Shown here one piece after another: positions 1 to 64,000 of a stretch of DNA of 64,000 bases. This stretch comes from Phytohabitans rumicis (GTDB taxonomy: Bacteria; Actinomycetota; Actinomycetes; Mycobacteriales; Micromonosporaceae): assembly GCF_011764445.1 (NCBI RefSeq), contig NZ_BLPG01000001.1:8175316-8239315 (forward strand). The letters are read 5' to 3'. How positions within the stretch are numbered: the stretch's first letter is position 1; each line of letters begins with the position of its first letter. Under the pieces are notes generated by a model, which was not told the DNA's origin, did not search any database, and saw only the letters and a program-made list of their open reading frames with translations. A program made the translations under genes and the position numbers.

Positions 1-33
1 ATCGACGGAAGGAGGGGAGGGAGGGCGGCGGGG

Positions 34-1311
34 CTACGAGGGGCGGAAGTAGTGGGCGATGGTGTAGGCGGCCACCTTGGCGCCGAGCAGTGCGCCCTGG
101 TTGTCGGCGGTACGGAAGTGGATGCCGCCCCATACCCGCGCGTTGATGACCTCAATGAGCGCGGACGAGAAGCTGGTGAAGGACCGCGTCGAGTTCGAGG
201 CCGGGCTGAACGCGCTGAACGAGATGTTGTCCCGCTGGTAGAAGTACGCCAGCGTGGCCATCGTCGCCGCCGTGTAGCAGGTGTGTCCGGACGGGTGGTC
301 CGGGAACGGCGGCGTCACCAGGACCGGCATCCAGGTCGGGTCGGCCACGGTCGCGGCGTTGCCGTCGGTGTCGGCGAGTTGGATCGCGGTGACCGGGCGC
401 CAGAAGTTCCAGAAGTACTTGTCCTCGTAGCAGGCGATCACCGCGTCGGTCGCGGCCACGTCCGCCATCGCGAACATGCGCGCCGCTTGGAGGGTGTTCA
501 GCCCCCGGTTCGTGGCGACCTGCCGCTTGATCTCCCATTCGGTCAGGCGCCGGTCGTGCCACCACCTCGCGGAGTCGGTCTGGTCGGCGGTACGGGTGGT
601 GCTGTTGACCGCGCCGATCTTCTTGACCTCGTTGAAGTCCTTCGTGTACGCGTTGCTGGTCAACGCCGGCGGGCCGGCGGTACGGAACGCCGCCGCGCTG
701 GGGATCGCGAACGGCTTCATGAAGCCGGTCCACGCGCCGTCCGAGCCGAAGTTCGGCGGGACCGGCCGCCACGCGCCGGGTGTGGCGCCGTGGACCCAGG
801 TCTGCGGACCGAGATAGCCGTCGTTCACCCGGGCGGCGATCATCGCGGCGGCGGCCTGGTTGCCGATGGCTATGCCGCCGGTCTTCGCCGGGCCGTCCGG
901 GATCCCGGCGAGGTACGCGTCGTACTGGGCCTGGAGCGCGGGCTGCTGCCCCGGGAAGAGCGAGAGCAGCACCTGGTGGGCCGCGGCGGCCACCGCGGCG
1001 TCCTTGGACTCGGTGCCGGTGGCCGGCGGCGCGACCAGGTACGGCTGGTACGGCTTGCCGGAGATCGCGTTCACGGCGTCGTAGATGGCGCCGTGCACCA
1101 TGGTGAAGCTGCGCCCCTGGACGTTCGGCCCCTGAGCGGCAACGTCCCATATGGACTTTTGCGCGTACTCGTCCCAAACGATCACTGAGTTGGTAGAAGC
1201 GGCGGCGGCTGGCTGGACGGGCGACGCGAGCACGAACCCTGGCACGAGCACAAGTACCGCCGCGACGCCCGCGCGCAGGCTTTTCCGGCGTATCCGACCA
1301 GTAAGTGTCAT
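34..1311 (-). CDS. Secreted vanadium-dependent haloperoxidase-like (PAP2 superfamily) protein
   Basis: The 425-residue product matches the vanadate-binding core of vanadium haloperoxidases and type 2 acid phosphatases. A Lys sits seven residues before the Arg of FWRP, then comes HPSGHT, then RVWGGIH, where Arg and the axial His are six apart as in chloroperoxidase. The N-terminus has twin basic residues, a hydrophobic stretch and AXA-type sites, so export is likely. The start is taken at MTLTG because GGGGG lies four bases upstream; an in-frame start 51 bases further upstream lacks a ribosome site. The substrate is unknown: halide oxidation and phosphate hydrolysis use the same fold. It is a single gene facing away from its neighbour. 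Confidence 0.8.
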   Translation of the reverse strand: MTLTGRIRRKSLRAGVAAVLVLVPGFVLASPVQPAAAASTNSVIVWDEYAQKSIWDVAAQGPNVQGRSFTMVHGAIYDAVNAISGKPYQPYLVAPPATGTESKDAAVAAAAHQVLLSLFPGQQPALQAQYDAYLAGIPDGPAKTGGIAIGNQAAAAMIAARVNDGYLGPQTWVHGATPGAWRPVPPNFGSDGAWTGFMKPFAIPSAAAFRTAGPPALTSNAYTKDFNEVKKIGAVNSTTRTADQTDSARWWHDRRLTEWEIKRQVATNRGLNTLQAARMFAMADVAATDAVIACYEDKYFWNFWRPVTAIQLADTDGNAATVADPTWMPVLVTPPFPDHPSGHTCYTAATMATLAYFYQRDNISFSAFSPASNSTRSFTSFSSALIEVINARVWGGIHFRTADNQGALLGAKVAAYTIAHYFRPS

Positions 1312-1514
1312 GTTTCCCCCTATCGAATCGGGTTGATCGGCCACCGCCATACTCACGGCCATATATGACCTTGCTGCCGGACGTGCTGTCCGTCAAATGA
1401 TCTGCACACTCAGTCAAGTCGCCGTCCCGGCTTCGGTCTCTCCACATTCGACAGCCATTGCCCGATGTGGCCGTACTGACAGACGGAGGCATGATCGACG
1501 GACGGACGCCGGCT

Positions 1515-2147
1515 CTAGCGAAGGACACGCTCCCGCACCGAGGCGACGAACGCGTCGGGCTGGTCGGCGTAGATGCGTACCCGGGTCGTGGGCTCGCTCG
1601 GGCCCTTGGGCAGGGGGAGCGCGGCGGGCTCGCGCAGGGTGATGTCGACGTTGGTCTGGCCCGCCGCGGCGAGGTTGACGATCGGGCCGCTGTCGTCGTG
1701 CTCGATCTGGACGCCCTTGCTGGACGCCAGCGACCGGTACCGGCCGTTGACCGCGGCGATGTTGTCCCACGGGATGGTCAGATCCAGCGAGATGCTGTTG
1801 CGGATCCGTATGCCGGTGTCGTCGACGAGGTGCGGGTGCAGCGTGAGCATCGCGAGCAGGCCGAGCATCCAGATGAAGCCGTAGATGCCGAGGCCGAGGA
1901 CGGTCCACCGGACCCATTCCCACGGCACCAGCCGGCTGATGATCAGGTCGAAGATGGGGATCTCGACGCCGGACAGCACGATGAAGGCCATCAGGATCGG
2001 CCGGACCACGCCGACGTAGCCGAACGCCTGGACGCCGGGTGGCGGTGTCGTGTCGCGGCGCAGGATCCACCGGAAGAAGCTGCGCCACATGGCCGACTCG
2101 TAGGCCATGGCGCGGCGGGCGAGGGAGGGGCGCTGTGTCGTTTCCAT
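1515..2147 (-). CDS. Membrane protein of unknown function
   Basis: The 210-residue protein has a cytosolic-looking N-terminus, two strong hydrophobic segments (about residues 35-60 and 65-90) and a soluble C-terminal half rich in beta-strand-like sequence (IPWDNIAAV, VRIYAD). That layout resembles small two-helix proteins with a PH-like tail, but I do not recognise the family. The METTQRP start is chosen because it lies 21 bases from a divergent TetR gene, which places both starts around a short shared promoter. The TetR protein may control it. The 203 bases upstream of its neighbour at 1312-1514 show no gene or clear signal. Confidence 0.7.
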   Translation of the reverse strand: METTQRPSLARRAMAYESAMWRSFFRWILRRDTTPPPGVQAFGYVGVVRPILMAFIVLSGVEIPIFDLIISRLVPWEWVRWTVLGLGIYGFIWMLGLLAMLTLHPHLVDDTGIRIRNSISLDLTIPWDNIAAVNGRYRSLASSKGVQIEHDDSGPIVNLAAAGQTNVDITLREPAALPLPKGPSEPTTRVRIYADQPDAFVASVRERVLR

Positions 2148-2168
2148 TTCGAGTGTAATGTAACAGGC
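2148..2168. promoter_or_regulatory. Divergent promoter/operator between membrane protein and TetR gene
   Basis: Only 21 bases separate the two starts. They contain TGTAATGTAACA, an imperfect palindrome with TGT and ACA ends, typical of a self-regulating TetR operator. The TetR transcript would be nearly leaderless. The operator role is inferred from position and symmetry. Confidence 0.4.
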
Positions 2169-2753
2169 ATGCCGAAGATTGTCGACCACCACCAGCGCCG
2201 CACGTTGATCGCCGACGCGCTCATGCGGGTAGCGGCCGAGCGCGGACTGGAGGAGGTCAGCCTGCGCCACGTGGCGGCCGAGGCGGGTGTCACCTCGGGC
2301 ATGGTGCAGCACTACTTCCGTACCAAGGACGAGCTGATGGGATTCGCGATGGCCGTGGTGCGGGAGCGCACCGAGGCGCGGGTCGCCGCGGCCGCCGGCC
2401 GGCTCGGCCCGGCGCCCGCGCCGGGCGACCTGGTCCGCACGCTGCTGACCGAGATCCTGCCGCTGGACGAGCAGCGTCGCGCGGACGGCCGCGTCGCGCT
2501 CGCCTTCCTCGCCTATGCCGCGGTACGCCCGGACGCGGCCGCCGCTTTGCGCGCCGACACCGAGGGGATGCTGGCCTTCGTCGCCGGCCTGATCGCGACG
2601 GCTCGCCCCGACCTTGACGCCCCGGCCGCCGCCGCCGGGCTGCTCGCCATGATGGAGGGCCTCGGCGTGTACCTGCTCGGCGCCCACGTCACCGCCGACC
2701 AGGCCCTAGCCGCCCTCGACGCCCAGCTCGCGCTGATCTTCGAGGGAGGTTAG
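2169..2753 (+). CDS. TetR/AcrR family transcriptional regulator
   Basis: The 194-residue protein has a canonical N-terminal TetR helix-turn-helix: an initial helix (LIADALMRVAAERG), then VSLRHVAAEAGVTSGMVQHYF and KDELM. The C-terminal half (about residues 75-190) is Ala/Leu-rich and helical, matching the TetR_C_6/BetI-like ligand domain. It probably binds the short palindrome in front of it and controls the divergent membrane protein. Its stop overlaps the stop of the converging aldehyde dehydrogenase gene, and a palindromic repeat covers the junction. Confidence 0.9.
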   Translation: MPKIVDHHQRRTLIADALMRVAAERGLEEVSLRHVAAEAGVTSGMVQHYFRTKDELMGFAMAVVRERTEARVAAAAGRLGPAPAPGDLVRTLLTEILPLDEQRRADGRVALAFLAYAAVRPDAAAALRADTEGMLAFVAGLIATARPDLDAPAAAAGLLAMMEGLGVYLLGAHVTADQALAALDAQLALIFEGG

Positions 2754-4260
2754 GAGGGGACCCTTGCTATGCAGAAAGCGTTAACAAGGTGCCCTTCCTT
2801 GCTCTTCAGAACGGGAAGGGCGGGGGAGTCGCGGGCGGTGACCCATTGCAGCTCGGAGAACTCCTCGGCGGCGAACCCGACGCCGAACCGTCCCCACCCG
2901 CTGTCCTTCACGCCCCGAACGGCATCTGCGGCTCGTCGTTGACCGGCTGGTCGTTGACGTGCACGATGCCGGACTCCAGCCGCCGCGCGATCGCCAGCCC
3001 GCGGTACGGGTCGCCGGTCAGCACCCCGGCGGTGAGGCCGAAGCGCGACTCGTTGGCGCGGCGTACGGCGTGGTCGGTGTCGTCGACCACCTCCAGGATC
3101 ACCACCGGCCCGAACGTCTCGTCGAACGCCAGCTCGGCCTCGGGCGGTACGCCGGTGAGCACGGTCGCCGGGTAGCAGGGCGGCGCCGGGGTGCCGCCGG
3201 CCAGCACCTGGGCGCCCATCTCGACGGCCTCCTCGACCCGGCGGGTGATCAGCGACAGCGCCCACTTGTTGATCACGGGCCCGATCACCGTGGCCGGGTC
3301 GCCCGGGTCGCCGACCGGCAGCGTGGCGACCTTCGCCGCGAACCGCTCGGTGAACTCGTCCGCGACCGCCCGCTCCACGAAGATCCGGCGCGCGCACATG
3401 CAGATCTGTCCGGTGTGGACGAACGCGCCGTACGCCGCCGCGTCGACGGCGTACCCGAGGTCGGCGTCGGCGAGGACGAGCAACGGGTTCTGGCCGCTGA
3501 GCTGAAGCACCACCCGCTTGAGGTGGCGCCCGGCCGATTCGGCCAGCCGCCGGCCGGTGACGGTCGAGCCGGTGAAGTTGATCCGGGCCACGGACGGGTT
3601 GGCGATCAGCTCCTCGGCGATCCGGCCGGCGTCCCCGGGCGCGTGCGTGACCACGTTGAGGACGCCGGGCGGCAGTCCCGCCTCGGCGAAGAGTTCGGCC
3701 CACAGCGAGCCGCCGGTGATGGGGGACTCCTCGGAGGGCTTGAGCACCGCGGTGTTGCCGAGCGCCAGCGGCCCGATGACACTGCGGCCGGCCAGCACCA
3801 GCGCCGAGTTCCACGGCGCGATCGCGGCCACCACGCCGACGGGCCGGCGCAGCGCGAGCGCGCGCGTACCGTCCACATCGGACGGAAGCACCTGGCCGAT
3901 CGGGGCGTACGCCAGCCCGGCCGCCTGGCGCAGCAGCGACACGCTGAAGTCGACCTGGACCGTGGCGAAGTGCGCGCCGCACCCCGTCTCCGCGGCGAGC
4001 AGGTCGAAGATCTCGGCACGCCGCCGTTCGAGCGCGTCGGCCGCGCGCAGGAACACCAGCTGGCGGTCGGCGGGGCGTACCCCGGCCCAGGTCTCGAAGG
4101 CCGCGCGCGCCGCGGCGATGGCCCGCCGAGCATCGTCGGCGTCGCCCGCCGCGACGGTCGCGAGCGTCTCGCCGGTCCAGGGATTGAGATCCGGGTACGT
4201 CGCACCGCTGACTGAGTCGCGCCAGTCGCCATCGATGTGGTGCCGAATTGTCCTTACCAT
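2750..4260 (-). CDS. NAD(P)-dependent aldehyde dehydrogenase, frameshifted, atypical active site
   Basis: This is an aldehyde dehydrogenase of about 503 residues once one base is restored. Landmarks are PWNSALVLAGRS, NFTGSTVTGRR and GQICMC with the catalytic Cys. Reading breaks near the end: MPFGA-stop replaces the expected MPFGGVKDSGWGRFG, and the rest continues in another frame. One extra C in the CCCC at 2913-2916 mends it. The usual catalytic Glu motif (ELGG) reads QLSG, so the general base is Gln. The last ~16 residues are encoded by a palindromic repeat. Its ATG overlaps the livM stop, so it closes the importer operon and may oxidise an imported aldehyde or a product of the imported compound. 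Confidence 0.8.
2751..2802. repeat. Palindromic repeat, copy 1 (degenerate left arm)
   Basis: The right arm AAGGTGCCCTTCCTTGC and the loop GCTATGCAGAAAGCGTTAAC match the copy at 33008-33063 almost base for base. The left arm (AGGAGGGGACCCTT) is degraded. It lies over the converging ends of the TetR and aldehyde dehydrogenase genes and supplies the last codons of the latter. It could end transcription on both strands. Confidence 0.75.
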
Positions 4261-5240
4261 CTGGCCAGATGGTATCCGACGGGCAGCAGGCTGCCGCCGA
4301 GGCGGCCACCCGCCAGGCTCCACACGCCGCGCGGCAGGAAGAGTGCGAACCCGACGGCGACCAGGCCGAGCCCGATCAGGTACCAGGCGCCGAGGTCGGC
4401 GAACTGGTACTGGATGGCGAAGAACAGCAGGGCGCCGACGATCGGACCTTCGAACGTGCCGAGCCCGCCGACCAGCACCATGAAGATCATGTACGCCGAC
4501 CACTGCACGCCGAAAATGGACTGCGGCTGGATGAAGAGGGTGTTGGCGAGCGTCAGCGCGCCCGCGGCACCGCAGCCGAAGCCGGCCAGCACGTAGAGCA
4601 GGAACTTCAGCGGCATGACCCGCACGCCCAGCGAGGCGGCCGCGTCCTCGTCGTCGCGGATCGCCTGCAGGGCGGCGCCGGTGCGGTGCCGCAGCAGCAG
4701 GAAGAGCAGCCCGAGCAGGACGAGCGCGAAACCGAGTGCCAGCCAGTACGTGAGCGCGCGGCGCACCTGCGGCTCGTAGACGTTCAGCCCGCGCAGCGAT
4801 ACGCCGGTGCCGCCGCCGAGGCTCTCGTCGAGGACGACCAGCAGCGCGATGCCCTCCGCGACGACCCAGGTGCCGACCGCGAACTGCCCGCCGCGCAGCC
4901 GCAGCACGAGCGGGGACAGGACCGCGGCGAGCACCGCCGAGGCGAGCGCCGCCAGCACGACGGCCAGGTACGGCGCGACGCCGCGCTGCGTGAGCCAGAT
5001 CGTCCCGTACGCGCCGAACCCGATGAACGCCTGCTGGCCCACCGAAACCAGGCCGGCGTACCCGGCGAGGGCGTTCCACATAGCCGCCATGATGAGAAAG
5101 ATCAGCAGGCTGGTCAGTTGCTGTACGACGTTCGCGCCGAGGACCTGAGGCACCGCGAAGAGCGCGACGCCGGTGATCAGCAGCCCGGTGGACCCGATGC
5201 GCGACGAACGGGTCGAGCGTTGCACTGTCCAGGTCGTCAT
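4254..5240 (-). CDS. livM: Branched-chain-type ABC transporter permease LivM
   Basis: The 328-residue hydrophobic protein has about eight to nine transmembrane stretches and the LivM core GYAGLVSVGQQAFIGFGAY. The cytoplasmic RDDEDAAASLGV loop contacts the ATPase, and GGLGTFEGPIVGA follows. It pairs with LivH to form the membrane channel of a HAAT-family importer. The start overlaps the livH stop by ATGA, implying translational coupling. Members of this family carry amino acids, amides, urea or aromatic acids. The adjacent aldehyde dehydrogenases make a non-amino-acid substrate plausible. Confidence 0.9.
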   Translation of the reverse strand: MTTWTVQRSTRSSRIGSTGLLITGVALFAVPQVLGANVVQQLTSLLIFLIMAAMWNALAGYAGLVSVGQQAFIGFGAYGTIWLTQRGVAPYLAVVLAALASAVLAAVLSPLVLRLRGGQFAVGTWVVAEGIALLVVLDESLGGGTGVSLRGLNVYEPQVRRALTYWLALGFALVLLGLLFLLLRHRTGAALQAIRDDEDAAASLGVRVMPLKFLLYVLAGFGCGAAGALTLANTLFIQPQSIFGVQWSAYMIFMVLVGGLGTFEGPIVGALLFFAIQYQFADLGAWYLIGLGLVAVGFALFLPRGVWSLAGGRLGGSLLPVGYHLARW

Positions 5241-6115
5241 GCGCGGGCGCTCCGGGTGACGATGAGCCGGCCGCGCGGGCTGGCCAGGACGGCGAGGAAG
5301 ACGAGGTGCCCGGCGAGGATCGAGTACTGCGGGTCGATCGTCGCGCCGAGCGTCTGGGCGACGCCGAGCACGATCCCACCGGCGAGCGTGCCCCACAGCG
5401 AGCCGAGGCCGCCGATGATCACCGCCTCGAACGCGAAGATGAGCTGTGTCGGCCCGCTGGACGGGTCGAACGTGGAGTTGATGGCGAGGAACGCGCCGGC
5501 CAGGGTGGCGGTCGCCACGGCGATCGCGGTGGCTTTGGCGTACACAGTGGAGGCCGGAATCCCGACGAGTGCCGCGGTGTCGGGATCCTGCGCGGTGGCC
5601 CGCATCTCCCGGCCGAAGCCGGTGCGGCGCAGCACGAACTGCAGGCCGCCGAGGACCGCCACGGCGACGCCGAGGATCAGCACGCCGAGGTACGGGATGG
5701 ACAGTTGGTCGGTCAGCCGCCAGCTCCCGGTGGAGATGGCCCCGGTGGAGGCGCCCAGCGAGCGCACGTCGGGGGAGAAGACCTGCAGGAGCGCGTTCTG
5801 CACGACGATCGCCAGCCCGAACGTGGCCAGCAACGGCGTCAGCATCCCCGAGCGCAGGCTGCGTGCCAGCACCGCCCACTGCAGAACGTAGCCGAGCGCC
5901 AGCATCGCCGGCAGCGCCAGCAGCAGGGCGAGGAACGGGGACACGTCCGCTTCGGTGGCCACGTACCAAACCAGGAACGCGCCGAGCACCGCGATGTCGC
6001 CGTGCGCGAGGTTGATGATGCGCATGACCCCGAACATGAGGGACAGTCCACACGCGAACAGTGCGTACAGGCCGCCGAGGAAGACGCCTTGGACGATCGC
6101 GTTGACGACGGTCAT
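5237..6115 (-). CDS. livH: Branched-chain-type ABC transporter permease LivH
   Basis: The 292-residue permease shows the family hallmarks GGLYALFACGLSLMFGVMRI and NLAHGDIAVLGAF near the N-terminus, the coupling loop ATAQDPDTAALVGI, and GGLGSLWGTLAGG near the end. It has about eight membrane spans. It is the heterodimer partner of the LivM encoded just downstream. ATGA overlaps at both ends show tight coupling in the livK-G-F-H-M-aldehyde dehydrogenase operon. Confidence 0.9.
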   Translation of the reverse strand: MTVVNAIVQGVFLGGLYALFACGLSLMFGVMRIINLAHGDIAVLGAFLVWYVATEADVSPFLALLLALPAMLALGYVLQWAVLARSLRSGMLTPLLATFGLAIVVQNALLQVFSPDVRSLGASTGAISTGSWRLTDQLSIPYLGVLILGVAVAVLGGLQFVLRRTGFGREMRATAQDPDTAALVGIPASTVYAKATAIAVATATLAGAFLAINSTFDPSSGPTQLIFAFEAVIIGGLGSLWGTLAGGIVLGVAQTLGATIDPQYSILAGHLVFLAVLASPRGRLIVTRSARA

Positions 6116-6822
6116 GTGAGCTCCAAACCAAAGTACGCCTCGGTGACCTGCTCCCGGGTGACGTCGCCGGTGGCCGCCTCCAGCACCACCCGCCCCTCCA
6201 GCAGGCACACCACCCGGTCCGCCACGGACAGGGCGCGGGCCAGGTCCTGCTCGACGAGCACGAGGGTGGCGCCGCCGGCGATGAGCGTGGACAGCGATTC
6301 GTACACGGTGTCGACGGCGACCGGCGCGAGCCCGAGCGAGACCTCGTCGACCAGGAGCAGCCGGGGGTTCGTCATCAGCGCCCGGCCGATGGCGGTCGCC
6401 TGCTGCTGCCCGCCGGACAATGTGGACGCCCGTTGGCGGCGCAGCGGCTTCAGCATCGGGAACGCGTCGAGCACGGTCTCCAGGCGCCACTGCCCGGGGC
6501 GGGCGCGGCGGCCGGCGACGAGGAGGTTTTCCTCGACGGTCAGGTCCGGGAAGAGCTTGCGCCCCTCGGGGACGAGCGCGAGGCCGCGGGCCACCCGCGC
6601 GTGCGCGGGCACGCCGGTGAGGTCGGCGCCGTCGAAGCGGACGGAGCCACCGGCGGCCGGGTGCGCGCCGGCGACCGTGCGCAGCAGCGTGGACTTGCCG
6701 GCGCCGTTCGCGCCGACCAGCGCGACGACCTCGCCCTCGGACACCGACAGTGAGAGGTCGCGCACGGCGATCAGCAGACCGTGCCGGGCGACCAGATTGG
6801 ACACTTCCAGCAGCACGCTCAC
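6112..6822 (-). CDS. livF: Branched-chain-type ABC transporter ATPase LivF
   Basis: The 236-residue ATPase has Walker A GANGAGKST, signature LSGGQQQ, Walker B LLLVDE and the short LivF C-terminus. The GTG start overlaps the livG stop (GTGA). It powers the importer together with LivG. The ERxx-type glutamate often found in the LivF signature is replaced by QQ, which is unusual but not disabling. Confidence 0.9.
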   Translation of the reverse strand: MSVLLEVSNLVARHGLLIAVRDLSLSVSEGEVVALVGANGAGKSTLLRTVAGAHPAAGGSVRFDGADLTGVPAHARVARGLALVPEGRKLFPDLTVEENLLVAGRRARPGQWRLETVLDAFPMLKPLRRQRASTLSGGQQQATAIGRALMTNPRLLLVDEVSLGLAPVAVDTVYESLSTLIAGGATLVLVEQDLARALSVADRVVCLLEGRVVLEAATGDVTREQVTEAYFGLELT

Positions 6823-7543
6823 AGAGCCTTCCCGAGGTAGGCGTCCACGACGACCGCGTCGCGGAGCACCGTCGAGGGTGGACCGTCGGCGATGACCCGG
6901 CCGGCGTCCATGCACACCAGGCGTTCGACCACCTGGACGAGGACGTGCACGATGTGCTCGATCCAGACGATGGCGATGTCCAGCTTGTGCAGCTCCCGGA
7001 TGGTGGTGACCAGCTCGGCCGCCTCCGCGTCGGTCAGCCCGGCGCCGATCTCGTCCAGCAGCAGCACCCGCGGGTCGGTGGCCAGCGACCGGGCCAGCTC
7101 CAGGCGCTTGCGGTGCAGCAGGCCGAGGCTGTCGGCGCGGCGGTTGGCGTGCTCGACCAGGCCGCACCGGTCCAGCACCTCGACGCTCCGCTCGTACGCG
7201 GCGGCCCGGGACAGGCCGGCCCCGTACGCCGCGCCGACGAGGACGTTCTCCAGCACCGTCATGCCGCCGAACGGGCGCGGGATCTGGAACGCCCGCCCCA
7301 CGCCCCGGCGGCAACGCAGCTCGGGCGCAGGCGGGTGACGTCCTGCCCGTCGATGTGCACGGTGCCGGCCGACGGGGCGACCGCGCCGGCCAGCACGCTG
7401 AGCAGCGTGGTCTTGCCGGCGCCGTTCGGGCCGACGATGCCGACCGCGTCGCCGCGCGCCACGGCGAAGTCGACCCGGTCGAGGACGAGCAGGTCGCCGT
7501 AGCGCTTGGACAGGCCGCGGCCGGCCAGGACGGGATCGCTCAT
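6819..7543 (-). CDS. livG: Branched-chain-type ABC transporter ATPase LivG, frameshifted
   Basis: The N-terminal part (Walker A GPNGAGKTT, DVTRLRP) and the C-terminal part (GRAFQIPRPFGGMTVLENV, LLHRKRLELARSL, LLLDEIGAGL) lie in different frames. Restoring one base in the CCCC at 7303-7306 gives a continuous 241-residue LivG with the expected VAAGGVGRAFQIPRPF joint. The start overlaps the livK stop by ATGA. The other operon genes are intact, so a sequencing error is more likely than decay. Confidence 0.8.
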
Positions 7544-8850
7544 GCGTATGGCTTCAACTGCCCGGCCACCGGCACGTTGGGGTCGGAGGAGTTCTCGCAG
7601 ATGACGAACTCCACTGTGTACTTGGCATCGGTGGACGCTATCCACTGGCCGCCCAGGATCGGGGTGGTGACGACGTTCGCGTTGGGGCCCTTGCCCCATT
7701 GCAAGCGGCCGACCGGGGTCTGCACCGCCAGCGTGCCGATGGCCTTGGCGACCGCGGCCTTGTCCTTCGGGTCGGCCGCGGCGGCGAACGCGGCGGCCGC
7801 CACGTCGAAGAGCGCGAGGCTGGGGCCGAGCTGCTGGTTCCACTGCTTGCCGGCGCTGCTCTGGTACCCGGTGCCGAGGTCCTTGGCGGAGACCTTCGTC
7901 AGCGAGGACGTGTACGGGTAGGTGGGCGACCAGTAGCAGCCGCCGCCGAGGTTGACGCCGATCGGGCCCAGCGCCTCGATCTGGGACGGGAAGAGGCCGG
8001 TCTTCGCGACCTGGGCGATCTTCGGCTTGAAGCCCTGCTGGGCGGCCTGCCGCCAGAAGGTGGCGAAGTCCGGCGGGATCGGGAAGGTATTGAAGATCTC
8101 GCAGCCCTCGGCCTTGAACTTGGCGATCTGGGAGCTGTAGTCGTTGGTGCCGTTGGTGTACGCGCCGGGGTCCACGATGGTGTACCCGTCCTTGGCCAGC
8201 AGCGGCCCGAGCGCGGCCCGGATCGCGTTGCCGTCCGAGTCGTTCGGCCACATCACGCCGGTTCTCTTGTTCGTCGAGACCTGCGGCCACAGGTGCGTGT
8301 ACGCCGAGTGGAACTGCTCGACGCCGAAGCAGAAGTGGAAGGTGTACTTGTACGCGTCGGTCTGGTCGGGCTTGGCGCCCCGGCCGAAGTACCACGCCTG
8401 CCACGGCACCACGGTGGATACGCACGGCACGCCGGCGGCCTCGCAGGCGTCGGAGACCGGGTTGACCGTCTCCGGCGTGGACGTGGTGAGCATCAGGTCG
8501 ACGCCGTCCGCGTTGATCAGGTCGTTGGCGACCTGCGCGGAGCGCTGCGGGTTGGACTGGCTGTCCTTGTCGACGATCTGTACGTCGTACTTCTTGCCGC
8601 CGAGGGTCAGGCCGCCGGCGAACGCCTTGCGCGCCAGCTCCAGCACGTAGCCGTCCGGCTCGCCGAAGCCGGCGGCCGGACCGGTGCGGGGACTGACGAA
8701 ACCGATCTTGAGGGCGGAGGTGGGGCTCTCGTCGCTGCTGCTGCCGCTGCCGATCTCGCACCCGGCGAGTCCGGGCAGGGCCAGGCCGGTGATGCCCAGA
8801 CCGGCCGAGCGCAGGAGCCGCCTGCGGCTGAAGGGAGTGGAAGCTTCCAT
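7540..8850 (-). CDS. livK: ABC importer substrate-binding lipoprotein (LivK-like)
   Basis: The 436-residue periplasmic-binding-protein type 1 family member starts with SRRRLLRSAG, a twin-arginine-like signal, followed by a hydrophobic stretch and the lipobox LAGC, so it should be a lipoprotein. IGFVSPRTGPAAGFGE opens the binding domain as in the HAAT family. AGGAGG lies six bases before the ATG. It is the first gene of the importer operon, transcribed away from the IclR gene, with an operator-like site upstream at 8934-8950. The ligand is not predictable from sequence alone. Confidence 0.88.
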   Translation of the reverse strand: MEASTPFSRRRLLRSAGLGITGLALPGLAGCEIGSGSSSDESPTSALKIGFVSPRTGPAAGFGEPDGYVLELARKAFAGGLTLGGKKYDVQIVDKDSQSNPQRSAQVANDLINADGVDLMLTTSTPETVNPVSDACEAAGVPCVSTVVPWQAWYFGRGAKPDQTDAYKYTFHFCFGVEQFHSAYTHLWPQVSTNKRTGVMWPNDSDGNAIRAALGPLLAKDGYTIVDPGAYTNGTNDYSSQIAKFKAEGCEIFNTFPIPPDFATFWRQAAQQGFKPKIAQVAKTGLFPSQIEALGPIGVNLGGGCYWSPTYPYTSSLTKVSAKDLGTGYQSSAGKQWNQQLGPSLALFDVAAAAFAAAADPKDKAAVAKAIGTLAVQTPVGRLQWGKGPNANVVTTPILGGQWIASTDAKYTVEFVICENSSDPNVPVAGQLKPYA

Positions 8851-8933
8851 CGGGAACCTCCTGGATGAACCCGCGGCGGGGGAACCGGGGTGGGAGGGAA
8901 CGTACGAGCGCGTGTGCCGCAAGTCAACACTGC

Positions 8934-8950
8934 GTTCGAGTATCTGAAAC
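8934..8950. promoter_or_regulatory. IclR operator-like site in the livK/iclR intergenic region
   Basis: GTTCGAGTATCTGAAAC is nearly identical to GTTCGAATATATGAAAC at 9770-9786, which lies before the second aldehyde dehydrogenase gene. IclR-family operators are often short palindromes of this GTTC-AAT-GAAC kind. The position between two divergent genes supports a shared control site. Confidence 0.6.
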
Positions 8951-8971
8951 ACTTGGCGGTATCATGCGGCC

Positions 8972-9766
8972 GTGACCCAGCCAGCCTTTTCCCAGTCCCT
9001 CGAACGCGGCCTGCAGATCCTGTCGTCGTTCAGTGAGACCCGGCCGCTGCTGGGCATCGCCGATCTGGCCCGCTCGGTCGAGCTGAACAAGAGCACCACG
9101 TACCGGTACGTGGCCACCCTGGCCAAGCTCGGCTACCTGCAGCAGGATCCGGACACGAAGAAGTACTCGCTCGGCCCGCGGGTCGTCGACCTGGGCTTCG
9201 CCGCGATCAACTCGATGGAGATCACCCGGGTCGCCGGGCGGCACCTGCAGGAGCTGTCCGACGAGACCGGCTACACGGTCAGCATGGCGGTCCTCGACGG
9301 CCCCGACATCGTGTACGTCGACCGCCGGCGCAGCGGTCGGGCCAACAACTTCGCGATGGGGCTCAACCTGCACGTCGGCTCGCGGCTGCCGGCGTACTGC
9401 ACCTCGATGGGGAAGGTGCTCCTGGCGTACCAGGAGGCGGTGGCGCTGCGGGCGCTGCTGGACCGCACCGACTTCGCCCGCCGCGGGCCCAAGACCATCA
9501 CCGCCCGGGAGCAGCTCATGGCCGCGCTCGCCCGGGTGCGCCACACCGGGATCGCGGTCAACGACGAGGAGCTCGCCGCCGGCCTGCGCTCGGTGGCCGC
9601 GCCCGTGCGGGACCGGTCCGGCAAGGTGGTCGCGGCGGTCAACATCGCCGTGCACCTGACCGTCTGGAACGCCTCGGTCGAGTCGGTGGTGAGCCGGCTG
9701 GAGGGCCCGCTCCGGCACGCGGTCGCCGACATCTCGACGAGCCTAGGATTCCGTTCAAGCATTTGA
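8972..9766 (+). CDS. IclR family transcriptional regulator
   Basis: The 264-residue protein has an N-terminal winged helix (LGIADLARSVELNKSTTYRYVATLAKLGYL) and a C-terminal effector domain with GSRLPAYCTSMGKVLLA and GIAVNDEEL, typical of PcaR/PobR/KdgR regulators. The GTG start follows TATCAT by seven bases, suggesting a leaderless message. It sits between the divergent importer operon and an aldehyde dehydrogenase gene, both preceded by the same operator-like motif. It therefore probably senses the imported compound or its breakdown product. Confidence 0.9.
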   Translation: MTQPAFSQSLERGLQILSSFSETRPLLGIADLARSVELNKSTTYRYVATLAKLGYLQQDPDTKKYSLGPRVVDLGFAAINSMEITRVAGRHLQELSDETGYTVSMAVLDGPDIVYVDRRRSGRANNFAMGLNLHVGSRLPAYCTSMGKVLLAYQEAVALRALLDRTDFARRGPKTITAREQLMAALARVRHTGIAVNDEELAAGLRSVAAPVRDRSGKVVAAVNIAVHLTVWNASVESVVSRLEGPLRHAVADISTSLGFRSSI

Positions 9767-9786
9767 GCCGTTCGAATATATGAAAC
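9753..9786. promoter_or_regulatory. Two IclR operator-like sites before the aldehyde dehydrogenase gene
   Basis: GTTCAAGCATTTGAGC (9753-9768, good dyad symmetry) overlaps the 3' end of the iclR gene. GTTCGAATATATGAAAC (9770-9786) follows at once. The second is 15/17 identical to the site before livK. Confidence 0.6.
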
Positions 9787-9827
9787 GCCAGGTTGATTAT
9801 GTGGAAAGGCCGCCGTACGGTCAGCGC

Positions 9828-11288
9828 GTGTTCCTCGAAGAAGCCACCTGGCGTAACCGGATCTTCCTCGGCGGGGCCTGGACGACAGGCTCCGGCGGCT
9901 GGCTCAACGTGCGCGAGCCGGCGACCGACGCCGTACTCGGGCAGGTCGGCCTCGCGACGGCCGACGATCTCGCGACGGCCGCGGAGAGCGCGGCGCAGGC
10001 CCAGCGGGAGTGGGCCGCGACCCCGCACCCGCGGCGGGCCGCCGTGCTGCGCCGCGCGGCCCAACTCTGGTCCGAGCACGCCGAGGAGATCTCCTGGTGG
10101 AACGTCCGCGAGGTGGGCGCCGTCCCGGCGATGGCCGGGTTCGCGCTGCACGTCGCCGAGCAGGAGTGCTACGAGGCGGCGGCCCTGCCCAGCCGCCCGT
10201 ACGGCCAACTGCTGTCCACAGAGGAGCCCCGGCTCTCGATGGCCCGCCGGGTACCGGCCGGCGTCGTCGGCGTCATCTCGCCGTTCAACGTGCCCATCAT
10301 CCTGGGCATCCGCTCGGTCGCGCCGGCACTCGCGCTCGGCAACGCGGTCATCCTCAAGCCCGACCCGCGCACCGCGGTGACCGGCGGCGTGGTGCTGGCC
10401 CGCGTCTTCGAGGAGGCCGGCCTGCCACCGGGCGTGCTGCAGATGCTCCCCGGCGGTGCCGACGTCGGCGAGGCGATGGTGACGCACCCGCTGGTCCGGG
10501 TCATCTCGTTCACCGGCTCGACCGCCGCCGGCCGCCGGGTCGGCGAGCTCGCCGGCCGGCACCTCAAGCGCGCCCACCTGGAACTGGGCGGCAACTCGGC
10601 GCTCGTCGTCCTGGACGACGCCGACGTGGACGAGGCGGCCGGCCTCGCGGCGTTCGGCACGTTCTTCCACCAGGGCCAGATCTGCATGACCACCGGCCGC
10701 CACCTCGTACACGAACGGCTGTACGACGACTTCGTCGAGCGGCTCGCGGCCAAGGCGGCGGCGCTGCCGGTCGGCGACCCGGCCCGCGAGGAGGTGGCGC
10801 TCGGCCCGCTGATCGACGCCGGCCAGCGGGACAAGGTGCACGGGCTGGTGACGTCCAGTGTGGACGCCGGGGCGCGGGTGGCCGCCGGTGGCGACCACGA
10901 CCGGCTGTTCTACCGGGCGACCGTGCTGGCCGACGTGCCGCCGGGCGCGCCGGCGTACACCGAAGAGATCTTTGGCCCGGTGGCGCCGGTGCTCCGCTTC
11001 TCCACAGTGGACGAGGTGGTCCGGCTCGCCGCCGGCTCGGAGTACGGCCTGTCGCTGGGCATCGTGACCCGCGACGTGTTGAAGGGCCTGGAACTGGCCG
11101 ACCGGATCCCGACCGGCATCGTGCACATCAACGACCAGACGGTCAGCGACGAGGCGAACGCCCCGTTCGGCGGGGTGCTCGCCTCCGGCACCGGCGCCCG
11201 GTTCGGCGGCGCCGAGGCCAACGTCGACGCGTTCACCGAGACCCGCTGGGTCACCGTGCGCAGCCAGCCACCCAAGTATCCGTTCTGA
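9828..11288 (+). CDS. Benzaldehyde/aryl-aldehyde dehydrogenase-like protein
   Basis: The 486-residue aldehyde dehydrogenase has an intact catalytic Glu (LELGGNSAL), Cys (GQICMTTGRH) and cofactor motif (FTGSTAAGRR). The end (SGTGARFGGAEANVDAFTETRWVTV..YPF) resembles benzaldehyde dehydrogenases of the XylC type. An in-frame ATG at 9780 lies inside the operator-like repeat. GTG at 9828 gives the normal family length and starts at MFLEEATWRNRIF, so it is preferred. The gene follows iclR and probably works with the importer in catabolism of an aromatic or similar substrate. Confidence 0.85.
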   Translation: MFLEEATWRNRIFLGGAWTTGSGGWLNVREPATDAVLGQVGLATADDLATAAESAAQAQREWAATPHPRRAAVLRRAAQLWSEHAEEISWWNVREVGAVPAMAGFALHVAEQECYEAAALPSRPYGQLLSTEEPRLSMARRVPAGVVGVISPFNVPIILGIRSVAPALALGNAVILKPDPRTAVTGGVVLARVFEEAGLPPGVLQMLPGGADVGEAMVTHPLVRVISFTGSTAAGRRVGELAGRHLKRAHLELGGNSALVVLDDADVDEAAGLAAFGTFFHQGQICMTTGRHLVHERLYDDFVERLAAKAAALPVGDPAREEVALGPLIDAGQRDKVHGLVTSSVDAGARVAAGGDHDRLFYRATVLADVPPGAPAYTEEIFGPVAPVLRFSTVDEVVRLAAGSEYGLSLGIVTRDVLKGLELADRIPTGIVHINDQTVSDEANAPFGGVLASGTGARFGGAEANVDAFTETRWVTVRSQPPKYPF

Positions 11289-11298
11289 GCTGGCTTCA

Positions 11299-11347
11299 GC
11301 CGTGTCCGCGCCACCATCGTGCGCGGGCGCCGACCGGCGGACACGGC
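11299..11347. terminator. Hairpin after the aldehyde dehydrogenase gene
   Basis: Arms GCCGTGTCCGC and GCGGACACGGC are perfect complements separated by 27 bases. The hairpin begins 11 bases after the stop and has no T-run, as is common for actinomycete terminators. Confidence 0.5.
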
Positions 11348-11361
11348 CTAACATCTGTGGT

Positions 11362-12090
11362 GTGCGCCGGAACGCTGACGTCGACTGGGACGCCTGGCCG
11401 GTCGCGGACTACCTCGCGGAGAACTACCGCGTGCTGCACCGCGCCGACGAGGCGGTGATCGACCACCACAGCGCGGTCTACGCGCGCCTCGGACCGGACA
11501 CTGTGGACCGTTCGGTGGAGTTCGGCGCCGGACCCAACCTGTACCCGCTCGCGCTGGCCGCCGCCGCGAGCCGGCTCGTGCACGCCGTCGAGCGCAGCGC
11601 CGCCGGCGTCGCCTACCTGCGCGGCCAGCTCCGCGCCGGCCCGGACTCCAGTTGGGACCCGTTCTACGCGCGGTGCCGGCTGCGCAATCCGGCGCTGCCG
11701 CCGGCGCTGGCCGACGCCCTCTCCCGGGTACGCGTGACGCGCGCCGACGCCGCGACACTGCCCGCCGGGCGGTACGGCCTCGCGTCGATGAACTTCGTCG
11801 CCGAGAGCGTCACCGAGGACCGGGCCGAGTTCGGCGCGCTGTGCCGGGCGTTCATCCACTGTGTGCGCCCCGGCGGGCAGCTGGTCGCGGCGTTCATGGA
11901 GAACATGGGCCGGTACTCCATCAACGGCGGCCGGTCGTGGCCGGGCGTGCCCGTGGACTCGGACGCGGTGGCCGAGGTGTTCGCACCACACGTCACCGGG
12001 CTCGCGGTCCGCCGCATCGACGCCGACCCGGCCCTGCCGGACTGGGGATATACCGGGATGATCTTGTTGGCCGCCCACCGCGCCACGTAA
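11362..12090 (+). CDS. SAM-dependent methyltransferase (NNMT/PNMT/TEMT-like)
   Basis: The 242-residue protein has YLAENYRVLHRADEAVIDHHSAVY followed by SVEFGAGPNLYPLALAA, the SAM-binding loop typical of the NNMT/PNMT/TEMT group found in many actinomycetes. Further signs are HAVERSAAGVAYLRGQL and WDPFYARC. The GTG at 11362 begins VRRNADVDWDAW. An in-frame GTG 60 bases upstream falls in the preceding hairpin and is less likely. The substrate is unknown. A two-component system follows 18 bases downstream. Confidence 0.8.
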   Translation: MRRNADVDWDAWPVADYLAENYRVLHRADEAVIDHHSAVYARLGPDTVDRSVEFGAGPNLYPLALAAAASRLVHAVERSAAGVAYLRGQLRAGPDSSWDPFYARCRLRNPALPPALADALSRVRVTRADAATLPAGRYGLASMNFVAESVTEDRAEFGALCRAFIHCVRPGGQLVAAFMENMGRYSINGGRSWPGVPVDSDAVAEVFAPHVTGLAVRRIDADPALPDWGYTGMILLAAHRAT

Positions 12091-12108
12091 GCGTCGTACC
12101 ATCGGTGC

Positions 12109-13230
12109 GTGCATGAACGTCTGCGCGCCGTGTGGGACGAGCCGCGTCCCCCACACCCGCCGTCGCGGGTGTGGCGCGACTGGGCCCTGGTGGCGGTCCT
12201 CGTGCCGGCCGCGCTGCTGGAGGGCTTCCTGCGGCCCGACGTGCCGGCGCGGGCCATCGCGGTGATCCTCACCGTCGGGCTGGTGCCGACGCTGCTGTGG
12301 CGCCGGACCCACCCGCTGCTGATGGTCGCGATCGCGTTCGGCGCCTGCGGGGTGGCCCCGTTCCTGGCCGGCGGAGACCAGCCGGGCCTGAACGCGATGG
12401 CGTACGTCGCGCTGCTGCCGTACGCGCTGTTCCGGTGGGGCTCCGGGCGCGAGTGGGTGGGCGGCGCGGCGATCATGCTGGCCAAGCTGGTCGTCTCCGC
12501 GCTCCTCGGTCACCTCACGCTCGGTGAGACGGCCGCCGGCGTGATCGTCCTCTTCGCGGCCAGCGCGCTCGGCGCGGCGGTGCGCTACCGGACCGTGCTG
12601 CGCTCGCGGGAGCTCGACCAGGTCAAGCTGCTCGAACGCGAGCGGTTGGCGCGCGACCTGCACGACACCGTCGCCCACCACGTGTCCGCGATCGCGATCC
12701 GCGCCCAGGCCGGCATCGCCCAGCCGGACGCCGCTCTCCCGACGCTGCGCCTCATCGAGGCCGAGGCCACCCGGGCCCTCGCCGAGATGCGCGCCATGGT
12801 CCGCGTCCTGCGCCGCGACGAGCCGGCCGACCGGACGCCCGCCCCGCGGATCGCCGACCTGGCGCGGCTCGCCTCGCGCTCCGGCCTCCCCGTCGACGTG
12901 GCGATCCTCGGCGACGTCGACGACGTACCGCCGCCGGTGGGCGCCGCGATCTACCGCCTCGCCCAGGAGTCCGTCACCAACGCCCGGCGGCACGCCCGGC
13001 ACGCGACCCGCATCGAGGTGCTGGTCGCCGCCGACGACACCTCGGTGCACCTGCGGGTCAGCGACGACGGCGACGCCAGCGCCGTACGCCCCGCGGCGTT
13101 GGCCGGCTACGGCCTGGTCGGCATGAGCGAGCGCACCGACCTGCTCGGCGGCACCTTCGAGGCCGGCCCCAACCCCGACCGCGGCTGGACCGTCACCGCC
13201 ACCCTGCCCCGCACCGGCGCGGCGACGTGA
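12109..13230 (+). CDS. NarL-type sensor histidine kinase
   Basis: The 373-residue kinase has about four to five N-terminal membrane helices (to residue ~165), the HisKA_3 phosphoacceptor box ERLARDLHDTVAHHVSAI, then an HATPase domain with QESVTNARRHA and the G-box GYGLVGMSER. The GTG start lies seven bases after TACCAT, suggesting a leaderless transcript. Its stop overlaps the GTG of the partner regulator. No extracellular sensor domain is evident. Confidence 0.9.
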   Translation: MHERLRAVWDEPRPPHPPSRVWRDWALVAVLVPAALLEGFLRPDVPARAIAVILTVGLVPTLLWRRTHPLLMVAIAFGACGVAPFLAGGDQPGLNAMAYVALLPYALFRWGSGREWVGGAAIMLAKLVVSALLGHLTLGETAAGVIVLFAASALGAAVRYRTVLRSRELDQVKLLERERLARDLHDTVAHHVSAIAIRAQAGIAQPDAALPTLRLIEAEATRALAEMRAMVRVLRRDEPADRTPAPRIADLARLASRSGLPVDVAILGDVDDVPPPVGAAIYRLAQESVTNARRHARHATRIEVLVAADDTSVHLRVSDDGDASAVRPAALAGYGLVGMSERTDLLGGTFEAGPNPDRGWTVTATLPRTGAAT

Positions 13231-13892
13231 GTGTCCGGGTGCTCGTCGCCGACGACCAGGAGATCGTCCGCACCGGGCTCACCATGATCCTGAACGCCCA
13301 GCCGGACATCCAGGTCGTCGCCGAGGCCGCCAACGGGCAGCGCGCCGTCGAACTCGCCCAGCGCCTGCGCCCCGACGTCTGCCTCCTGGACATCCGCATG
13401 CCCGGCGTGGACGGCATCGAGGCCACCCGCATGCTCGCCGGCCCCACCGTCGCGGATCCGCTCGCGGTCGTCGTCATCACCACCTTCGACCTCGACGACT
13501 ACGTGTACGCCGCGCTGCGCGCCGGCGCCCGCGGCTTCCTCCTCAAGGATGCCGGCCCCGCCCTGCTGGCCCAGGCCGTACACGCCGCCGCCAGTGGAGA
13601 CGCGCTCATCGCCCCGAGCATCACCGCGCGCCTGCTGACCGCGTTCGCCAGCACCGGCCCCGCCGCCCCGCCCGCCCAACCCACCGAGGTGCTCACCGAG
13701 CGGGAGGAGCAGGTGCTGGCGGCCGTGGCGCGCGGGCGTACGAACAGCGAGATCGCCGACGAGCTCTACATCACGCTGAGCACCGTCAAGACCCACATCG
13801 CCAGCCTCATGGCCAAGCTCGGCGTCCGAAACCGCGTCGAGATCGCCATATGGGCCTACGAAACCAACCGGGTACGCGCCGGCTCCCGCTAG
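13227..13892 (+). CDS. NarL/LuxR-type response regulator
   Basis: The 221-residue regulator has a receiver domain with acceptor Asp in CLLDIRMPGVDG and Lys in FLLKDAG. The C-terminal LuxR helix-turn-helix is LTEREEQVLAAVARGRTNSEIADELYITLSTVKTHI. Its GTG overlaps the kinase stop by GTGA. Its stop TAG shares the palindrome GCTAGC with the stop of the converging hydrolase gene. Confidence 0.93.
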   Translation: MSVRVLVADDQEIVRTGLTMILNAQPDIQVVAEAANGQRAVELAQRLRPDVCLLDIRMPGVDGIEATRMLAGPTVADPLAVVVITTFDLDDYVYAALRAGARGFLLKDAGPALLAQAVHAAASGDALIAPSITARLLTAFASTGPAAPPAQPTEVLTEREEQVLAAVARGRTNSEIADELYITLSTVKTHIASLMAKLGVRNRVEIAIWAYETNRVRAGSR

Positions 13893-14698
13893 CCCCTTTG
13901 GGCGAGGCGCTGCGCTTGCCCGTTGTGCACATCGCTTACCCACTCCCAGCCGTCCTTGGCCGATGGGCCGATCCTCGGGTCATCGGGAGCAGCGCCGTCG
14001 CGCAGGGCCTGCACGTACGCCCGATCCTGGTCGATCTGTGCGCGTAGCTGATCGGCTCCGCCGGCGGACCCGTGACCCGGGATGAAGACATCGACGTCGT
14101 CTGCCACGCCGTCGAGCAGCCGCAGCGCGGCGAGGTAGTCCTCGATCGGGTCAGCGGCGCTCAAATCGAGCATCGGAATCAAGACATCAGAAAGCATGTC
14201 GCCGCCGACGAGAACCCTGCGTTCCTCGATCAATAGCGCCGCATGGCCGTGGGCATGCGCCTGATGCTCGATGATCCGGACCTTAGGGCCATCCCAGGGA
14301 ATCTGCGTAGCTTCGGCGGGCAGCCCGGCAATGAGGCCGAATAGGTCCAGCGGTATCTCCTCAGCGATCTCCGGGGGCAACCCCTCGGCGGCGAGGGCCT
14401 TCCAGTCCGCGTTCGACAGCAGATCTCGCATATCAGCCGCGCAGCGGGCCGTACCGTAACGCGGCGCTTCGCCGAGTTTGGCGTGCCAGAGCACGTGATC
14501 CCAATCAGGATGCGTCGAGAAGCCTGCCACGACGGTCTGGCCCGAATCGGACAGGTCGTTCGCGAGGCAGGCCATTTCGTCGCCCGTTATTCCGGGGTCG
14601 ATGAGCAAGACGCCGGCCCGGCCTCGCACGACGACGGTGTTGTTCTGGAGTAACTCGCTCTGGTGGACCAGCACACCCTCCGCGACCTGCCTCAGCAC
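13889..14698 (-). CDS. MBL-fold metallo-hydrolase
   Basis: The 269-residue protein opens with LLIDPGITGDE and has the metal motif THPDWDHV, in which the second His of the standard HXHXDH reads Asp. HAHGHAALL, LVGGDMLSD and IPGHGS supply the other metal ligands. The substrate is unknown. The GTG start overlaps the stop of the upstream reductase (GTGCTGA), so the two are co-transcribed. Confidence 0.8.
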   Translation of the reverse strand: MLRQVAEGVLVHQSELLQNNTVVVRGRAGVLLIDPGITGDEMACLANDLSDSGQTVVAGFSTHPDWDHVLWHAKLGEAPRYGTARCAADMRDLLSNADWKALAAEGLPPEIAEEIPLDLFGLIAGLPAEATQIPWDGPKVRIIEHQAHAHGHAALLIEERRVLVGGDMLSDVLIPMLDLSAADPIEDYLAALRLLDGVADDVDVFIPGHGSAGGADQLRAQIDQDRAYVQALRDGAAPDDPRIGPSAKDGWEWVSDVHNGQAQRLAQRG

Positions 14699-15288
14699 GA
14701 GCCCGCCTCCTTCGCATCCCGGACGGCGTAACGGTGCATCGTGACGCCCTGCTTGAACGATCGCTGCTCGAGCAGGTCGAGGTCGATCGGCACGTCGTAG
14801 TCGTCGAACAGCGGCCTGCCGAAGCCGAGGATCGCCGGGTGGGTCCAGAGCATCAGCTCGTCGAGCAGCCCCGCCCGGAGCAGCTGCGTCGCGAGCGCCG
14901 CGGCGCCCACACTGATGCTGCCGTCGGTCCCGGCCCGCAGGGCGGCGAGTTGCTCGATCGCGTCGTCTCCGCCGATGATCCGGGTGTTGTGATCGGCGGC
15001 GTGGCGGGTGCGGGAGACGAGCACCTTGGGCTTGGCGGTCCAGATCTCGCCGTACTCATGCATGTAGTCCGGCAGCGACGCGTCCTCGCCCGCCCGTGGC
15101 CAGAACTCCTCCATCGTCTCGTAGAAGACCCGGCCATGGACCATGAGCGCGAGCGCCCGCGTCTGCGCGTTGGCCTCGCGGTGCAGCTCCTCGTCGATGC
15201 GCAGCCACTCGCCGGCGCCGTTGTCCCCAGGAACTTGCTCGATCCGCAGGTCGAGGGACACGTTCATCGAATAAATGAAGCGGCCCAT
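14692..15288 (-). CDS. Dihydrofolate reductase-like (RibD C-terminal domain) protein
   Basis: The 198-residue protein begins MGRFIYSMNVSLDLRIE and contains GEWLRIDEELH, MVHGRVFYETMEEFWP, VLVSRTRH and ISVGAAALATQLLRAGLLDELML, the pattern of the RibD_C/YyaP reductase family. Such proteins are often paired with HxlR or MarR regulators, as here: an HxlR gene diverges from it. It probably reduces an unknown small molecule with NADPH. Confidence 0.82.
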   Translation of the reverse strand: MGRFIYSMNVSLDLRIEQVPGDNGAGEWLRIDEELHREANAQTRALALMVHGRVFYETMEEFWPRAGEDASLPDYMHEYGEIWTAKPKVLVSRTRHAADHNTRIIGGDDAIEQLAALRAGTDGSISVGAAALATQLLRAGLLDELMLWTHPAILGFGRPLFDDYDVPIDLDLLEQRSFKQGVTMHRYAVRDAKEAGSC

Positions 15289-15361
15289 CCTCTTCCCACC
15301 CCCAAGTGATTGCGTTCTGCAACTACTATAGTGAGGGCGAAATACCTGTCAAGGAGGAAGC
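15289..15361. promoter_or_regulatory. Divergent promoter region with ACTATAGT dyad
   Basis: This 73-base gap separates the reductase and HxlR starts. TTGCGT and TACTAT are spaced like -35/-10 elements for the + strand, and ACTATAGT forms a perfect eight-base palindrome suitable for HxlR binding. AAGGAGGAAG precedes the HxlR GTG. Confidence 0.45.
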
Positions 15362-15834
15362 GTGGAACCACGGTCCGGGTGTCCGATCAACGCCGCCGTC
15401 GAGGTGCTCGGAGATCGCTGGTCGCTCCTCGTGCTTCGCGATGTCATCTTCGGCGACCGCCGCTACTTCCGGGCGCTGCTCACCGGGTCGATCGAGGGCA
15501 TCGCTTCGAACATCCTCGCCGACCGCCTCGTGCGCCTCGTCGACGCCGGAATCCTCACCCGCGGCGCCGCCGCCCGGGGCAGCGCGCTCGCTACAGCCTC
15601 ACCGAAGCTGGCATCCAGACTCTTCCGATCATCTACGCGCTCGGCAACTGGGGCCTCGACTGGCGCCCCGGCAGCGCCGAGCTCCGGAGCCGGCAGCAGC
15701 TCATGCGCGATGAAGGTCCGGCGTTCATCGAGGAACTCATGGACGAACTCCGCGTCCGCCACCTAGCCGCCCCGCCGAAGCCGCACGACGGTCCACCCCC
15801 GTTCGAGCGCCTCGCCGCCACCCACACCAGCTAG
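15362..15834 (+). CDS. HxlR family transcriptional regulator, frameshifted
   Basis: The first part encodes CPINAAVEVLGDRWSLLVLRDVIFGDRRYF and IASNILADRLVRLVDAGILTR, a textbook HxlR winged helix. The rest (RYSLTEAGIQTLPIIYALGNWGLDWRP) is in another frame. One added G in the GGGG at 15576-15579 joins them into about 157 residues. It lies divergently from the RibD-like reductase and probably represses it. The break looks like a missing base rather than gradual decay. Confidence 0.78.
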
Positions 15835-15992
15835 CCCCCCCGCCCCGCCCTCGCGCCGTGCCCGCCCCGCCCTGGCGCTGTCCGCGTCCCCGGTCTCGCG
15901 CCGTGCCCGCCTCCCGCCCTGGCGCCGTGCCCGCGCCCGGCCTGGCGCTGTCCGCGTCCCCGGTCTCGCGCCGGGCGCGCGCCCGGCCTGGC

Positions 15993-16059
15993 GCGTCGAT
16001 CAAGGGCATATGGTCGTGCATTGATCTCCAAACCACGACCATATGCCCTTGATCGACGC
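15993..16059. repeat. Long perfect hairpin, GATCAAGGGCA family
   Basis: The two arms (15993-16018 and 16034-16059) are perfect 26-base complements containing GATCAAGGGCATATGGTCG, with a 15-base loop that includes TTGATCTCCAAA. The same family occurs at 16169-16231 and 22842-22898. Confidence 0.85.
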
Positions 16060-16168
16060 AGAATTCCTTGATCGGCGGGCCGGGACGGTCCCAGGTCCCC
16101 AGGCGTCCCGATCCCCGTCGGCGGGTCGAGAGGGCGCCGCCCGCCGCCCGTCGATCAAGGATTTGTAC

Positions 16169-16231
16169 GCCGATCAAGGGCAGATGGTCGTGGATCCGAG
16201 ATCAAACCACGACCATCTGCCCTTGATCGGC
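16169..16231. repeat. Long perfect hairpin, second copy
   Basis: The arms (16169-16193 and 16207-16231) are perfect 25-base complements with GATCAAGGGCAGATGGTCG and a 13-base loop ATCCGAGATCAAA. Arm differences from the first copy are mirrored on both sides, a sign of selection or conversion that keeps the stem paired. Confidence 0.85.
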
Positions 16232-16394
16232 GAGGATGCCCTTGATCGGCGAGCATCGCGCTGAGTACGCCCTTGATCGGCGAGCATCGCGCTGAGCGCG
16301 CCCTTGATCGGCGAGGATGCCCTTGATCGGCGGGCATCGCGGCGAGCACGGCCTTGATCGGCGGGCATCGCGGCGAGGGTGCCCTTGATCGGCG
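16219..16394. repeat. Tandem array of CCTTGATCGGCG units with 81-base higher-order period
   Basis: The core GCCCTTGATCGGCG begins at 16219, 16238, 16269, 16300, 16319, 16350 (one mismatch) and 16381. Spacings run 19, 31, 31, 19, 31, 31, giving a repeated 81-base block. Between cores lie GAGCATCGCGCTGAG-like fillers. The unit equals the right arm of the adjacent hairpins. Confidence 0.85.
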
Positions 16395-16431
16395 GGCAGC
16401 GGCGAGTAGCGGCAGGGATGCCCTTGCGGGG

Positions 16432-17385
16432 TTACGGAGCGATTGTCACGCGGAAGGTTGCGGTGTTGTCGGCCGGGGTGCGCTCGGTCACCTCGTCGTA
16501 GCGCCAGTACGTCGTCAGGGTGGCGGTGGCTTCGACGGTGCCCGGCACCGCGTCCGGCGGGGCCTCGAAGAGCAGGTCGAAGGAGCGCTCCTCGCCCTCC
16601 ATGAAGAGGTCACCGGGGGCGTCGCACGTGTAGTAGCAGGGCACCTCGGACGGTTCGGTGCCGACGAGTGTCGCCCGGTCGTCGGTCACGGTCACGCCGA
16701 CCCGCAGGCCCCAGTGCGCGGCGTCGGTGCCGTGCCGGACCGTCACCGGCAGCGTCCCGGTGTACCAGCCGTTGGGCTGGCGGGTCAGCCGTACCTCGCC
16801 GGCCACGGTCAGCCGGGCGTCGGCGTGCTGGTCCTGCTGGTAGGTCCGTGCCGGGTGGAGCGCCCCGCGGGTGGACCGGAAGAGCGTGGTGAACCCCCTG
16901 TACGTGCTGCGCGGCGCGTCGAGGGACGTGCTGTCCGAGATGGCGATCCGGCCGCCGTCCGCCCGCATCGGGTACGGCTTGGTCGCCGTGAGGGCGCGGA
17001 ACGTGAAGTGGACGGTGAGGTCGCCGCCGGGCGCGATCCGGTCGAGGAAGCACTCGTACGTGCTGCGGTCGCCGGTGTCACCGACCACGGTCTGGCAGAA
17101 CTGCTGCGGCGTGGTCTGCTTGAACGATCCGGCCACCGGCTCGCGGAAGAGCAGCCGGAAGTAGCTGGCCTCGGTCCCACCATTGTGGATGGTGACGGGC
17201 AGCGTGCCCTCGTATCCGCGCGCGGTGGGCGCCAGGATCAGCCGCTCGAACGTGGCCGACGCGTTCCCATGCCGCACGCGATCGGCGGTGCCGGACGACG
17301 TCGCCGCCGCCGCGGGCGCCACGCCCAGCCCCAGTGCGACCGTGCCGGCGAGCGCGGCCACCAGCCAGCGCAGGTTTCTGTACAT
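16432..17385 (-). CDS. Secreted protein of unknown function
   Basis: The 317-residue protein has a clear signal peptide (MYRNLRWLVAALAGTVALGLGVAPAAAA) and a beta-rich mature part with two similar halves: YEGTLPVTIHNGG and WYTGTLPVTVRHG. Cys pairs (FCQTV/YECFL and VPCYYTCD) could form disulphides. The duplicated unit resembles Ig-like or CARDB-type extracellular domains. The MYRNL start is chosen over an upstream ATG because the signal peptide begins there. No enzyme motif is seen. It stands alone; the 100 bases to its upstream neighbour show nothing notable. Confidence 0.75.
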   Translation of the reverse strand: MYRNLRWLVAALAGTVALGLGVAPAAAATSSGTADRVRHGNASATFERLILAPTARGYEGTLPVTIHNGGTEASYFRLLFREPVAGSFKQTTPQQFCQTVVGDTGDRSTYECFLDRIAPGGDLTVHFTFRALTATKPYPMRADGGRIAISDSTSLDAPRSTYRGFTTLFRSTRGALHPARTYQQDQHADARLTVAGEVRLTRQPNGWYTGTLPVTVRHGTDAAHWGLRVGVTVTDDRATLVGTEPSEVPCYYTCDAPGDLFMEGEERSFDLLFEAPPDAVPGTVEATATLTTYWRYDEVTERTPADNTATFRVTIAP

Positions 17386-17485
17386 GCCTTTGGTTCCCCT
17401 CGTGTTGGTGCGGCTCCCCGTGAACCGCGCAGACAACACGCCCGGACTCGCCGGTTGGGTGCGGGGGATCCTTGTCGTGAACCCG

Positions 17486-18229
17486 TCAGCCGACGCGGTG
17501 CCGCACCCAGACGTTCGGCTCCACGTAGACGGCGTGGTCGTGGGTGACGTCGCAGTGGACCGGGACCAGCGCCTCGGGGACCAGTACCGGGCCGGTCGCG
17601 GCGAACGGCAGCCCGGTCCATTCGCGCCAGGCGGCCAGTGGGGCGGCCAGCGTCATCGAGCACGGGGCGAGGCCCACGATCTCGCCGCCGGCGCGTACGT
17701 GGGTGCGCAGCCACGGGTCGACCGGCAGCCCGTCCGGGCGTACCCGGGCGGCGTACTCCGCGAGCGAGGCGTGCGGGTCCTCGTGTTTGAGTGTCGGCCG
17801 GACCGGTACGACGAGGTCGGCGTACCCGTGGCGGGCGGCGTTGACGCGCAACGACTCCAGCATGATCCGGGAGACGCCCCGGCCTTGCCACGCCACCTGG
17901 ACGGTGACCTCGATGGCCGCGACGACGCGGCCGGGGCGGCCGATCAGGCGATCCTCGGTCGCCCGCAGGATCACCGCGTCGTGGCCCTCCGGTGGAAGTT
18001 CGGCGGCGGCCCAGCTGACCGGAACGCTGTACGCCACCGCTACCGGCATATCGGGCAGATCACGATCTACCGCGACGAGACAGAAGTCGGCAAAATCCGC
18101 CGTCGCTGAGTGGTAGAACAGGGCCGACAGCAGGTGGTGGTGCAGAAACGTCGGCCACGTGTCCGGGAAATCGGCCAGCCGGGGCGCCAAATCGGGACGC
18201 TCGGCGATCGTGGTGACTAGAAGGTCCAC
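17486..18229 (-). CDS. GNAT family N-acetyltransferase
   Basis: The 247-residue protein has the acetyl-CoA motif VTVQVAWQGRGVSRIMLESLR in its centre, preceded by strand-rich sequence and followed by VPVRPTLKHEDP. The start is GTG (VDLLVTT). The substrate is unknown. It diverges from the GGDEF-EAL gene across 79 bases. Confidence 0.78.
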   Translation of the reverse strand: MDLLVTTIAERPDLAPRLADFPDTWPTFLHHHLLSALFYHSATADFADFCLVAVDRDLPDMPVAVAYSVPVSWAAAELPPEGHDAVILRATEDRLIGRPGRVVAAIEVTVQVAWQGRGVSRIMLESLRVNAARHGYADLVVPVRPTLKHEDPHASLAEYAARVRPDGLPVDPWLRTHVRAGGEIVGLAPCSMTLAAPLAAWREWTGLPFAATGPVLVPEALVPVHCDVTHDHAVYVEPNVWVRHRVG

Positions 18230-18308
18230 AAGGTTCTCGTACCACTACCGGACGATCATTTGCGGGCTAACCTACGGGTACCCCCGGAACACTGCCGGGA
18301 GGAGGGTC

Positions 18309-21300
18309 GTGACGAGCCGTCGGATGATCGCGGTTTTTGCACTGTTGATGGCGGTTCTAACCGCGGTGTACTACGCGTTCCCTTCCTGGCACATCGTGAC
18401 CTGGACGGCCATCGGCGCGGCCAGTGCGGCCACCGTCGCGATCGGCACCACCCGAAACCGCCCGCGCCGCCGGTTGCCCTGGCTGCTGCTGGCCGGGGCG
18501 GTCCTCGCGTTCGCGCTGGGCGACACCACGTACCTGGTGCTCACCGACGTGCTGGGGCAGGACGCGCCGTTCCCGTCGCTGGCCGACGTCGTCTACCTGG
18601 CGCTGTTCTTTCCGCTCGCCGCCGCCGGGCTGATCGGCCTGGCGCGGTCCGGCGCCGCCGCCCGGGACCGGGAAAGCCTGCTCGACGCGCTCGCCCTGAC
18701 GGTGGGATTCGGCCTGTTGACCTGGATGTTCCTGGTCGACCCGTACGTGCACGCCGACGACCTCACTCCGGTGGAGAAGGGCATCTCCATCGCGTACCCG
18801 CTGTACGACGTACTCGTGTTGGCGATTGTGGCAAGGCTGGTGATCGCGCTGCGCCGCAGCCCGGCGGTGCTGTTGCTGACGATCGGCTGGTTCGGCCTGC
18901 TCGTGGCCGACGTGCTGTACGGCTTCTCCCGGCTCGGCCTCGGCGCGCAATGGCTGATGGGCGGGCCGATCGACCTCGGGTGGATCGTCTTCTACGCGGC
19001 GATGGGCCTGGTCGCGCTGCACCCGTCGATGGTCGCGATCACCGACCCGCGGGCGCCCGCGCGCCCGGGGTTCAACGTCCGGCGGGTCGCCCTGCTCACC
19101 CTGTCCGCGCTGGTCCCGCCGATCGTTCTGATCATCGAGCCGACGCGCACCGGGGCGCTCGTCGCCGCGGTGATGTTCCTGCTCGTGCTCGCCCGGCTCT
19201 ACGGCGCCGTGAACGTCTACCGCGCCGCCGTGTCGCGCGAGCGCGGGCTGCGCGAGGCCGGCGCGGCGCTGGTGTCCGCCAGCGAGGTCGACGACGTGAC
19301 CTCCGCGGTGCGCGCGGCCGTCGCGCGCCTCCTGCCACCGGGTACGGAGCACCGCGTGGTCCTGGCCCTCGACAGTCCCAGCGATGCGCCGCCGGATCCG
19401 GACGTGCCACGGACCAGGTTCGTCTACACGTCGATGCTCGAACCGGAGGTGGCGGCGCAGCTCGGCGGCATCGAGGTCGTCGCGAAGTGCCGGCTCGTCG
19501 TGGCCAACCGGGCGTCCGGCGACCCGCACATCGGCACGCTCTACATCGCCGCCGAGGAGGCGGCCCTGGCCACGCTCCAGGAGGCGATGGTGGTGCTGGC
19601 GTCGCAGGCGGCGCTGGCGCTGGAGCGGATCGCGCTCACCTGGGAGGTCACCCAGCGGCGCAGCGAGGAGTACTTCCGCACGCTGGTGCACAACAGCACG
19701 GACGTCATCCTGATCGTCGACGCGAACGACCGGATCCAGTACGCGAGCCCGTCGGCGGTGCCGATGTTCGGCGCGGACGGCCTGGTCGGCGTCCCGGTGT
19801 ACGACATCATCGACCCGCGGCACCGGCGGGTCGCGCGGCGGGTGCTCGACGTGATCCGCACCGGCGACCGCCGCACCACCCAGGACGACTGGGTCGTGGT
19901 GAACGGCGACGGCGTCCAGGTCGACGTCGAGGCGTCCTGCCGCGACCTGCGCGCCGATCCGACCGTGGCCGGCCTGGTGATCACGCTGCGGAACGTCACC
20001 GAGCGGCGCCGCCTGGAGCGTGAGCTGACGCACCGGGCGTTCCACGACTCGCTGACCGGGCTGGCCAACCGGGTGCTCTTCCAGGACCGCGTCCAGCAGG
20101 CGCTGGCCCGTGGCGCGCGCAACGGCACCATGGTCGGCGTCCTCTTCATCGACCTGGATGACTTCAAGGTCGTCAACGACACGATGGGCCACGCGGCGGG
20201 CGACGAACTGCTGATCGCGGTCTCCAAGCGGCTGGCCGGTGCGCTGCGCGCCGGGGACACCGCGGCCCGGTTGGGCGGAGACGAGTTCGCCGCGCTGGTC
20301 GAGGACGCGCACGACCCCCGCGAGGTGGAGCTGGTGGCGGCGCGGGTGGTGGCCGCGTTCGCGGAGCCGCACGTCGTCGGCGCCAGCATCGTGAACGGCG
20401 CGGCCAGCGTCGGCGTCGCCACCACCGCCGACGCGCACGACGGGGAAGACCTGCTGCGCCAGGCCGACCTCGCCCTCTACGTCGCGAAGGGCGAGGGCAA
20501 GGGCCAGTGGCGGCGCTACCAGGCCGCGCTGCACAACACCTTCCTGGAACGGCTTGAGCTGCGCGCCGAGCTGGACAAGGCGGTGGCGCGCGAGTCGTTC
20601 GTGGTGCACTACCAACCGATCGTGGCGCTCGACACGGGCCGCGCGGCCGGCCTGGAGGCGCTGGTCCGCTGGAACCACCCGGAGCGGGGCGTCCTCACCC
20701 CGGACCACTTCATCGCCGTGGCGGAGGAGAGCGGCCTGATCGTACCCATTGGAAACTGGGTCCTCGCGCAGGCGCTGCGCGACGCCGCGGCCTGGTGGCG
20801 GACGCTGCCCGCGGACGCCGCGCCGTATGTCAGCGTCAACGTGTCCGCGCGGCAGTTCCGCGACGCGGGCTTCGTGGCGTCCGTGCGGCGCCACCTCACC
20901 GCCGCCGGCCTGCCGCCGGACCGGTTGGTCCTGGAGATCACCGAAAGCCTGCTGTTGCGCGACGACGAACAGGTCCGGCAGGACCTGGCGACGCTCCGCG
21001 ACATCGGGGTACGCGTCGCGATCGACGACTTCGGTACCGGCTACTCCTCGCTCAGCTATCTGCGGCAGGTGCCGGCCGACATCCTCAAGATCGAAAAGTC
21101 GTTCATCGACTCGATCGCCGCCCACCATCAGCAGCGTGCCCTGGTCGAGGGCATCATGCGACTGGCGAGCACGCTCGACCTGACCGTCATCGCCGAGGGC
21201 ATCGAGCACACCGCCGACCGCGACGCGCTCGCCGAGGTGAGCTGCCCGTACGGCCAGGGCTACCTCTTCTGCCGGCCGCTGGCCCTGCCGCAGGTCATGG

Positions 21301-21335
21301 ACTGGCTGGTCGGCGCCCGTCAGGTCGCGGCATGA
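18309..21335 (+). CDS. Membrane GGDEF-EAL cyclic-di-GMP protein with PAS domain
   Basis: The 1008-residue protein has about eight to nine N-terminal membrane helices (to residue ~310), a linker with GAF-like character, a PAS domain (~449-570), a GGDEF domain (HDSLTGLANR, RLGGDEFA) and an EAL domain (EALVRWNHPE, VNVSARQF, EITES, IDDFGTGYSSLSYL, EGIE). Both catalytic signatures look intact, so it may make and degrade cyclic-di-GMP. In actinomycetes this messenger acts through BldD on development and antibiotic synthesis. AGGAGG precedes the GTG start. Confidence 0.9.
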   Translation: MTSRRMIAVFALLMAVLTAVYYAFPSWHIVTWTAIGAASAATVAIGTTRNRPRRRLPWLLLAGAVLAFALGDTTYLVLTDVLGQDAPFPSLADVVYLALFFPLAAAGLIGLARSGAAARDRESLLDALALTVGFGLLTWMFLVDPYVHADDLTPVEKGISIAYPLYDVLVLAIVARLVIALRRSPAVLLLTIGWFGLLVADVLYGFSRLGLGAQWLMGGPIDLGWIVFYAAMGLVALHPSMVAITDPRAPARPGFNVRRVALLTLSALVPPIVLIIEPTRTGALVAAVMFLLVLARLYGAVNVYRAAVSRERGLREAGAALVSASEVDDVTSAVRAAVARLLPPGTEHRVVLALDSPSDAPPDPDVPRTRFVYTSMLEPEVAAQLGGIEVVAKCRLVVANRASGDPHIGTLYIAAEEAALATLQEAMVVLASQAALALERIALTWEVTQRRSEEYFRTLVHNSTDVILIVDANDRIQYASPSAVPMFGADGLVGVPVYDIIDPRHRRVARRVLDVIRTGDRRTTQDDWVVVNGDGVQVDVEASCRDLRADPTVAGLVITLRNVTERRRLERELTHRAFHDSLTGLANRVLFQDRVQQALARGARNGTMVGVLFIDLDDFKVVNDTMGHAAGDELLIAVSKRLAGALRAGDTAARLGGDEFAALVEDAHDPREVELVAARVVAAFAEPHVVGASIVNGAASVGVATTADAHDGEDLLRQADLALYVAKGEGKGQWRRYQAALHNTFLERLELRAELDKAVARESFVVHYQPIVALDTGRAAGLEALVRWNHPERGVLTPDHFIAVAEESGLIVPIGNWVLAQALRDAAAWWRTLPADAAPYVSVNVSARQFRDAGFVASVRRHLTAAGLPPDRLVLEITESLLLRDDEQVRQDLATLRDIGVRVAIDDFGTGYSSLSYLRQVPADILKIEKSFIDSIAAHHQQRALVEGIMRLASTLDLTVIAEGIEHTADRDALAEVSCPYGQGYLFCRPLALPQVMDWLVGARQVAA

Positions 21336-21421
21336 GCGCGCAGCGCGAATGTTCCGCGGTTTTTGGCGGAGGGTGGCATGAGCGCGCAGCGCGAATGTTC
21401 CGCGGTTTTTGGCGGGAGGGC
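21329..21421 (+). repeat. 46-base tandem duplication before the oxoamine synthase gene
   Basis: GGCATGAGCGCGCAGCGCG...CGGTTTTTGGCGG occurs at 21329 and again at 21375, almost identical. Each copy carries an ATGAGC, and the real start of the next gene (21425) is another GGCATGAGC. Confidence 0.8.
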
Positions 21422-21424
21422 GGC

Positions 21425-22710
21425 ATGAGCAGCTCCACGGTCGCGGCGCGGATCGGCCAGGACGGCCGCTGGGCCGAGCTGGAACGGCTGCGCGCGGGCA
21501 GCCCGATGTTCGACGCGGTCATCGACGAGGTGGACGGCCGGCGGATCCGCGTCGGCGACGACTGGCTCGTCGACTTCGCGTCGTGCAACTACCTGGGCTT
21601 CGACCTCGACCCCGAGATCGCGGCGGCGATCGGCGGCGCGGTGGCCCGCTGGGGCACCCACCCGAGCTGGTCCCGGCTGCTCGGCAGCCCGCGGCTCTAC
21701 CCCGAGATCGAGGAACGGCTGACCGAGCTGCTCGGCTCGCCGGACACCCTGGTGCTGCCCACCGTCACACTGATCCACATGGCGGTCGTGCCGCTGCTCG
21801 CCGGCACCGGCACCGTGCTGCTGGAACACACCGCGCACCGCACGATCTACGACGCCTGCCGGTACGCGCGCGGCCTGGGCGCGACCGTCCACCGTTTCCG
21901 CAGCGGGCGGCTGGACCAGCTCGAGGACCTGCTGCGCAAGGCGGCTGGCGCGGGACCGCGGCTGGTCTGCCTGGACGGTGTCAACAGCATGACCGGCAAC
22001 CCACCCGACCTGCCCGCGCACGTCCGGCTCTGCGAGGAGTACGGCGCGCTGCTGTACGTCGACGACGCGCACGGGTTCGGCGTACTCGGCGAGCGCCGCC
22101 CCGACGAGGCCACCCCGTACGGCGCGCGGGGCAACGCGGTGGTCCGCCACTTCGACGCCGGCTACGAGCACGTGGTCCTCGTCGGCGGGCTGTCCAAGGC
22201 GTACTCGTCGCTGCTCGCGTTCATCGCGCTGCCCACCGCGGCGAAGAACGGCCTGAAGGTGGCCGCCCCGCCGTACCTCTACAGTGGACCGTCACCGACC
22301 GCCTCGCTGGCCACCGTGCTCGCCGGCCTGGCCGTCAACGAGGCCCGCGGCGACGCCCTCCGCGCCCGCCTGTACGACCTGACCGGCCGGGTGCTCGACC
22401 GGGTGCACGAGCTGGGACTGTCCACACCGAACACCACCGGCACCCCGATCGTGGAGCTGCCGATCGCGGCCGGCGAGGACCTGTTGGGCGTGGCCGACGC
22501 CCTGTGGCACCGGGGCATCTACGTGACGCTCGCGCCGTACCCGCTGGTGCCCCGGGCCGACGTCGGCGTACGCGTACAGCTGACGGCCGCGCACACCGAC
22601 GCGGACGTGGCGGCGCTGACGGACGCGCTGACCGAGCTGGCGGAGCAGGGGCTCTTCCGCGCGGCGACGCAACGCCCCGCCCCCGCCAGGCATTCGCCCG
22701 CGACAGCTAA
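21425..22710 (+). CDS. Alpha-oxoamine synthase family PLP enzyme (AONS/KBL/SPT-like)
   Basis: The ~428-residue protein resembles 8-amino-7-oxononanoate synthase and related acyl-CoA:amino acid decarboxylative condensing enzymes. NYLGFDLDPEI, SRLLGSPRLYPEIEERL, YVDDAHGFGVLG and the PLP lysine in GGLSKAYSS are visible. As given, the frame runs on to 22915 through a Cys-Pro repeat and a hairpin. Adding one C to the CCCC at 22674-22677 ends it naturally at RQAFARDS-TAA (22710), followed by the same CCCGCCCTGG seen after another gene at 48700. Membership in the peptide cluster is uncertain. Confidence 0.8.
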
Positions 22711-22719
22711 CCCGCCCTG

Positions 22720-22800
22720 GTGCCCGTGCCCGTGCCCGTGCGCGCCGTGCCCGTGCGCGCCGTGCCCGTGCGCGCCGTGCCCGTGCCCGTGCGCGCTGCG
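22720..22800. repeat. GTGCCC/GTGCGCGCC simple repeat
   Basis: This is a low-complexity stretch of alternating GTGCCC and GTGCGCGCC units, six to eight of them, between the oxoamine synthase stop and the nested hairpin. It would read as a Cys-Pro repeat in one frame but is unlikely to be translated. Confidence 0.75.
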
Positions 22801-22808
22801 CCCGTCGC

Positions 22809-22931
22809 GTGCGCGGCGCGTCGATCAAGGATTTCCGCGTCGATCAAGGGCAAACGGTCGTGGATCGGAGATCAAAGCACGACCCTTTGCCCTTGATCGG
22901 CGGCAAAGCCCTTGATCGACGCGCCGCGCAC
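22809..22931. repeat. Nested double hairpin, GATCAAGGGCA family
   Basis: The outer arms (22809-22830 and 22910-22931) are perfect 22-base complements. Inside, 22842-22862 pairs with 22878-22898 at 20 of 21 positions and matches the 16 kb hairpins (loop GATCGGAGATCAAAG). It lies between the oxoamine synthase gene and the 3' end of the SARP gene and could terminate both. Confidence 0.85.
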
Positions 22932-22962
22932 GGGCCGCGCGGCGCGCGGGCCCGAGGGCGGG

Positions 22963-25900
22963 TTATGGGGTGGGGGTGTTTTGGGGGACGGCGCGTTCGC
23001 GGAGGTCGCTGACGGTTTGCCAGGTTGCCACGGCGTCCTCGAAGTGGCCGCGCGCCACCTGGGCGTCGCCCAGCGCCGCCAGCGTTCGCGCGCGGTGCAG
23101 CGGCATCGACAGGCAGCGCCACACGTCGGCCGCGTCGGCGAGCATCTGGACGGCGGCGGCGACGCGGCCCTCGGCGAGCGCCAACTCGCCGAGGCCGTGC
23201 AGCGCGGCCGCGTGGCCGGAGCGCCGGGGCAGCCCGACGGCGTCGAAGCCCCGGATCGCCTGGGTGTACGCCTGGCGGGCGGCGTCGGCGCGGCCGGTGG
23301 ACTGGGCGAGCTGGCCCTGGCCGACCAGGACGAAGCACTCCAGCGTCCGGTCGCCCATGTCCCGTGCGATCTGCGCGCTTTCGCCGAGGCGGGCGGCGGC
23401 GTCCTCGAACCGCCCGCGCTCCCGGTCGACGGCGCCGAGCCGGCGTAGCACCCCCGCGGTGCGGCGCCGGTCGCCCAGCCCGCGCCACAGGTCCAGGGCG
23501 TGCTCGTACTCCTGGGCCGCGGTCGGCCGGTCGTCCTGGTCGAGCAGCAGGTCGCCGGTGCCTTGGAGGGCGGCGGCGGTGGCGCCCGGGTCGCCCGCGG
23601 CCTCGGCCAGCTCCAGCGCGCGTCGCAGCGGCGGCAGCGCGCGGTCGTGGTGCCCGGTCAGCCGGTACGCGCCGCCGGCGTGCGCGAGCGCCTCGGCCGC
23701 GCGGGCGGCGTCGCCGGTGGCCTGGAAGAGCCGGGCCGCCCGGTCGGCGTACGTCAGGCGGGCGCCCACGTCGTCGAGGGCGGCGGAGAGCCGGGCCAGC
23801 CCGAGCAGCATCACCGCCTCGCCGAACTCATCGCCGCCGGCCCGCACCGCGGTCAGCGCCCGCTGGTGGGTGCCGTGCCACTCCTCGTACCGGCCGCTGA
23901 GCTCGAAGTAGTTGGCGGCCGCGTGGGCGATCTCCCAGGCCGCGTGGGGCCGGTCGTCCGCGGCCGCCTGCTGGACGAGGGCCCGCAACGTGGTGCTCTC
24001 CGTGGCGAACCAGGCCAGCGGCACCGCGGCGACCGCCGCGGCGAGCCGGGCGCCGAGCCGCCAGCGCGGAGTGTCGCCGGCCGCCAGCCGGGGCCGCCGG
24101 TCGATGAGGGCCTCCCGGTCGGGCAGCCGGCGGTCGGCCTCGCCGGCCAGCCACAGCCAGGCGCCGAGGGCGCGGTCGACCGCCGCCGCGCGGTCGACCT
24201 GCGGGTCGTCGGCCAGCGCCATCTCCCGGGCGAGCCGGCGGACGAGCGGGTGGAAGCGGTAGCGCGGCCCGCCGTGGCCGTCGGCGGTGGCGACCTCGAG
24301 GAGGTTGGCCTCGACCAGTTCCGCGGTCACGTCCTCGCCGCGGTCCTCGCAGACGCCGAGCACGGCCGCGGACGCCCAGGCGGGCACGGCGTCCACGTCG
24401 AGGAGGGCGAGCCGGCGCAGCGCGGTCCGGGCGTTGCCGGTCAGCGAGCGGTAGCTGGTCTCCAGGCTCCCGCGTACGTCGATCTCGCCGACCCGCAGCT
24501 CGTCGAGGGCGCGGCGGTCGTCGCCCAGCCGGTCGGCCAGCCGGGCCAGCGGCCAGTGCGGGCGGCCGGCGAGCCGGGCCGCGGCGGCGCGCAGGGCGAG
24601 CGGCAGCCCGCCGCAGAGCTGGACGATCCGGTGCAGGGCGCAGCCCTGGCTGGCCACCCGCTCGGCCTGGACGGCGCCGCGCACCAGCCGCTCCGCGGCC
24701 GGGGCCGGGAGCGGCGCGAGCGGCACCGGGCGGACCCCGGCCAGCGTCGCCAGCCGGGCCCGGCTGGTGACCACGACCGCGCAGCCCGCGCCGCCCGGCA
24801 GCAACGCCCGCACCTGGCGGTCGTCGGTGGCGTTGTCCAACAGCACGAGTACGCGCCGGCGGGCGAGCTGGCTGCGGTAGAGCTGGACGCGGCCCGCCTC
24901 GTCGGCCGGGATCGCGTCGCGCGAGACGCCGAGCGCCGTGAGGAAGCCGGCGAGCACGTCGGCGGGTTCGGTCCGGTGCCCGGCCGACCCGCCCAGGTCG
25001 GCGTAGAGCTGGCCGTCGGGGAAGTCGCCGGTGCGGCCGTGCAGCGCGTGCACGGCGAGCGCGCTCTTGCCGACGCCGGGCATGCCGTGGACGACGGCCA
25101 CGGCGGGCCGGCCGGCACCGTCGGGGCGTGCGCCGCCGAGCAGCCCGCGCAGCTGCTCGACCTCGGCCTCGCGGCCGGTGAAGTCGGCGATGTCGGCCGG
25201 CAGCATCGCCGGCCGCGGCCGGGTCCACTGGCCGGCGGTGATCGCGGCGGGGCGCGTGGTCGGCGCCGGGGGGACCTCGCCGACCAGCACCTCCATGTGC
25301 GCCTTGCTCAGCGCGGGACCGGGGTCGACGCCCAGTTCCTCGGCGAGGATGCGGCGGCCGGACTGGTAGACGGCGAGCGCGTCGGCCTGCCGGTCGGAGC
25401 GGAACAGGGCGATCATGAGCTGGGCGCGCAGCCGCTCGGCGAGCGGGTACGCGGCCACCAGCCCGGTCAGCTCGGCCACCAGTTGGGCGTGCCGGCGCAG
25501 CGCGAGGTCCGCCTCGATGCGGCTCTCCAGGGCCGCCATCCGGGCCTCTTCGAGGCGGGGCAGCTCGACGTCGGCGAGGAACTCGGTCACGTCGGTCAAC
25601 GCCGGGCCGCGCCATAGCGTCAGCCCGGCCCGGAAGTGGCGCGCCGCGTCCTCGTACCGGCGCTCGCGCAGCGCGGCCCGGCCGAGCTGGGAGAGGCGCT
25701 CGAAGTCGGCGAAGTCGAAGCGGGCCGTGCCGATGCGCATCAGGTAGCCGGGCCGCTGGCGGACGATGGTCGCGTCCTCCTGCAGCAGCTTGCGCAGCCG
25801 CGAGATGTACGTGTAGATCTGCGCGTTCATCGTGGCGGGCGGGTCGGCGCCCCACAGCAGCGCGCTGAGCTGGTGGTCGGCGATCATCCGCTCGCGGGCC

Positions 25901-26001
25901 AGCAGCAGTGCCGCCAGCACCGTGCGCTGCTTCGACCCGTCCAGCGAGTTTCTGTTGTCGTCGGTCCATATCTCGACCGGCCCGAGAATACGGAGCTCCA
26001 T
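22963..26001 (-). CDS. AfsR/SARP family regulator with NB-ARC and TPR domains
   Basis: The 1012-residue protein has an OmpR-like winged helix (LRILGPVEIW...LDGSKQRTVLAALLL, residues ~1-95), a BTAD helical domain (~98-245, DFADFERL, LRAQLMIALFRSDRQADAL), an NB-ARC ATPase (P-loop GMPGVGKSALA near 305, VLLDNATDDRQ) and C-terminal TPR repeats (~700-1000). GGAGG precedes the ATG. SARP proteins activate antibiotic genes through direct repeats spaced one helical turn, and such sites occur before fabG, the first oxygenase and mbtH in this cluster. It is divergent from the thioesterase gene and is the probable pathway activator. Confidence 0.9.
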   Translation of the reverse strand: MELRILGPVEIWTDDNRNSLDGSKQRTVLAALLLARERMIADHQLSALLWGADPPATMNAQIYTYISRLRKLLQEDATIVRQRPGYLMRIGTARFDFADFERLSQLGRAALRERRYEDAARHFRAGLTLWRGPALTDVTEFLADVELPRLEEARMAALESRIEADLALRRHAQLVAELTGLVAAYPLAERLRAQLMIALFRSDRQADALAVYQSGRRILAEELGVDPGPALSKAHMEVLVGEVPPAPTTRPAAITAGQWTRPRPAMLPADIADFTGREAEVEQLRGLLGGARPDGAGRPAVAVVHGMPGVGKSALAVHALHGRTGDFPDGQLYADLGGSAGHRTEPADVLAGFLTALGVSRDAIPADEAGRVQLYRSQLARRRVLVLLDNATDDRQVRALLPGGAGCAVVVTSRARLATLAGVRPVPLAPLPAPAAERLVRGAVQAERVASQGCALHRIVQLCGGLPLALRAAAARLAGRPHWPLARLADRLGDDRRALDELRVGEIDVRGSLETSYRSLTGNARTALRRLALLDVDAVPAWASAAVLGVCEDRGEDVTAELVEANLLEVATADGHGGPRYRFHPLVRRLAREMALADDPQVDRAAAVDRALGAWLWLAGEADRRLPDREALIDRRPRLAAGDTPRWRLGARLAAAVAAVPLAWFATESTTLRALVQQAAADDRPHAAWEIAHAAANYFELSGRYEEWHGTHQRALTAVRAGGDEFGEAVMLLGLARLSAALDDVGARLTYADRAARLFQATGDAARAAEALAHAGGAYRLTGHHDRALPPLRRALELAEAAGDPGATAAALQGTGDLLLDQDDRPTAAQEYEHALDLWRGLGDRRRTAGVLRRLGAVDRERGRFEDAAARLGESAQIARDMGDRTLECFVLVGQGQLAQSTGRADAARQAYTQAIRGFDAVGLPRRSGHAAALHGLGELALAEGRVAAAVQMLADAADVWRCLSMPLHRARTLAALGDAQVARGHFEDAVATWQTVSDLRERAVPQNTPTP

Positions 26002-26658
26002 CTGGCCTCCCTCCACATTGGAGCATCGTTTCGCGCCGAGGGGAACTGATGCCGTGCTGGAGCGGGCGCTTCGACGCGCCTGGGCTCCGGGATGGCAGGT
26101 CAGCTTGAATATCCGATGACATCTGTCGAAACGACAAACCCGCATAGAATGACGACTCGCGATATCACGGAACTCCTGTGACCCCGGTATGTGCTGCACT
26201 CGCGAATGAATCTAGGTGTGCGCAGAGTGGGGTGTCAACGGATCCGCCAAAAGCTTGAGGTAACACGACCGACACGCAACGGTACTCTGAGTGCGGTGGC
26301 AATAGGGTTGTTTGACCGGCAAATCCGTCCATAGTTCTGCGGTACCATGTCCGAATTGACCGAATGGAGCGCCTCGTGGTGTGAGAAATACGGTCCGACA
26401 ACCGACACGTTCGGTGAATGCGAATATCTGTCGGATTTGCGTACCCAACGGTAGTCAGCGCCATTTCAGCGAGGTCGCACACACGACGTATCACGGCTAC
26501 CTGGGAGCGCACGAAAGCCGGCACGCGTGACAGCGTACCGGCATGCGGCGCGACGTATTAACCCGCCGTTTGCGGAAAGTGTTCGCCCGTGCTTTTATGG
26601 GATTCCCATAAAGGCGCACAAGAATGAGCGGTAAACGTTCTGTTACGGAGGCAATAAG
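26002..26658. promoter_or_regulatory. Long divergent regulatory region between SARP and thioesterase genes
   Basis: These 657 bases are clearly less GC-rich than their surroundings and contain no convincing gene; short open frames here lack ribosome sites and actinomycete codon bias. They hold the promoters of the SARP gene and the thioesterase gene and a 9-base-arm palindrome at 26594-26612. TCCGACA and TGTCGGA near 26395-26438 form another inverted pair. Confidence 0.6.
26594..26612. promoter_or_regulatory. Perfect palindrome upstream of thioesterase gene
   Basis: TTTATGGGATTCCCATAAA has 9-base arms around one central base and lies 47 bases before the thioesterase start. Its left half (TTATGGG) resembles the GTATGGG heptamer of the site at 40652. 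A SARP or other regulator could bind here. Confidence 0.5.
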
Positions 26659-27438
26659 GTGAGTGACCCGCTGTACCGGGTGTTCCGCCCCCTGGTGACT
26701 CCTTCCGTTCGGTTGGTCTGCTTTCCGCACGCGGGCGGCACGGCCACGTTCTTTCGGACCTGGGCCGACGGGCTACCCGGCGTCGAGGTGATGGCCCTGC
26801 GGTACGCCGGCCGCCAGGACCGCTTGGGTGACCCGTTCCCGGCTTCGCTGGCCGCGCTGGCCGATGAGGTGGCCGAGTCGCTGACCGCGCGGCTCGACGC
26901 GCCGCTCGCGTTCTTCGGCCACAGCATGGGCGCGCTGCTCGCCTTCGAGGTGGGCACCCGGCTGGAGACCCGGCACGGCACGTCGCCGGTGCGGCTCTTC
27001 GTCTCCGGGCGGCCGGCTCCGCACCGGGCCGAGCCGACCGAGCTGCACCTGGCCGACGAGGCCGGGCTGCTCGCCGAGGTCGCCCGGCTGGGCAACCCGG
27101 ACCCGCTGGTCTTCGCCGACCCCGACCTGCGGGCGCTCGTGTTGCCGGCGCTGCGCGACGACTACCGGCTGCTGGAGACCCACCGCTTCGCGCACAGTCG
27201 GGTGCGGGCGACGGTCGTGGCGTACGGCGGCGACCGCGACCCGGCCTGCGGCGTGCGCGCCCTGCCGGCGTGGGCCGAGCTGACCACCGGCGGGTTCGCC
27301 CAGCGCGTCTTCCCCGGCGACCACTTCTACCTGGTGCCGTGCGAGCCCGCGCTCGTGGCCGACGTCGGCGAGCGCCTGCGCGCCGCGCTGAATGAACACG
27401 CCAGCAAGCCTGCCGCCCAGCGGGTCGAAAGTCAGTAA
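26659..27438 (+). CDS. Type II thioesterase (GrsT/RifR-like)
   Basis: The 259-residue alpha/beta hydrolase has LVCFPHAGGTATFFRTWA near the start, nucleophile Ser in FFGHSMGALLAFE, and Asp and His candidates in GDRDPAC and FPGDHFYL. Such enzymes remove wrong or stalled groups from carrier proteins of NRPS and PKS lines. GGAGG lies nine bases before the GTG start. It is the first gene of the cluster on this strand. No terminal thioesterase domain is seen in the window, so product release must be encoded further right or elsewhere. Confidence 0.9.
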   Translation: MSDPLYRVFRPLVTPSVRLVCFPHAGGTATFFRTWADGLPGVEVMALRYAGRQDRLGDPFPASLAALADEVAESLTARLDAPLAFFGHSMGALLAFEVGTRLETRHGTSPVRLFVSGRPAPHRAEPTELHLADEAGLLAEVARLGNPDPLVFADPDLRALVLPALRDDYRLLETHRFAHSRVRATVVAYGGDRDPACGVRALPAWAELTTGGFAQRVFPGDHFYLVPCEPALVADVGERLRAALNEHASKPAAQRVESQ

Positions 27439-27457
27439 CGCAGGTGCCCGACTCCGG

Positions 27458-27500
27458 GGTGGTGCTAGATGCAGTCCGATCCGGGTGCTTGTGTCCTGGT
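27458..27500 (+). promoter_or_regulatory. Conserved upstream element, copy 1
   Basis: GGTGGTGCTAGATGCAG, CGGGTGC and TTGTGTCCTGGT align with 42658-42701, about 36 of 44 positions. The two copies precede unrelated genes (the DUF1203 gene and a sensor kinase), so they look like a shared promoter type or binding site, not a coding repeat. Confidence 0.6.
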
Positions 27501-27559
27501 GTCGACCGTGCCGCAGTGAATAGCCTGCCGATGACCGGACAATCCGAAGGAGCAGGTTG

Positions 27560-28048
27560 GTGGCCGCTTATCGCGTCATTCCGCTCGACGAAGAGCTCGC
27601 CTGGAGGGTACGCGGAAGCCTGCGGGCACCGGGGTACCGCCACCCGGCCTACGTCGACCTCGCCGACGCGCCCGGCCCGTGCCGGGTGTGCCTGCGCCCG
27701 TTCCGGGTCGGCGCGGACCGGCGCATCCTGTTCACGTACGACCCGTTCCACCGGCACGAGTCCTTTCCGCTGCCCAGTCCGGTGCAGATTCACGAAAACG
27801 CGTGCACCGTCTACAGCGGACAGGTCATCCCCGCCGAGCTGGCCGGGCTGCCGATGACCCTCGACGGGTACGGCGCCGGCCGCGAGCTGATCGCCGAGGA
27901 GCGTCCGGCCACGTTCGGCGAGCTGGACGCGGCGATCACCCGCATCTTCCTGCGCCCGTCGGTGGCGTACATCCACGTGCGGGACACCGGCGACGGCTTC
28001 TTCGTCTGCGAGCTGGCCCGCGCCGGCGCGATGGACCTGGCGTCGTAG
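27560..28048 (+). CDS. DUF1203 family protein
   Basis: The 162-residue protein carries [65 protein letters not shown], the conserved pattern of the DUF1203 family, whose function is unknown to me. The Cys-X2-Cys and FHRHE residues could bind metal. GAAGGAG lies about seven bases before the GTG. It lies between the thioesterase and fabG genes on the same strand but has its own upstream element. Confidence 0.8.
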
Positions 28049-28064
28049 CGGACGACTCGCCTAC

Positions 28065-28082
28065 CTATAGGAAAGGTATAGG
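28065..28082 (+). promoter_or_regulatory. SARP-type direct repeat before fabG-like gene
   Basis: CTATAGG and GTATAGG start exactly 11 bases apart (CTATAGGAAAGGTATAGG), ending 22 bases before the fabG ATG. The same arrangement is found at 51737 and 40652. SARP regulators bind heptamer direct repeats with this spacing, and one is encoded nearby. Confidence 0.65.
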
Positions 28083-28104
28083 GCCCGGCGGCAGCCTTTG
28101 GGTC

Positions 28105-28851
28105 ATGTCCGACAACGATCGTCCGGTCGCGCTCGTCACGGGAGGCTCGCGCGGCATCGGCCGCGCCGTGGTGAGCCGCCTCGCACGGGACGGCTTCGAC
28201 GTCAGCTTCTGCTACCACTCCAACGCGGAGGCGGCGGAGCTGCTCGCCAAGGAGTGCGCGGAGACCGGCGCGCGGGTGCTCGCCCGCCGGGCCGACGTGT
28301 CCGACCGGGCACAGGCCCACGCGTTCGTGGAGGACACCGAGCGGGAGCTCGGCCCGGTGCACGTGGTGGTCACGAGCGCCGGCATCGTCCGGGACCGCCC
28401 GCTGGCGTTGATGGCCGACGAGGACTGGGACGCGGTGCTGCGGGTCAACCTGGACGGCACCTACCACGTCTGCCGGGCGGTGGTCCGCCGGCTCATGCGC
28501 CGCAAGGCCGGCTCGGTCGTCACGATGTCGTCGGTCGCCGGCGTTTCCGGCAATGCCAACCAGACCAACTACGCGGCGTCCAAGGCCGGCATCATCGGTT
28601 TCACCCAGTCGCTGGCCCGCGAGGTCGGCCGGTACGGCATCCGCGCGAACGTGGTCGCACCCGGCCTGATCGAGACCGACATGACCACGGAGCTGCCCGA
28701 GAAGGTGGCCGCCGACCTGCTCGGCCGCACCCTGCTGGGCCGCTTCGGCACGGCCGACGAGGTCGCGGACATGGTCTCCTTCCTGGCCTCCCCGCGATCG
28801 TCCTATGTGACCGGACAGGTGTTCCGCGTGGACGGCGGCATCACCACCTGA
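28105..28851 (+). CDS. 3-oxoacyl-ACP reductase-like short-chain dehydrogenase (FabG family)
   Basis: The 248-residue SDR has the NADPH motif [12 protein letters not shown], the NAG equivalent TSAG, catalytic Ser in MSSVAG, Tyr and Lys in NYAASKAG, and the FabG-type ending [13 protein letters not shown]. It probably reduces a beta-ketoacyl group on the ACP encoded two genes on, after the KAS III condensation. It is the first gene of the starter-unit operon and is directly preceded by the SARP-type repeat. Confidence 0.9.
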
Positions 28852-28870
28852 CCTTCTCTGGGGGAGTGAC

Positions 28871-29827
28871 ATGCACCAGACCTACGGCTCGGCGATCACC
28901 GGCATCGCCGCGTACCGGCCCACCAACCTCGTGTCCAATGAGGAGCTGGCGAAGCGGACCACCGTGACGCCGGAGTGGATCGAGTCACGCACCGGCATCA
29001 AGACCCGCTACCACGCCACCGACGAGGAGGACATGGTCACCATGTCCGCCGAGGCCGGCCAGAAGGCGATCGCGATGGCGAACGTCGACCCGGCCGAGAT
29101 CGACCTCACCATCGTGGCGACCGCGACCCGGCGGCAGCGCATGCCCGGCATCGGCCCGCAGGTGGCCACCCGGATCGGCCTGCCCGCCTCCGGCGCGTAC
29201 GACCTGAACGCGGTCTGCGCCGGCTTCACGTACTCGGTGTCGATGGCCTCGAACGCGGTGCGCGTCGGCGACGCGCGCAACGTGCTGGTGGTCGGCGTCG
29301 AGCGCACCAGCGACTGGATCAACCCGGAGGACCCGGACACGTTCGTCATCTTCGGCGACGGCGCGGGCGCCGTGGTGGTCTCGCGCTCCACCGAGGACGC
29401 CATCGGGCCGACGGTGTGGGGCAGCGACGGCGGGCGGCACAAGGTGCTCGGGCTGACCGAGCTGCCGGACGGGCGGGAGTTCGTCACCATGGACGGCCCG
29501 CTGGTCTACAAGTGGTCCACCGCCACCATGCCGGGCGTCGCCGAGCGCGCCTGCGCCGCGGCCGGCGTAACACTGTCCGATGTGGACTGGTTCGTGCCGC
29601 ACCAGGCCAACCGCCGCATCATCGACACGCTCACCCGCACGCTGCGCTTCCCGAAGGACCGGGTCATGTGCGACGTCGTCGACACCGGCAACACGTCGGC
29701 CGCGTCGGTGCCGCTGGCCCTGTCCCGGCTGTACGAGACCGGCCGGACCAGCCCCGGCGACCGCGTGCTGCTGCTCGGCTTCGGTGCCGGTCTCACGTAC
29801 GCCGGCCAGCTGATCCGCATGCCCTGA
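28871..29827 (+). CDS. 3-oxoacyl-ACP synthase III (FabH-like)
   Basis: The 318-residue enzyme keeps the complete KAS III triad: Cys116 (NAVCAGF), His244 (VPHQANRR) and Asn274 (DTGNTSAAS). The C-terminus LLGFGAGLTYAGQLI is typical. It would condense an acyl-CoA with malonyl-ACP to start a short acyl chain. With FabG and an ACP but no KAS II or dehydratase, a single-round beta-hydroxyacyl starter is the simplest prediction. GGGGGAG precedes the ATG. Confidence 0.92.
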   Translation: MHQTYGSAITGIAAYRPTNLVSNEELAKRTTVTPEWIESRTGIKTRYHATDEEDMVTMSAEAGQKAIAMANVDPAEIDLTIVATATRRQRMPGIGPQVATRIGLPASGAYDLNAVCAGFTYSVSMASNAVRVGDARNVLVVGVERTSDWINPEDPDTFVIFGDGAGAVVVSRSTEDAIGPTVWGSDGGRHKVLGLTELPDGREFVTMDGPLVYKWSTATMPGVAERACAAAGVTLSDVDWFVPHQANRRIIDTLTRTLRFPKDRVMCDVVDTGNTSAASVPLALSRLYETGRTSPGDRVLLLGFGAGLTYAGQLIRMP

Positions 29828-29856
29828 CCCACCCACATTCGAGAGGAACCCAAGCC

Positions 29857-30102
29857 ATGAGCCAGGAAGAGATCACCGCTGAGATCGTGCGCCTCATCCG
29901 GCAGGAGATGCCGGACGTGGAAGGCGAGATCACGCCCGACTCGCAGTTCGAGGAGCTGGGCATGGACTCGCTGACCCGGGTCGACCTGCTCGCCGCGGTG
30001 GAGCGGACGTTCGGTCTGGAGGTGCCCGACGACGCGGTGGCCACGCTGCTGCGGGTCAGCGACCTGACCGAGTTCCTCGCCACCAGCAAGGCAAGCGTCT
30101 AA
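29857..30102 (+). CDS. Acyl carrier protein
   Basis: The 81-residue protein has the phosphopantetheine site ELGMDSLTRVDLLAAVE with Ser38, and IxxEMPDVEGEITPDSQF before it. It is a free-standing ACP that should carry the starter made by KAS III and FabG and offer it to the condensation protein encoded four bases downstream. AGAGGAACC precedes the ATG. Confidence 0.93.
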   Translation: MSQEEITAEIVRLIRQEMPDVEGEITPDSQFEELGMDSLTRVDLLAAVERTFGLEVPDDAVATLLRVSDLTEFLATSKASV

Positions 30103-30106
30103 GCCC

Positions 30107-31468
30107 ATGACCGAGACCAGGCCGCTGTCGGTGGGGCAGGAGTCGCTGTGGCTCCTGCACAAGCTCGCCCCGGACAGCGCGGCGTACAACCTCGCGGGTG
30201 GCGCCCGGATGACGCCCGCACCGGACGTGCCCACGCTGGCGCGCGCGGTGCGGGCCCTGTCCGCGCGGCACGACGGGCTGCGGTCCACCTTTGCCGAGGT
30301 GGACGGCCACCCGCGCCGGGTCGTACGCGGGCCGGAACGCAACCACCTGGACGTGCGCGACGTGCCGGACGCCGACGACGAGCGGTTGTGGGAGCTGGTC
30401 CTGGAGGTGACCCGCGAGCCGTTCGCGCTCAGCGGGCCGGCGCCGGCCACCCCGCTGCGGGCGGTGCTGCTGCGCCGCCGCGAGGACGCCGTCTTCCTGA
30501 TGGTCACCCACCACATCGTCACCGACGCCACGTCGCAGTGGGTGCTGTGGCGCGACCTGATCGCCGCGTACCGGGGGTTCGCGGAAGGGACCGAGCCGGA
30601 CTGGCCGCCGCTGCGGGCCGGCTACGACGACCACGTGGCGCGCGAGGCACGCCTGCTGGACTCGCCCAGCGGCCATCGGATGGCCGAGCACTGGCGCACG
30701 GTCTGCGCCGGCGCCACGGCCGCCGAGCTGCCCACCGACCGGCCCCGGCCGCCGTTCCCGTCGTTCTCCGGGGCGAGCGTCGCCCGCCGCCTTCCCGACG
30801 AGCTCGCCGAGGGGGTACGCGCGACCGCCGCCCGGATCGGTGTCTCGCCGTTCGCCTTCCTGCTCGGCGCGTTCCAGGGGCTGCTCTACCGGCACACCGG
30901 GCAGAGCGACTTCACGGTCGGCTGCCCCGCCTCGACCCGCCGGGCCGCGGCCCGGGACGTCGTCGGCTACTACGTCAACCCGATCCTGCTGCGGTCCGGC
31001 TTCGCGCGGCACACCACGTTCGCCGACGCGGCCGTGGCCGCCAACCACCAGGTACGGCAAGGGATGGCGAGCGCCGCGTACCCGTACCCCTTGGTGGCGC
31101 GCGAGGCGGCGGCGCCGCTGTTTCGGATCGCGGCCACGATGGTGACCGCGGACCGGTTCGGGCCGGAGCTGGAGCGGGCCGTCGCCGGCGAGGTCATGCA
31201 CGTCAGCGGCGTGAAGATGGCCTACCAACAGATCCCGCACATGGAAGGCCAGTGTGACCTCACGGTGGAGTTCACCCAGGACGCGTCGGCGCTCGTGGTG
31301 GTCTTCCGGTACGACACCGACCTGTTCGAGCCGTCCACGATGGATCGGCTCCTGGACCACTTCACCCGGCTGGTCGAGGCCGGCGTGGCCGACCCGCTCA
31401 CGAAGGTCACGCGGGCACCGCTGGTGAGCGCGGTCGAACGCCAGCGCCTGCTGGCCATGGGCAGCTGA
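30107..31468 (+). CDS. Stand-alone NRPS condensation domain
   Basis: The 453-residue protein is one condensation domain: PLSVGQESLWLLHKL (C1), ALSARHDGLRSTF (C2), THHIVTDATS (C3, HHXXXDA), YYVNPILLRS (C5) and CDLTVEFTQ near the end. Gly of the usual HHXXXDG is Ala, which is tolerated in some active domains. Since NRPS1 begins with an adenylation domain and has no starter C domain, this protein probably N-acylates its first aminoacyl group with the ACP-bound acyl chain. It could also serve other modules in trans. Confidence 0.88.
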   Translation: MTETRPLSVGQESLWLLHKLAPDSAAYNLAGGARMTPAPDVPTLARAVRALSARHDGLRSTFAEVDGHPRRVVRGPERNHLDVRDVPDADDERLWELVLEVTREPFALSGPAPATPLRAVLLRRREDAVFLMVTHHIVTDATSQWVLWRDLIAAYRGFAEGTEPDWPPLRAGYDDHVAREARLLDSPSGHRMAEHWRTVCAGATAAELPTDRPRPPFPSFSGASVARRLPDELAEGVRATAARIGVSPFAFLLGAFQGLLYRHTGQSDFTVGCPASTRRAAARDVVGYYVNPILLRSGFARHTTFADAAVAANHQVRQGMASAAYPYPLVAREAAAPLFRIAATMVTADRFGPELERAVAGEVMHVSGVKMAYQQIPHMEGQCDLTVEFTQDASALVVVFRYDTDLFEPSTMDRLLDHFTRLVEAGVADPLTKVTRAPLVSAVERQRLLAMGS

Positions 31469-31481
31469 AGGGGGAGCGACC

Positions 31482-32482
31482 GTGGCGCCTGCGCCGCTCA
31501 AGGGCATTCTCGAGACGATCGGCAACACCCACCTCGTGGAGCTGGACGGGCTCTTTCCCGCGCTCAACGCCCGGGTCTTCGCCAAGCTCGAACGCTTCAA
31601 CCCGGGCGGCAGCGTCAAGGACCGGTCGGCGCTGTCGATGCTGCTCGGCAAGATCCGTTCGGGCGAGCTGCGCCCCGGACGGTCCACAGTGGTCGAGTCC
31701 AGCTCCGGCAACCTCGCCATCGGCATCGCGCAGATCTGCCGGTACTTCGGGCTGCGGTTCGTCTGTGTGGTGGACGCCAAGACCACACAGCAGAACCTGG
31801 CGATCCTGCGCGCGTACCAGGCCACCGTGGAGGTGGTCACCGACCCGGACCCGAAGACCGGCGAGTACCTGCCGGTGCGGCTGCAGCGGGTGCGCGAGCT
31901 GGTGGACCGGCTGCCCGACGCCTACTGGCCCAACCAGTACGCCAACCTGCTCAACCCGCGGGCGCACGAGCGCACGATGCACGAGATCGCGCAGGCGCTG
32001 GACGGCCGGGTCGACTACCTCTTCTGCTCGGCGAGCACCGGCGGCACGCTGCGCGGCGCGGCCCAGTACGTCCGCGCGCACGGGATGAGCACCCGGATCG
32101 TCGGCGTGGACGCGGTGGGCAGCGTGCTCTTCGGTGGTCCGCCCGGGCGGCGGCTGATCCCCGGGCACGGCGCGGCGGTCCGGCCCGAGCTGCACGACCC
32201 GTCCGCCGCCGACGAGTTCGTCCACATCAGCGACCTGGAGTGCGTGGTGGCCTGCCGGACGCTGACGATCCGGGAGGCGATCCTGGCCGGCGGCTCGTCC
32301 GGCGCGACCGTCGCGGCGCTGGAGAAGCTCAGCGGGCGGATCCCGCGGGGGAGCAACTGCGTGCTCGTCTTCCCGACGGCGGCGACCGCTACCTCGACAC
32401 CATCTACTCCGACGAGTGGGTGACGTCCCACTTCGGCGAGGTATCCCACCTGTGGAAGGAAGAGGTGACGGTCCAGTGCTGA
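31482..32482 (+). CDS. sbnA: SbnA-like N-(2-amino-2-carboxyethyl)-L-glutamate synthase, frameshifted at the end
   Basis: This is a PLP-fold type II (cysteine synthase) enzyme of ~333 residues: PLP Lys46 in NPGGSVKDR, VVESSSGNLAIGIAQ, FCSASTGGTLRGAA, GGSSGATVAAL. SbnA joins O-phospho-L-serine and glutamate; SbnB then releases L-2,3-diaminopropionate. The last part (VLVFPDGGDRYLDTIYSDEWV) is in another frame. One extra C in the CCC at 32372-32374 restores it and makes the stop overlap the sbnB GTG, as expected for a coupled pair. RBS GGGGAG precedes the GTG start. Confidence 0.87.
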
Positions 32483-33528
32483 TCATTGGCCACGAGACGG
32501 TACGGGGCCTGCTCGCCGGGCGCGAGCGGGAGCTGATCGGCCTCGTCGCCGACGCGTACCGCCGGCACGACGAGGGCCTGTCGGCGCTGCCGCACTCGGT
32601 CTTCCTGCGCTTTCCCGACCAGCCGCGCAACCGCATCATCGGGCTGCCCGGCTTCCTCGGCGGCGCGGACCCGGTGGCCGGGCTCAAGTGGATCGCGTCC
32701 TACCCCGGCAACATCGACTCCGGCCGGGAGCGGGCCAGCGCGTCGATCATCCTCAACTCGCTGGAGACCGGGTACCCGCAGGCGTTCATCGAGGGCTCGC
32801 TGATCTCCGCGCAGCGCACCGCCGCCAGCGCCGCCCTCGGCGCCCGGCTGCTGTCCGGCGACCGCACGCCGACCGGGGTGGCGCTCATCGGCTGCGGTGT
32901 CATCAACCGCGAGATCCTGCGCTTCCTGATGGCCGACAACCCCAAACTCACGGCGGTAACCGTCTACGACTCGGACCCCGCCCGCGCCGAGGCGTTCGCC
33001 GCGATCTTGCAAGGAAGGGCACCTTCCTATGCAAAAAGCGATAACAAGGTGCCCTTCCTTGCAGACGTGGCGGTGGCTGGCGGGGTGGGGGAGGCCGTAG
33101 GGGCGCATGAGTTGGTGTCGATCGCGACCACCGCGGCCGCCCCGCACATGGACCTGGCGGCCAGCCGCCCCGGCGCGGTCGTGCTGCACGTCTCGCTGCG
33201 CGACCTCACCACCGCGACGATCCTGGCCAGCCACAACGTCGTCGACGACCCGGACCACGTGCTGCGCGAGCGCACCTCCCCGCACCTGGCGCAGGAGGAG
33301 ACCGGGCGGCGGGACTTCATCGACGCGAGCATCGGCGCGCTCCTGCGCGGCACCGCCACGCTGCGCCCGGAGCCCGGCCGGCCGCTGGTGTACTCGCCGT
33401 TCGGCCTCGGCGTGCTTGACCTCGCGCTCGCCCGCTACGTCCACGACGAGGCCGCCCGCCGCGGGCTCGGCACCACAGTGGACGACTTCCTGCCGCCATC
33501 CGCGAACCCCGTCGAGGAGTCCCGATGA
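32476..33528 (+). CDS. sbnB: SbnB-like 2,3-diaminopropionate-forming dehydrogenase (ornithine cyclodeaminase family) with repeat insertion
   Basis: The 350-residue protein matches SbnB: VFLRFPDQPRNRIIGLPGFLGG, GLKWIASYPGNIDSGRERASA, NAD site GVALIGCGVINREILRF, and RDFIDASIGALLRG. SbnB oxidatively cleaves the SbnA product to L-2,3-diaminopropionate and 2-oxoglutarate. Residues ~178-196 (LQGRAPSYAKSDNKVPFLA) are encoded by a 56-base palindromic repeat inserted in frame after the second Rossmann strand. The stop overlaps the NRPS1 ATG by ATGA. Whether the enzyme tolerates the insertion is unknown; it lies in a loop-like region. Confidence 0.88.
   Translation: MLIIGHETVRGLLAGRERELIGLVADAYRRHDEGLSALPHSVFLRFPDQPRNRIIGLPGFLGGADPVAGLKWIASYPGNIDSGRERASASIILNSLETGYPQAFIEGSLISAQRTAASAALGARLLSGDRTPTGVALIGCGVINREILRFLMADNPKLTAVTVYDSDPARAEAFAAILQGRAPSYAKSDNKVPFLADVAVAGGVGEAVGAHELVSIATTAAAPHMDLAASRPGAVVLHVSLRDLTTATILASHNVVDDPDHVLRERTSPHLAQEETGRRDFIDASIGALLRGTATLRPEPGRPLVYSPFGLGVLDLALARYVHDEAARRGLGTTVDDFLPPSANPVEESR
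33008..33063. repeat. Palindromic repeat, copy 2, inside sbnB
   Basis: The two arms (33008-33025 and 33046-33063) are perfect 18-base complements (TGCAAGGAAGGGCACCTT) around a 20-base loop, CCTATGCAAAAAGCGATAAC. Copy 1 is at 2751-2802. The element keeps the reading frame open and has no transposase, as for a REP-like or MITE-like sequence. Confidence 0.88.
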
Positions 33529-36500
33529 CCGTCCCCCTCCACGAACTCGTCGCGCGCCAGGCCGCGCGCACTCCCGACGCGGTCGCCGTCGTCGACGGCC
33601 GGCAGGAGCTCACGTACGCCGAGCTCGACCGCCGCGCCAACCAGATGGCGCGGCTGTTACGGGCCCGCGGAGTCGGCCCGAGCGCCGGTAACTCAGAGTC
33701 GCTGGTCGCCGTGTGCCTGCCGCGTGGCGTCGAGCTGGCCGCGGTGCTGCTCGGCGTGTGGCGGGCCGGCGCGGCGTACGTGCCGCTGGACCCCGGCCAC
33801 CCGCGCGACCGGATCGCCTGGGTGCTGGCCGACACCGGCGCGCGCGTGGTGGTCACCGACGAGTCGCTGTCCCACCTCGTGTCCGGCCTGGGCGTCGACA
33901 CGATCGGCGTCGAGGACAAGGAGCGGGACGGCCTGCCGGACACCGCGCCGGGCGTCGAGGTTGTGCCGTCGAGCACCGCGTACGTCATCTACACGTCCGG
34001 CTCCACCGGGCGCCCCAAGGGCGTCGTCATCGACCACCGCGGCATCGCCAACCGGGTCATGTGGACGGTCGGCGAGCACAACCTGTCCACATCGGACCGG
34101 GTGCTGCAGAAGACGTCGCTGAGCTTCGACGCGGCCGGCTGGGAGGTCTTCGCGCCCCTGGTCAGCGGCGGCGTCGTGGTGATGGCGCCGGCCGGCGCCG
34201 AGCGCGAGCCGGCCACCCTGGTCCGCGCGGTCGCCGACGGCCGGATCACGGTGCTGCAGGGCGTCCCGTCGGTGCTGCGGCTGCTGGCCGACGAGGCGGG
34301 CTGGACCGAGTGCACCTCGCTGCGGCTGATCTTCTCGGCGGGCGAGGCGCTCAGCGCCGAGCTGGCCCGCCGGCTCGCCGAGCCCACCGGCGCCCAGGTG
34401 TGGAACACGTACGGCCCGACCGAGTGCTCGATCGACGTGACCGCGCAGGCGTACGACCCGGCGCAGGCGAGCGGGCCGGTGCCGATCGGGCGGCCGATCC
34501 AGAACATGCGCGTCTTCGTCCTCGACGACGAGGGCGACCCCGCGCCGATCGGGGTGGTCGGCGAGCTGTACGCGGCCGGCGCCGGCGTGGGCCGCGGCTA
34601 CCTGGGCCGCCCGGACAGCACGGCCGAGCGGTTCGTGCCCGACCCGTTCGGCGCCCCGGGCACCCGCCTCTACCGCACCGGTGACCTGGCCCGCTGGCGG
34701 CCGGACGGCGCGCTGGAGTTCCTCGGCCGGGGCGACCAGCAGGTCAAGGTCAACGGCGTACGGATCGAGCCGGCCGAGGTGGAGGCCGCGTTGCAGGCCC
34801 ACCCGGACGTGCGCGACGCGGTCGTGGTGGCCCGGGAGGGCGGCGCCGGCAAGCAGCTCGTCGCGTACCTCGTGGCCCGCCGCCAGGTGCCCGGTGACGA
34901 GCTGCGCACGTACCTGCGCGAGCGGCTGCCCGAGCCGCTCATCCCGGCCGTGTTCGTGCCGCTCGACGCGTTCCCGCTGACCACCAGCGGCAAGGTGGAC
35001 CGGGGCGCGCTGCCCGACCCGGCCGCCGTCGCCGCCCAGCGCGGCGCCGGGTACGTCGCCCCGCGCACCCCGCAGGAGCGGCTGGTCGCCCAGGTGTGGG
35101 AGCAACTGCTCGGCGTGGAACGGGTCGGCGCGCACGACGACTTCTTCGCGCTCGGTGGGTCCTCGCTGGTGCTGACCCGGCTGGCGAGCGCGCTGCGCAA
35201 GGCGTCCGGCGGCGACGTGCAGCTGCGCGGGCTCTTCGGCGCCGCGACGGTGGAGTCCCAGGCCAAGCTCATCGCCGGCGGCCGGGACGAGGTGCCGCCG
35301 GTGACCGCGGTGCCGCGCGGCGAGCCGCTGCCGCTGTCGTTCGGCCAGCACCGGCTGTGGTTCCTGAACCAGATGCACCCGGGCAGCCCGGAGTGGGTGG
35401 CGCCGCTGTTCCTACGGCTGCCGGCGGGCACCACCGCGGCCGCCGTCCAGGGCGCGCTCGACGCGCTGGAGGCCCGGCACGAGGCGCTGCGCACCCGGTA
35501 CGTCACGGTCGCCGACGAGCCCCGGCAACTCGTCGCCGCGCCGCAGCCGGTGGAGCTGCGCCTCGTCGACGCCGGCGCGGGGGATCTGGAGCTGCTCTTC
35601 GCGGAGCAGTTCGCGCGCGGCTTCGACCTCATCGACGGTCCACTGTGGCGCGCCCTGCTGGTGATCCCGGGGCCGGCGTCGTCTGGACTGAGGAGCGAAG
35701 CGACGAGGGAAGACGACGCCTCCCAGGCCCCGGGATCCGCGCGAGCGGAGCGAGCGCCGGCTAGCTCAGCACCGATCCTGCTGGTGACCGTGCACCACAT
35801 CGCCACCGACGGCTGGTCCACCGTGGTCCTGGAGCGGGAGCTGCGCGAGCTGTGCGCCGCGGCCGCCGATGGACGCGAGCCGGCCCTCGCCCCGCTGCCG
35901 GTGCAGTACGCCGACTACGCCGCCTGGCAGCGCGCCCGACTCACCGACGAGGTGATCCGGCGGGAGCTGGACCACTGGCGCCCGGCGCTGGACGGGCTGC
36001 CCGCCCTGGAGCTGCCGACCGACCGGCCCCGGCCGCCGGAGCGCGACCCGCGCGGCGCCGGCGTACGGCTGAACCTGTCGCCCCGGCTGACCGACGCGCT
36101 CACCGCTCTCGGCCGGCGGCACGGCGCCACGCCGTTCGTCACCCTGCTGACCGCGTTCGCCGCGCTGCTGTCCCGGTACAGCGGCCAGGACGACCTCGGC
36201 GTCGGTACGCCGGTGGCCGGCCGCACCCGGCCCGAGGTGGAGGGCATGGTCGGCTTCTTCCTCAACTCGCTCGTGCTGCGCTGCGACCTCACCGGCGACC
36301 CCACGTTCACGGATGCGCTGGAGCGGGTGCGGGCCGCGAGCCGGATCGGCTTCGCGCACCAGGAGCTGCCGTTCGAGCGGCTCGTCGACGAGCTGCAGCC
36401 GGTCCGCGACCTGTCCCGCACACCGCTGTACCAGGTGGCGTTCGACCTGCAGGACGAGGGCTTCACGACGGTGGCGGCGGACGGCGCGCTGATGGACGCG

Positions 36501-38504
36501 TTCCAGCGCTCCTGGCGGGTGGCCAAGACCGACCTGACGCTGTTCATGTGGCGGCAGGAGGACGGCTCGCTGACCGGCGCGCTGGAGTACGCCACCGCCC
36601 TCTTCGACGAGGCCACCGTGCAGCGGATGGCCGACCACCTGGTCCGGCTGCTGGAGGCGGTCGTCGCCGACCCGGCCGTCCGGCTGTCCACGGTGGACTT
36701 CTCGTCGATCCACGAGCGGCGGGTCATGGCGCAGTGGAACGAGACCGCGGTCCCGCTGCCGGTCACGTCGGTGCCGGAGCTGGTGCGGGCGCAGGCCCAG
36801 GCCACCCCGGACGCGGTGGCCGTGGAGATCGGCGAGCTGCGGCTGACGTACCGGGAGTTGGAGGAGCGCGCCACCCGGCTCGCGCACCACCTGCGCGAGC
36901 GTGGCGTCGGCCCGGAGTCCACCGTGGGCGTGCTGCTCGACCGGGGCGTGGACCTGGTGGTGGCGCTGCTGGCGGTGTGGAAGGCGGGCGGCGCGTACGT
37001 GCCGCTGGACCCGGCGTTCCCGGCCGACCGGATCGGCCAGATGATGGCCGACTGCGGCGCCGGCCTGGTGCTCACCCGCTCCCGGTACGCCGACCGGTTC
37101 GCGGCGGTGGAGTGCGTGCTCGTGGACACCGAGCGCTTCGAGATCGCCGACCGGCCGCCGACCCCGCTGACCCGGCGCCCCGACCCGGACGGCGCCGCGT
37201 ACGTCATCTTCACGTCCGGCTCGACGGGCCGGCCGAAGGGCGTCGTGGTGACCCACCGCGGGCTGGTCAACCACGTCCGCTGGGCCGCCGACACCCTCGC
37301 CTCCCGGGGTACGGGTGGGGCGCCGCTGTTCTCGTCGGTGGCGTTCGACCTGGTGGTGCCGAACCTGTGGGCGCCGCTGGTGTCGGGGCAGCGGCTGTGG
37401 CTGCTGCCGCCGGACGCCGAACTGTCCACTCTGGCCGCCGAGCTGGCGAAGGCCGCCCCGTTCAGCTTCATCAAGCTGACCCCCGGCCACCTGGAGATCC
37501 TCGACCCGTCCGCCGCGCACGCGCCGGTCATCGTGGTCGCCGGCGAGGCGCTGCCCGGCCCGATCGCGGAGAAGTGGCGGCAGGTCCTGGGCGACGGCAA
37601 CCTCGTCAACGAGTACGGGCCGACCGAGGCGTCCGTGGGCACCTGCATTTTCCCCGTCTCCGGCCCACAGAAGCCGGGCGTGGTACCCATCGGCCGGCCG
37701 CTGCCCAACATGACGATGCGGGTCCTGGACGCCACCCTGCGGCCCGTTCCGGTGGGCGTGGTCGGCGAGCTGTACGTCGGCGGCACCGGCGTGGCCCGCG
37801 GGTACGTGAACCGGCCCGAGCTGACCGCGGAGAAGTTCCTGCCCGACCCGTGGTCGCCCGGCGCCCGGATGTACCGGACGGGCGACCTGGTGCGCTGGTC
37901 CGCCGAGGGGAACGTGGAGTTCCTGGGCCGGGTCGACGACCAGGTGAAGATCCGCGGGTACCGGGTGGAGCTGGGCGAGATCCGGGCCGTGTTGCTGGAC
38001 CACCCGGACGTCAAGGACGCCGCGGTCATCGCCCACGAGCAGCGCCTCGTGGCGTACGTGGTCGGCTCCACGGACGTACAGGAGCACTGTGGACAGACGC
38101 TGCCGGAGTACATGGTCCCGGCCACCGTCATCGCGGTGGACCGGATCCCGCTCAACGACAACGGCAAGCTCGACCGGCGCGCCCTGCCCGACCCGGACCA
38201 GGCCGCCGCCGGCGAGGACGCGGTCGCCCCGCGCACCGTCGCCGAGGAGCGGATCGCGGACATCTGGGAGGAGTTGCTGGGCGTCCGCGCCGGCGTACAC
38301 CAGAGCTTCTTCGCGCTCGGCGGGCACTCGATCCTCGCCGTGCGGCTGATCTCCCGGCTACAGGCCGAGTTCGAGGTCACGCTGCCGGTCCGCACGGTGT
38401 TCGAGCGGCCCACGATCGCGCAGCTCGGCGCGGAGGTCGAGGGGCGGATCCGGGCCGAGATCGCCGCGCTGTCCGACGCTGAACTGCTGGCCGACAAGGT
38501 GTGA
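33525..38504 (+). CDS. NRPS1: A-PCP-C-A-PCP
   Basis: The 1659-residue synthetase has A1 (~5-500, [11 protein letters not shown]), PCP1 (FFALGGSSL, Ser ~545), C (~600-1055, HHIATDG near 757), A2 (~1075-1555) and PCP2 (FFALGGHSI, ~1598). Pocket residues read by eye are DAWQFATIDK for A1, nearest the Gln code DAWQFGLIDK, and DLPKVAEVGK for A2, of the Asn/Asp type (DLTKxGEVGK). A1 has no C domain before it, so the stand-alone C protein should acylate it. The C domain carries an inserted ~30-residue loop from a palindrome. A TTA codon (residue 45) could make it bldA-dependent. Given the genes around it, diaminopropionate or its carbamoyl derivative may be a substrate. Confidence 0.92.
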   Translation: MTVPLHELVARQAARTPDAVAVVDGRQELTYAELDRRANQMARLLRARGVGPSAGNSESLVAVCLPRGVELAAVLLGVWRAGAAYVPLDPGHPRDRIAWVLADTGARVVVTDESLSHLVSGLGVDTIGVEDKERDGLPDTAPGVEVVPSSTAYVIYTSGSTGRPKGVVIDHRGIANRVMWTVGEHNLSTSDRVLQKTSLSFDAAGWEVFAPLVSGGVVVMAPAGAEREPATLVRAVADGRITVLQGVPSVLRLLADEAGWTECTSLRLIFSAGEALSAELARRLAEPTGAQVWNTYGPTECSIDVTAQAYDPAQASGPVPIGRPIQNMRVFVLDDEGDPAPIGVVGELYAAGAGVGRGYLGRPDSTAERFVPDPFGAPGTRLYRTGDLARWRPDGALEFLGRGDQQVKVNGVRIEPAEVEAALQAHPDVRDAVVVAREGGAGKQLVAYLVARRQVPGDELRTYLRERLPEPLIPAVFVPLDAFPLTTSGKVDRGALPDPAAVAAQRGAGYVAPRTPQERLVAQVWEQLLGVERVGAHDDFFALGGSSLVLTRLASALRKASGGDVQLRGLFGAATVESQAKLIAGGRDEVPPVTAVPRGEPLPLSFGQHRLWFLNQMHPGSPEWVAPLFLRLPAGTTAAAVQGALDALEARHEALRTRYVTVADEPRQLVAAPQPVELRLVDAGAGDLELLFAEQFARGFDLIDGPLWRALLVIPGPASSGLRSEATREDDASQAPGSARAERAPASSAPILLVTVHHIATDGWSTVVLERELRELCAAAADGREPALAPLPVQYADYAAWQRARLTDEVIRRELDHWRPALDGLPALELPTDRPRPPERDPRGAGVRLNLSPRLTDALTALGRRHGATPFVTLLTAFAALLSRYSGQDDLGVGTPVAGRTRPEVEGMVGFFLNSLVLRCDLTGDPTFTDALERVRAASRIGFAHQELPFERLVDELQPVRDLSRTPLYQVAFDLQDEGFTTVAADGALMDAFQRSWRVAKTDLTLFMWRQEDGSLTGALEYATALFDEATVQRMADHLVRLLEAVVADPAVRLSTVDFSSIHERRVMAQWNETAVPLPVTSVPELVRAQAQATPDAVAVEIGELRLTYRELEERATRLAHHLRERGVGPESTVGVLLDRGVDLVVALLAVWKAGGAYVPLDPAFPADRIGQMMADCGAGLVLTRSRYADRFAAVECVLVDTERFEIADRPPTPLTRRPDPDGAAYVIFTSGSTGRPKGVVVTHRGLVNHVRWAADTLASRGTGGAPLFSSVAFDLVVPNLWAPLVSGQRLWLLPPDAELSTLAAELAKAAPFSFIKLTPGHLEILDPSAAHAPVIVVAGEALPGPIAEKWRQVLGDGNLVNEYGPTEASVGTCIFPVSGPQKPGVVPIGRPLPNMTMRVLDATLRPVPVGVVGELYVGGTGVARGYVNRPELTAEKFLPDPWSPGARMYRTGDLVRWSAEGNVEFLGRVDDQVKIRGYRVELGEIRAVLLDHPDVKDAAVIAHEQRLVAYVVGSTDVQEHCGQTLPEYMVPATVIAVDRIPLNDNGKLDRRALPDPDQAAAGEDAVAPRTVAEERIADIWEELLGVRAGVHQSFFALGGHSILAVRLISRLQAEFEVTLPVRTVFERPTIAQLGAEVEGRIRAEIAALSDAELLADKV
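35664..35736. repeat. Inverted repeat inserted in the NRPS1 condensation domain
   Basis: ATCCCGGGGCC (35664-35674) pairs with GGCCCCGGGAT (35726-35736), and GGCGTCGTCT (35675-35684) with AGACGACGCC (35711-35720), with a five-base bulge. The centre holds GGAGCGAAGCGACGAGG. It adds about 30 residues between LLVIPG and ILLVTVHHIATDG, a place where related C domains have only a short turn. No transposase; frame kept. Confidence 0.8.
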
Positions 38505-38515
38505 AGGAGACAGTC

Positions 38516-39433
38516 ATGCGCCATCTCATCTCCATCAGCGACCTGACCGACGAGGACCTGCACGGGATCGTGGCGCGGGCCGCCCGGTTCGGCACCAGCG
38601 GGGTGGACGGCCGTCCCCTGGAGGGCGCGATCGCCGGCATCTACTTCCGCCGCACGTCGACCCGCACGCGCACCGCGTTCTCCGCCGGCGCGCTGCGGCT
38701 CGGCGCGCAGATCATCACGTTCGGCCCGGACGACCTGCAACTCAACACCGGCGAGACCACACAGGACACCGGGCGGGTGCTGTCCGGAATGCTGGACCTG
38801 CTGGTCGCCCGGACCGCCGACGCGACGGCGGAGCTGCGCACCTGGGCGGACGCCGGCCCGATGTCGGTGGTCAATGCGATGAGCGCCGAGGAGCACCCCA
38901 CCCAGGCGCTCGCCGACCTGACCACGCTGCGGCGGCACTTCGGCCGCATCGAGGGCCTGCGCCTGCTGTACGCCGGCGAGGGCAACAACACCGCCGCCGC
39001 GCTCGCCCTCGCGCTGACCCGCTTCCCCGGCACCACGCTGGAGCTACGCACCCCGCCCGGGTACGGCCTGGCCGCGGACGTACGCGCCGAGGCGGCCGCC
39101 CAGGCGCAGCGGTCCGGGGCCACCCTCGTCGAGCGGCACGACATGGCCGACGTGCCGGAGGACTTCGACGTCGTCTACACCACCCGCTGGCAGACCACCG
39201 GCACCAGCAAGCCCACCCCGGACTGGCGGGAGGTCTTCGCGCCCTTCCAGGTGACGGCGGCGCTGTGGTCGGGCAGCCCGAAGGCGGTCTTCATGCACGA
39301 CCTGCCCGCCCACCGGGGCGAGGAGGTCACCGCCGAGGTGCTCGACGGGCCGGCCAGCATCGCGTTCGCCCAGGCGGAGAACAAGCTCTACAGCGCGATG
39401 GCGGCGCTGGAATGGTGCTGGGCGGCCAAATGA
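38516..39433 (+). CDS. Ornithine/aspartate carbamoyltransferase family enzyme with HDLP motif
   Basis: The 305-residue enzyme keeps the carbamoyl phosphate sites TSTRTRTAF and HPTQALADL and the closing AQAENKLYSAMAAL. The ornithine-binding HCLP of OTC reads MHDLP, so its acceptor is probably not ornithine. Placed after SbnA, SbnB and NRPS1, it most likely carbamoylates L-2,3-diaminopropionate to beta-ureidoalanine, the role proposed for VioL/CmnL in viomycin and capreomycin biosynthesis. ATG 38516 is chosen because GAAGGAG lies just before it; the stop overlaps the exporter ATG. Confidence 0.85.
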   Translation: MRHLISISDLTDEDLHGIVARAARFGTSGVDGRPLEGAIAGIYFRRTSTRTRTAFSAGALRLGAQIITFGPDDLQLNTGETTQDTGRVLSGMLDLLVARTADATAELRTWADAGPMSVVNAMSAEEHPTQALADLTTLRRHFGRIEGLRLLYAGEGNNTAAALALALTRFPGTTLELRTPPGYGLAADVRAEAAAQAQRSGATLVERHDMADVPEDFDVVYTTRWQTTGTSKPTPDWREVFAPFQVTAALWSGSPKAVFMHDLPAHRGEEVTAEVLDGPASIAFAQAENKLYSAMAALEWCWAAK

Positions 39434-40668
39434 CGCTGGTCGAGGAGACGTCCACACAGGACCACCCGCCGCTGCGCCGGAACCGCGCCTTCCAGTACCT
39501 GTGGGCCGGCTCCGCCCTGTCCGTCCTGGCCGAGCGGTTCTCCGCCATGGCGTTCACGCTGGTGGTGATCTGGTCGACCGGCTCGAAGAGCGCCGCCGGC
39601 CTGGTGGCGTTCGCCGCGCTGCTGCCGATGCTGCTCGTGCAGCTGCCGGCCGGCGTGCTGGTGGACCGGTGGGACCGGCGCCGGGTGATGGTGGTCTGCG
39701 TCGCCGGCCGCCTGCTCGGTGTCGGCAGCGTCGCCGCGGCCGTGGCCACCGACCGGGTGTGGATCCCGCACCTGGCGGCCGTCGCGTTCGCCCAGGGCGC
39801 CATGACGGTCTTTTACCAGCTCGCCGAGCGGGCCACCGTGCGGTCCGTGGTGCCCGCCGCGCAACTGCCCGCCGCGATGGCGCAGAACGAGGCGCGCGGC
39901 CGCGGCGCGAACTTCGTCGGCCACCCGGCCGGCGGGTTGCTCTTCGGGCTGACCGCGTACGCGCCGTTCCTGACCAGCACGGTGTTCTACCTCGTCTCGC
40001 TGGTGGCGATGCTGCGCCTGCGTACCCCCGTGCGGGCACCCGCGAAGCGCAAGGGCTCCGGCGTGGCCGCCGGCCTGCGGTGGGTGTGGGGCCGGCGCTA
40101 CTTCCGCACGGCGCTGCTGCTGATCGCGGGCAGCAACCTGCTCTTCCAGGGGATGATCCTGACGCTCCAGGTGGTGATCAAGGAGCAGGGCCGGTCGTCC
40201 GCCGTGGTCGGTCTGATCATGGCGGCGGGCAGCGTCGGCGGCCTGGCCGGCGCGGTCGTCGGCGGCTGGTGGAGCCGGCGCATGGCGATGCGCCACATCA
40301 TGGTCGTCGCGTACGTCGCCTGGGCGCTCGTCATGCCCGGCCTGATCGTCGCGGCGCACCCGGTGGCGTTCGGCGCGCTGTTCTTCGCCACCTCGCTGAT
40401 CGGCGCCGCCACCACCGTCGCCGGCATGGTCTACCAGCTGCGCATCACCCCGGACGGGATGCAGGGCCGGGTCGGCAGCGTCGTGCTGCTGCTCACCTCC
40501 GGCGCCAGCTCGATCGGCGCGCTGGGCACCGGCTTCCTGCTGGAGGCGGTCAGCACCACCCGCGCGTTCGCCGCGATGTCCGTGACGATGGGCGTGCTGG
40601 CGCTGCTCACCATCGCCACCTTCGCCAGGCGTGGGGCCCGGGAGGAAGACGGTATGGGAAATGTATAG
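39430..40668 (+). CDS. MFS exporter (EntS-like)
   Basis: The 412-residue protein has 12 likely membrane helices and an MFS_3/EntS pattern: FQYLWAGSALSVLAERFSAMAF, the loop DRWDRRRVMVV after helix 2-3, and QLRITPDGMQGRVGSV in the second half. Relatives export siderophores and peptides. Its ATGA overlap with the carbamoyltransferase gene shows coupling. It probably exports the finished product. The SARP-type repeat for the next transcription unit overlaps its last codons. Confidence 0.88.
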   Translation: MTLVEETSTQDHPPLRRNRAFQYLWAGSALSVLAERFSAMAFTLVVIWSTGSKSAAGLVAFAALLPMLLVQLPAGVLVDRWDRRRVMVVCVAGRLLGVGSVAAAVATDRVWIPHLAAVAFAQGAMTVFYQLAERATVRSVVPAAQLPAAMAQNEARGRGANFVGHPAGGLLFGLTAYAPFLTSTVFYLVSLVAMLRLRTPVRAPAKRKGSGVAAGLRWVWGRRYFRTALLLIAGSNLLFQGMILTLQVVIKEQGRSSAVVGLIMAAGSVGGLAGAVVGGWWSRRMAMRHIMVVAYVAWALVMPGLIVAAHPVAFGALFFATSLIGAATTVAGMVYQLRITPDGMQGRVGSVVLLLTSGASSIGALGTGFLLEAVSTTRAFAAMSVTMGVLALLTIATFARRGAREEDGMGNV

Positions 40669-40669
40669 G
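40652..40669 (+). promoter_or_regulatory. SARP-type direct repeat before first oxygenase gene
   Basis: GTATGGG and GTATAGG are 11 bases apart, matching the sites at 28065 and 51737 in sequence and period. It covers the exporter stop codon and lies 53 bases before the oxygenase ATG. Confidence 0.58.
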
Positions 40670-40722
40670 CAGGCAATCGATGCTGGGGGCGTCCGGAATC
40701 GCGAGCGCGGGGAGAGCGTGTG

Positions 40723-41658
40723 ATGAGTGACAGTTGGAAGCCTCTGGAGATCGACCCGGCCAGCGTCGGCGCCGAGGCCAGCACCGCGGGTCTCGTCGCC
40801 TACCTGCGCGGCGCGGCCGGGCTGGACGAACTGCTGGTCAAGGAGAAGGCGCTGGTGTTCCGCGGGTTCGGCGTCGGGCCCGGCGAGCTCGACGGCGTGC
40901 TGGACCTGCTGCTGCCCAACCGCCTGGCGTACGTGCACGGCAACTCGCCGCGCACCAAGGTCGGCCAGAACGTCTACACCTCGACCGAGTACCCGCCGGA
41001 GTTCACCATCTCCATGCACAACGAGCTGTCGTACGCCGCGGCGTGGCCGTCCCGCCTGGCCTTCTACTGTGAGAAGGCGGCCACCACCGGCGGCGCCACC
41101 CCGGTCGTGGACGGCGTGCTGTGGCTGGATTCGCTCGACCCCGAGGTGCGCGCGGCGTACTCCAACGGGGTGCGCTACACGCAGAACCTGCACGACGGGC
41201 TCGGCCTCGGCAAGAGCTGGCAGGACACGTTCGAGACGGACGACCGCGACCAGGTCGAGGCGTTCCTGGCCGGCTCCGGCGCGACCTGGCAGTGGAAGTC
41301 GGACGGCACCCTGCGGGTCAGCCAGATCCGCCCCTCGACCATCGCGCACCCGGTGACCGGCGCCGAGGTCTGGTTCAACCAGTCCGACCAGTGGCACGTG
41401 GCCGCGCTCGGCGACGAGACCGCCAAGGCGTTGGCCCAGATCATGCCGGAGGAGGACCTGCCGCAGTCGGTCAGTTTCGCCGACGGCTCGCCGATCCCGG
41501 CCGAGTACGCCATCCAGGTGCGCGACCGCGGCCTGGAGGGCGCCGTCGACGTGGACTGGCGCGAGGGCGACGTGCTGCTGATCGACAACATCCTCGTGGG
41601 CCACGGGCGGCGGCCGTTCAGCGGGCAGCGCCGCGTCCTGGTCGCGATGTCCGACTGA
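40723..41658 (+). CDS. Fe(II)/2-oxoglutarate oxygenase, TauD/SyrP-like (1)
   Basis: The 311-residue protein has the iron facial triad: His99 and Glu101 in MHNELSY and a distal His in LVGHGRRPFSGQRR, where the Arg binds 2-oxoglutarate. ALVFRGFGV near the start and QNVYTSTEYPPEF match SyrP-like NRPS tailoring hydroxylases, which act on Asp or related residues on a carrier domain. It may beta-hydroxylate an Asn-like or ureidoalanine residue loaded by the DLPK-type modules. GGGGAGAG precedes the ATG. Confidence 0.87.
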   Translation: MSDSWKPLEIDPASVGAEASTAGLVAYLRGAAGLDELLVKEKALVFRGFGVGPGELDGVLDLLLPNRLAYVHGNSPRTKVGQNVYTSTEYPPEFTISMHNELSYAAAWPSRLAFYCEKAATTGGATPVVDGVLWLDSLDPEVRAAYSNGVRYTQNLHDGLGLGKSWQDTFETDDRDQVEAFLAGSGATWQWKSDGTLRVSQIRPSTIAHPVTGAEVWFNQSDQWHVAALGDETAKALAQIMPEEDLPQSVSFADGSPIPAEYAIQVRDRGLEGAVDVDWREGDVLLIDNILVGHGRRPFSGQRRVLVAMSD

Positions 41659-41669
41659 GGGGAGTGGGC

Positions 41670-42599
41670 ATGACTCGCGTGCTGCCCCACCTCGTGGAGG
41701 CGGACGGCTCGGGCATCGGCGTGCTCGAACGCATCGGCGGCGAGCGGCAGAAGCTGCGCGGCCTGCTGGCCGAGCACGGCGCGCTGCTGCTGCGCGGCTT
41801 CGACATCGGCGGCGTGGACGGCTTCGACCGCGTGGTGCGGGCGCTGTCCGGGGCGCCGCTGACGTACGCCGAGCGCTCCTCGCCGCGCAGCACCATCAAG
41901 GGGCAGGTGTACACCTCGACGGACTACCCGCCGGACGAGGAGATCTTCCTGCACAACGAGAACTCGTACCAGGCGGTCTGGCCGCTGACCCTGTACTTCC
42001 ACTGCCTGCAGGCGCCGCTGACCCGCGGTGCCACGCCGTTGGCCGACATCCGCCGGGTGTACGAATCGATCGACCCGTCGGTACGCGAGGAGTTCGCCCG
42101 GCGCAAGTGGATGGTGGTGCGCAACTTCCACCCGGACTTCGGCAGCTCGTGGCGGCACGCGTTCAACACCGAGGACCGCGGCGTCGTCGAGGCGTACGCG
42201 ATCGAGCGCGGGATCACCCTGGAGTGGCTCGACGGCGACGGGCTGCGTACCCGGGCCGTCCGCGACGCGGTGCACCGGCACCCGGTCACCGGCGAGAAGG
42301 TGTGGTTCAACCACGCGACGTTCTTCCACCTCAGCACGCAGGCCAAGGACGTACGGGACGGGCTGCTGGAGATCTTCGAGCCGGCCGACCTGCCCAGCAA
42401 CACGTACTACGGCGACGGCGGCACCATCCCGGACGACGTGATGGACCACCTGCGCTCCTGCTACCGGCAGGCGTCCACCCGCTTCGACTGGCAGTACGAC
42501 GACGTACTCGTGGTGGACAACATGCTCGCGGCGCACGGGCGCGAGCCGTACACGGGACCTCGCAAGATCGCGGTCGCGATGGCCGAGCCGTCGGGCTGA
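41670..42599 (+). CDS. Fe(II)/2-oxoglutarate oxygenase, TauD/SyrP-like (2)
   Basis: The 309-residue paralogue of the preceding enzyme has LLLRGFDIGG, YTSTDYPPDEEIFLHNENSY (HXE pair) and MLAAHGREPYTGPRK with the distal His and Arg. The two differ enough to act on different residues or positions. RBS GGGGAG, 11 bases after the first oxygenase stop. It ends the operon; a strong terminator follows 18 bases on. Confidence 0.87.
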   Translation: MTRVLPHLVEADGSGIGVLERIGGERQKLRGLLAEHGALLLRGFDIGGVDGFDRVVRALSGAPLTYAERSSPRSTIKGQVYTSTDYPPDEEIFLHNENSYQAVWPLTLYFHCLQAPLTRGATPLADIRRVYESIDPSVREEFARRKWMVVRNFHPDFGSSWRHAFNTEDRGVVEAYAIERGITLEWLDGDGLRTRAVRDAVHRHPVTGEKVWFNHATFFHLSTQAKDVRDGLLEIFEPADLPSNTYYGDGGTIPDDVMDHLRSCYRQASTRFDWQYDDVLVVDNMLAAHGREPYTGPRKIAVAMAEPSG

Positions 42600-42616
42600 C
42601 CGCTCGTTGAAGATCG

Positions 42617-42644
42617 AATGGGCTCCCCGCGGGGAGCCCATTTT
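42617..42644 (+). terminator. Rho-independent terminator after the oxygenase pair
   Basis: ATGGGCTCCCC and GGGGAGCCCAT form a perfect 11-base stem with a two-base CG centre, followed by TTTT. It is the clearest intrinsic terminator in the window. Confidence 0.85.
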
Positions 42645-42657
42645 CGCGAAAACTGGA

Positions 42658-42701
42658 GGTGGTGCTAGGTGCAGGGCGAACACGGGTACCTGTGTCCTGG
42701 T
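42658..42701 (+). promoter_or_regulatory. Conserved upstream element, copy 2
   Basis: GGTGGTGCTAGGTGCAG, CGGGTAC and TGTGTCCTGGT align with the copy at 27458-27500. It lies 31 bases before the sensor kinase start. Confidence 0.6.
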
Positions 42702-42732
42702 TTACCCCGGCCGCCTTCTCTACGGTCATGGG

Positions 42733-43989
42733 GTGAGTTCGTACCGGGCCGTCGCCGCGGAGCTGCTAAGGCATGCTCCGTGGTCGGCGCGCGCCTGGCA
42801 GGCCACCGCCCACGTGCTGGTCGGCGGCGTGGTCGGGGTGGTGACCGGGGGCGTGGTGTTCGCGCTGGCGCTGGCCACCGCCGTCCTCGCGGTCACCGTC
42901 GTCTTCGCGCTCGGCACCGTTTTCGCCCTGTACGCCTGCGTGTACGCGTTCGCCGCGCTGCAGCGCTCCCGCTTCGAGGTGTTTCTCGGCGAGCGGATCC
43001 CGGCGCCGGCCACCCACCCGTATGACGGCTGGTCGCAGCGGCTCGTCGGCGAGGCGCGGTCGGAGGCCCTGTGGCGGCACCTGGCGTACCACATCTTCGC
43101 GCTGGTGGTGGGCGGCGCCGGCGCCATCGTCGTGGCGCTGACCTGGGCCGGCGGCCTGCTGCTGGCGACCGCGCCGCTGCACGGCTGGCTGCTGGCCGAC
43201 GACCCGGCGGGCCCGCTGGCGCTGGCCGGCGCCACGGTCGCCGGCCTGGTGCTGGTCTTCGCCGCGCCGTGGCTGGCCCGCGGCTTCGCCGCGGTCGACC
43301 TGCTGGCCGGGCGGGCCCTGCTCGGCCCGAGCAGCCGCGCCGAGCTGGCGCTGCGGGTGGCCTCGCTGGCCCGCAGCCGGGCCGACCTGGTCGCGGCCGC
43401 GGACGCCGAGCGCCGGCGCATCGAGCGCGACCTGCACGACGGCATGCAGCAGCGCCTGGTCTCCCTCGCGATGAACCTCGGCCTCGCCCGCGCCTCCTTC
43501 CCGGACGCGCCGGACCCGCTGCGCGAGGCGATCGCCCGCTCGCACGACGACGCCAAGCTGGCGCTCAGCGAGCTGCGCGACGTCGTCCGCGGCCTGTACC
43601 CCGCGGTCCTGGACAACCTCGGGCTGGACGCGGCCCTGTCCGGGGTCGTCGCCCGCTCGCCCGTCCCCGCCCGGCTCCGGGTCGACCTGCCCGAGCGCCC
43701 GCCGGTGGCGATCGAGGCGGTGGCCTACTTCGTCGTCTCCGAGGCGCTCGCCAACGTCGCCAAGCACTCCTTCGCGTCCCGGGTGGAGGTCACCGTCCAG
43801 CTCACCGAGGGCGGCGACAAGCTGCGGGTCGTGGTCGCCGACGACGGCCGCGGCGGCGCCCGCCCCGAGCGCGGCACCGGCCTGCGGGGGCTGGCTCAGC
43901 GCGTGGCGTCGGTCGATGGCACCCTGGACATCGACAGCCCGGACGGGGGGCCGACGACGATCGTGGTGGAGCTGCCATGCGGGTCATGA
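42733..43989 (+). CDS. NarL-type sensor histidine kinase (membrane)
   Basis: The 418-residue kinase has an N-terminal sensor region with two pairs of membrane helices (~25-80 and ~120-190), phosphoacceptor DAERRRIERDLHDGMQQRLVSLA, ATP-binding FVVSEALANVAKHS, DDGRGGA and GTGLRGLAQRV. The GTG at 42733 follows TACGGT by six bases, so a leaderless start is likely; an upstream ATG would read through the terminator. It heads an operon with a regulator, a putative anchored protein and an ABC exporter, a layout often linked to antibiotic sensing and self-protection. Confidence 0.9.
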   Translation: MSSYRAVAAELLRHAPWSARAWQATAHVLVGGVVGVVTGGVVFALALATAVLAVTVVFALGTVFALYACVYAFAALQRSRFEVFLGERIPAPATHPYDGWSQRLVGEARSEALWRHLAYHIFALVVGGAGAIVVALTWAGGLLLATAPLHGWLLADDPAGPLALAGATVAGLVLVFAAPWLARGFAAVDLLAGRALLGPSSRAELALRVASLARSRADLVAAADAERRRIERDLHDGMQQRLVSLAMNLGLARASFPDAPDPLREAIARSHDDAKLALSELRDVVRGLYPAVLDNLGLDAALSGVVARSPVPARLRVDLPERPPVAIEAVAYFVVSEALANVAKHSFASRVEVTVQLTEGGDKLRVVVADDGRGGARPERGTGLRGLAQRVASVDGTLDIDSPDGGPTTIVVELPCGS

Positions 43990-44618
43990 TCGCTGAGGAT
44001 TCGGTGCTGCTGCGGGAGGGCATCGTGCGCCTCCTGGAGTCGTCCGGCATGACGGTCGCCGCCGCGGTGACCGACGCCGAGGCCCTGCTGGCCGCCGTCG
44101 CCGCCGACCCGCCCGACATCGTCGTGGTCGACGTCCGGATGCCGCCGACGTTCACCGACGAGGGCCTGCGCGCGGCCTTGACGCTGCGCCGCCAGTGGCC
44201 GTCCGTCGCGGTCCTGGTCCTTTCCCAGTACGTCGAGGAGCGGTACGCCACCGAGCTGCTGTCCCGCCCGGACAGTCGGGTCGGCTACCTGCTCAAGGAC
44301 CGGGTCGCCGACGTGGCGGAGTTCGTCGACGCGCTGCGCCGGGTGGCCGACGGCGCGACCGTGCTCGACCCCGAGGTGGTCTCGCAGCTGCTCGTCCGGC
44401 ACCGCTCCGACCCGCTCGAACGGCTCACCCCGCGCGAGACGCAGGTGCTCGCGCTGATGGCCGAGGGCCGCTCCAACGCCGGCATCGCCGGCGCGCTGGT
44501 GGTCAGCGAGAGCGCGGTCGCCAAGCACGTCAACAGCATCTTCACCAAGCTCGACATCGCGATGGTCGACAACGACCACCGCCGCGTGCTCGCCGTCCTG
44601 CAGTTCCTGAAGAGCTGA
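43977..44618 (+). CDS. NarL/LuxR-type response regulator
   Basis: The 213-residue regulator has acceptor Asp in IVVVDVRMPPTFTDEG, Lys in GYLLKDRV and a LuxR domain LTPRETQVLALMAEGRSNAGIAGALVVSESAVAKHV. It overlaps the kinase gene by 13 bases. It probably controls the ABC exporter operon that follows. Confidence 0.93.
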   Translation: MRVMIAEDSVLLREGIVRLLESSGMTVAAAVTDAEALLAAVAADPPDIVVVDVRMPPTFTDEGLRAALTLRRQWPSVAVLVLSQYVEERYATELLSRPDSRVGYLLKDRVADVAEFVDALRRVADGATVLDPEVVSQLLVRHRSDPLERLTPRETQVLALMAEGRSNAGIAGALVVSESAVAKHVNSIFTKLDIAMVDNDHRRVLAVLQFLKS

Positions 44619-44627
44619 GGAGTCATT

Positions 44628-45419
44628 GTGGCCCTTGTGGTGGAAAAGCGCATCGCCTGGCGCACGCTCGGCGGCGCGACCACGGTGCTCGTGCTGCTCT
44701 TCGCCGGCGTCGTGGCCTGGACCTGGCTGAGCCCGACGCGCACCGACGAGGACCGGAAGACGTACCAGCAGGCGGTCACCGCGGTGAAGCTGGACAGCAA
44801 CGCCGGCGACATCACCGTCACGGCCGGCGAGCCCGGCACGGTCACCGTGGAGCACAAGCTGTCCTGGACCTCGCTGCGCAAGCCGACCGTCGAGCAGACG
44901 TGGCGCGGCGACGTCCTGAGCATCACCGGGCGCTGCCCGCGCAGCGGCCTGAAGTTCGGGCTCGGCAGCGACTGCGCGATGGACTACGTGCTGCGCGTCC
45001 CGCCGGGCATCGCCGTCGAGCTGCGCACCGAGGCCGGGAGCGTGCGGGTGCGCGACCTGACCGGCGACGTACGGCTGACCGCCTCGGCCGGCGACGTCAC
45101 CGCCGAGAACGTCTCCGGTCCACTGTGGGCACGCGCGGACAGCGGCCAGATCACCGGCGTGGGACTGCGTTCCGACACCGCCGACGTCGAGATCGACTCC
45201 GGCGACGTGGAACTGACCTTCGCCGAGCCCGCGAACACCGTCAGCGCGGTGGCCAGCGCCGGCGACGTGACGGTCCGGCTGCCGGCCGGCGCGTACAACG
45301 TCACCGCCGACGCCGCGTCCGGCGAGGAGACGGTCGAGGTCACCCGCGACCCGGCCGCACCGTCCACCGTCACCGCCCGTACCAGCTCCGGTGACGTCAC
45401 CGTCCGATACACCAACTAA
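44628..45419 (+). CDS. Membrane-anchored DUF4097-type beta-repeat protein
   Basis: The 263-residue protein has one N-terminal membrane helix (residues ~12-33) and an outer part of repeated short strands with the recurring theme SAGDVTV/SSGDVTV (NAGDITVTAG, EAGSVRVRDL, SAGDVTAENV, SGDVELTF, SAGDVTVRL, SSGDVTVRY). This is the right-handed beta-helix pattern of DUF4097 putative adhesins, often found beside ABC transporters and two-component systems. GAGGAGT precedes the GTG. Its role is unknown. Confidence 0.8.
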   Translation: MALVVEKRIAWRTLGGATTVLVLLFAGVVAWTWLSPTRTDEDRKTYQQAVTAVKLDSNAGDITVTAGEPGTVTVEHKLSWTSLRKPTVEQTWRGDVLSITGRCPRSGLKFGLGSDCAMDYVLRVPPGIAVELRTEAGSVRVRDLTGDVRLTASAGDVTAENVSGPLWARADSGQITGVGLRSDTADVEIDSGDVELTFAEPANTVSAVASAGDVTVRLPAGAYNVTADAASGEETVEVTRDPAAPSTVTARTSSGDVTVRYTN

Positions 45420-45462
45420 GCGACGCTCACACTCCGCAACCACCGTCTCGACTGGGGGACCG

Positions 45463-46212
45463 ATGGACGACACCGTGCGCCTTGAGGCGTTGAGCAAGAC
45501 ATACGGCAGCGGCGACAACGCCGTCACCGCGCTACGGGGCGTGACGCTGGAGTTCGCCCCCGGCAGCTTCACCGCGATCATGGGACCGTCCGGGTCCGGC
45601 AAGTCGACGCTGCTGCAGTGCGCCGCGGGCCTGGACCGGCCCACCGGCGGCCGGGTCGTCATCGCCGGCACCGACCTCAGTGGACTGGACGAGACCGCGC
45701 TCACCCTGCTGCGGCGCGACCGGATCGGGTTCGTGTTCCAGTCGTTCAACCTGCTGCCGTCGCTGACGGCCGCGCAAAACGTGTCCCTGCCGCTGCGCCT
45801 CGCCGGCGTACGCCCCGACCCCGCCGCGATCGCCGAGGCGCTGCGCCAGGTGGGCCTCGCCGACCGGGCCAACCACCGCCCCAGCGAGCTGTCCGGCGGC
45901 CAGCAGCAGCGCGTCGCCATCGCCCGCGCCCTGGTGACCAAGCCGGCCGTGCTCTTCGCCGACGAGCCCACCGGCGCGCTCGACACGATGACCAGCCGGG
46001 GCCTGCTGCGCACGCTGCGCGGGCTGGTCGACGGCACCGCGGTCGGCGCCCCCGGGATCGCCACCATCGTCATGGTCACCCACGACCCGGTCGTCGCCTC
46101 ATACGCCCACAAGGTCATCTTCCTCGCCGACGGCAAGGTCGTCGGCGCGCTGGACGACCCCACGGCCGACGCGGTGGCCGCCCGCATGGTCCACCTGGAG
46201 GTGGCAGCTTAA
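45463..46212 (+). CDS. MacB/LolD-type ABC transporter ATPase
   Basis: The 249-residue ATPase has Walker A MGPSGSGKST, Q-loop FVFQSFNLLPSLTA, signature LSGGQQQRVAIARAL, Walker B VLFADEPTGALD and H-loop MVTHD, the pattern of ATPases that serve FtsX-like permeases. GGGGGAC precedes the ATG. It is directly followed by its permease. Confidence 0.93.
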   Translation: MDDTVRLEALSKTYGSGDNAVTALRGVTLEFAPGSFTAIMGPSGSGKSTLLQCAAGLDRPTGGRVVIAGTDLSGLDETALTLLRRDRIGFVFQSFNLLPSLTAAQNVSLPLRLAGVRPDPAAIAEALRQVGLADRANHRPSELSGGQQQRVAIARALVTKPAVLFADEPTGALDTMTSRGLLRTLRGLVDGTAVGAPGIATIVMVTHDPVVASYAHKVIFLADGKVVGALDDPTADAVAARMVHLEVAA

Positions 46213-48699
46213 ATGCTTGGCATCGCGATCCAGACGCTGCGGGCTCGCAAGGTGTCCTTCGCCGGTACGGTCGTCGCGCTGCTGCTCGGCGTGGCCCAGG
46301 TCGCCGCGATGGGGCTGCTGCTCGGCGCGCTGCTCGACCTGCCGGACCGGCCGCCGCAGCGGTTCGCCGGCGCGCCCGCCGTCGTCTACGCGTCCGACCC
46401 GGAGTGGAACCCGGCCCACCACGACCTCGGCGTGCGCTCGCTCGCTGAGGCCAAGGGCATCCCCGACGGCGTCCTGCAGAAGGTGTCCGCCACCGGCGAG
46501 GTGGTCGTCGACCGGGCCTTCTACGCCCAGGTCGCCGGCGGCGCGGCCGACCAGGTCGGCCACCCGTGGTCGGTGGCGCGCTTCGGCGGGTACGCGCTGG
46601 CGCAGGGCCGCGCCCCGGCGACCGACGGCGAGGTCGTGGTCGGCGGCGGTTCTACCGTGGGCGCGTCGGTCACCGTGCTAACCGCGGACACCGCCCGGGA
46701 GTACCAGGTCGTCGGCGTGACCAACGCGGTCGACTACGAGCACGCGGTGTTCTTCACCGACGCCGAGGCGGCCCGCATCTCGCCCCGCATCGAGGCGCTC
46801 GTGCCGCTCGGCCCGGTCGCCGCGGTCCGCGCCGCCGTGGCGGGGTCCACTGTGGAGGTGCTGACCGGCGACGACCGGCACCGTGTCGACGCCAGCTCGG
46901 CCCGGGACCGGGAGGCCCTGGACAACACCGTCACGCTGCTGCCCATCACGGCCAGCGTCGCCGGCTCCACCGCCGTCTTCGTGGTCGCTTCCACGTTCGC
47001 GTTCGCCGTGGTGCAGCGCCGCCGCGAGGTCGCGCTGCTGCGCACCGTCGGCGCGACCCCCAAGCAGGTACGCCGCATGGTGCTCGCCGAGGCGCTGCTC
47101 GTCGGCACCCTCGCGTCGGCCGCCGGGTGCGTACTGGGCCTGTTCGGTGCCCGCCTGCTCGCCCGCTGGCTGATCGCGCTCGGCATCTCACCGTCCTGGT
47201 TCGACGTCCACCCGTCGCTGGCCCTGTCGGTGCTGCTGCCGATGCTCGGCGCGTTCCTCACCGGCGTCCTGGTGGCGCTGCTCGGCGCCGCGGCCGCCTC
47301 CTGGCGGGCCGGACAGGTACGCCCGATCGAGGCGCTGCGCGACGCCGCCGTCGACCGGCCGATGACCTCCGGCCGCTGGCTGCTCGGCGTCGCCGGGCTC
47401 GCCGCCGGCGCCGGCATGGTCGGGTACGTCGGCTTCGGCGCCCCCGAGATGACCCTGGTGCCGAACAAGTACGTGCCGACGCTGCTCGTGCCGATCCTCG
47501 CGTTCGCCCTGCTCGCGCCGGTGCTGGTCGGCCCGCTCACCCGGCTGCTGATGGCGCCCTTCGGCGGTGCCCGGGGTGCCGGCGCCATGGTGGTCCGGGA
47601 GAGCGCGCTGACGTCCCGCCGGCGCACCGCCGCGACAGCCGTGCCGGTGCTGCTCACCGTGGGCCTGGCGATCTCGCTGCTCGGCGCGACCGACTCCATC
47701 AACGAGGCCCGGGACAGCGGCCTGCGCAACCAGGTGAGCGCCGACTACGTGCTCACCCCGGACGGCAGCCCCGGCATCAACCGCGCCGCCGTCGAGAAGA
47801 TCGCCGCCGTGCCCGGCGTCCAGGTGGTCGCGCCCGTCCTCACCACCCTGTACACAATGGACGGCGACCAGCTCCAGGAGAACGACGGGTACGCCGTCGA
47901 CCCCGCCGCCCTGTCCCGCACGCTCAACCTGCCCGTGATCGAGGGCTCCCTCGACGACCTCACCGACGACACGATCGTGGTGGCCCAGTCGTGGGGGTAC
48001 GAGCTGGGCCAGCCCGTCGAGGTCTTCATGGCCGACGGGACCACCGTGTCGCTACGGGTGGCCGCCGTCTACGAGGCGCTGCGCGGGCAGGACATCGGCT
48101 ACCTCACCCAGAAGTACGCCGGCACCGGCGCGTACGCCCGCAACGGCCTGGCCCGCCGGGCGTACGTCTCCCTGGAGGCGGGCACCGACCCCACGGCCGC
48201 GCTCGCCGGCATGCGGGCCGCCGTGGACGGGCTGGGCGCCCAGGTGCTGAGCACCGAGGACCTGGTGGCCACCGAAAGCGCCGCCGCCCGCCAGCTCACC
48301 GCCGTACGGCAGCGCTCCGTCGCCGTCATCGTCGTGGTGTTCTGCTTCATCGCGATCGTCAACACGCTCCTCATGGCCACCGCCGACCGGCGCCGCGACC
48401 TCGCCGTACTGCGGCTGGCGGGCGCGACACCGCGGCAGGTGGTGGCCTTCTTCGCGGCCGAGTCCCTGCTGGTGGCGGGCATCGGGGTGGTGCTGGCGCT
48501 GATGGCGTCGGCGCTCAACCTGGCCGGGCTGTGGGTGGCCCTGACCGGCCTGTTCGGCACAACTCCCATCGTCGTACCGGTAGGCATAGTGGCCGGCATC
48601 GCCGCGGTGGCCGCCCTGCTAGCCGTCCTAGGCGCCGTGCTGCCCACGGCGACCGCCCTACGCACCCGCGCCGTAGCCCTAACCGCAGCTCGCGAGTAG
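46213..48699 (+). CDS. FtsX-like ABC transporter permease
   Basis: The 828-residue permease has an N-terminal helix, a large outer domain, three helices with the FtsX motif RRREVALLRTVGATPKQVRRMVLAEALLVG, a central helix region, a second outer domain and three final helices with RRRDLAVLRLAGATPRQVVAFFAAESLLV. This two-repeat (10-TM) form works with the preceding ATPase. Start codon follows the ATPase stop directly. Such systems export or detoxify peptides and are candidates for self-resistance here. Confidence 0.9.
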   Translation: MLGIAIQTLRARKVSFAGTVVALLLGVAQVAAMGLLLGALLDLPDRPPQRFAGAPAVVYASDPEWNPAHHDLGVRSLAEAKGIPDGVLQKVSATGEVVVDRAFYAQVAGGAADQVGHPWSVARFGGYALAQGRAPATDGEVVVGGGSTVGASVTVLTADTAREYQVVGVTNAVDYEHAVFFTDAEAARISPRIEALVPLGPVAAVRAAVAGSTVEVLTGDDRHRVDASSARDREALDNTVTLLPITASVAGSTAVFVVASTFAFAVVQRRREVALLRTVGATPKQVRRMVLAEALLVGTLASAAGCVLGLFGARLLARWLIALGISPSWFDVHPSLALSVLLPMLGAFLTGVLVALLGAAAASWRAGQVRPIEALRDAAVDRPMTSGRWLLGVAGLAAGAGMVGYVGFGAPEMTLVPNKYVPTLLVPILAFALLAPVLVGPLTRLLMAPFGGARGAGAMVVRESALTSRRRTAATAVPVLLTVGLAISLLGATDSINEARDSGLRNQVSADYVLTPDGSPGINRAAVEKIAAVPGVQVVAPVLTTLYTMDGDQLQENDGYAVDPAALSRTLNLPVIEGSLDDLTDDTIVVAQSWGYELGQPVEVFMADGTTVSLRVAAVYEALRGQDIGYLTQKYAGTGAYARNGLARRAYVSLEAGTDPTAALAGMRAAVDGLGAQVLSTEDLVATESAAARQLTAVRQRSVAVIVVVFCFIAIVNTLLMATADRRRDLAVLRLAGATPRQVVAFFAAESLLVAGIGVVLALMASALNLAGLWVALTGLFGTTPIVVPVGIVAGIAAVAALLAVLGAVLPTATALRTRAVALTAARE

Positions 48700-48714
48700 C
48701 CCGCCCTGGTGCGT

Positions 48715-48771
48715 TGATCAGGGAGTTCCTCGGGCGTGTTGCCGCGCGCCACCAGAGGAACTCCCTGATCA
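48715..48771. repeat. TGATCA-ended hairpin between convergent genes
   Basis: Arms TGATCAGGGAGTTCCTC and GAGGAACTCCCTGATCA are perfect 17-base complements with a 23-base loop. The reversed loop matches the loop at 51628-51650 at 18 of 23 positions. It includes the stop codon of the SEFIR gene and lies 15 bases after the permease stop, so it could terminate both. Confidence 0.85.
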
Positions 48772-51450
48772 GCTTGCTTGGCTCTGCTGCTTCCAGGCGC
48801 GCAGTGCCTCCGCGGCTCGTACCGTGTCGGGGTGCTCAGGTCCGAGGATGCGTTCGTGTTCAGCCACCACGCGCTCCTGGAGGGCAAGGGCCTCGGCGAT
48901 TCGTCCGGCCTGGTGGTACGAGACGGCGAGGGTGATGCGAGCGGTGACCGTGCGTGGGTGTTCGGGCCCGAGGATGCGGTCTCGGCCGGCCAGGACACGC
49001 TCCTGGATGGATGTGGCCTCGGCGATCCGGCCGGCCTGCCGGTACGAGGCGGCGAGGTTGGCAAGGACGACGATGGTGTCGGGGTGTTCGGCCCCGAGGA
49101 CACGTTCAGCGTCGGCAGCTACCCGCTCCTCGATAGGGATCGCATCAGTGGTGCGTCCGGCTTGCCGGTACGAGGCGGCGAGCTGACTGCGGGCGGTGAG
49201 GGTGTCGATGTGTTCCGGACCGCGGACGCGTTCGGTGTCGGCCACGACCTGTTCGTGTATGACGATGGCTTCGTCCGTGCGTCCGACCTGCCGGTAGGTG
49301 GCCGCGAGCTGGGAGCGGTAGATCAGTGTGGAAGGATGCTTCGCGCCGCGGACGCGCTCGCTGTCGGCTAGCGCTCGTTCCTGGAGGGCGATGGCATCGG
49401 TCGTGCGCCCCGCGTCCCGGTAGGAGATGGCGAGGTTGGCGCGAGCGGTGATCGTTTTGGGGTCGTCTGGTCCCAGGATGCGCTCGCGGTCCGACAGAAC
49501 CAGTTCCTTGATGGCCATAGCTTCGTTTGTGCGTCCAGCCAACGAGTAGGAGATGGCGAGGTAAGCGCGTGCCGATATCGTCACCTCATGGTCGGATCCG
49601 AAGATCCGTTCGCCCGCGTCCACGAGGCCCTCGTTGTAGGCGACCGCGGCGGCGTGCAGGCCGGCATCGAGGAGGCTCTCGCCCGCACGATAAAGCAACT
49701 CGTGCGTCGGCGAACGCCACAGTTGATCGCCCGGATGACCTGCGAGGGAGGTCGTGTTGGCGCGCAGGGCGGCCACGAGGTCGCCGTGGTCGGGATGGGT
49801 GTCTGGTTCGGGCCAGCCGCTCAGGAGCGCGTCGGCGGCGGTGCGGATCGCGGCGTGGAGTTCGGCCGGCGAGTTGGTTTCGCGGGCGGCGCGAGCGGTG
49901 AGGGCGTGGATCCGTACCGCCCGGGGACCACCTCGGGCCTCGTGGTGTACGAGGCCGTAGCGGTGTAAGAGCCGCAGTGCCGCACGCGCATCGGCGGTCG
50001 GAGCGAACTGGTTCAAATACGCCCCGACGGCGGGCGCCGTCCACAGGGTGTCGGGGTGCCCAGCCGGGTCTAGCACCGCGGCCAACCGGAGGGCCGGCTT
50101 GGCCAGCCCAACGGGGTGCGCGGCCTGCGCCGCGTCGAGGGCGATAAGGAGGGCGGCGGCGATGGGACGGCCATAGTTCTCCGTGTCGGCTGTTTGCGGC
50201 ATCAGCTGTTCGAGCCGGGAGCGTTGCCCGATCAACAGGGTGAGATAGCCGGTGCAGTCGACGCCTTCGTTGATCATGTACGCGGCGGCGTGCCCCAATG
50301 CGAGGGGCAGGTGCCCCATCGCGTCGGCGAGCGGTCCGACCCGGTCGTCGAGGAGGGACGCCGCGTCTGCGGCGGTCAGGCGCTGGGTGAGGTAGTTGAT
50401 CGACTCGGCCGGACCGTACACGTCGACGGAGACCAGGGCGCGCCCGCCGCCGCTGAGGGAGGCGTCGCGACGGCGGGTGGTGGCGAGCACCCAGCCCGTC
50501 GCCGTGTGGCTGACCGGCCACAGGTCCTTCATCTGATCCGGGTCGGTGATGTCGTCCAGCACGATCAGCCAGCGGCGATCGGTGCCGGCGAGCCAGGCCA
50601 GGAGCGCCCGGGCGTCCGCATGCGCATCCGAGCCGGTGACACCGGGCGTCCGGACCTGCGCCGCGGTTTGCGCGTACGCCGCCATCACCGCCTCCGGGCC
50701 GGCGGCATTGATCCACACGACGAGGTCGACGCCGTCGTGGATGGCCTGGTGGGCGTACGCCGCGGCGAGCTGGGACTTGCCCACACCGCCGCCACCGGCC
50801 AGCACCTGAGTCAACAACACGCCACCGCCGGCTGTCCGTGCGGCGTCGACGCGTTCGCGCAGCCCTTCGCGCGGCTGGAGGGCCGATGCCAGGGTTGGCA
50901 CGTTCCCGATCCGCCACCCCTCGGTGGACCGGCCGGTTTCGGGCGGCAGACGCGGAAGGGTGCCGAGCGGCGGCTCGGGGTATTTCGCCTGCTTCGTGAC
51001 CACCCGTAGTAGTTCCTCAGCACCCACGTCGGTGAAGTCGGTGACCTCGTACCGGCTTGCCGCGTACGGCTGCAGGAAACGGGGGATCTCCGCTGCTGAC
51101 CGGCCAGGCAGGATCACCGGCAGCATGCGGCCCGTCCACTGTGCTCGGTCCTGCATCAACCGGTCCTTGAGCAGGGCCGCCTCGTACTGCACGCCGCGCC
51201 CGTCGTGCGGGTCGACGTCGCCGTCGCCGCGCTCGCGATAGGCCGGAGACGCGATCACCAACACGTAGTCGGCGCGGTCGATCTGCTGCCCCATCCACAG
51301 TGCCCAGTCCCTCCGCTCAGCGGCGGCGGACAGGTCCAGCTTGGCGTCGATCCCGCGGCTGCGCAGAAACTCCCACAGCCGCCGCACGAGCTCCTTGTGC
51401 TCGCCGGAGTCGTGGGCGTACGAGATGAACACCACGGGCGGATCGTTCAC
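48769..51450 (-). CDS. SEFIR/TIR-NB-ARC-TPR (STAND, NLR-like) protein
   Basis: The 893-residue protein begins with a SEFIR/TIR-like domain (VVFISYAHDSGEHKELVRRLWEFLRSRGIDAKLDL, residues ~1-150), then an NB-ARC ATPase (P-loop LAGGGGVGKSQLA near 220, Walker B WLIVLDDI, GHLPLALGHAAAY), and seven 42-residue TPR repeats of the kinesin-light-chain type (ERILGPEHPDT, ~580-893). This is the plan of bacterial NLR-like STAND proteins; SEFIR and TIR domains in phage defence degrade NAD. Nothing links it to peptide synthesis. It lies against the direction of the cluster and is bracketed by related palindromes. The GTG start has GGGGCG upstream. Confidence 0.85.
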   Translation of the reverse strand: MNDPPVVFISYAHDSGEHKELVRRLWEFLRSRGIDAKLDLSAAAERRDWALWMGQQIDRADYVLVIASPAYRERGDGDVDPHDGRGVQYEAALLKDRLMQDRAQWTGRMLPVILPGRSAAEIPRFLQPYAASRYEVTDFTDVGAEELLRVVTKQAKYPEPPLGTLPRLPPETGRSTEGWRIGNVPTLASALQPREGLRERVDAARTAGGGVLLTQVLAGGGGVGKSQLAAAYAHQAIHDGVDLVVWINAAGPEAVMAAYAQTAAQVRTPGVTGSDAHADARALLAWLAGTDRRWLIVLDDITDPDQMKDLWPVSHTATGWVLATTRRRDASLSGGGRALVSVDVYGPAESINYLTQRLTAADAASLLDDRVGPLADAMGHLPLALGHAAAYMINEGVDCTGYLTLLIGQRSRLEQLMPQTADTENYGRPIAAALLIALDAAQAAHPVGLAKPALRLAAVLDPAGHPDTLWTAPAVGAYLNQFAPTADARAALRLLHRYGLVHHEARGGPRAVRIHALTARAARETNSPAELHAAIRTAADALLSGWPEPDTHPDHGDLVAALRANTTSLAGHPGDQLWRSPTHELLYRAGESLLDAGLHAAAVAYNEGLVDAGERIFGSDHEVTISARAYLAISYSLAGRTNEAMAIKELVLSDRERILGPDDPKTITARANLAISYRDAGRTTDAIALQERALADSERVRGAKHPSTLIYRSQLAATYRQVGRTDEAIVIHEQVVADTERVRGPEHIDTLTARSQLAASYRQAGRTTDAIPIEERVAADAERVLGAEHPDTIVVLANLAASYRQAGRIAEATSIQERVLAGRDRILGPEHPRTVTARITLAVSYHQAGRIAEALALQERVVAEHERILGPEHPDTVRAAEALRAWKQQSQAS

Positions 51451-51526
51451 CGCCCCATTTCACCGAACTCAGCCCCAAACCTCCACCGTCTGGCCGCTGA
51501 GTCACCGATCCGACAGCCTTCGTCCC

Positions 51527-51584
51527 GTGATCATGGGCTCCGCAGCACGACACGCCGAAATCGCGCCGCGTAGCCCATGATCAC
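51527..51584. repeat. TGATCA-type hairpin
   Basis: GTGATCATGGGCT (51527-51539) and AGCCCATGATCAC (51572-51584) are perfect complements around a 32-base loop containing CACGACACGCCGA, a piece also found in the loop of the next hairpin. Confidence 0.75.
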
Positions 51585-51608
51585 CGGGAGGCGGCCCGGA
51601 CGACCCAT

Positions 51609-51669
51609 GTTGATCAGGGAGTTGCTCTCTCGGCGCGCCGCGACACGCCCGAGGTACTCCCTGATCAAC
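51609..51669. repeat. TGATCA-ended hairpin, partner of the copy at 48715
   Basis: GTTGATCAGGGAGTTGCTC and GAGGTACTCCCTGATCAAC pair at 17 of 19 positions. Loop TCTCGGCGCGCCGCGACACG resembles the reversed loop of the copy at 48715. The two copies flank the SEFIR gene. Confidence 0.82.
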
Positions 51670-51736
51670 GGGGAGGGGCGGGCGGGGCGGCGCGGGGCGA
51701 CGCGGGGCGCGGGGACGGGGGGACGCGGGGCGGCGG

Positions 51737-51754
51737 CTATAGGGGAGATATAGC
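51737..51754 (+). promoter_or_regulatory. SARP-type direct repeat before mbtH
   Basis: CTATAGG and ATATAGC start 11 bases apart, ending 21 bases before the mbtH ATG, nearly the same distance as for fabG. The flanking bases also align with the fabG promoter. The rest of the 51451-51775 gap holds two hairpins and no gene. Confidence 0.62.
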
Positions 51755-51775
51755 GGGCGCGGGCACGCTGCTTGC

Positions 51776-51973
51776 ATGGAGACCTATTGCGTTGTCGTCA
51801 ATGACGAGGAGCAGTACTCGATCTGGGCGGCGGACCGGGAGTTGCCGGCCGGGTGGCGGGCTGAGGGGACCGAGGGGCCCAAGGAGGAGTGCCTCGCGCG
51901 GATCGCCGAGGTGTGGACGGACATGCGCCCGCTGAGTCTGCGGCGCCGGATGGAGCAGGCCGAGGCGGTCTGA
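51776..51973 (+). CDS. mbtH: MbtH-like protein
   Basis: The 65-residue protein has the family core [21 protein letters not shown], then [21 protein letters not shown]. The conserved Trp residues are present. MbtH proteins bind adenylation domains and are needed for the activity or solubility of many. The N-terminus lacks the longer N-P-F-D lead of some relatives. It heads the NRPS2 operon, 36 bases before NRPS2. Confidence 0.95.
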
Positions 51974-52009
51974 ACCCGCCGAGCGACACGACCCAGGGAG
52001 GCGCGAAGC

Positions 52010-55000
52010 ATGAGCACCGGTGGAGTGCGGACGACCGAGCGTGCGGAGGCGCTCCGCGAGGAGCTGATCCGCGCCCGGCTCGCCGGAGGGGGCGCTCGCG
52101 CGCAGCGGCGCGTCTCCCCGCGGCCGGTGGACCGTGGCGGGCCGCTGCCGCTGTCGTACGGGCAGCAGCAGATGTGGTTCCTGAGCCGGCTGGAGCCGGA
52201 CAGCTGGGAGTACGTGGTGCCGGTCGCGCTGCGGCTGCGCGGCCCGCTGGACGTCGACGCGCTGCGCCGGGCCTTCACCGGGCTCGTCGAGCGGCACGAG
52301 ATCCTGCGCACCCGGTACGCGCTGGCCGGTGTCGAGCCGGTGCAGGTGATCGACCTGCCCCGGCCGTTCGAGCTGCCGGTGGAGGACCTCACCGCACTGC
52401 CCACAGTGGACCGCGAGCGGCGTGCCGCCGAGCTGGCCGCCAGCGCGCCGGGTGAGGCGTTCGACCTGGAGGCGGAGTGGCCGGTGCGGGCGAGCCTGCT
52501 GCGGCTCGGTGCCGACGACCACATCCTGGTCGTGATCTTCCACCATGTGGCTTGCGACGCCTGGTCTGTCCGCGTCTTCGCCGAGGAGCTCAGCGCCCTC
52601 TACGGTGCCGGGCCCGCGCCGGCGCCGCTGCCGATCCAGTTCGCCGACTACGCCGCCTGGGAGCGCGAGCACCTCACCGGCGGGGTGCTCCAGCGCCACC
52701 TCGACTACTGGCGCGGCCAGCTCGACGGCGTACCACCGCTGGAGCTGCCGACCGACCGGCCGCGCCCGGCCACCCGCGGCTGGGTGGGCGACGCCGTGCC
52801 GTTCGCGTTCCCGGCCGCGCTGACCGAGCGCCTGCGCAGTCTCGGCGCCGCGCACGACACCACGCTGTTCATGACGCTCCTGGCCGCGTACCAGGTGCTG
52901 CTCGGCCGGTACACGGGCCGGACCGACGTGCCGGTGGGCACGGTCGTGTCCGGGCGCACGCTCCCGGAGGTGCAGCGCCTCATCGGGTACGGCATCAACA
53001 GTCTCGTGATGCGCGGGCGGGCCGAGGGTGACCCGTCGTTCGCCGAGCTGCTGGGCCGGGTGCGGGAGACCGTGCTGGCCGCGTTCGACCACCAGGAGGT
53101 GCCGTTCGCGCGGCTGGTCGACGAGTTGCAGCCGCAGCGGGACATGTCGCGCACGCCGCTGTTCCAGGCCGCGTTCACCATGCACGAGGAGCGGACCGGC
53201 GCGTTCGCGCTGCCGGGCCTGACTGTCGAGACACTCAGCGCGCCGACCCGGGTGGCCCGCTTCGACGTGACGCTCCAGGTGGAGGAGGCCGCCGACGGCT
53301 CGCTGCGCGGCACTCTGGAGTACGTCACCGCCCTGTTCGACCGCTCCACGGTGGAGCGGATGACCCGGCACCTGGTGCGGTTGCTGGAGAGCGTCACCGC
53401 CGCGCCGGACGCCCCGCTGTCCCACCACGTCGTGCTGGACGCCGACGAGCTGGCCCTGGTCGCGCCGCCCCAGGAACTCCTGGACCCGCCGGCCCGCTGC
53501 GTCCACGAGGTCTTCGAGGAGCGGGCCGCGGCCTGCCCCGACGCCGTGGCCGTGGTGTACGGCGGGGAGCGGCTCACCTACGCCGAGCTGAACGAGCGCG
53601 CCAACCGCCTCGCGCACCACCTGCGCGACCTCGGCGTCGGGCCGGAGTCGCTGGTCGGGGTGTCGCTGGAGCGCGGCATCGACCTGGTGCCCACGCTGCT
53701 CGGCGTGCTCAAGTCGGGCGCGGCGTACCTGCCGCTCGACCCGGCGTACCCGGCGGACCGGCTCGCGTTCATGCTGGCCGACACCGCCGCACCGGTCGTG
53801 GTGACCGTCGCCGCGCACGTGGAGAAGCTGCGCACCATCCACTCCGGACGGTTGGTGGTGCTGGACGAGGACGCCGCCGCGCTGGCGGCCCGGCCGGCGA
53901 CCAACCCGGCGCCGGTGTCCACTCCGGACAACCTCATCTACGTCATCTACACCTCCGGCTCCACCGGCCGGCCCAAGGGCGTCTGCCTCACCCACGCCAA
54001 CGTGCTGCGCCTGCTCACCACGGCCGAGGAGCACTACGCCTTCAGCGCGCGGGACGTGTGGCCGCTGTTCCACTCGTACGCCTTCGACGTCTCGGTCTGG
54101 GAGCTGTGGGGCTCGCTGCTGTACGGCGGCAGGCTCGTGGTCGTGCCGCAGGCGGTGACCCGCTCGCCGGAGGACTTCCTCGACCTGCTCGTCTCCCACC
54201 GGGTCACCGTGCTCAACCAGACGCCGTCGGCGTTCCGGGGACTGGTGGCGCTGGCCGCGGAGGGCGACCGGCGCATCGACGCGCTTGTGCTGCGGGCCGT
54301 CGTGTTCGCCGGGGAGAAGCTGGAGGTGCCCGAGCTGGCGCCGTGGGTGGCGCGCCGCGACCTGGAGCGCACGGCGCTGCTCAACATGTACGGCATCACC
54401 GAGACCACGGTGCACACCACGTACTACCGGCTCGTCGACGCGGACCTGGCGCCGGGCGCGGCCAACCCGGTCGGGTATCCGCTGCGCGACCTGACCGTCT
54501 ACCTGCTCGACGCGGACGGCAACGTGGCCCCGATCGGCGTGGCCGGCGAGATCCACGTCGGCGGCCCCGGGGTCGCCCGCGGCTACCTCAACCGGCCCGA
54601 GCTGACCGCCGAGCGCTTCGTGCCCGACCCGTTCGGCCCGCCGGGGCCCGCCTCTACCGCAGCGGCGACCTGGCCCGGCGCGCCCCCGATGGGAGCCTGG
54701 AGTTCCTCGGGCGCATCGACCACCAGGTGAAGATCCGCGGCTTCCGGGTCGAGCTGGGCGAGATCGAGGCGGCGATAGCCGCGCACCCGCAGGTCCGCGA
54801 CGCGGTCGTGGTCGTCCGCGAGGACAAGCCCGGCGACCGCCGGCTCGTCGGGTACGCCGTGCCGGCCCGGGACGCGGTCCCGTCGCCGGGGAGTTGCGCG
54901 CCCTGCTCGCCCGGACGCTGCCCGAATACATGATCCCGTCGGCGTTCGTGCCGCTGGGGAAGATCCCGCTGACCGCCAACGGCAAGCTCGACCGGGCCGC

Positions 55001-55270
55001 GCTGCCCACTGTGGACCGTGCCGCGCTGTCGGCCGACCGGGCCTACGTCGCCCCGCGTACGCCGGCGGAGGAGCGGGTCGCGGCGGTCTGGCGCGAGGTG
55101 CTCGGCGTGGACCGGGTCGGCGTGGACGACGGGTTCTTCGACCTCGGCGGCGACTCGATCCGCGCGGTGGCCCTGGTCGGCGCGCTCCGCGAGGCCGGGT
55201 ACGAGGTGGCCGTCCGGGACGTCTTCGCGCACCGCACGGTGGCCCAGCTGGCCGAGTTCGTTGGCGTCGG
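52010..55270 (+). other. NRPS2 module 1: C-A-PCP, Thr-like pocket
   Basis: C domain: [22 protein letters not shown] (HHXXXDA). A domain: [11 protein letters not shown], pocket by eye DVWNVAMVHK, closest to the Thr code DFWNxGMVHK. [12 protein letters not shown]. Two of the three NRPS2 frameshifts fall late in this A domain. Confidence 0.82.
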
Positions 55271-58200
55271 CGGGCCCACTCCGGCGGCTGCGGTCCAGCC
55301 GTTCGCGCTCATCGCGGACGTGGACCGGGCCGCGCTGCCGGCGGGCGTGGTCGACGCGTACCCGCTCGCGCAGGTGCAGCTCGGCATGGTGGTGGAGATG
55401 CTCGCCGACGACGGCCGGCACCACTACCACAACTCGACCTCGTTCCGGATCGTCGACTCCGAGCCGTTCTCGCTGCCCGCGTTCACCCGCGCGGCCCAAC
55501 TCGTCGTGGACCGGCACGAGGTGCTGCGTACGTCGTTCGCGCTCGACGCGTACTCGACACCCTTGCAGCTGGTGCACGGCGGCGCGGAGCCGGCGGTCGG
55601 CGCCCGGGAGCTGCCCGGCCTGTCCGGCGCGGAGCTGGAGCGTTCGCTGCGCGCTTTCATGGCCGCCGAGCGGGCCCGCCTCTTCGACCTGGCCCGGCCG
55701 CCGCTGGTGCGCTTCCACGCGCACGCGTGCGACGACGGCTGGTGGCTCACGCTCACCGAGTGCCACGCCGTGCTGGAGGGCTGGAGCCACCACTCGCTGC
55801 TGATGGAGCTGGTCGGCGCCTACCGGGCCTACCGGGACGGCCGGGAGCCCGATCCGGCCGCGCCGGCCGCCGTGCGGTACGCCGACTTCGTGGCCGCCGA
55901 GCTGTCCTCGTTGGACGATCCGGCCGACCAGGAGCACTGGCGGTCCACCGTCGAGCGGTACGCCAAGTTCACCCTCCCGGCCGGGTGGGGCGACGACCCG
56001 GCGACGCCGCGCGGCGTACACAAGGCGTGGGTGCCGTACCGGGACCTGGAGGACCGGCTGCGCGCGCTGGCGTCCGCCGCGGACGTGCCCATCAAGGCGG
56101 TGCTGCACGCCGCGCACCTGAAGGTGATGAGCCAGCTCACCGACGAGCCGGCGTTCCACACCGGACTGGTCACCAACGCCCGGCCGGAGGCGGCCGGCGC
56201 GGATCGGGTGGCCGGCGTCTACCTCAACCCGCTCCCGTTCGGGTACGACCGTGGCGCCGGCAGCTGGCGCGAGCTGGTCCAGCGGGTCTTCGCCCGGGAG
56301 ATCGAGGTGTGGCCGCACCGGCGCTTCCCGCTCGCCGCGATCCAGCGCGAGTACGGCGGCGGCGAGCGCCTGGTCGACGTGCGCTTCAGCTACCAGGACT
56401 TCCGCCAGGTCGACGCCGGCGTGGTGGACTACGCCGCGACCATCGACGACAGCCCGACCGAGTTTCCGCTGGGCGTCTCGACCCGGGCCGGATTCTGCGT
56501 GCTGACCGCCAGCAACCACGCGCTCAGCCGGTCCAATGTGGACCGGATCGCGGCGATGTACCGTGCGGTGCTGGAGGCGATGGCCGCCGACCCGGATGGC
56601 GACGCCGCCGCCACGTACCTGCCCGACGGCGAGCTGTGCCGGGTGGTCACCGAGTGGAACGACTCGGCGGCCGAGTTCTCCGGCGCCTCGGTGCTGGAGC
56701 TCTTCGAGCGGCAGGCCGCCGCCACCCCGGCGGCGACCGCCGTGCGCTGCGGGGACGCCGAGCTGACGTACGAGCAGCTGGACGCCCGCGCCAACCGGTA
56801 CGCGCACCACCTGCGCGGCCTCGGCGTCGGGCCGGAGTCGCTGGTCGGCGTGCTGCTGGAGCGCGGCCTGGACCTGGTGGCCGCCCTGCTCGGCGTGTGG
56901 AAGGCAGGCGGCGCGTACGTGCCGCTGGACCCGGCGTTCCCGGCCGACCGGATCCGCCGGATGATGGCCGACGCCGGTGCGCGCGCGGTCGTTACCCACT
57001 CGGACCTTGCCGACCGGTTCGAGGGCGATCCTATCCTTGTCGATCGCGACCGGCGGCTCATCGCCCGCGCGCCGTCCACCCCGCCGGACCGCGTCGACGA
57101 TCCGGACCGGCTCGCGTACGCCATCTTCACGTCCGGCTCGACCGGGCGGCCGAAGGGTGTGGCCATCACCCATCGTGGCCTGACGAACCATGTGCAGTGG
57201 GCCGCGGAGGTGCTCGCGTCCCGGGGTACGGGTGGGGCGCCGCTGTTCTCGTCCGTTGCGTTCGACCTGGTGGTGCCGAACCTGTGGGCGCCGCTCGTCA
57301 CCGGCCAGCGGCTGTGGCTGCTACCTCCGTCCGTCGAGCTGTCCAATCTGGCCGATGAGATGGCGACGGCCGCCCCGTTCAGCTTCATCAAGCTCACTCC
57401 CGGCCACCTGGAGATTCTCGACCCGCCGGAAGCGTACGCGCCGGTGATCGTGGTGGCCGGGGAAGCGCTGCCCGGCCCGATCGCGGAGAAGTGGCGCCGG
57501 GTCCTGGGCGACGGCAACCTCATCAACGAGTACGGGCCGACCGAGGCGTCCGTGGGTACCTGCGTCTTCCCGGTCTCCGGGCCGCAGCCCGCCGGCGTGG
57601 TGCCGATCGGCCGGCCGTTGCCGAACATGACGATGCGGGTCCTGGACGCCACCCTGCGGCCCGTTCCGGTCGGTGTGGTCGGCGAGTTGTACGTAGGCGG
57701 CACCGGCGTGGCCCGCGGGTACGTCAACCGGCCCGAGCTGACCGCCGAACGCTTCCTGCCCGACCCGTGGTCGCCGGGCGCCCGGATGTACCGCACCGGT
57801 GACCTGGTTCGCTGGTCTGCGGACGGCAACATCGAGTTCCTCGGCCGGGTCGACGACCAGGTCAAGATCCGCGGGTACCGGGTGGAGCTGGGCGAGATCC
57901 GGGCGGTCCTGCTGGAGGAGGTGACGGACGCGGCCGTGGTGGTCCACGGCGACCGGATCGTGGCCTACGTGGTGGGCCGGACCGACCTGGCCGAGCACTG
58001 TGGACAGAAGCTCCCCGAATACATGATCCCGTCCGTGTTCGTCGCCGTGGACCGCATCCCGCTCAACGCCAACGGCAAGGTGGACCGGCGGGCCCTGCCC
58101 GACCCGGACGGCGCCGCTCTCGAACGAGAGTACGTGGCGCCGCGTACGCCCGCCGAGGAGCGCATCGCGGCCATCTGGTGCCAGGTGCTGGGCCTGGAGC

Positions 58201-61200
58201 GGGTGTCCATCGAGGACAGCTTCTTCGACGTGGGCGGCCACTCCATCCGGGCCATCGCGCTGGTCGGCGCGCTGCGGGCGGCCGGCTTCGAGGCGGGCGT
58301 CCGGGACGTCTTCGCGCAGCGGACGGTGGCCGCCCTGGCCGCCGCGCTGGCGCAGACCGGCGTGGCGCAGGAGCAGCCGCTCGTCGCCCCGTTCGCGCTC
58401 GTCGACGCCGAGGACCGCGCCGCGCTGCCGGCGGGCCTGGTCGACGCGTACCCGCTCGCGCAGGTGCAGCTCGGCATGCTCGTGGAGATGCTGGCCGACG
58501 ACAGCGTGAACAAGTACCACAACACCACCACGTTCCGGATCCGCGACGGGCGGCCGTTCTCGGTCGAGGCGCTGCGCGCGGCGGCCGGTGTGGTCGTCGC
58601 CCGGCACGAGATGCTGCGTACGTCGTTCGACCTGGACGGGCTGAGCGTGCCGATGCAGCTCGTGCACCGCACCGCGACGATCCCGGTCGACGTGCGCGAC
58701 CTGCGCGCGCTGGACGCGGACGGGCTGCGCCAGGCGATCCGCGACTTCACCGCGCGCGAGCGTGCCACGGTCTTCGACCTGACCCGGCCGCCGCTGCTGC
58801 GCATCGCCGCGCACGTGGAGAGCGACGAGGCGTGGTGGATGTCGGTCAGCGTCTGCCACCCCATCACCGAGGGCTGGAGCCACCGTTCGCTGCTGATGGA
58901 GCTCGTCGAGGCGTACCTCGGCATCCGGGGCGGCGGCGCGGCGCCCGAGCGGGACGTGCCCGCCCTGCGGTACGCCGACTTCGTGGCGGCCGAGCTCGCC
59001 GCGGTCGCGTCCATTCAGGACCGGTCGTACTGGCAGTCCATCGTGGACCGGTACGCCCGCTTCCAGCTCCCGGCCGGGTGGGGCGACGACCCGGACGCGC
59101 CGCGCCGGGCGTACACGGTGACCGTCCCGCTCGCGGACCTCGGTCCCGCGCTGCGGGCCCGGGCCAGCGAGGCCGGCGCGTCCCTGAAGGCCGTCCTGCA
59201 TGCAGCGCACCTGAAGGTGATGAGCCAGCTCACCGACGAGCCGGCCTTCTACACCGGCCTGGTGTGCAGCGGGCGGCCCGAGCTGCCCGGCGCCGAGCGG
59301 GTGTACGGCATGTACCTCAACACGCTCCCGTTCGCGTACGACGGCACCGCCGCCACCTGGCGTGAGGCGGTCCGGCAGGCGTACGACCGGGAGGGCGAGC
59401 TGTGGCCGCACCGGCGCTTCCCGATGCCGGTGATCCAGCGCGAGCTGGGTGACGGGGCCCGGCTGCTCGACGTGCGCTTCAGCTACCTGGACCTGCAGCA
59501 GGCCCAGGCCGAGACGGATGTGGTGGACACCGACTCCGGGGTGGGGAGGGCGCCACCGAGTTCGGGCTCGCCGTCGCCGCCCGGGCCAGCGGGCTGGTGC
59601 TCACTGTGGACACCCACACGCTCAGCCCCACCAACGCCGAGCGGCTCGGCCGGATGTACCGGGCGGTGCTGGAGGCCGTCGCCGCCAACCTCGACGGGGA
59701 CGCGCGGGAGACGTACCTGCCGGCCGGCGAGCGCGACCGCCTGCTGATGCAGTGGAGCCACAACCCCGGCGCCACGGTGGGCCGCTCGGTGCTGGAGATG
59801 GTCGAGGAACGGGCCACCACCTCGCCCGGTGCCCTCGCCGTGGAGGTCGGCGACACCCGCGTCACGTACGCCGACCTGGACGCCCGGGCCAACCGGCTGG
59901 CGCACGAGTTGCGTGCCCGCGGTGTCGGGCCGGAGTCGCTCGTCGCGGTGCTGCTCGACCGGGGCGTGGACCTGGTGGTGGCGCTGCTGGCGGTGTGGAA
60001 GGCGGGCGGCGCGTACGTGCCGCTGGACCCGGCCTTCCCCGCCGACCGGGTCGGCCGGATGCTGGCCGATGCCGGCGCCCAGGTGGCAGTCACCCAGGCG
60101 TCCTATGTGGAGCGGTTCACCGTGGAGACGGTGCTCCCGGACGCGCCCGGCCGGCCGTCGACGCCGCCGGAGCGGGTGGACGACCTGGACCGGCTCGCGT
60201 ACGCCATCTTCACGTCCGGCTCGACCGGGCGACCGAAGGGTGTGGCCATCACCCACCGCGGCTTGACGAACCATGTGCAGTGGGCCGCCGAGGTGCTGGC
60301 GTCCCGGGGTACGGGCGGGGCGCCGCTGTTCTCGTCGGTGGCGTTCGACCTGGTGGTGCCGAACTTGTGGGCGCCGTTGGTGTCGGGTCAGCGGCTGTGG
60401 CTGCTGCCGCCGGACACCGAGTTGGACGGGCTGTCGGCCGCCCTGCGCAAGGCCGCCCCGTTCAGTTTCATCAAGCTGACGCCGGGCCATCTGGAGATCT
60501 TGGATCCGTCGTTCGCGTACGCGCCGGTCATCGTGGTCGCGGGTGAGGCGCTGCCCGGCCCGATCGCGGAGAAGTGGCGCCGGGTCCTGGGCGACGGCAA
60601 CCTCATCAACGAGTACGGCCCGACGGAGGCGTCGGTGGGCACCTGCGTGTTCCCGCTCACCCGCCTCCACGAAGGGATCGTCCCGATCGGACACCCGCTG
60701 CCCAACATGACGATGTTCGTGCTCGACGCGAACCTGCGGCCGGTGCCCGCCGGCGTGGTCGGTGAGCTGTACGTCGGCGGCACCGGCGTGGCCCGCGGCT
60801 ACGTCAACCGCCCCGACCTCACCGCGGAACGGTTCCTGCCCGACCCGTTCGGCTCGGTGGGCGGCCGGCTGTACCGCACCGGCGACCTGGTGCGCTGGTC
60901 CGCGGACGGCAGCGTCGAGTTCCTCGGCCGGATCGACGACCAGGTCAAGATCCGGGGCTACCGGGTGGAGTTGGGCGAGATAAGGGCCGTGCTGCTGGAC
61001 CACCCGGACGTCAAGGACGCTGCCGTCGTCGTCCACGGCGAGCGGATCGTGGCCTACGTGGTCGGCCCGACCGATCTGGCGGCGCACTGTGGACAGTCGC
61101 TTCCGGACTACATGGTCCCGTCGGTGTCCGTCGCGGTGGAGTGGATCCCGCTCAACGCCAACGGCAAGGTGGACCGGCGGGCGTTGCCCGACCCGGACGG

Positions 61201-62848
61201 TGCCGCCGGCGAGCGGCCGTACGTGGCGCCGCATACGCCCGAGCAGGAGCGCATCGCCGCCATCTGGGGCCAGGTGCTGGGCCTGGAGCGGGTGTCCATC
61301 GAGGACAGCTTCTTCGACGTGGGTGGCCACTCCATCCGGGCCATCGCGCTCGTCGGCGCGCTGCGCGCGGCCGGGTACGACGCCGGCGTACGGCACGTGT
61401 TCGAGCACCGCACGGTGGCCGCGCTGGCCGCCGCGCTCGCCACCACGGCGGCGCCGGCAGCGGAGCCCGCCGGGGTCGCGCCGTTCGCGCTCGTGCCGCC
61501 GCAGGTGCGCGCACAGCTGCCGGCGGGCGTTGTCGACGCGTACCCGCTGTCGCAGGTGCAGCTCGGCATGCTCGTCGAGATGTTCGCCGACGAAGGGCTG
61601 GCCAAGTACCACAACAGCGCCACGTTCCTCATCCGCGACGGGCGACCGTTCGACGCCGAGGCGCTGCGTGCGGCGGCCCGTACCGTGGTGGGCCGGCACG
61701 AGATGCTGCGCACGTCGTTCGACCTCGACCGGTACGGCGTGCCGCTGCAACTCGTCCACGCCGGCGCCGAGCTGCCGGTGACCGTGCGGGACCTGCGCGG
61801 CCTGGACGAGGCCGGCCGGGAGGAGGCGGTGCGGGAGCACATCGCGCGGGAGCGGGCCGACCTCTTCGACCTGTCCCGGCCACCGCTGCTGCGGATATCC
61901 GCGCTGGTGGAAAGCGACGAGGCGTGGCGGCTCGGCTTCACCCACTGCCACGCCATCACCGAGGGCTGGAGCCAGCACTCGCTGCTGATGGAGGTGCTCG
62001 ACCTGTACAGCGGCCGGCCCGCCGCCTTCGAGGCGCCATCGGTGCGGTACGCCGACTTCATCGCCGCCGAGCAGGCGTCGCTGGAGTCCACGCAGGACAG
62101 TCAATACTGGAAGGACGTCGTCGACGCGTACGCCCCGTGCGTCCTGCCCCCGGACTGGGGCGACGGGCCGGACGCGCCGCGCGCGGACCTCAAGCTGCCG
62201 ATCGTCTTCCGCGACATCGAGGACAGGCTGCGGGCGCTCGCCACCGACACGGGCACGTCGTTCAAGGCGGTCCTGCTCGCCGCCCACCTCAAGGTGTTGA
62301 GCACGGTCACCAGCGAGCCCGCGTTCCACACCGGCGTGCTCTACAGCGCCCGCCCGGAGGCGCCCGGCGCCGAGCGGGTGTACGGCATGTACCTCAACAC
62401 GCTCCCGTTCGCCCACGACGGCAGCGCCCGGACGTGGCGGGAGCTGGTCCGCCAGGTCTTCGCCCGGGAGGCCGAGGTGTACGCCCACCGCCGCTACCCG
62501 CTGCCGGCGATCCAGCGGCAGGCGGGCGGCCACCGGCTCTTCGACATCATGTTCCGCTACCAGGACTTCCACCAGGTCGACACCGGCCGGGTCGACGTCC
62601 GGGCCGGGGCCGGCGAGGGCTCCAATGAGTTCACCCTGTCCATCGCCACCCAGCCCGGGTTCCTGGTGCTGCGGGCGATCAGCAACGGGCTCAACCGGGC
62701 CGGCGCGGAGCGGCTGGCCGGCACCTACCGGGCGGTGCTGGAGGCGATGGCCGCCGACCCGGACGGCGACGCGCGGGCCGCGTACCTGTCCGAGCCCGAC
62801 AAGGCACGGCTCCTGCAGGACTGGAACGACACCGAGGTGGAGTGGTGA
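52010..62848 (+). CDS. NRPS2: C-A-PCP-C*-A-PCP-C*-A-PCP-C*, interrupted by three apparent frameshifts
   Basis: This is read as one gene of ~3613 residues. Breaks occur at GGGG runs 54643-54646, 54888-54891 and 59543-59546; adding one G at each restores [29 protein letters not shown] and [17 protein letters not shown]. As given, it falls into open frames 52010-54730, 54894-59747 and 59597-62848. All domain motifs outside these points are intact, so one functional gene with sequence errors is preferred. AGGGAGG precedes the ATG. It ends with a condensation domain, and the next protein starts with an adenylation domain. Modules are listed separately. Confidence 0.85.
55297..58350 (+). other. NRPS2 module 2: variant C*-A-PCP, DLPKVAEVGK pocket
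   Basis: The condensation-type domain opens with [16 protein letters not shown], but its active-site motif reads CHAVLEGWS: the first His is Cys and the Asp is Glu, while the second His is kept. The A domain (from ~56690) has pocket DLPKVAEVGK, and its DNA is nearly the same as the A2 domain of NRPS1. [12 protein letters not shown]. Confidence 0.83.
58380..62848 (+). other. NRPS2 module 3 plus terminal C*: C*-A-PCP-C*
   Basis: Both condensation-type domains carry the variant motif (CHPITEGWS and CHAITEGWS). The A domain (~59765-61190) again reads [22 protein letters not shown]. The last C* domain ends at WNDTEVEW-stop, the usual C-A linker, so the module continues on the next polypeptide. 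One frameshift (59543-59546) lies at the end of the first C* domain. Confidence 0.82.
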
Positions 62849-62851
62849 GTC

Positions 62852-64000
62852 ATGGCTGAGCGCAGGTGCGTCCACGAGGTGTTCGCCGCCGTCGCGGCGG
62901 AGCGGCCCGGCGCGGTCGCGGTCCGGTCGGGGGCCGTCGAGGTCAGCTACGGCGAGTTGGAGGCGCGGGCCAACCGGTACGCGCACCACCTGCGCGCCAC
63001 GGGTGTCGGGCCGGAGTCGCCCGTCGGCGTGCTGGTGAGCCGCGGCCCGGAGACGCTCGCCGTGCTGTTGGGCGTGTGGAAGGCCGGCGGCTGCTACCTG
63101 CCGCTGGACGCCGACCTGCCGCCCGAACGCCTCGGCTACATGCTCGCCGCGGCCGGCGCGCGGGTCGTGGTGACCGAGTCCACCCACGCCGGCCTGCTCG
63201 CCGACGTGTACGGCGGCGAGTACGTGTGGGCCGACACCGTGGCGGACGGGCCCACCACCGCGCCGCCGCCCACAGTGGACCAGGGCGCGCTCGCGTACAC
63301 GCTGTTCACCTCCGGCTCGACCGGGCGGCCCAAGGGCGTCCAGGTCACCCACCGGTCGCTGCTCAACCTGCTCTTCTCGATGCGGGTCCGGTTCCGCGCC
63401 ACCCCGGAGCACGCCTGGCTGGCGGCGACCTCCCTGTCGTTCGACATCTCCCTGGCCGAGCTGTGCCTGCCGCTGGTCAGCGGCGGCCGGGTGGTGCTGG
63501 CCGGGGACGGCGAGGCCGGCGACGGGGCCGCCATGCTCGACCTGATCGACCGGCACGGCGTGACCCACGTCCAGGCCACGCCCGCCGGCTGGAAGCTGCT
63601 CGTCGAGGCCGGCTTCGACCACCGCCCGGTCGTCGCGGTCACCACCGGCGAGGCGTGCCCGCCCGGCCTCGCCCGCGACCTGCGCCGCCGGGTGTCCACA
63701 CTGGTCGACCTGTACGGCCCGACCGAGACCACCATCTGGTCCACCGGCTGGGACGTGGCGGGCGACCTCACCACCGTCCCCATCGGACGCCCGATCCACA
63801 ACACCCGCGTGTACGTCCTCGACGGCAACTTCCAGCCGGTCGCGGTCGGCGTGGTCGGCGAGCTGTTCATCGGCGGGGACGGGGTGGCCCGCGGCTACGT
63901 GGGACGCCCCGAGCTGACCGCCGAGCGGTTCCTGCCCGAGCCGTACGGCCCGCACCCGGGCGCGCGCATGTACCGCACCGGCGACCTGGTGCGCTTCCGC
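62852..64000 (+). CDS. NRPS3, N-terminal part (adenylation domain), runs off the window
   Basis: The ATG lies three bases after the NRPS2 stop. It opens CVHEVFAAVAAERPGAVAV, with [43 protein letters not shown] and [13 protein letters not shown], so it starts within an A domain and has no C domain of its own. Pocket residues by eye: DIAQVTLIWK, nearest the Gly code DILQLGLIWK, but this is a weak match. It should accept the chain through the C* domain at the end of NRPS2, a module split across two proteins. Confidence 0.88.
   Translation, partial: MAERRCVHEVFAAVAAERPGAVAVRSGAVEVSYGELEARANRYAHHLRATGVGPESPVGVLVSRGPETLAVLLGVWKAGGCYLPLDADLPPERLGYMLAAAGARVVVTESTHAGLLADVYGGEYVWADTVADGPTTAPPPTVDQGALAYTLFTSGSTGRPKGVQVTHRSLLNLLFSMRVRFRATPEHAWLAATSLSFDISLAELCLPLVSGGRVVLAGDGEAGDGAAMLDLIDRHGVTHVQATPAGWKLLVEAGFDHRPVVAVTTGEACPPGLARDLRRRVSTLVDLYGPTETTIWSTGWDVAGDLTTVPIGRPIHNTRVYVLDGNFQPVAVGVVGELFIGGDGVARGYVGRPELTAERFLPEPYGPHPGARMYRTGDLVRFR

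Follow-up and report, generated by a model that had tools for sequence, protein, structure and literature searches.

A predicted β-ureidoalanine pathway and a candidate adenylation-domain code in a peptide synthetase cluster of Phytohabitans rumicis

Carbamoylation of L-2,3-diaminopropionate (Dap) is chemistry of a known kind, as in viomycin and zwittermicin. The viomycin/capreomycin-type loci (L078, L074) combine an SbnA/SbnB-like pair with a carbamoyltransferase that carries SRWQTTG and HDLP motifs, and the locus described here likewise joins such a pair to a carbamoyltransferase. It differs from the tuberactinomycin clusters by its acyl starter, its pair of TauD oxygenases and its other NRPS, and by score its SbnA and SbnB are closer to the staphyloferrin B enzymes than to CmnB and CmnK. 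A VioJ/CmnJ-type desaturase, which we take to have the acyl-CoA-dehydrogenase fold, was not seen, as the 36 ORFs scanned, a part of all ORFs, gave no Pfam match to that family. In the Streptomyces californicus viomycin locus, the module that gene order suggests to be VioF has a Gln-like adenylation (A) domain, which carries A301 and reads DAQDLAIVD; the corresponding code here is DAWQFATID. In zwittermicin A biosynthesis in Bacillus cereus, a Dap carbamoyltransferase (DPTCase) supplies β-ureidoalanine (Uda), according to the available text of two reviews (PMC4581275, PMC6022934), and the same role is predicted here. The padanamide DBTCase shares HDLP and an RWQ loop with our enzyme, but its loop reads TRWQSMG in the accessible part of PMC4581275 and ours TTRWQTTG, and the genes linked here are those for Dap, not for 2,4-diaminobutyrate (Dab). 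A literature search indicated no product for this cluster.

Organization of the locus

In this soil actinomycete, the genes for SbnA, SbnB, an A-T-C-A-T NRPS and an ornithine carbamoyltransferase (OTC)-family enzyme form an unbroken chain of overlapping ORFs at 31482-39433. Along this chain and on into the MFS exporter, which starts at 39430, consecutive ORFs share 4-8 bases. The whole cluster extends from about 26.6 to 65.6 kb in coordinates of the 64-kb stretch that was analyzed (the window), with its final 1.6 kb past the window end. Family scores, Pfam domains and the short overlaps agree with the first-pass annotation, which had placed these four genes in one operon. The acyl-starter genes that it reported (ketoreductase, KAS III, ACP, stand-alone C) and the two TauD oxygenases were also found. 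The features are as follows.

26659..27438, +: type II thioesterase (PF00975, 1.2e-48; GHSMG motif)
27524..28048, +: DUF1203 protein, start uncertain (PF06718, 4.8e-18; 47% to a Kineosporia babensis cluster relative)
28105..28851, +: FabG-like ketoreductase, starter unit (PF13561, 5.7e-65; YAASK motif)
28871..29827, +: KAS III, starter unit, Cys-His-Asn present (PF08541/PF08545; CAG, HQAN and GNTS motifs)
29857..30102, +: acyl carrier protein, read from the frame (GMDSL attachment motif)
30107..31468, +: stand-alone condensation domain, presumed to join acyl-ACP to residue 1 (PF00668, 1.2e-63; HHIVTDA)
31482..32423, +: SbnA-type PLP enzyme, step 1 to L-Dap (TIGR03945; 5d84, 2.3e-63)
32416..33528, +: SbnB-type dehydrogenase, step 2 to L-Dap (TIGR03944; 4m54, 4.1e-30)
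33525..38504, +: NRPS 1, A-T-C-A-T (A1, 33537-35021, code DAWQFATID, proposed Uda; A2, 36765-38195, code DLPKVAEVG, proposed Asn or 3-OH-Asn)
38501..39433, +: predicted DPTCase (both OTCase Pfam domains; STRTR, HPTQ, TTRWQTTG and HDLP)
39430..40668, +: MFS exporter (PF07690/PF05977)
40723..41658, +: TauD1 Fe/2-oxoglutarate oxygenase, proposed Asn β-hydroxylase (PF02668; HNE and distal His)
41670..42599, +: TauD2 Fe/2-oxoglutarate oxygenase (PF02668, 3.8e-46 on a longer ORF; HNE)
42607..43989, +: sensor histidine kinase (PF13796, PF07730, PF02518)
ORF ending at 44618: response regulator (PF00072, PF00196)
45391..48699, +: ABC ATPase and FtsX-type permease (PF00005, PF02687)
52010..64000, continuing to about 65593, +: NRPS 2, C-A[DVWNVAMVH]-T-C-A[DLPKVAEVG]-T-C-A[DLPKVAEVG]-T-C / A[DIAQVTLIW]-T-β-lactamase-fold domain

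Phytohabitans flavus, which carries the same cluster, does not share the breaks in the NRPS 2 reading frame near 54.7 and 59.6 kb. TauD1 and TauD2 both belong to the TauD Pfam family and carry the HxE motif; the best solved relative of TauD1 is At3g21360.

Diaminopropionate and carbamoyltransferase genes

Both Dap genes score above their family cut-offs: 388.4 bits on TIGR03945 for SbnA (cut-off 349.95) and 387.5 bits on TIGR03944 for SbnB (cut-off 326.9). SbnA contains SVKDR, the PLP lysine motif, and SSSGN. The closest solved structures are 5d84 (SbnA) for SbnA and 4m54 for the SbnB gene. The latter was deposited as a putative ornithine cyclodeaminase; we take it to be S. aureus SbnB.

The OTC-family enzyme scores 244.8, below the NCBIfam ornithine carbamoyltransferase equivalog cut-off of 280.85. 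Its paralogues, two in number, and the homologues from L078 and L074 (56-57% to it) also stay under this cut-off. The true ArgF, encoded elsewhere in the same genome (L004), reaches 358.4 and has the DxxxSMG and HCLP motifs. These are absent from the OTC-family enzyme, which has instead the TTRWQTTG loop and HDLP, together with the carbamoyl-phosphate motifs SxRTR and HPxQ (as STRTR and HPTQ). Among 75 relatives in genome contigs, RWxTTG was found in 70 and HDLP in 72. Relatives of the enzyme carry the annotation 'ornithine carbamoyltransferase'. Plasmid records matching at 1e-40 numbered 29, of which 28 are from Streptomyces and one from Monoglobus; Bacillus was not among their organisms.

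Linkage to SbnB was surveyed at 50 loci chosen from the 75, in 48 genomes. For 35 of the 60 enzyme relatives in these genomes, an SbnB-type gene was found no more than 50 kb away on their contig; for 24 of the 60, the contig carries none. In the P. rumicis genome, each of the three copies is within 19 kb of SbnB. Seven of the 48 genomes (G035, G037, G042, G043, G044, G045, G048) lack an SbnB above the cut-off, although G042 and G045 still have the code of the first A domain. Motifs, family cut-offs and gene linkage give good support to the earlier assignment of a Dap pathway coupled to a Dap carbamoyltransferase: the locus is predicted to encode a Uda pathway, with the OTC-like enzyme acting as a Dap carbamoyltransferase and not as ArgF.

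The first adenylation code and its distribution

The Gln-like and Asn-like pockets listed previously (DAWQFATIDK, DLPKVAEVGK) were re-derived for nine residues each, DAWQFATID and DLPKVAEVG, the tenth, Lys, being assumed. Codes were obtained by automatic alignment to four domains of the window, and counts exclude domains with gaps in the code. In whole-genome searches the best 7, 13 or 15 first-look candidates per genome were scored, depending on the search, so that absence means none among those candidates.

In a tree of 20 distinct domains (L204 and G042 being the same domain), the first A domain belongs to a clade with support of 0.984 and the pattern DA[WL]Q[FCSTW]AT[IV]D. Where DPTCase is absent from the genome, the Gln-type domains that were read have DAWQFGLIN, DAWQFGVIN or DAWQFGLVD, which we take to be Gln codes. 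They carry G301 and mostly L322, whereas the clade carries A301 and T322. Among genomes that lack the carbamoyltransferase, the top matches to the first A domain are DAWQFGLIN domains (G301, L or V322) in ORFs of about 1300-1400 residues, presumably indigoidine-synthetase-like by their length. In the tree, these domains and Ser-type ones share the next larger group, whose branching is unsupported (0.046), so that a direct Gln origin of the clade does not follow from it. A sister cluster in G090 has DAWQSGTIE in the corresponding slot, and its 40 kb read contains no DPTCase, SbnA or SbnB.

We searched a class-wide sample of genomes for this domain. Matches above 120 bits occurred in 10 of 12 genomes with DPTCase and in none of the remaining 284, and the copy numbers agree. 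All ten matches, one read per genome, have DA.Q.AT.D; beyond these ten genomes, codes were read for the next 20 matches that were fetched, out of the 284 genomes. Four genomes of this sample (G312, G410, G424, G350) are those behind loci L014, L062, L051 and L070, with identical coordinates, and the contig of G318 equals that of L063 in length, so this search and the locus code survey are not independent. In an order-level sample, the code was found in five of nine carbamoyltransferase genomes and in none of 12 with SbnB but without the carbamoyltransferase. With the window's own genome left out, all five genomes that combine SbnB with a DPTCase above 400 bits have the code. The four that lack it (G140, G113, G166, G066) count against the pairing of enzyme and code. 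G140 has a 69% relative, SbnA and a divergent SbnB, but some 10 kb around them contain no NRPS; the enzymes of the other three are more distant. G187 also counts against it, as its code is on a different contig and the 20 kb read around the enzyme show an adjoining NRPS with different codes. Enzyme and code are on separate contigs in the draft genomes G230 and G440. The viomycin-type module taken for VioF has DAQDLAIVD instead, and the code was not found in the stretches read of G041, G033 and S. clavuligerus pSCL4 (L239); the G007 and G018 regions were read in part. Dap genes are usually near the code. The co-occurrence of enzyme and code is compatible with Uda selection as well as with inheritance of one cassette, and does not tell them apart, although the assembly lines that contain the code differ greatly in their order. 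The first A domain probably selects Uda, to judge from its pocket and distribution, and the proposed Uda code appears new.

Proposed pathway, alternatives and release

From the enzyme families, motifs, domain order, codes and co-occurrence, we infer the substrates, carbamoylation before loading, the acting order of the two NRPSs and the product. We consider the following route likely. SbnA and SbnB would form Dap, and the OTC-family enzyme would transfer a carbamoyl group from carbamoyl phosphate to its β-amino group to give free Uda. This would be picked by the first A domain, whose DAWQFATID pocket is of the Gln type altered at two positions (G301A, L322T), and acylated by the KAS III, KR, ACP and stand-alone C set, the acyl group probably being a 3-hydroxyacyl. 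The modules that follow would bring in one Asn-type residue, which TauD1 would hydroxylate, then one Thr-like, two further Asn-type and one Gly-like residue, and the β-lactamase-fold domain fused to the last module would release the peptide.

The first A domain might instead load Dap itself, with the carbamoyltransferase acting on the carrier-bound or finished peptide. The usual proximity of Dap genes to the code fits this as well, and no statement on the stage of viomycin carbamoylation was found in the literature. We nevertheless regard it as improbable, as the code is missing from all 12 genomes with SbnB but without DPTCase and the pocket resembles Gln codes rather than, we infer, a cationic type. 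It is more doubtful still that the carbamoyltransferase uses Dab, as in padanamide, or ornithine, giving 2-amino-4-ureidobutyrate or citrulline. A 2018 review, citing a 2015 one, gives S/TRWQTTG to the Dab enzyme in its available text (PMC6022934), while the 2015 review, as far as accessible, gives (T/S)RWQTTG to the Dap enzyme and is undecided on the loop as a discriminator (PMC4581275). Since the viomycin-type homologues have SRWQTTG, they favor the 2015 version and the 2018 motif text looks swapped. Because the two reviews contradict each other, we rejected the loop alone as a Dap/Dab discriminator. The linked partners are Dap genes, and the score below the OTC cut-off also speaks against ornithine.

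Both A domains had been thought to suit Uda, and a peptide with several Uda residues would result if both loaded it. DLPKVAEVG-type codes are indeed common near DPTCase, and five DITQ-type DPTCase clusters (G008, G011, G014, G019, G026) have DLPKIAEVG in genomes without TauD1 at 65% or more. However, DLPKVAEVG was found in seven sampled genomes without a DPTCase match (G210, G266, G310, G326, G446, G454, G381). Five of these were fetched, and in four a TauD1 homologue (69-75%) adjoins the code, G381 being the exception. All 16 TauD1 relatives with a complete nearby code are near an Asn-like one, including DLTKVGEVA and DMTKVGEVA. We reject DLPKVAEVG as a Uda code and regard a several-Uda peptide as very unlikely; Asn or 3-hydroxy-Asn is the likelier substrate of the second A domain. 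The earlier suggestion holds for the first A domain, which is Gln-like and tracks the carbamoyltransferase closely, but not for the second.

Returning to free Uda loaded by the first A domain, a bolder version is conceivable, though less likely than not. DA[WL]Q[FCSTW]AT[IV]D would be a dedicated code for free Uda, a Gln-like pocket in which G301A and L322T let the Thr hydroxyl or its neighbors accept the extra urea NH, and would be the mark of an extensive, so far uncharted group of ureidoalanine peptides from actinomycetes. The product here might then be a hexapeptide of the type acyl-Uda-(OH)Asn-Thr-(OH)Asn-(OH)Asn-Gly, which the built-in β-lactamase-fold domain would release or cyclize, with TauD2 possibly oxidizing Uda to a dehydro form in the place of VioJ. 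If the code is right, Uda peptides could be found and partly read from sequence, and 'ornithine carbamoyltransferase' genes on Streptomyces plasmids, and probably on many actinomycete chromosomes, could be renamed. The two-position difference from Gln-type domains would offer a handle on urea/amide discrimination by A domains, and the motifs that seem swapped in one of the two reviews, in the text available, could be corrected.

The release-type domain has the SxxK serine-hydrolase fold seen at the release step in the PBP-type thioesterases SurE (6ksu; PMC11735501, available text) and Ulm16. It matches 6ksu at 3.4e-6 and Ulm16 (8fek) at 4.3e-5, with better matches to the ClbP peptidase and DD-peptidases. 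PBP-type thioesterases are described as stand-alone in the accessible text of PMC11735501, whereas this domain is fused behind A-T in one ORF (L089:10167-12908), as part of the last NRPS module. In this ORF of 913 residues the Beta-lactamase Pfam match extends to residue 901, which leaves no room for a C-terminal lipocalin-like domain. Release by a domain fused in cis would broaden known peptide release; fused β-lactamase-fold domains of this kind recur in 9 of the 26 regions examined.

Organization of the locus and its Dap genes

The window spans positions 8175316-8239315 of contig C1 in a genome of 10.7 Mb. The first-pass annotation had placed genes for L-2,3-diaminopropionate (Dap) synthesis, an NRPS and an OTC-family enzyme at 31482-39433. 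These genes are real, and SbnA and SbnB both score above the NCBI curated cut-offs.

Features of the locus (window positions)
Upstream set: type II thioesterase, DUF1203 protein, ketoreductase, KAS III, ACP and a stand-alone C domain
31482-32423: SbnA, passing the NCBI curated cut-off
32416-33528: SbnB, passing the NCBI curated cut-off
33525-38504: NRPS 1, domain order A-T-C-A-T
38501-39433: OTC-family carbamoyltransferase gene, overlapping NRPS 1 by four bases
Directly after the carbamoyltransferase gene, likewise overlapping: MFS exporter
Downstream set: two TauD oxygenases (TauD1, 40723-41658; TauD2, 41670-42599), sensor kinase and regulator, ABC/FtsX exporter, NRPS 2
48769-51450, minus strand: TIR/SEFIR domain plus TPR repeats, in the interval that separates the exporter from NRPS 2 and opposite to them in strand
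From 52010: NRPS 2, extending beyond the window to about 65.6 kb
62852 to about 65593 (L089:10167-12908): domain of beta-lactamase/PBP fold that takes the place of a thioesterase, fused in cis to the final NRPS module

The capreomycin enzymes score lower than those of staphyloferrin B for both Dap proteins: SbnA reaches 217.5 bits against the staphyloferrin B enzyme and 162.4 against CmnB, and SbnB 108.2 bits against 4m54 (staphyloferrin B side) and 68.1 against CmnK.

SbnB was searched for at 50 chosen loci of the 75 with a carbamoyltransferase, in 48 genomes. It exceeded the family cut-off in 41 of the 48, compared with 18 of the 150 genomes sampled from the order of the window's genome. For 60 carbamoyltransferase relatives in the former set, an SbnB-type gene lies within 50 kb on the same contig in 35 cases (above the cut-off in 28), one relative has SbnB 75 kb away and 24 have none on the contig. 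In the order sample, SbnB was present at 1e-60 or better in 7 of 10 carbamoyltransferase genomes versus 12 of 140 others. The window's own genome holds three carbamoyltransferase copies, with an SbnB gene at 0.1, 5 and 19 kb. Its two further ureidoalanine-type clusters, C1:7622001-7662000 (L090, L082) and C1:1271501-1311500 (L199, L083), each combine SbnA/SbnB-like genes, a carbamoyltransferase and one DAWQxATID domain.

Identity of the carbamoyltransferase

The closest relatives of the enzyme are in Phytohabitans maris (90%) and P. flavus (86%). Against the ornithine carbamoyltransferase equivalog it reaches 244.8 bits, short of the 280.85 cut-off; the ArgF-like gene of the same genome (L004) scores 358.4. 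STRTR and HPTQ are retained, with TTRWQTTG and HDLP instead of the OTCase motifs DxxxSMG and HCLP. RWxTTG occurs in 70 and HDLP in 72 of 75 fetched relatives. Locus L078 of Streptomyces californicus is presumably a viomycin-type cluster, judging from its gene order and codes in comparison with the viomycin gene order.

Dap and carbamoyl chemistry is already known from viomycin, capreomycin and zwittermicin, according to two reviews (PMC4581275, 2015; PMC6022934, 2018). The former (section 8) assigns (T/S)RWQTTG to the Dap enzyme and TRWQSMG to the 2,4-diaminobutyrate (Dab) enzyme, calling it unclear whether the loop motif tells them apart; the latter (section 4.1.3) reverses the motifs, though citing PMC4581275. 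Since the homologues located in L078 (56%) and in L074 (S. cinnamoneus, 57%) carry SRWQTTG, the 2015 assignment fits, and the viomycin-type homologues side with PMC4581275.

Outside the actinomycetes, relatives at 52-53% occur in Acidobacteriota MAG OFTM223 (L069, L071), with loops TRWQTMG and TRWNTMG, intermediate between both published motifs. The gene is also carried on 28 Streptomyces plasmid records, including pSCL4 of S. clavuligerus, of 29 matching in the plasmid collection; among the 25 listed, it is called ornithine carbamoyltransferase wherever annotated.

The first A domain and its predicted substrate

The first A domain of NRPS 1 has the pocket code DAWQFATID. We compared 26 carbamoyltransferase-centred regions, including the window and the viomycin-type locus, many covered in part only. 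A DA[WL]Q[FCT]AT[IV]D domain was present in 19, and a longer read added a twentieth, the third own-genome cluster. The code was absent from the sequence covered in G007 and G018 (partial read), G033 (stretch read) and G041; G031 has DALQCGIVD in its place, and the viomycin-type locus has DAQDLAIVD. The carbamoyltransferase is present in 12 of the 296 genomes of the class sample. Hits to the first A domain that exceed 120 bits number 13 and are confined to 10 of these 12 genomes, versus zero in the other 284 (best 107.8 bits; Fisher's test on 10/12 against 0/284, 5e-17, related genomes not being independent). Copy numbers of enzyme and domain are equal (three each in the window's genome, two each in G304, one each in the other eight), and the DA.Q.AT.D code was found in 10 of 10 genomes, one match being read per genome. 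In G230 and G440 the two lie on separate contigs. Of the two misses, G286 has DASQFAHID adjoining the carbamoyltransferase and G396 has no A domain in the fetched region. The next 20 matches whose code was read, all in other genomes, have the Gln-type codes DAWQFGLIN, DAWQFGVIN or DAWQFGLVD, or Ser-type codes.

Dap itself and ureidoalanine were weighed as substrates in the order sample. The code occurs in 5 of 5 genomes (window's genome excluded) that combine SbnB with a carbamoyltransferase scoring over 400 bits, versus 0 of 12 with SbnB and no carbamoyltransferase (p 0.00016). Four of the nine other carbamoyltransferase genomes in this sample lack it: G140 (enzyme at 69%), where SbnA and a divergent SbnB adjoin and no NRPS lies within about 10 kb, and G113, G166 and G066, whose carbamoyltransferases are more distant. 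In G187, code and enzyme are on different contigs, and the NRPS adjoining the enzyme shows other codes (20 kb read). One of the 12 SbnB-only genomes, G090, holds a sister cluster whose NRPS 1 is 52% identical and which includes TauD1 and TauD2; carbamoyltransferase, SbnA and SbnB are all absent from the 40 kb read, and the first A domain is DAWQSGTIE, with Gly301. In a tree of 158 A domains, all 21 DA.Q.AT.D domains (20 distinct) form one clade (support 0.984), with DALQCGIVD of G031 as sister (0.912); Gln and Ser types come next, that branching being unsupported (0.046). Because of the SbnB-only contrast, the Gly301 sister cluster and the single clade, we interpret the code as one for free ureidoalanine, A301 and T322 being the differences from Gln-type codes. 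T322 may hydrogen-bond the urea NH. A limited literature search found no published description of a ureidoalanine code. What appears new, judged from sequence, is the link of the carbamoyltransferase family to a single A-domain clade, which would give ureidoalanine to module 1 and take it away from module 2; two proteins and four amino acids would be enough to test this.

The second A domain, NRPS 2 and proposed chain release

The suggestion that the Asn-like second A domain (DLPKVAEVG) would also suit ureidoalanine is probably wrong, as this code occurs without the carbamoyltransferase, beside TauD1 in most of the regions fetched. It is found in G210, G266, G310, G326, G446, G454 and G381, all without a carbamoyltransferase match. 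Six DLPKVAEVG regions were fetched, one from each of five of those genomes and one from another contig of G424, which has the carbamoyltransferase; a TauD1 homologue (69-75%) adjoins the code in five, G381 being the exception. Conversely, TauD1 at 60% or more is present in 18 of 75 carbamoyltransferase loci, within the covered piece, and all 16 with a complete A code have an Asn-like one. A strict pairing is opposed by the DITQ-type clusters of G008, G011, G014, G019 and G026, which have DLPKIAEVG in genomes with no TauD1 at 65% or more. The domain more probably takes Asn or 3-hydroxy-Asn. In a region of G381 (L126, G381:C536:18001-38000), which has no carbamoyltransferase match in its genome, an NRPS apparently contains an SbnB-like stretch, at about 3.8-4.6 kb, that adjoins a partial A-domain match or is embedded in it.

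NRPS 2 carries the codes DVWNVAMVH (Thr-like; DFWNVGMVH in this slot of several relatives), DLPKVAEVG twice, and DIAQVTLIW, presumably Gly-like from its resemblance to DILQLGLIW. It ends in a T domain followed by the beta-lactamase-fold domain with SISK, a relative of which terminates an NRPS in 9 of 26 regions (the window, G004, G006, G012, G018, G023, G029, G036 and G038). Among solved structures it is closest to the ClbP peptidase and to DD-peptidases, with weak matches to SurE and Ulm16. Beta-lactamase-like proteins have reportedly been proposed for siderophore release. Frame breaks at about 54.7 and 59.6 kb in NRPS 2 are not present in P. flavus, which has its own near 16.5 and 34.6 kb of reversed L086-L088, and since they are not shared, both sets are probably sequencing errors.
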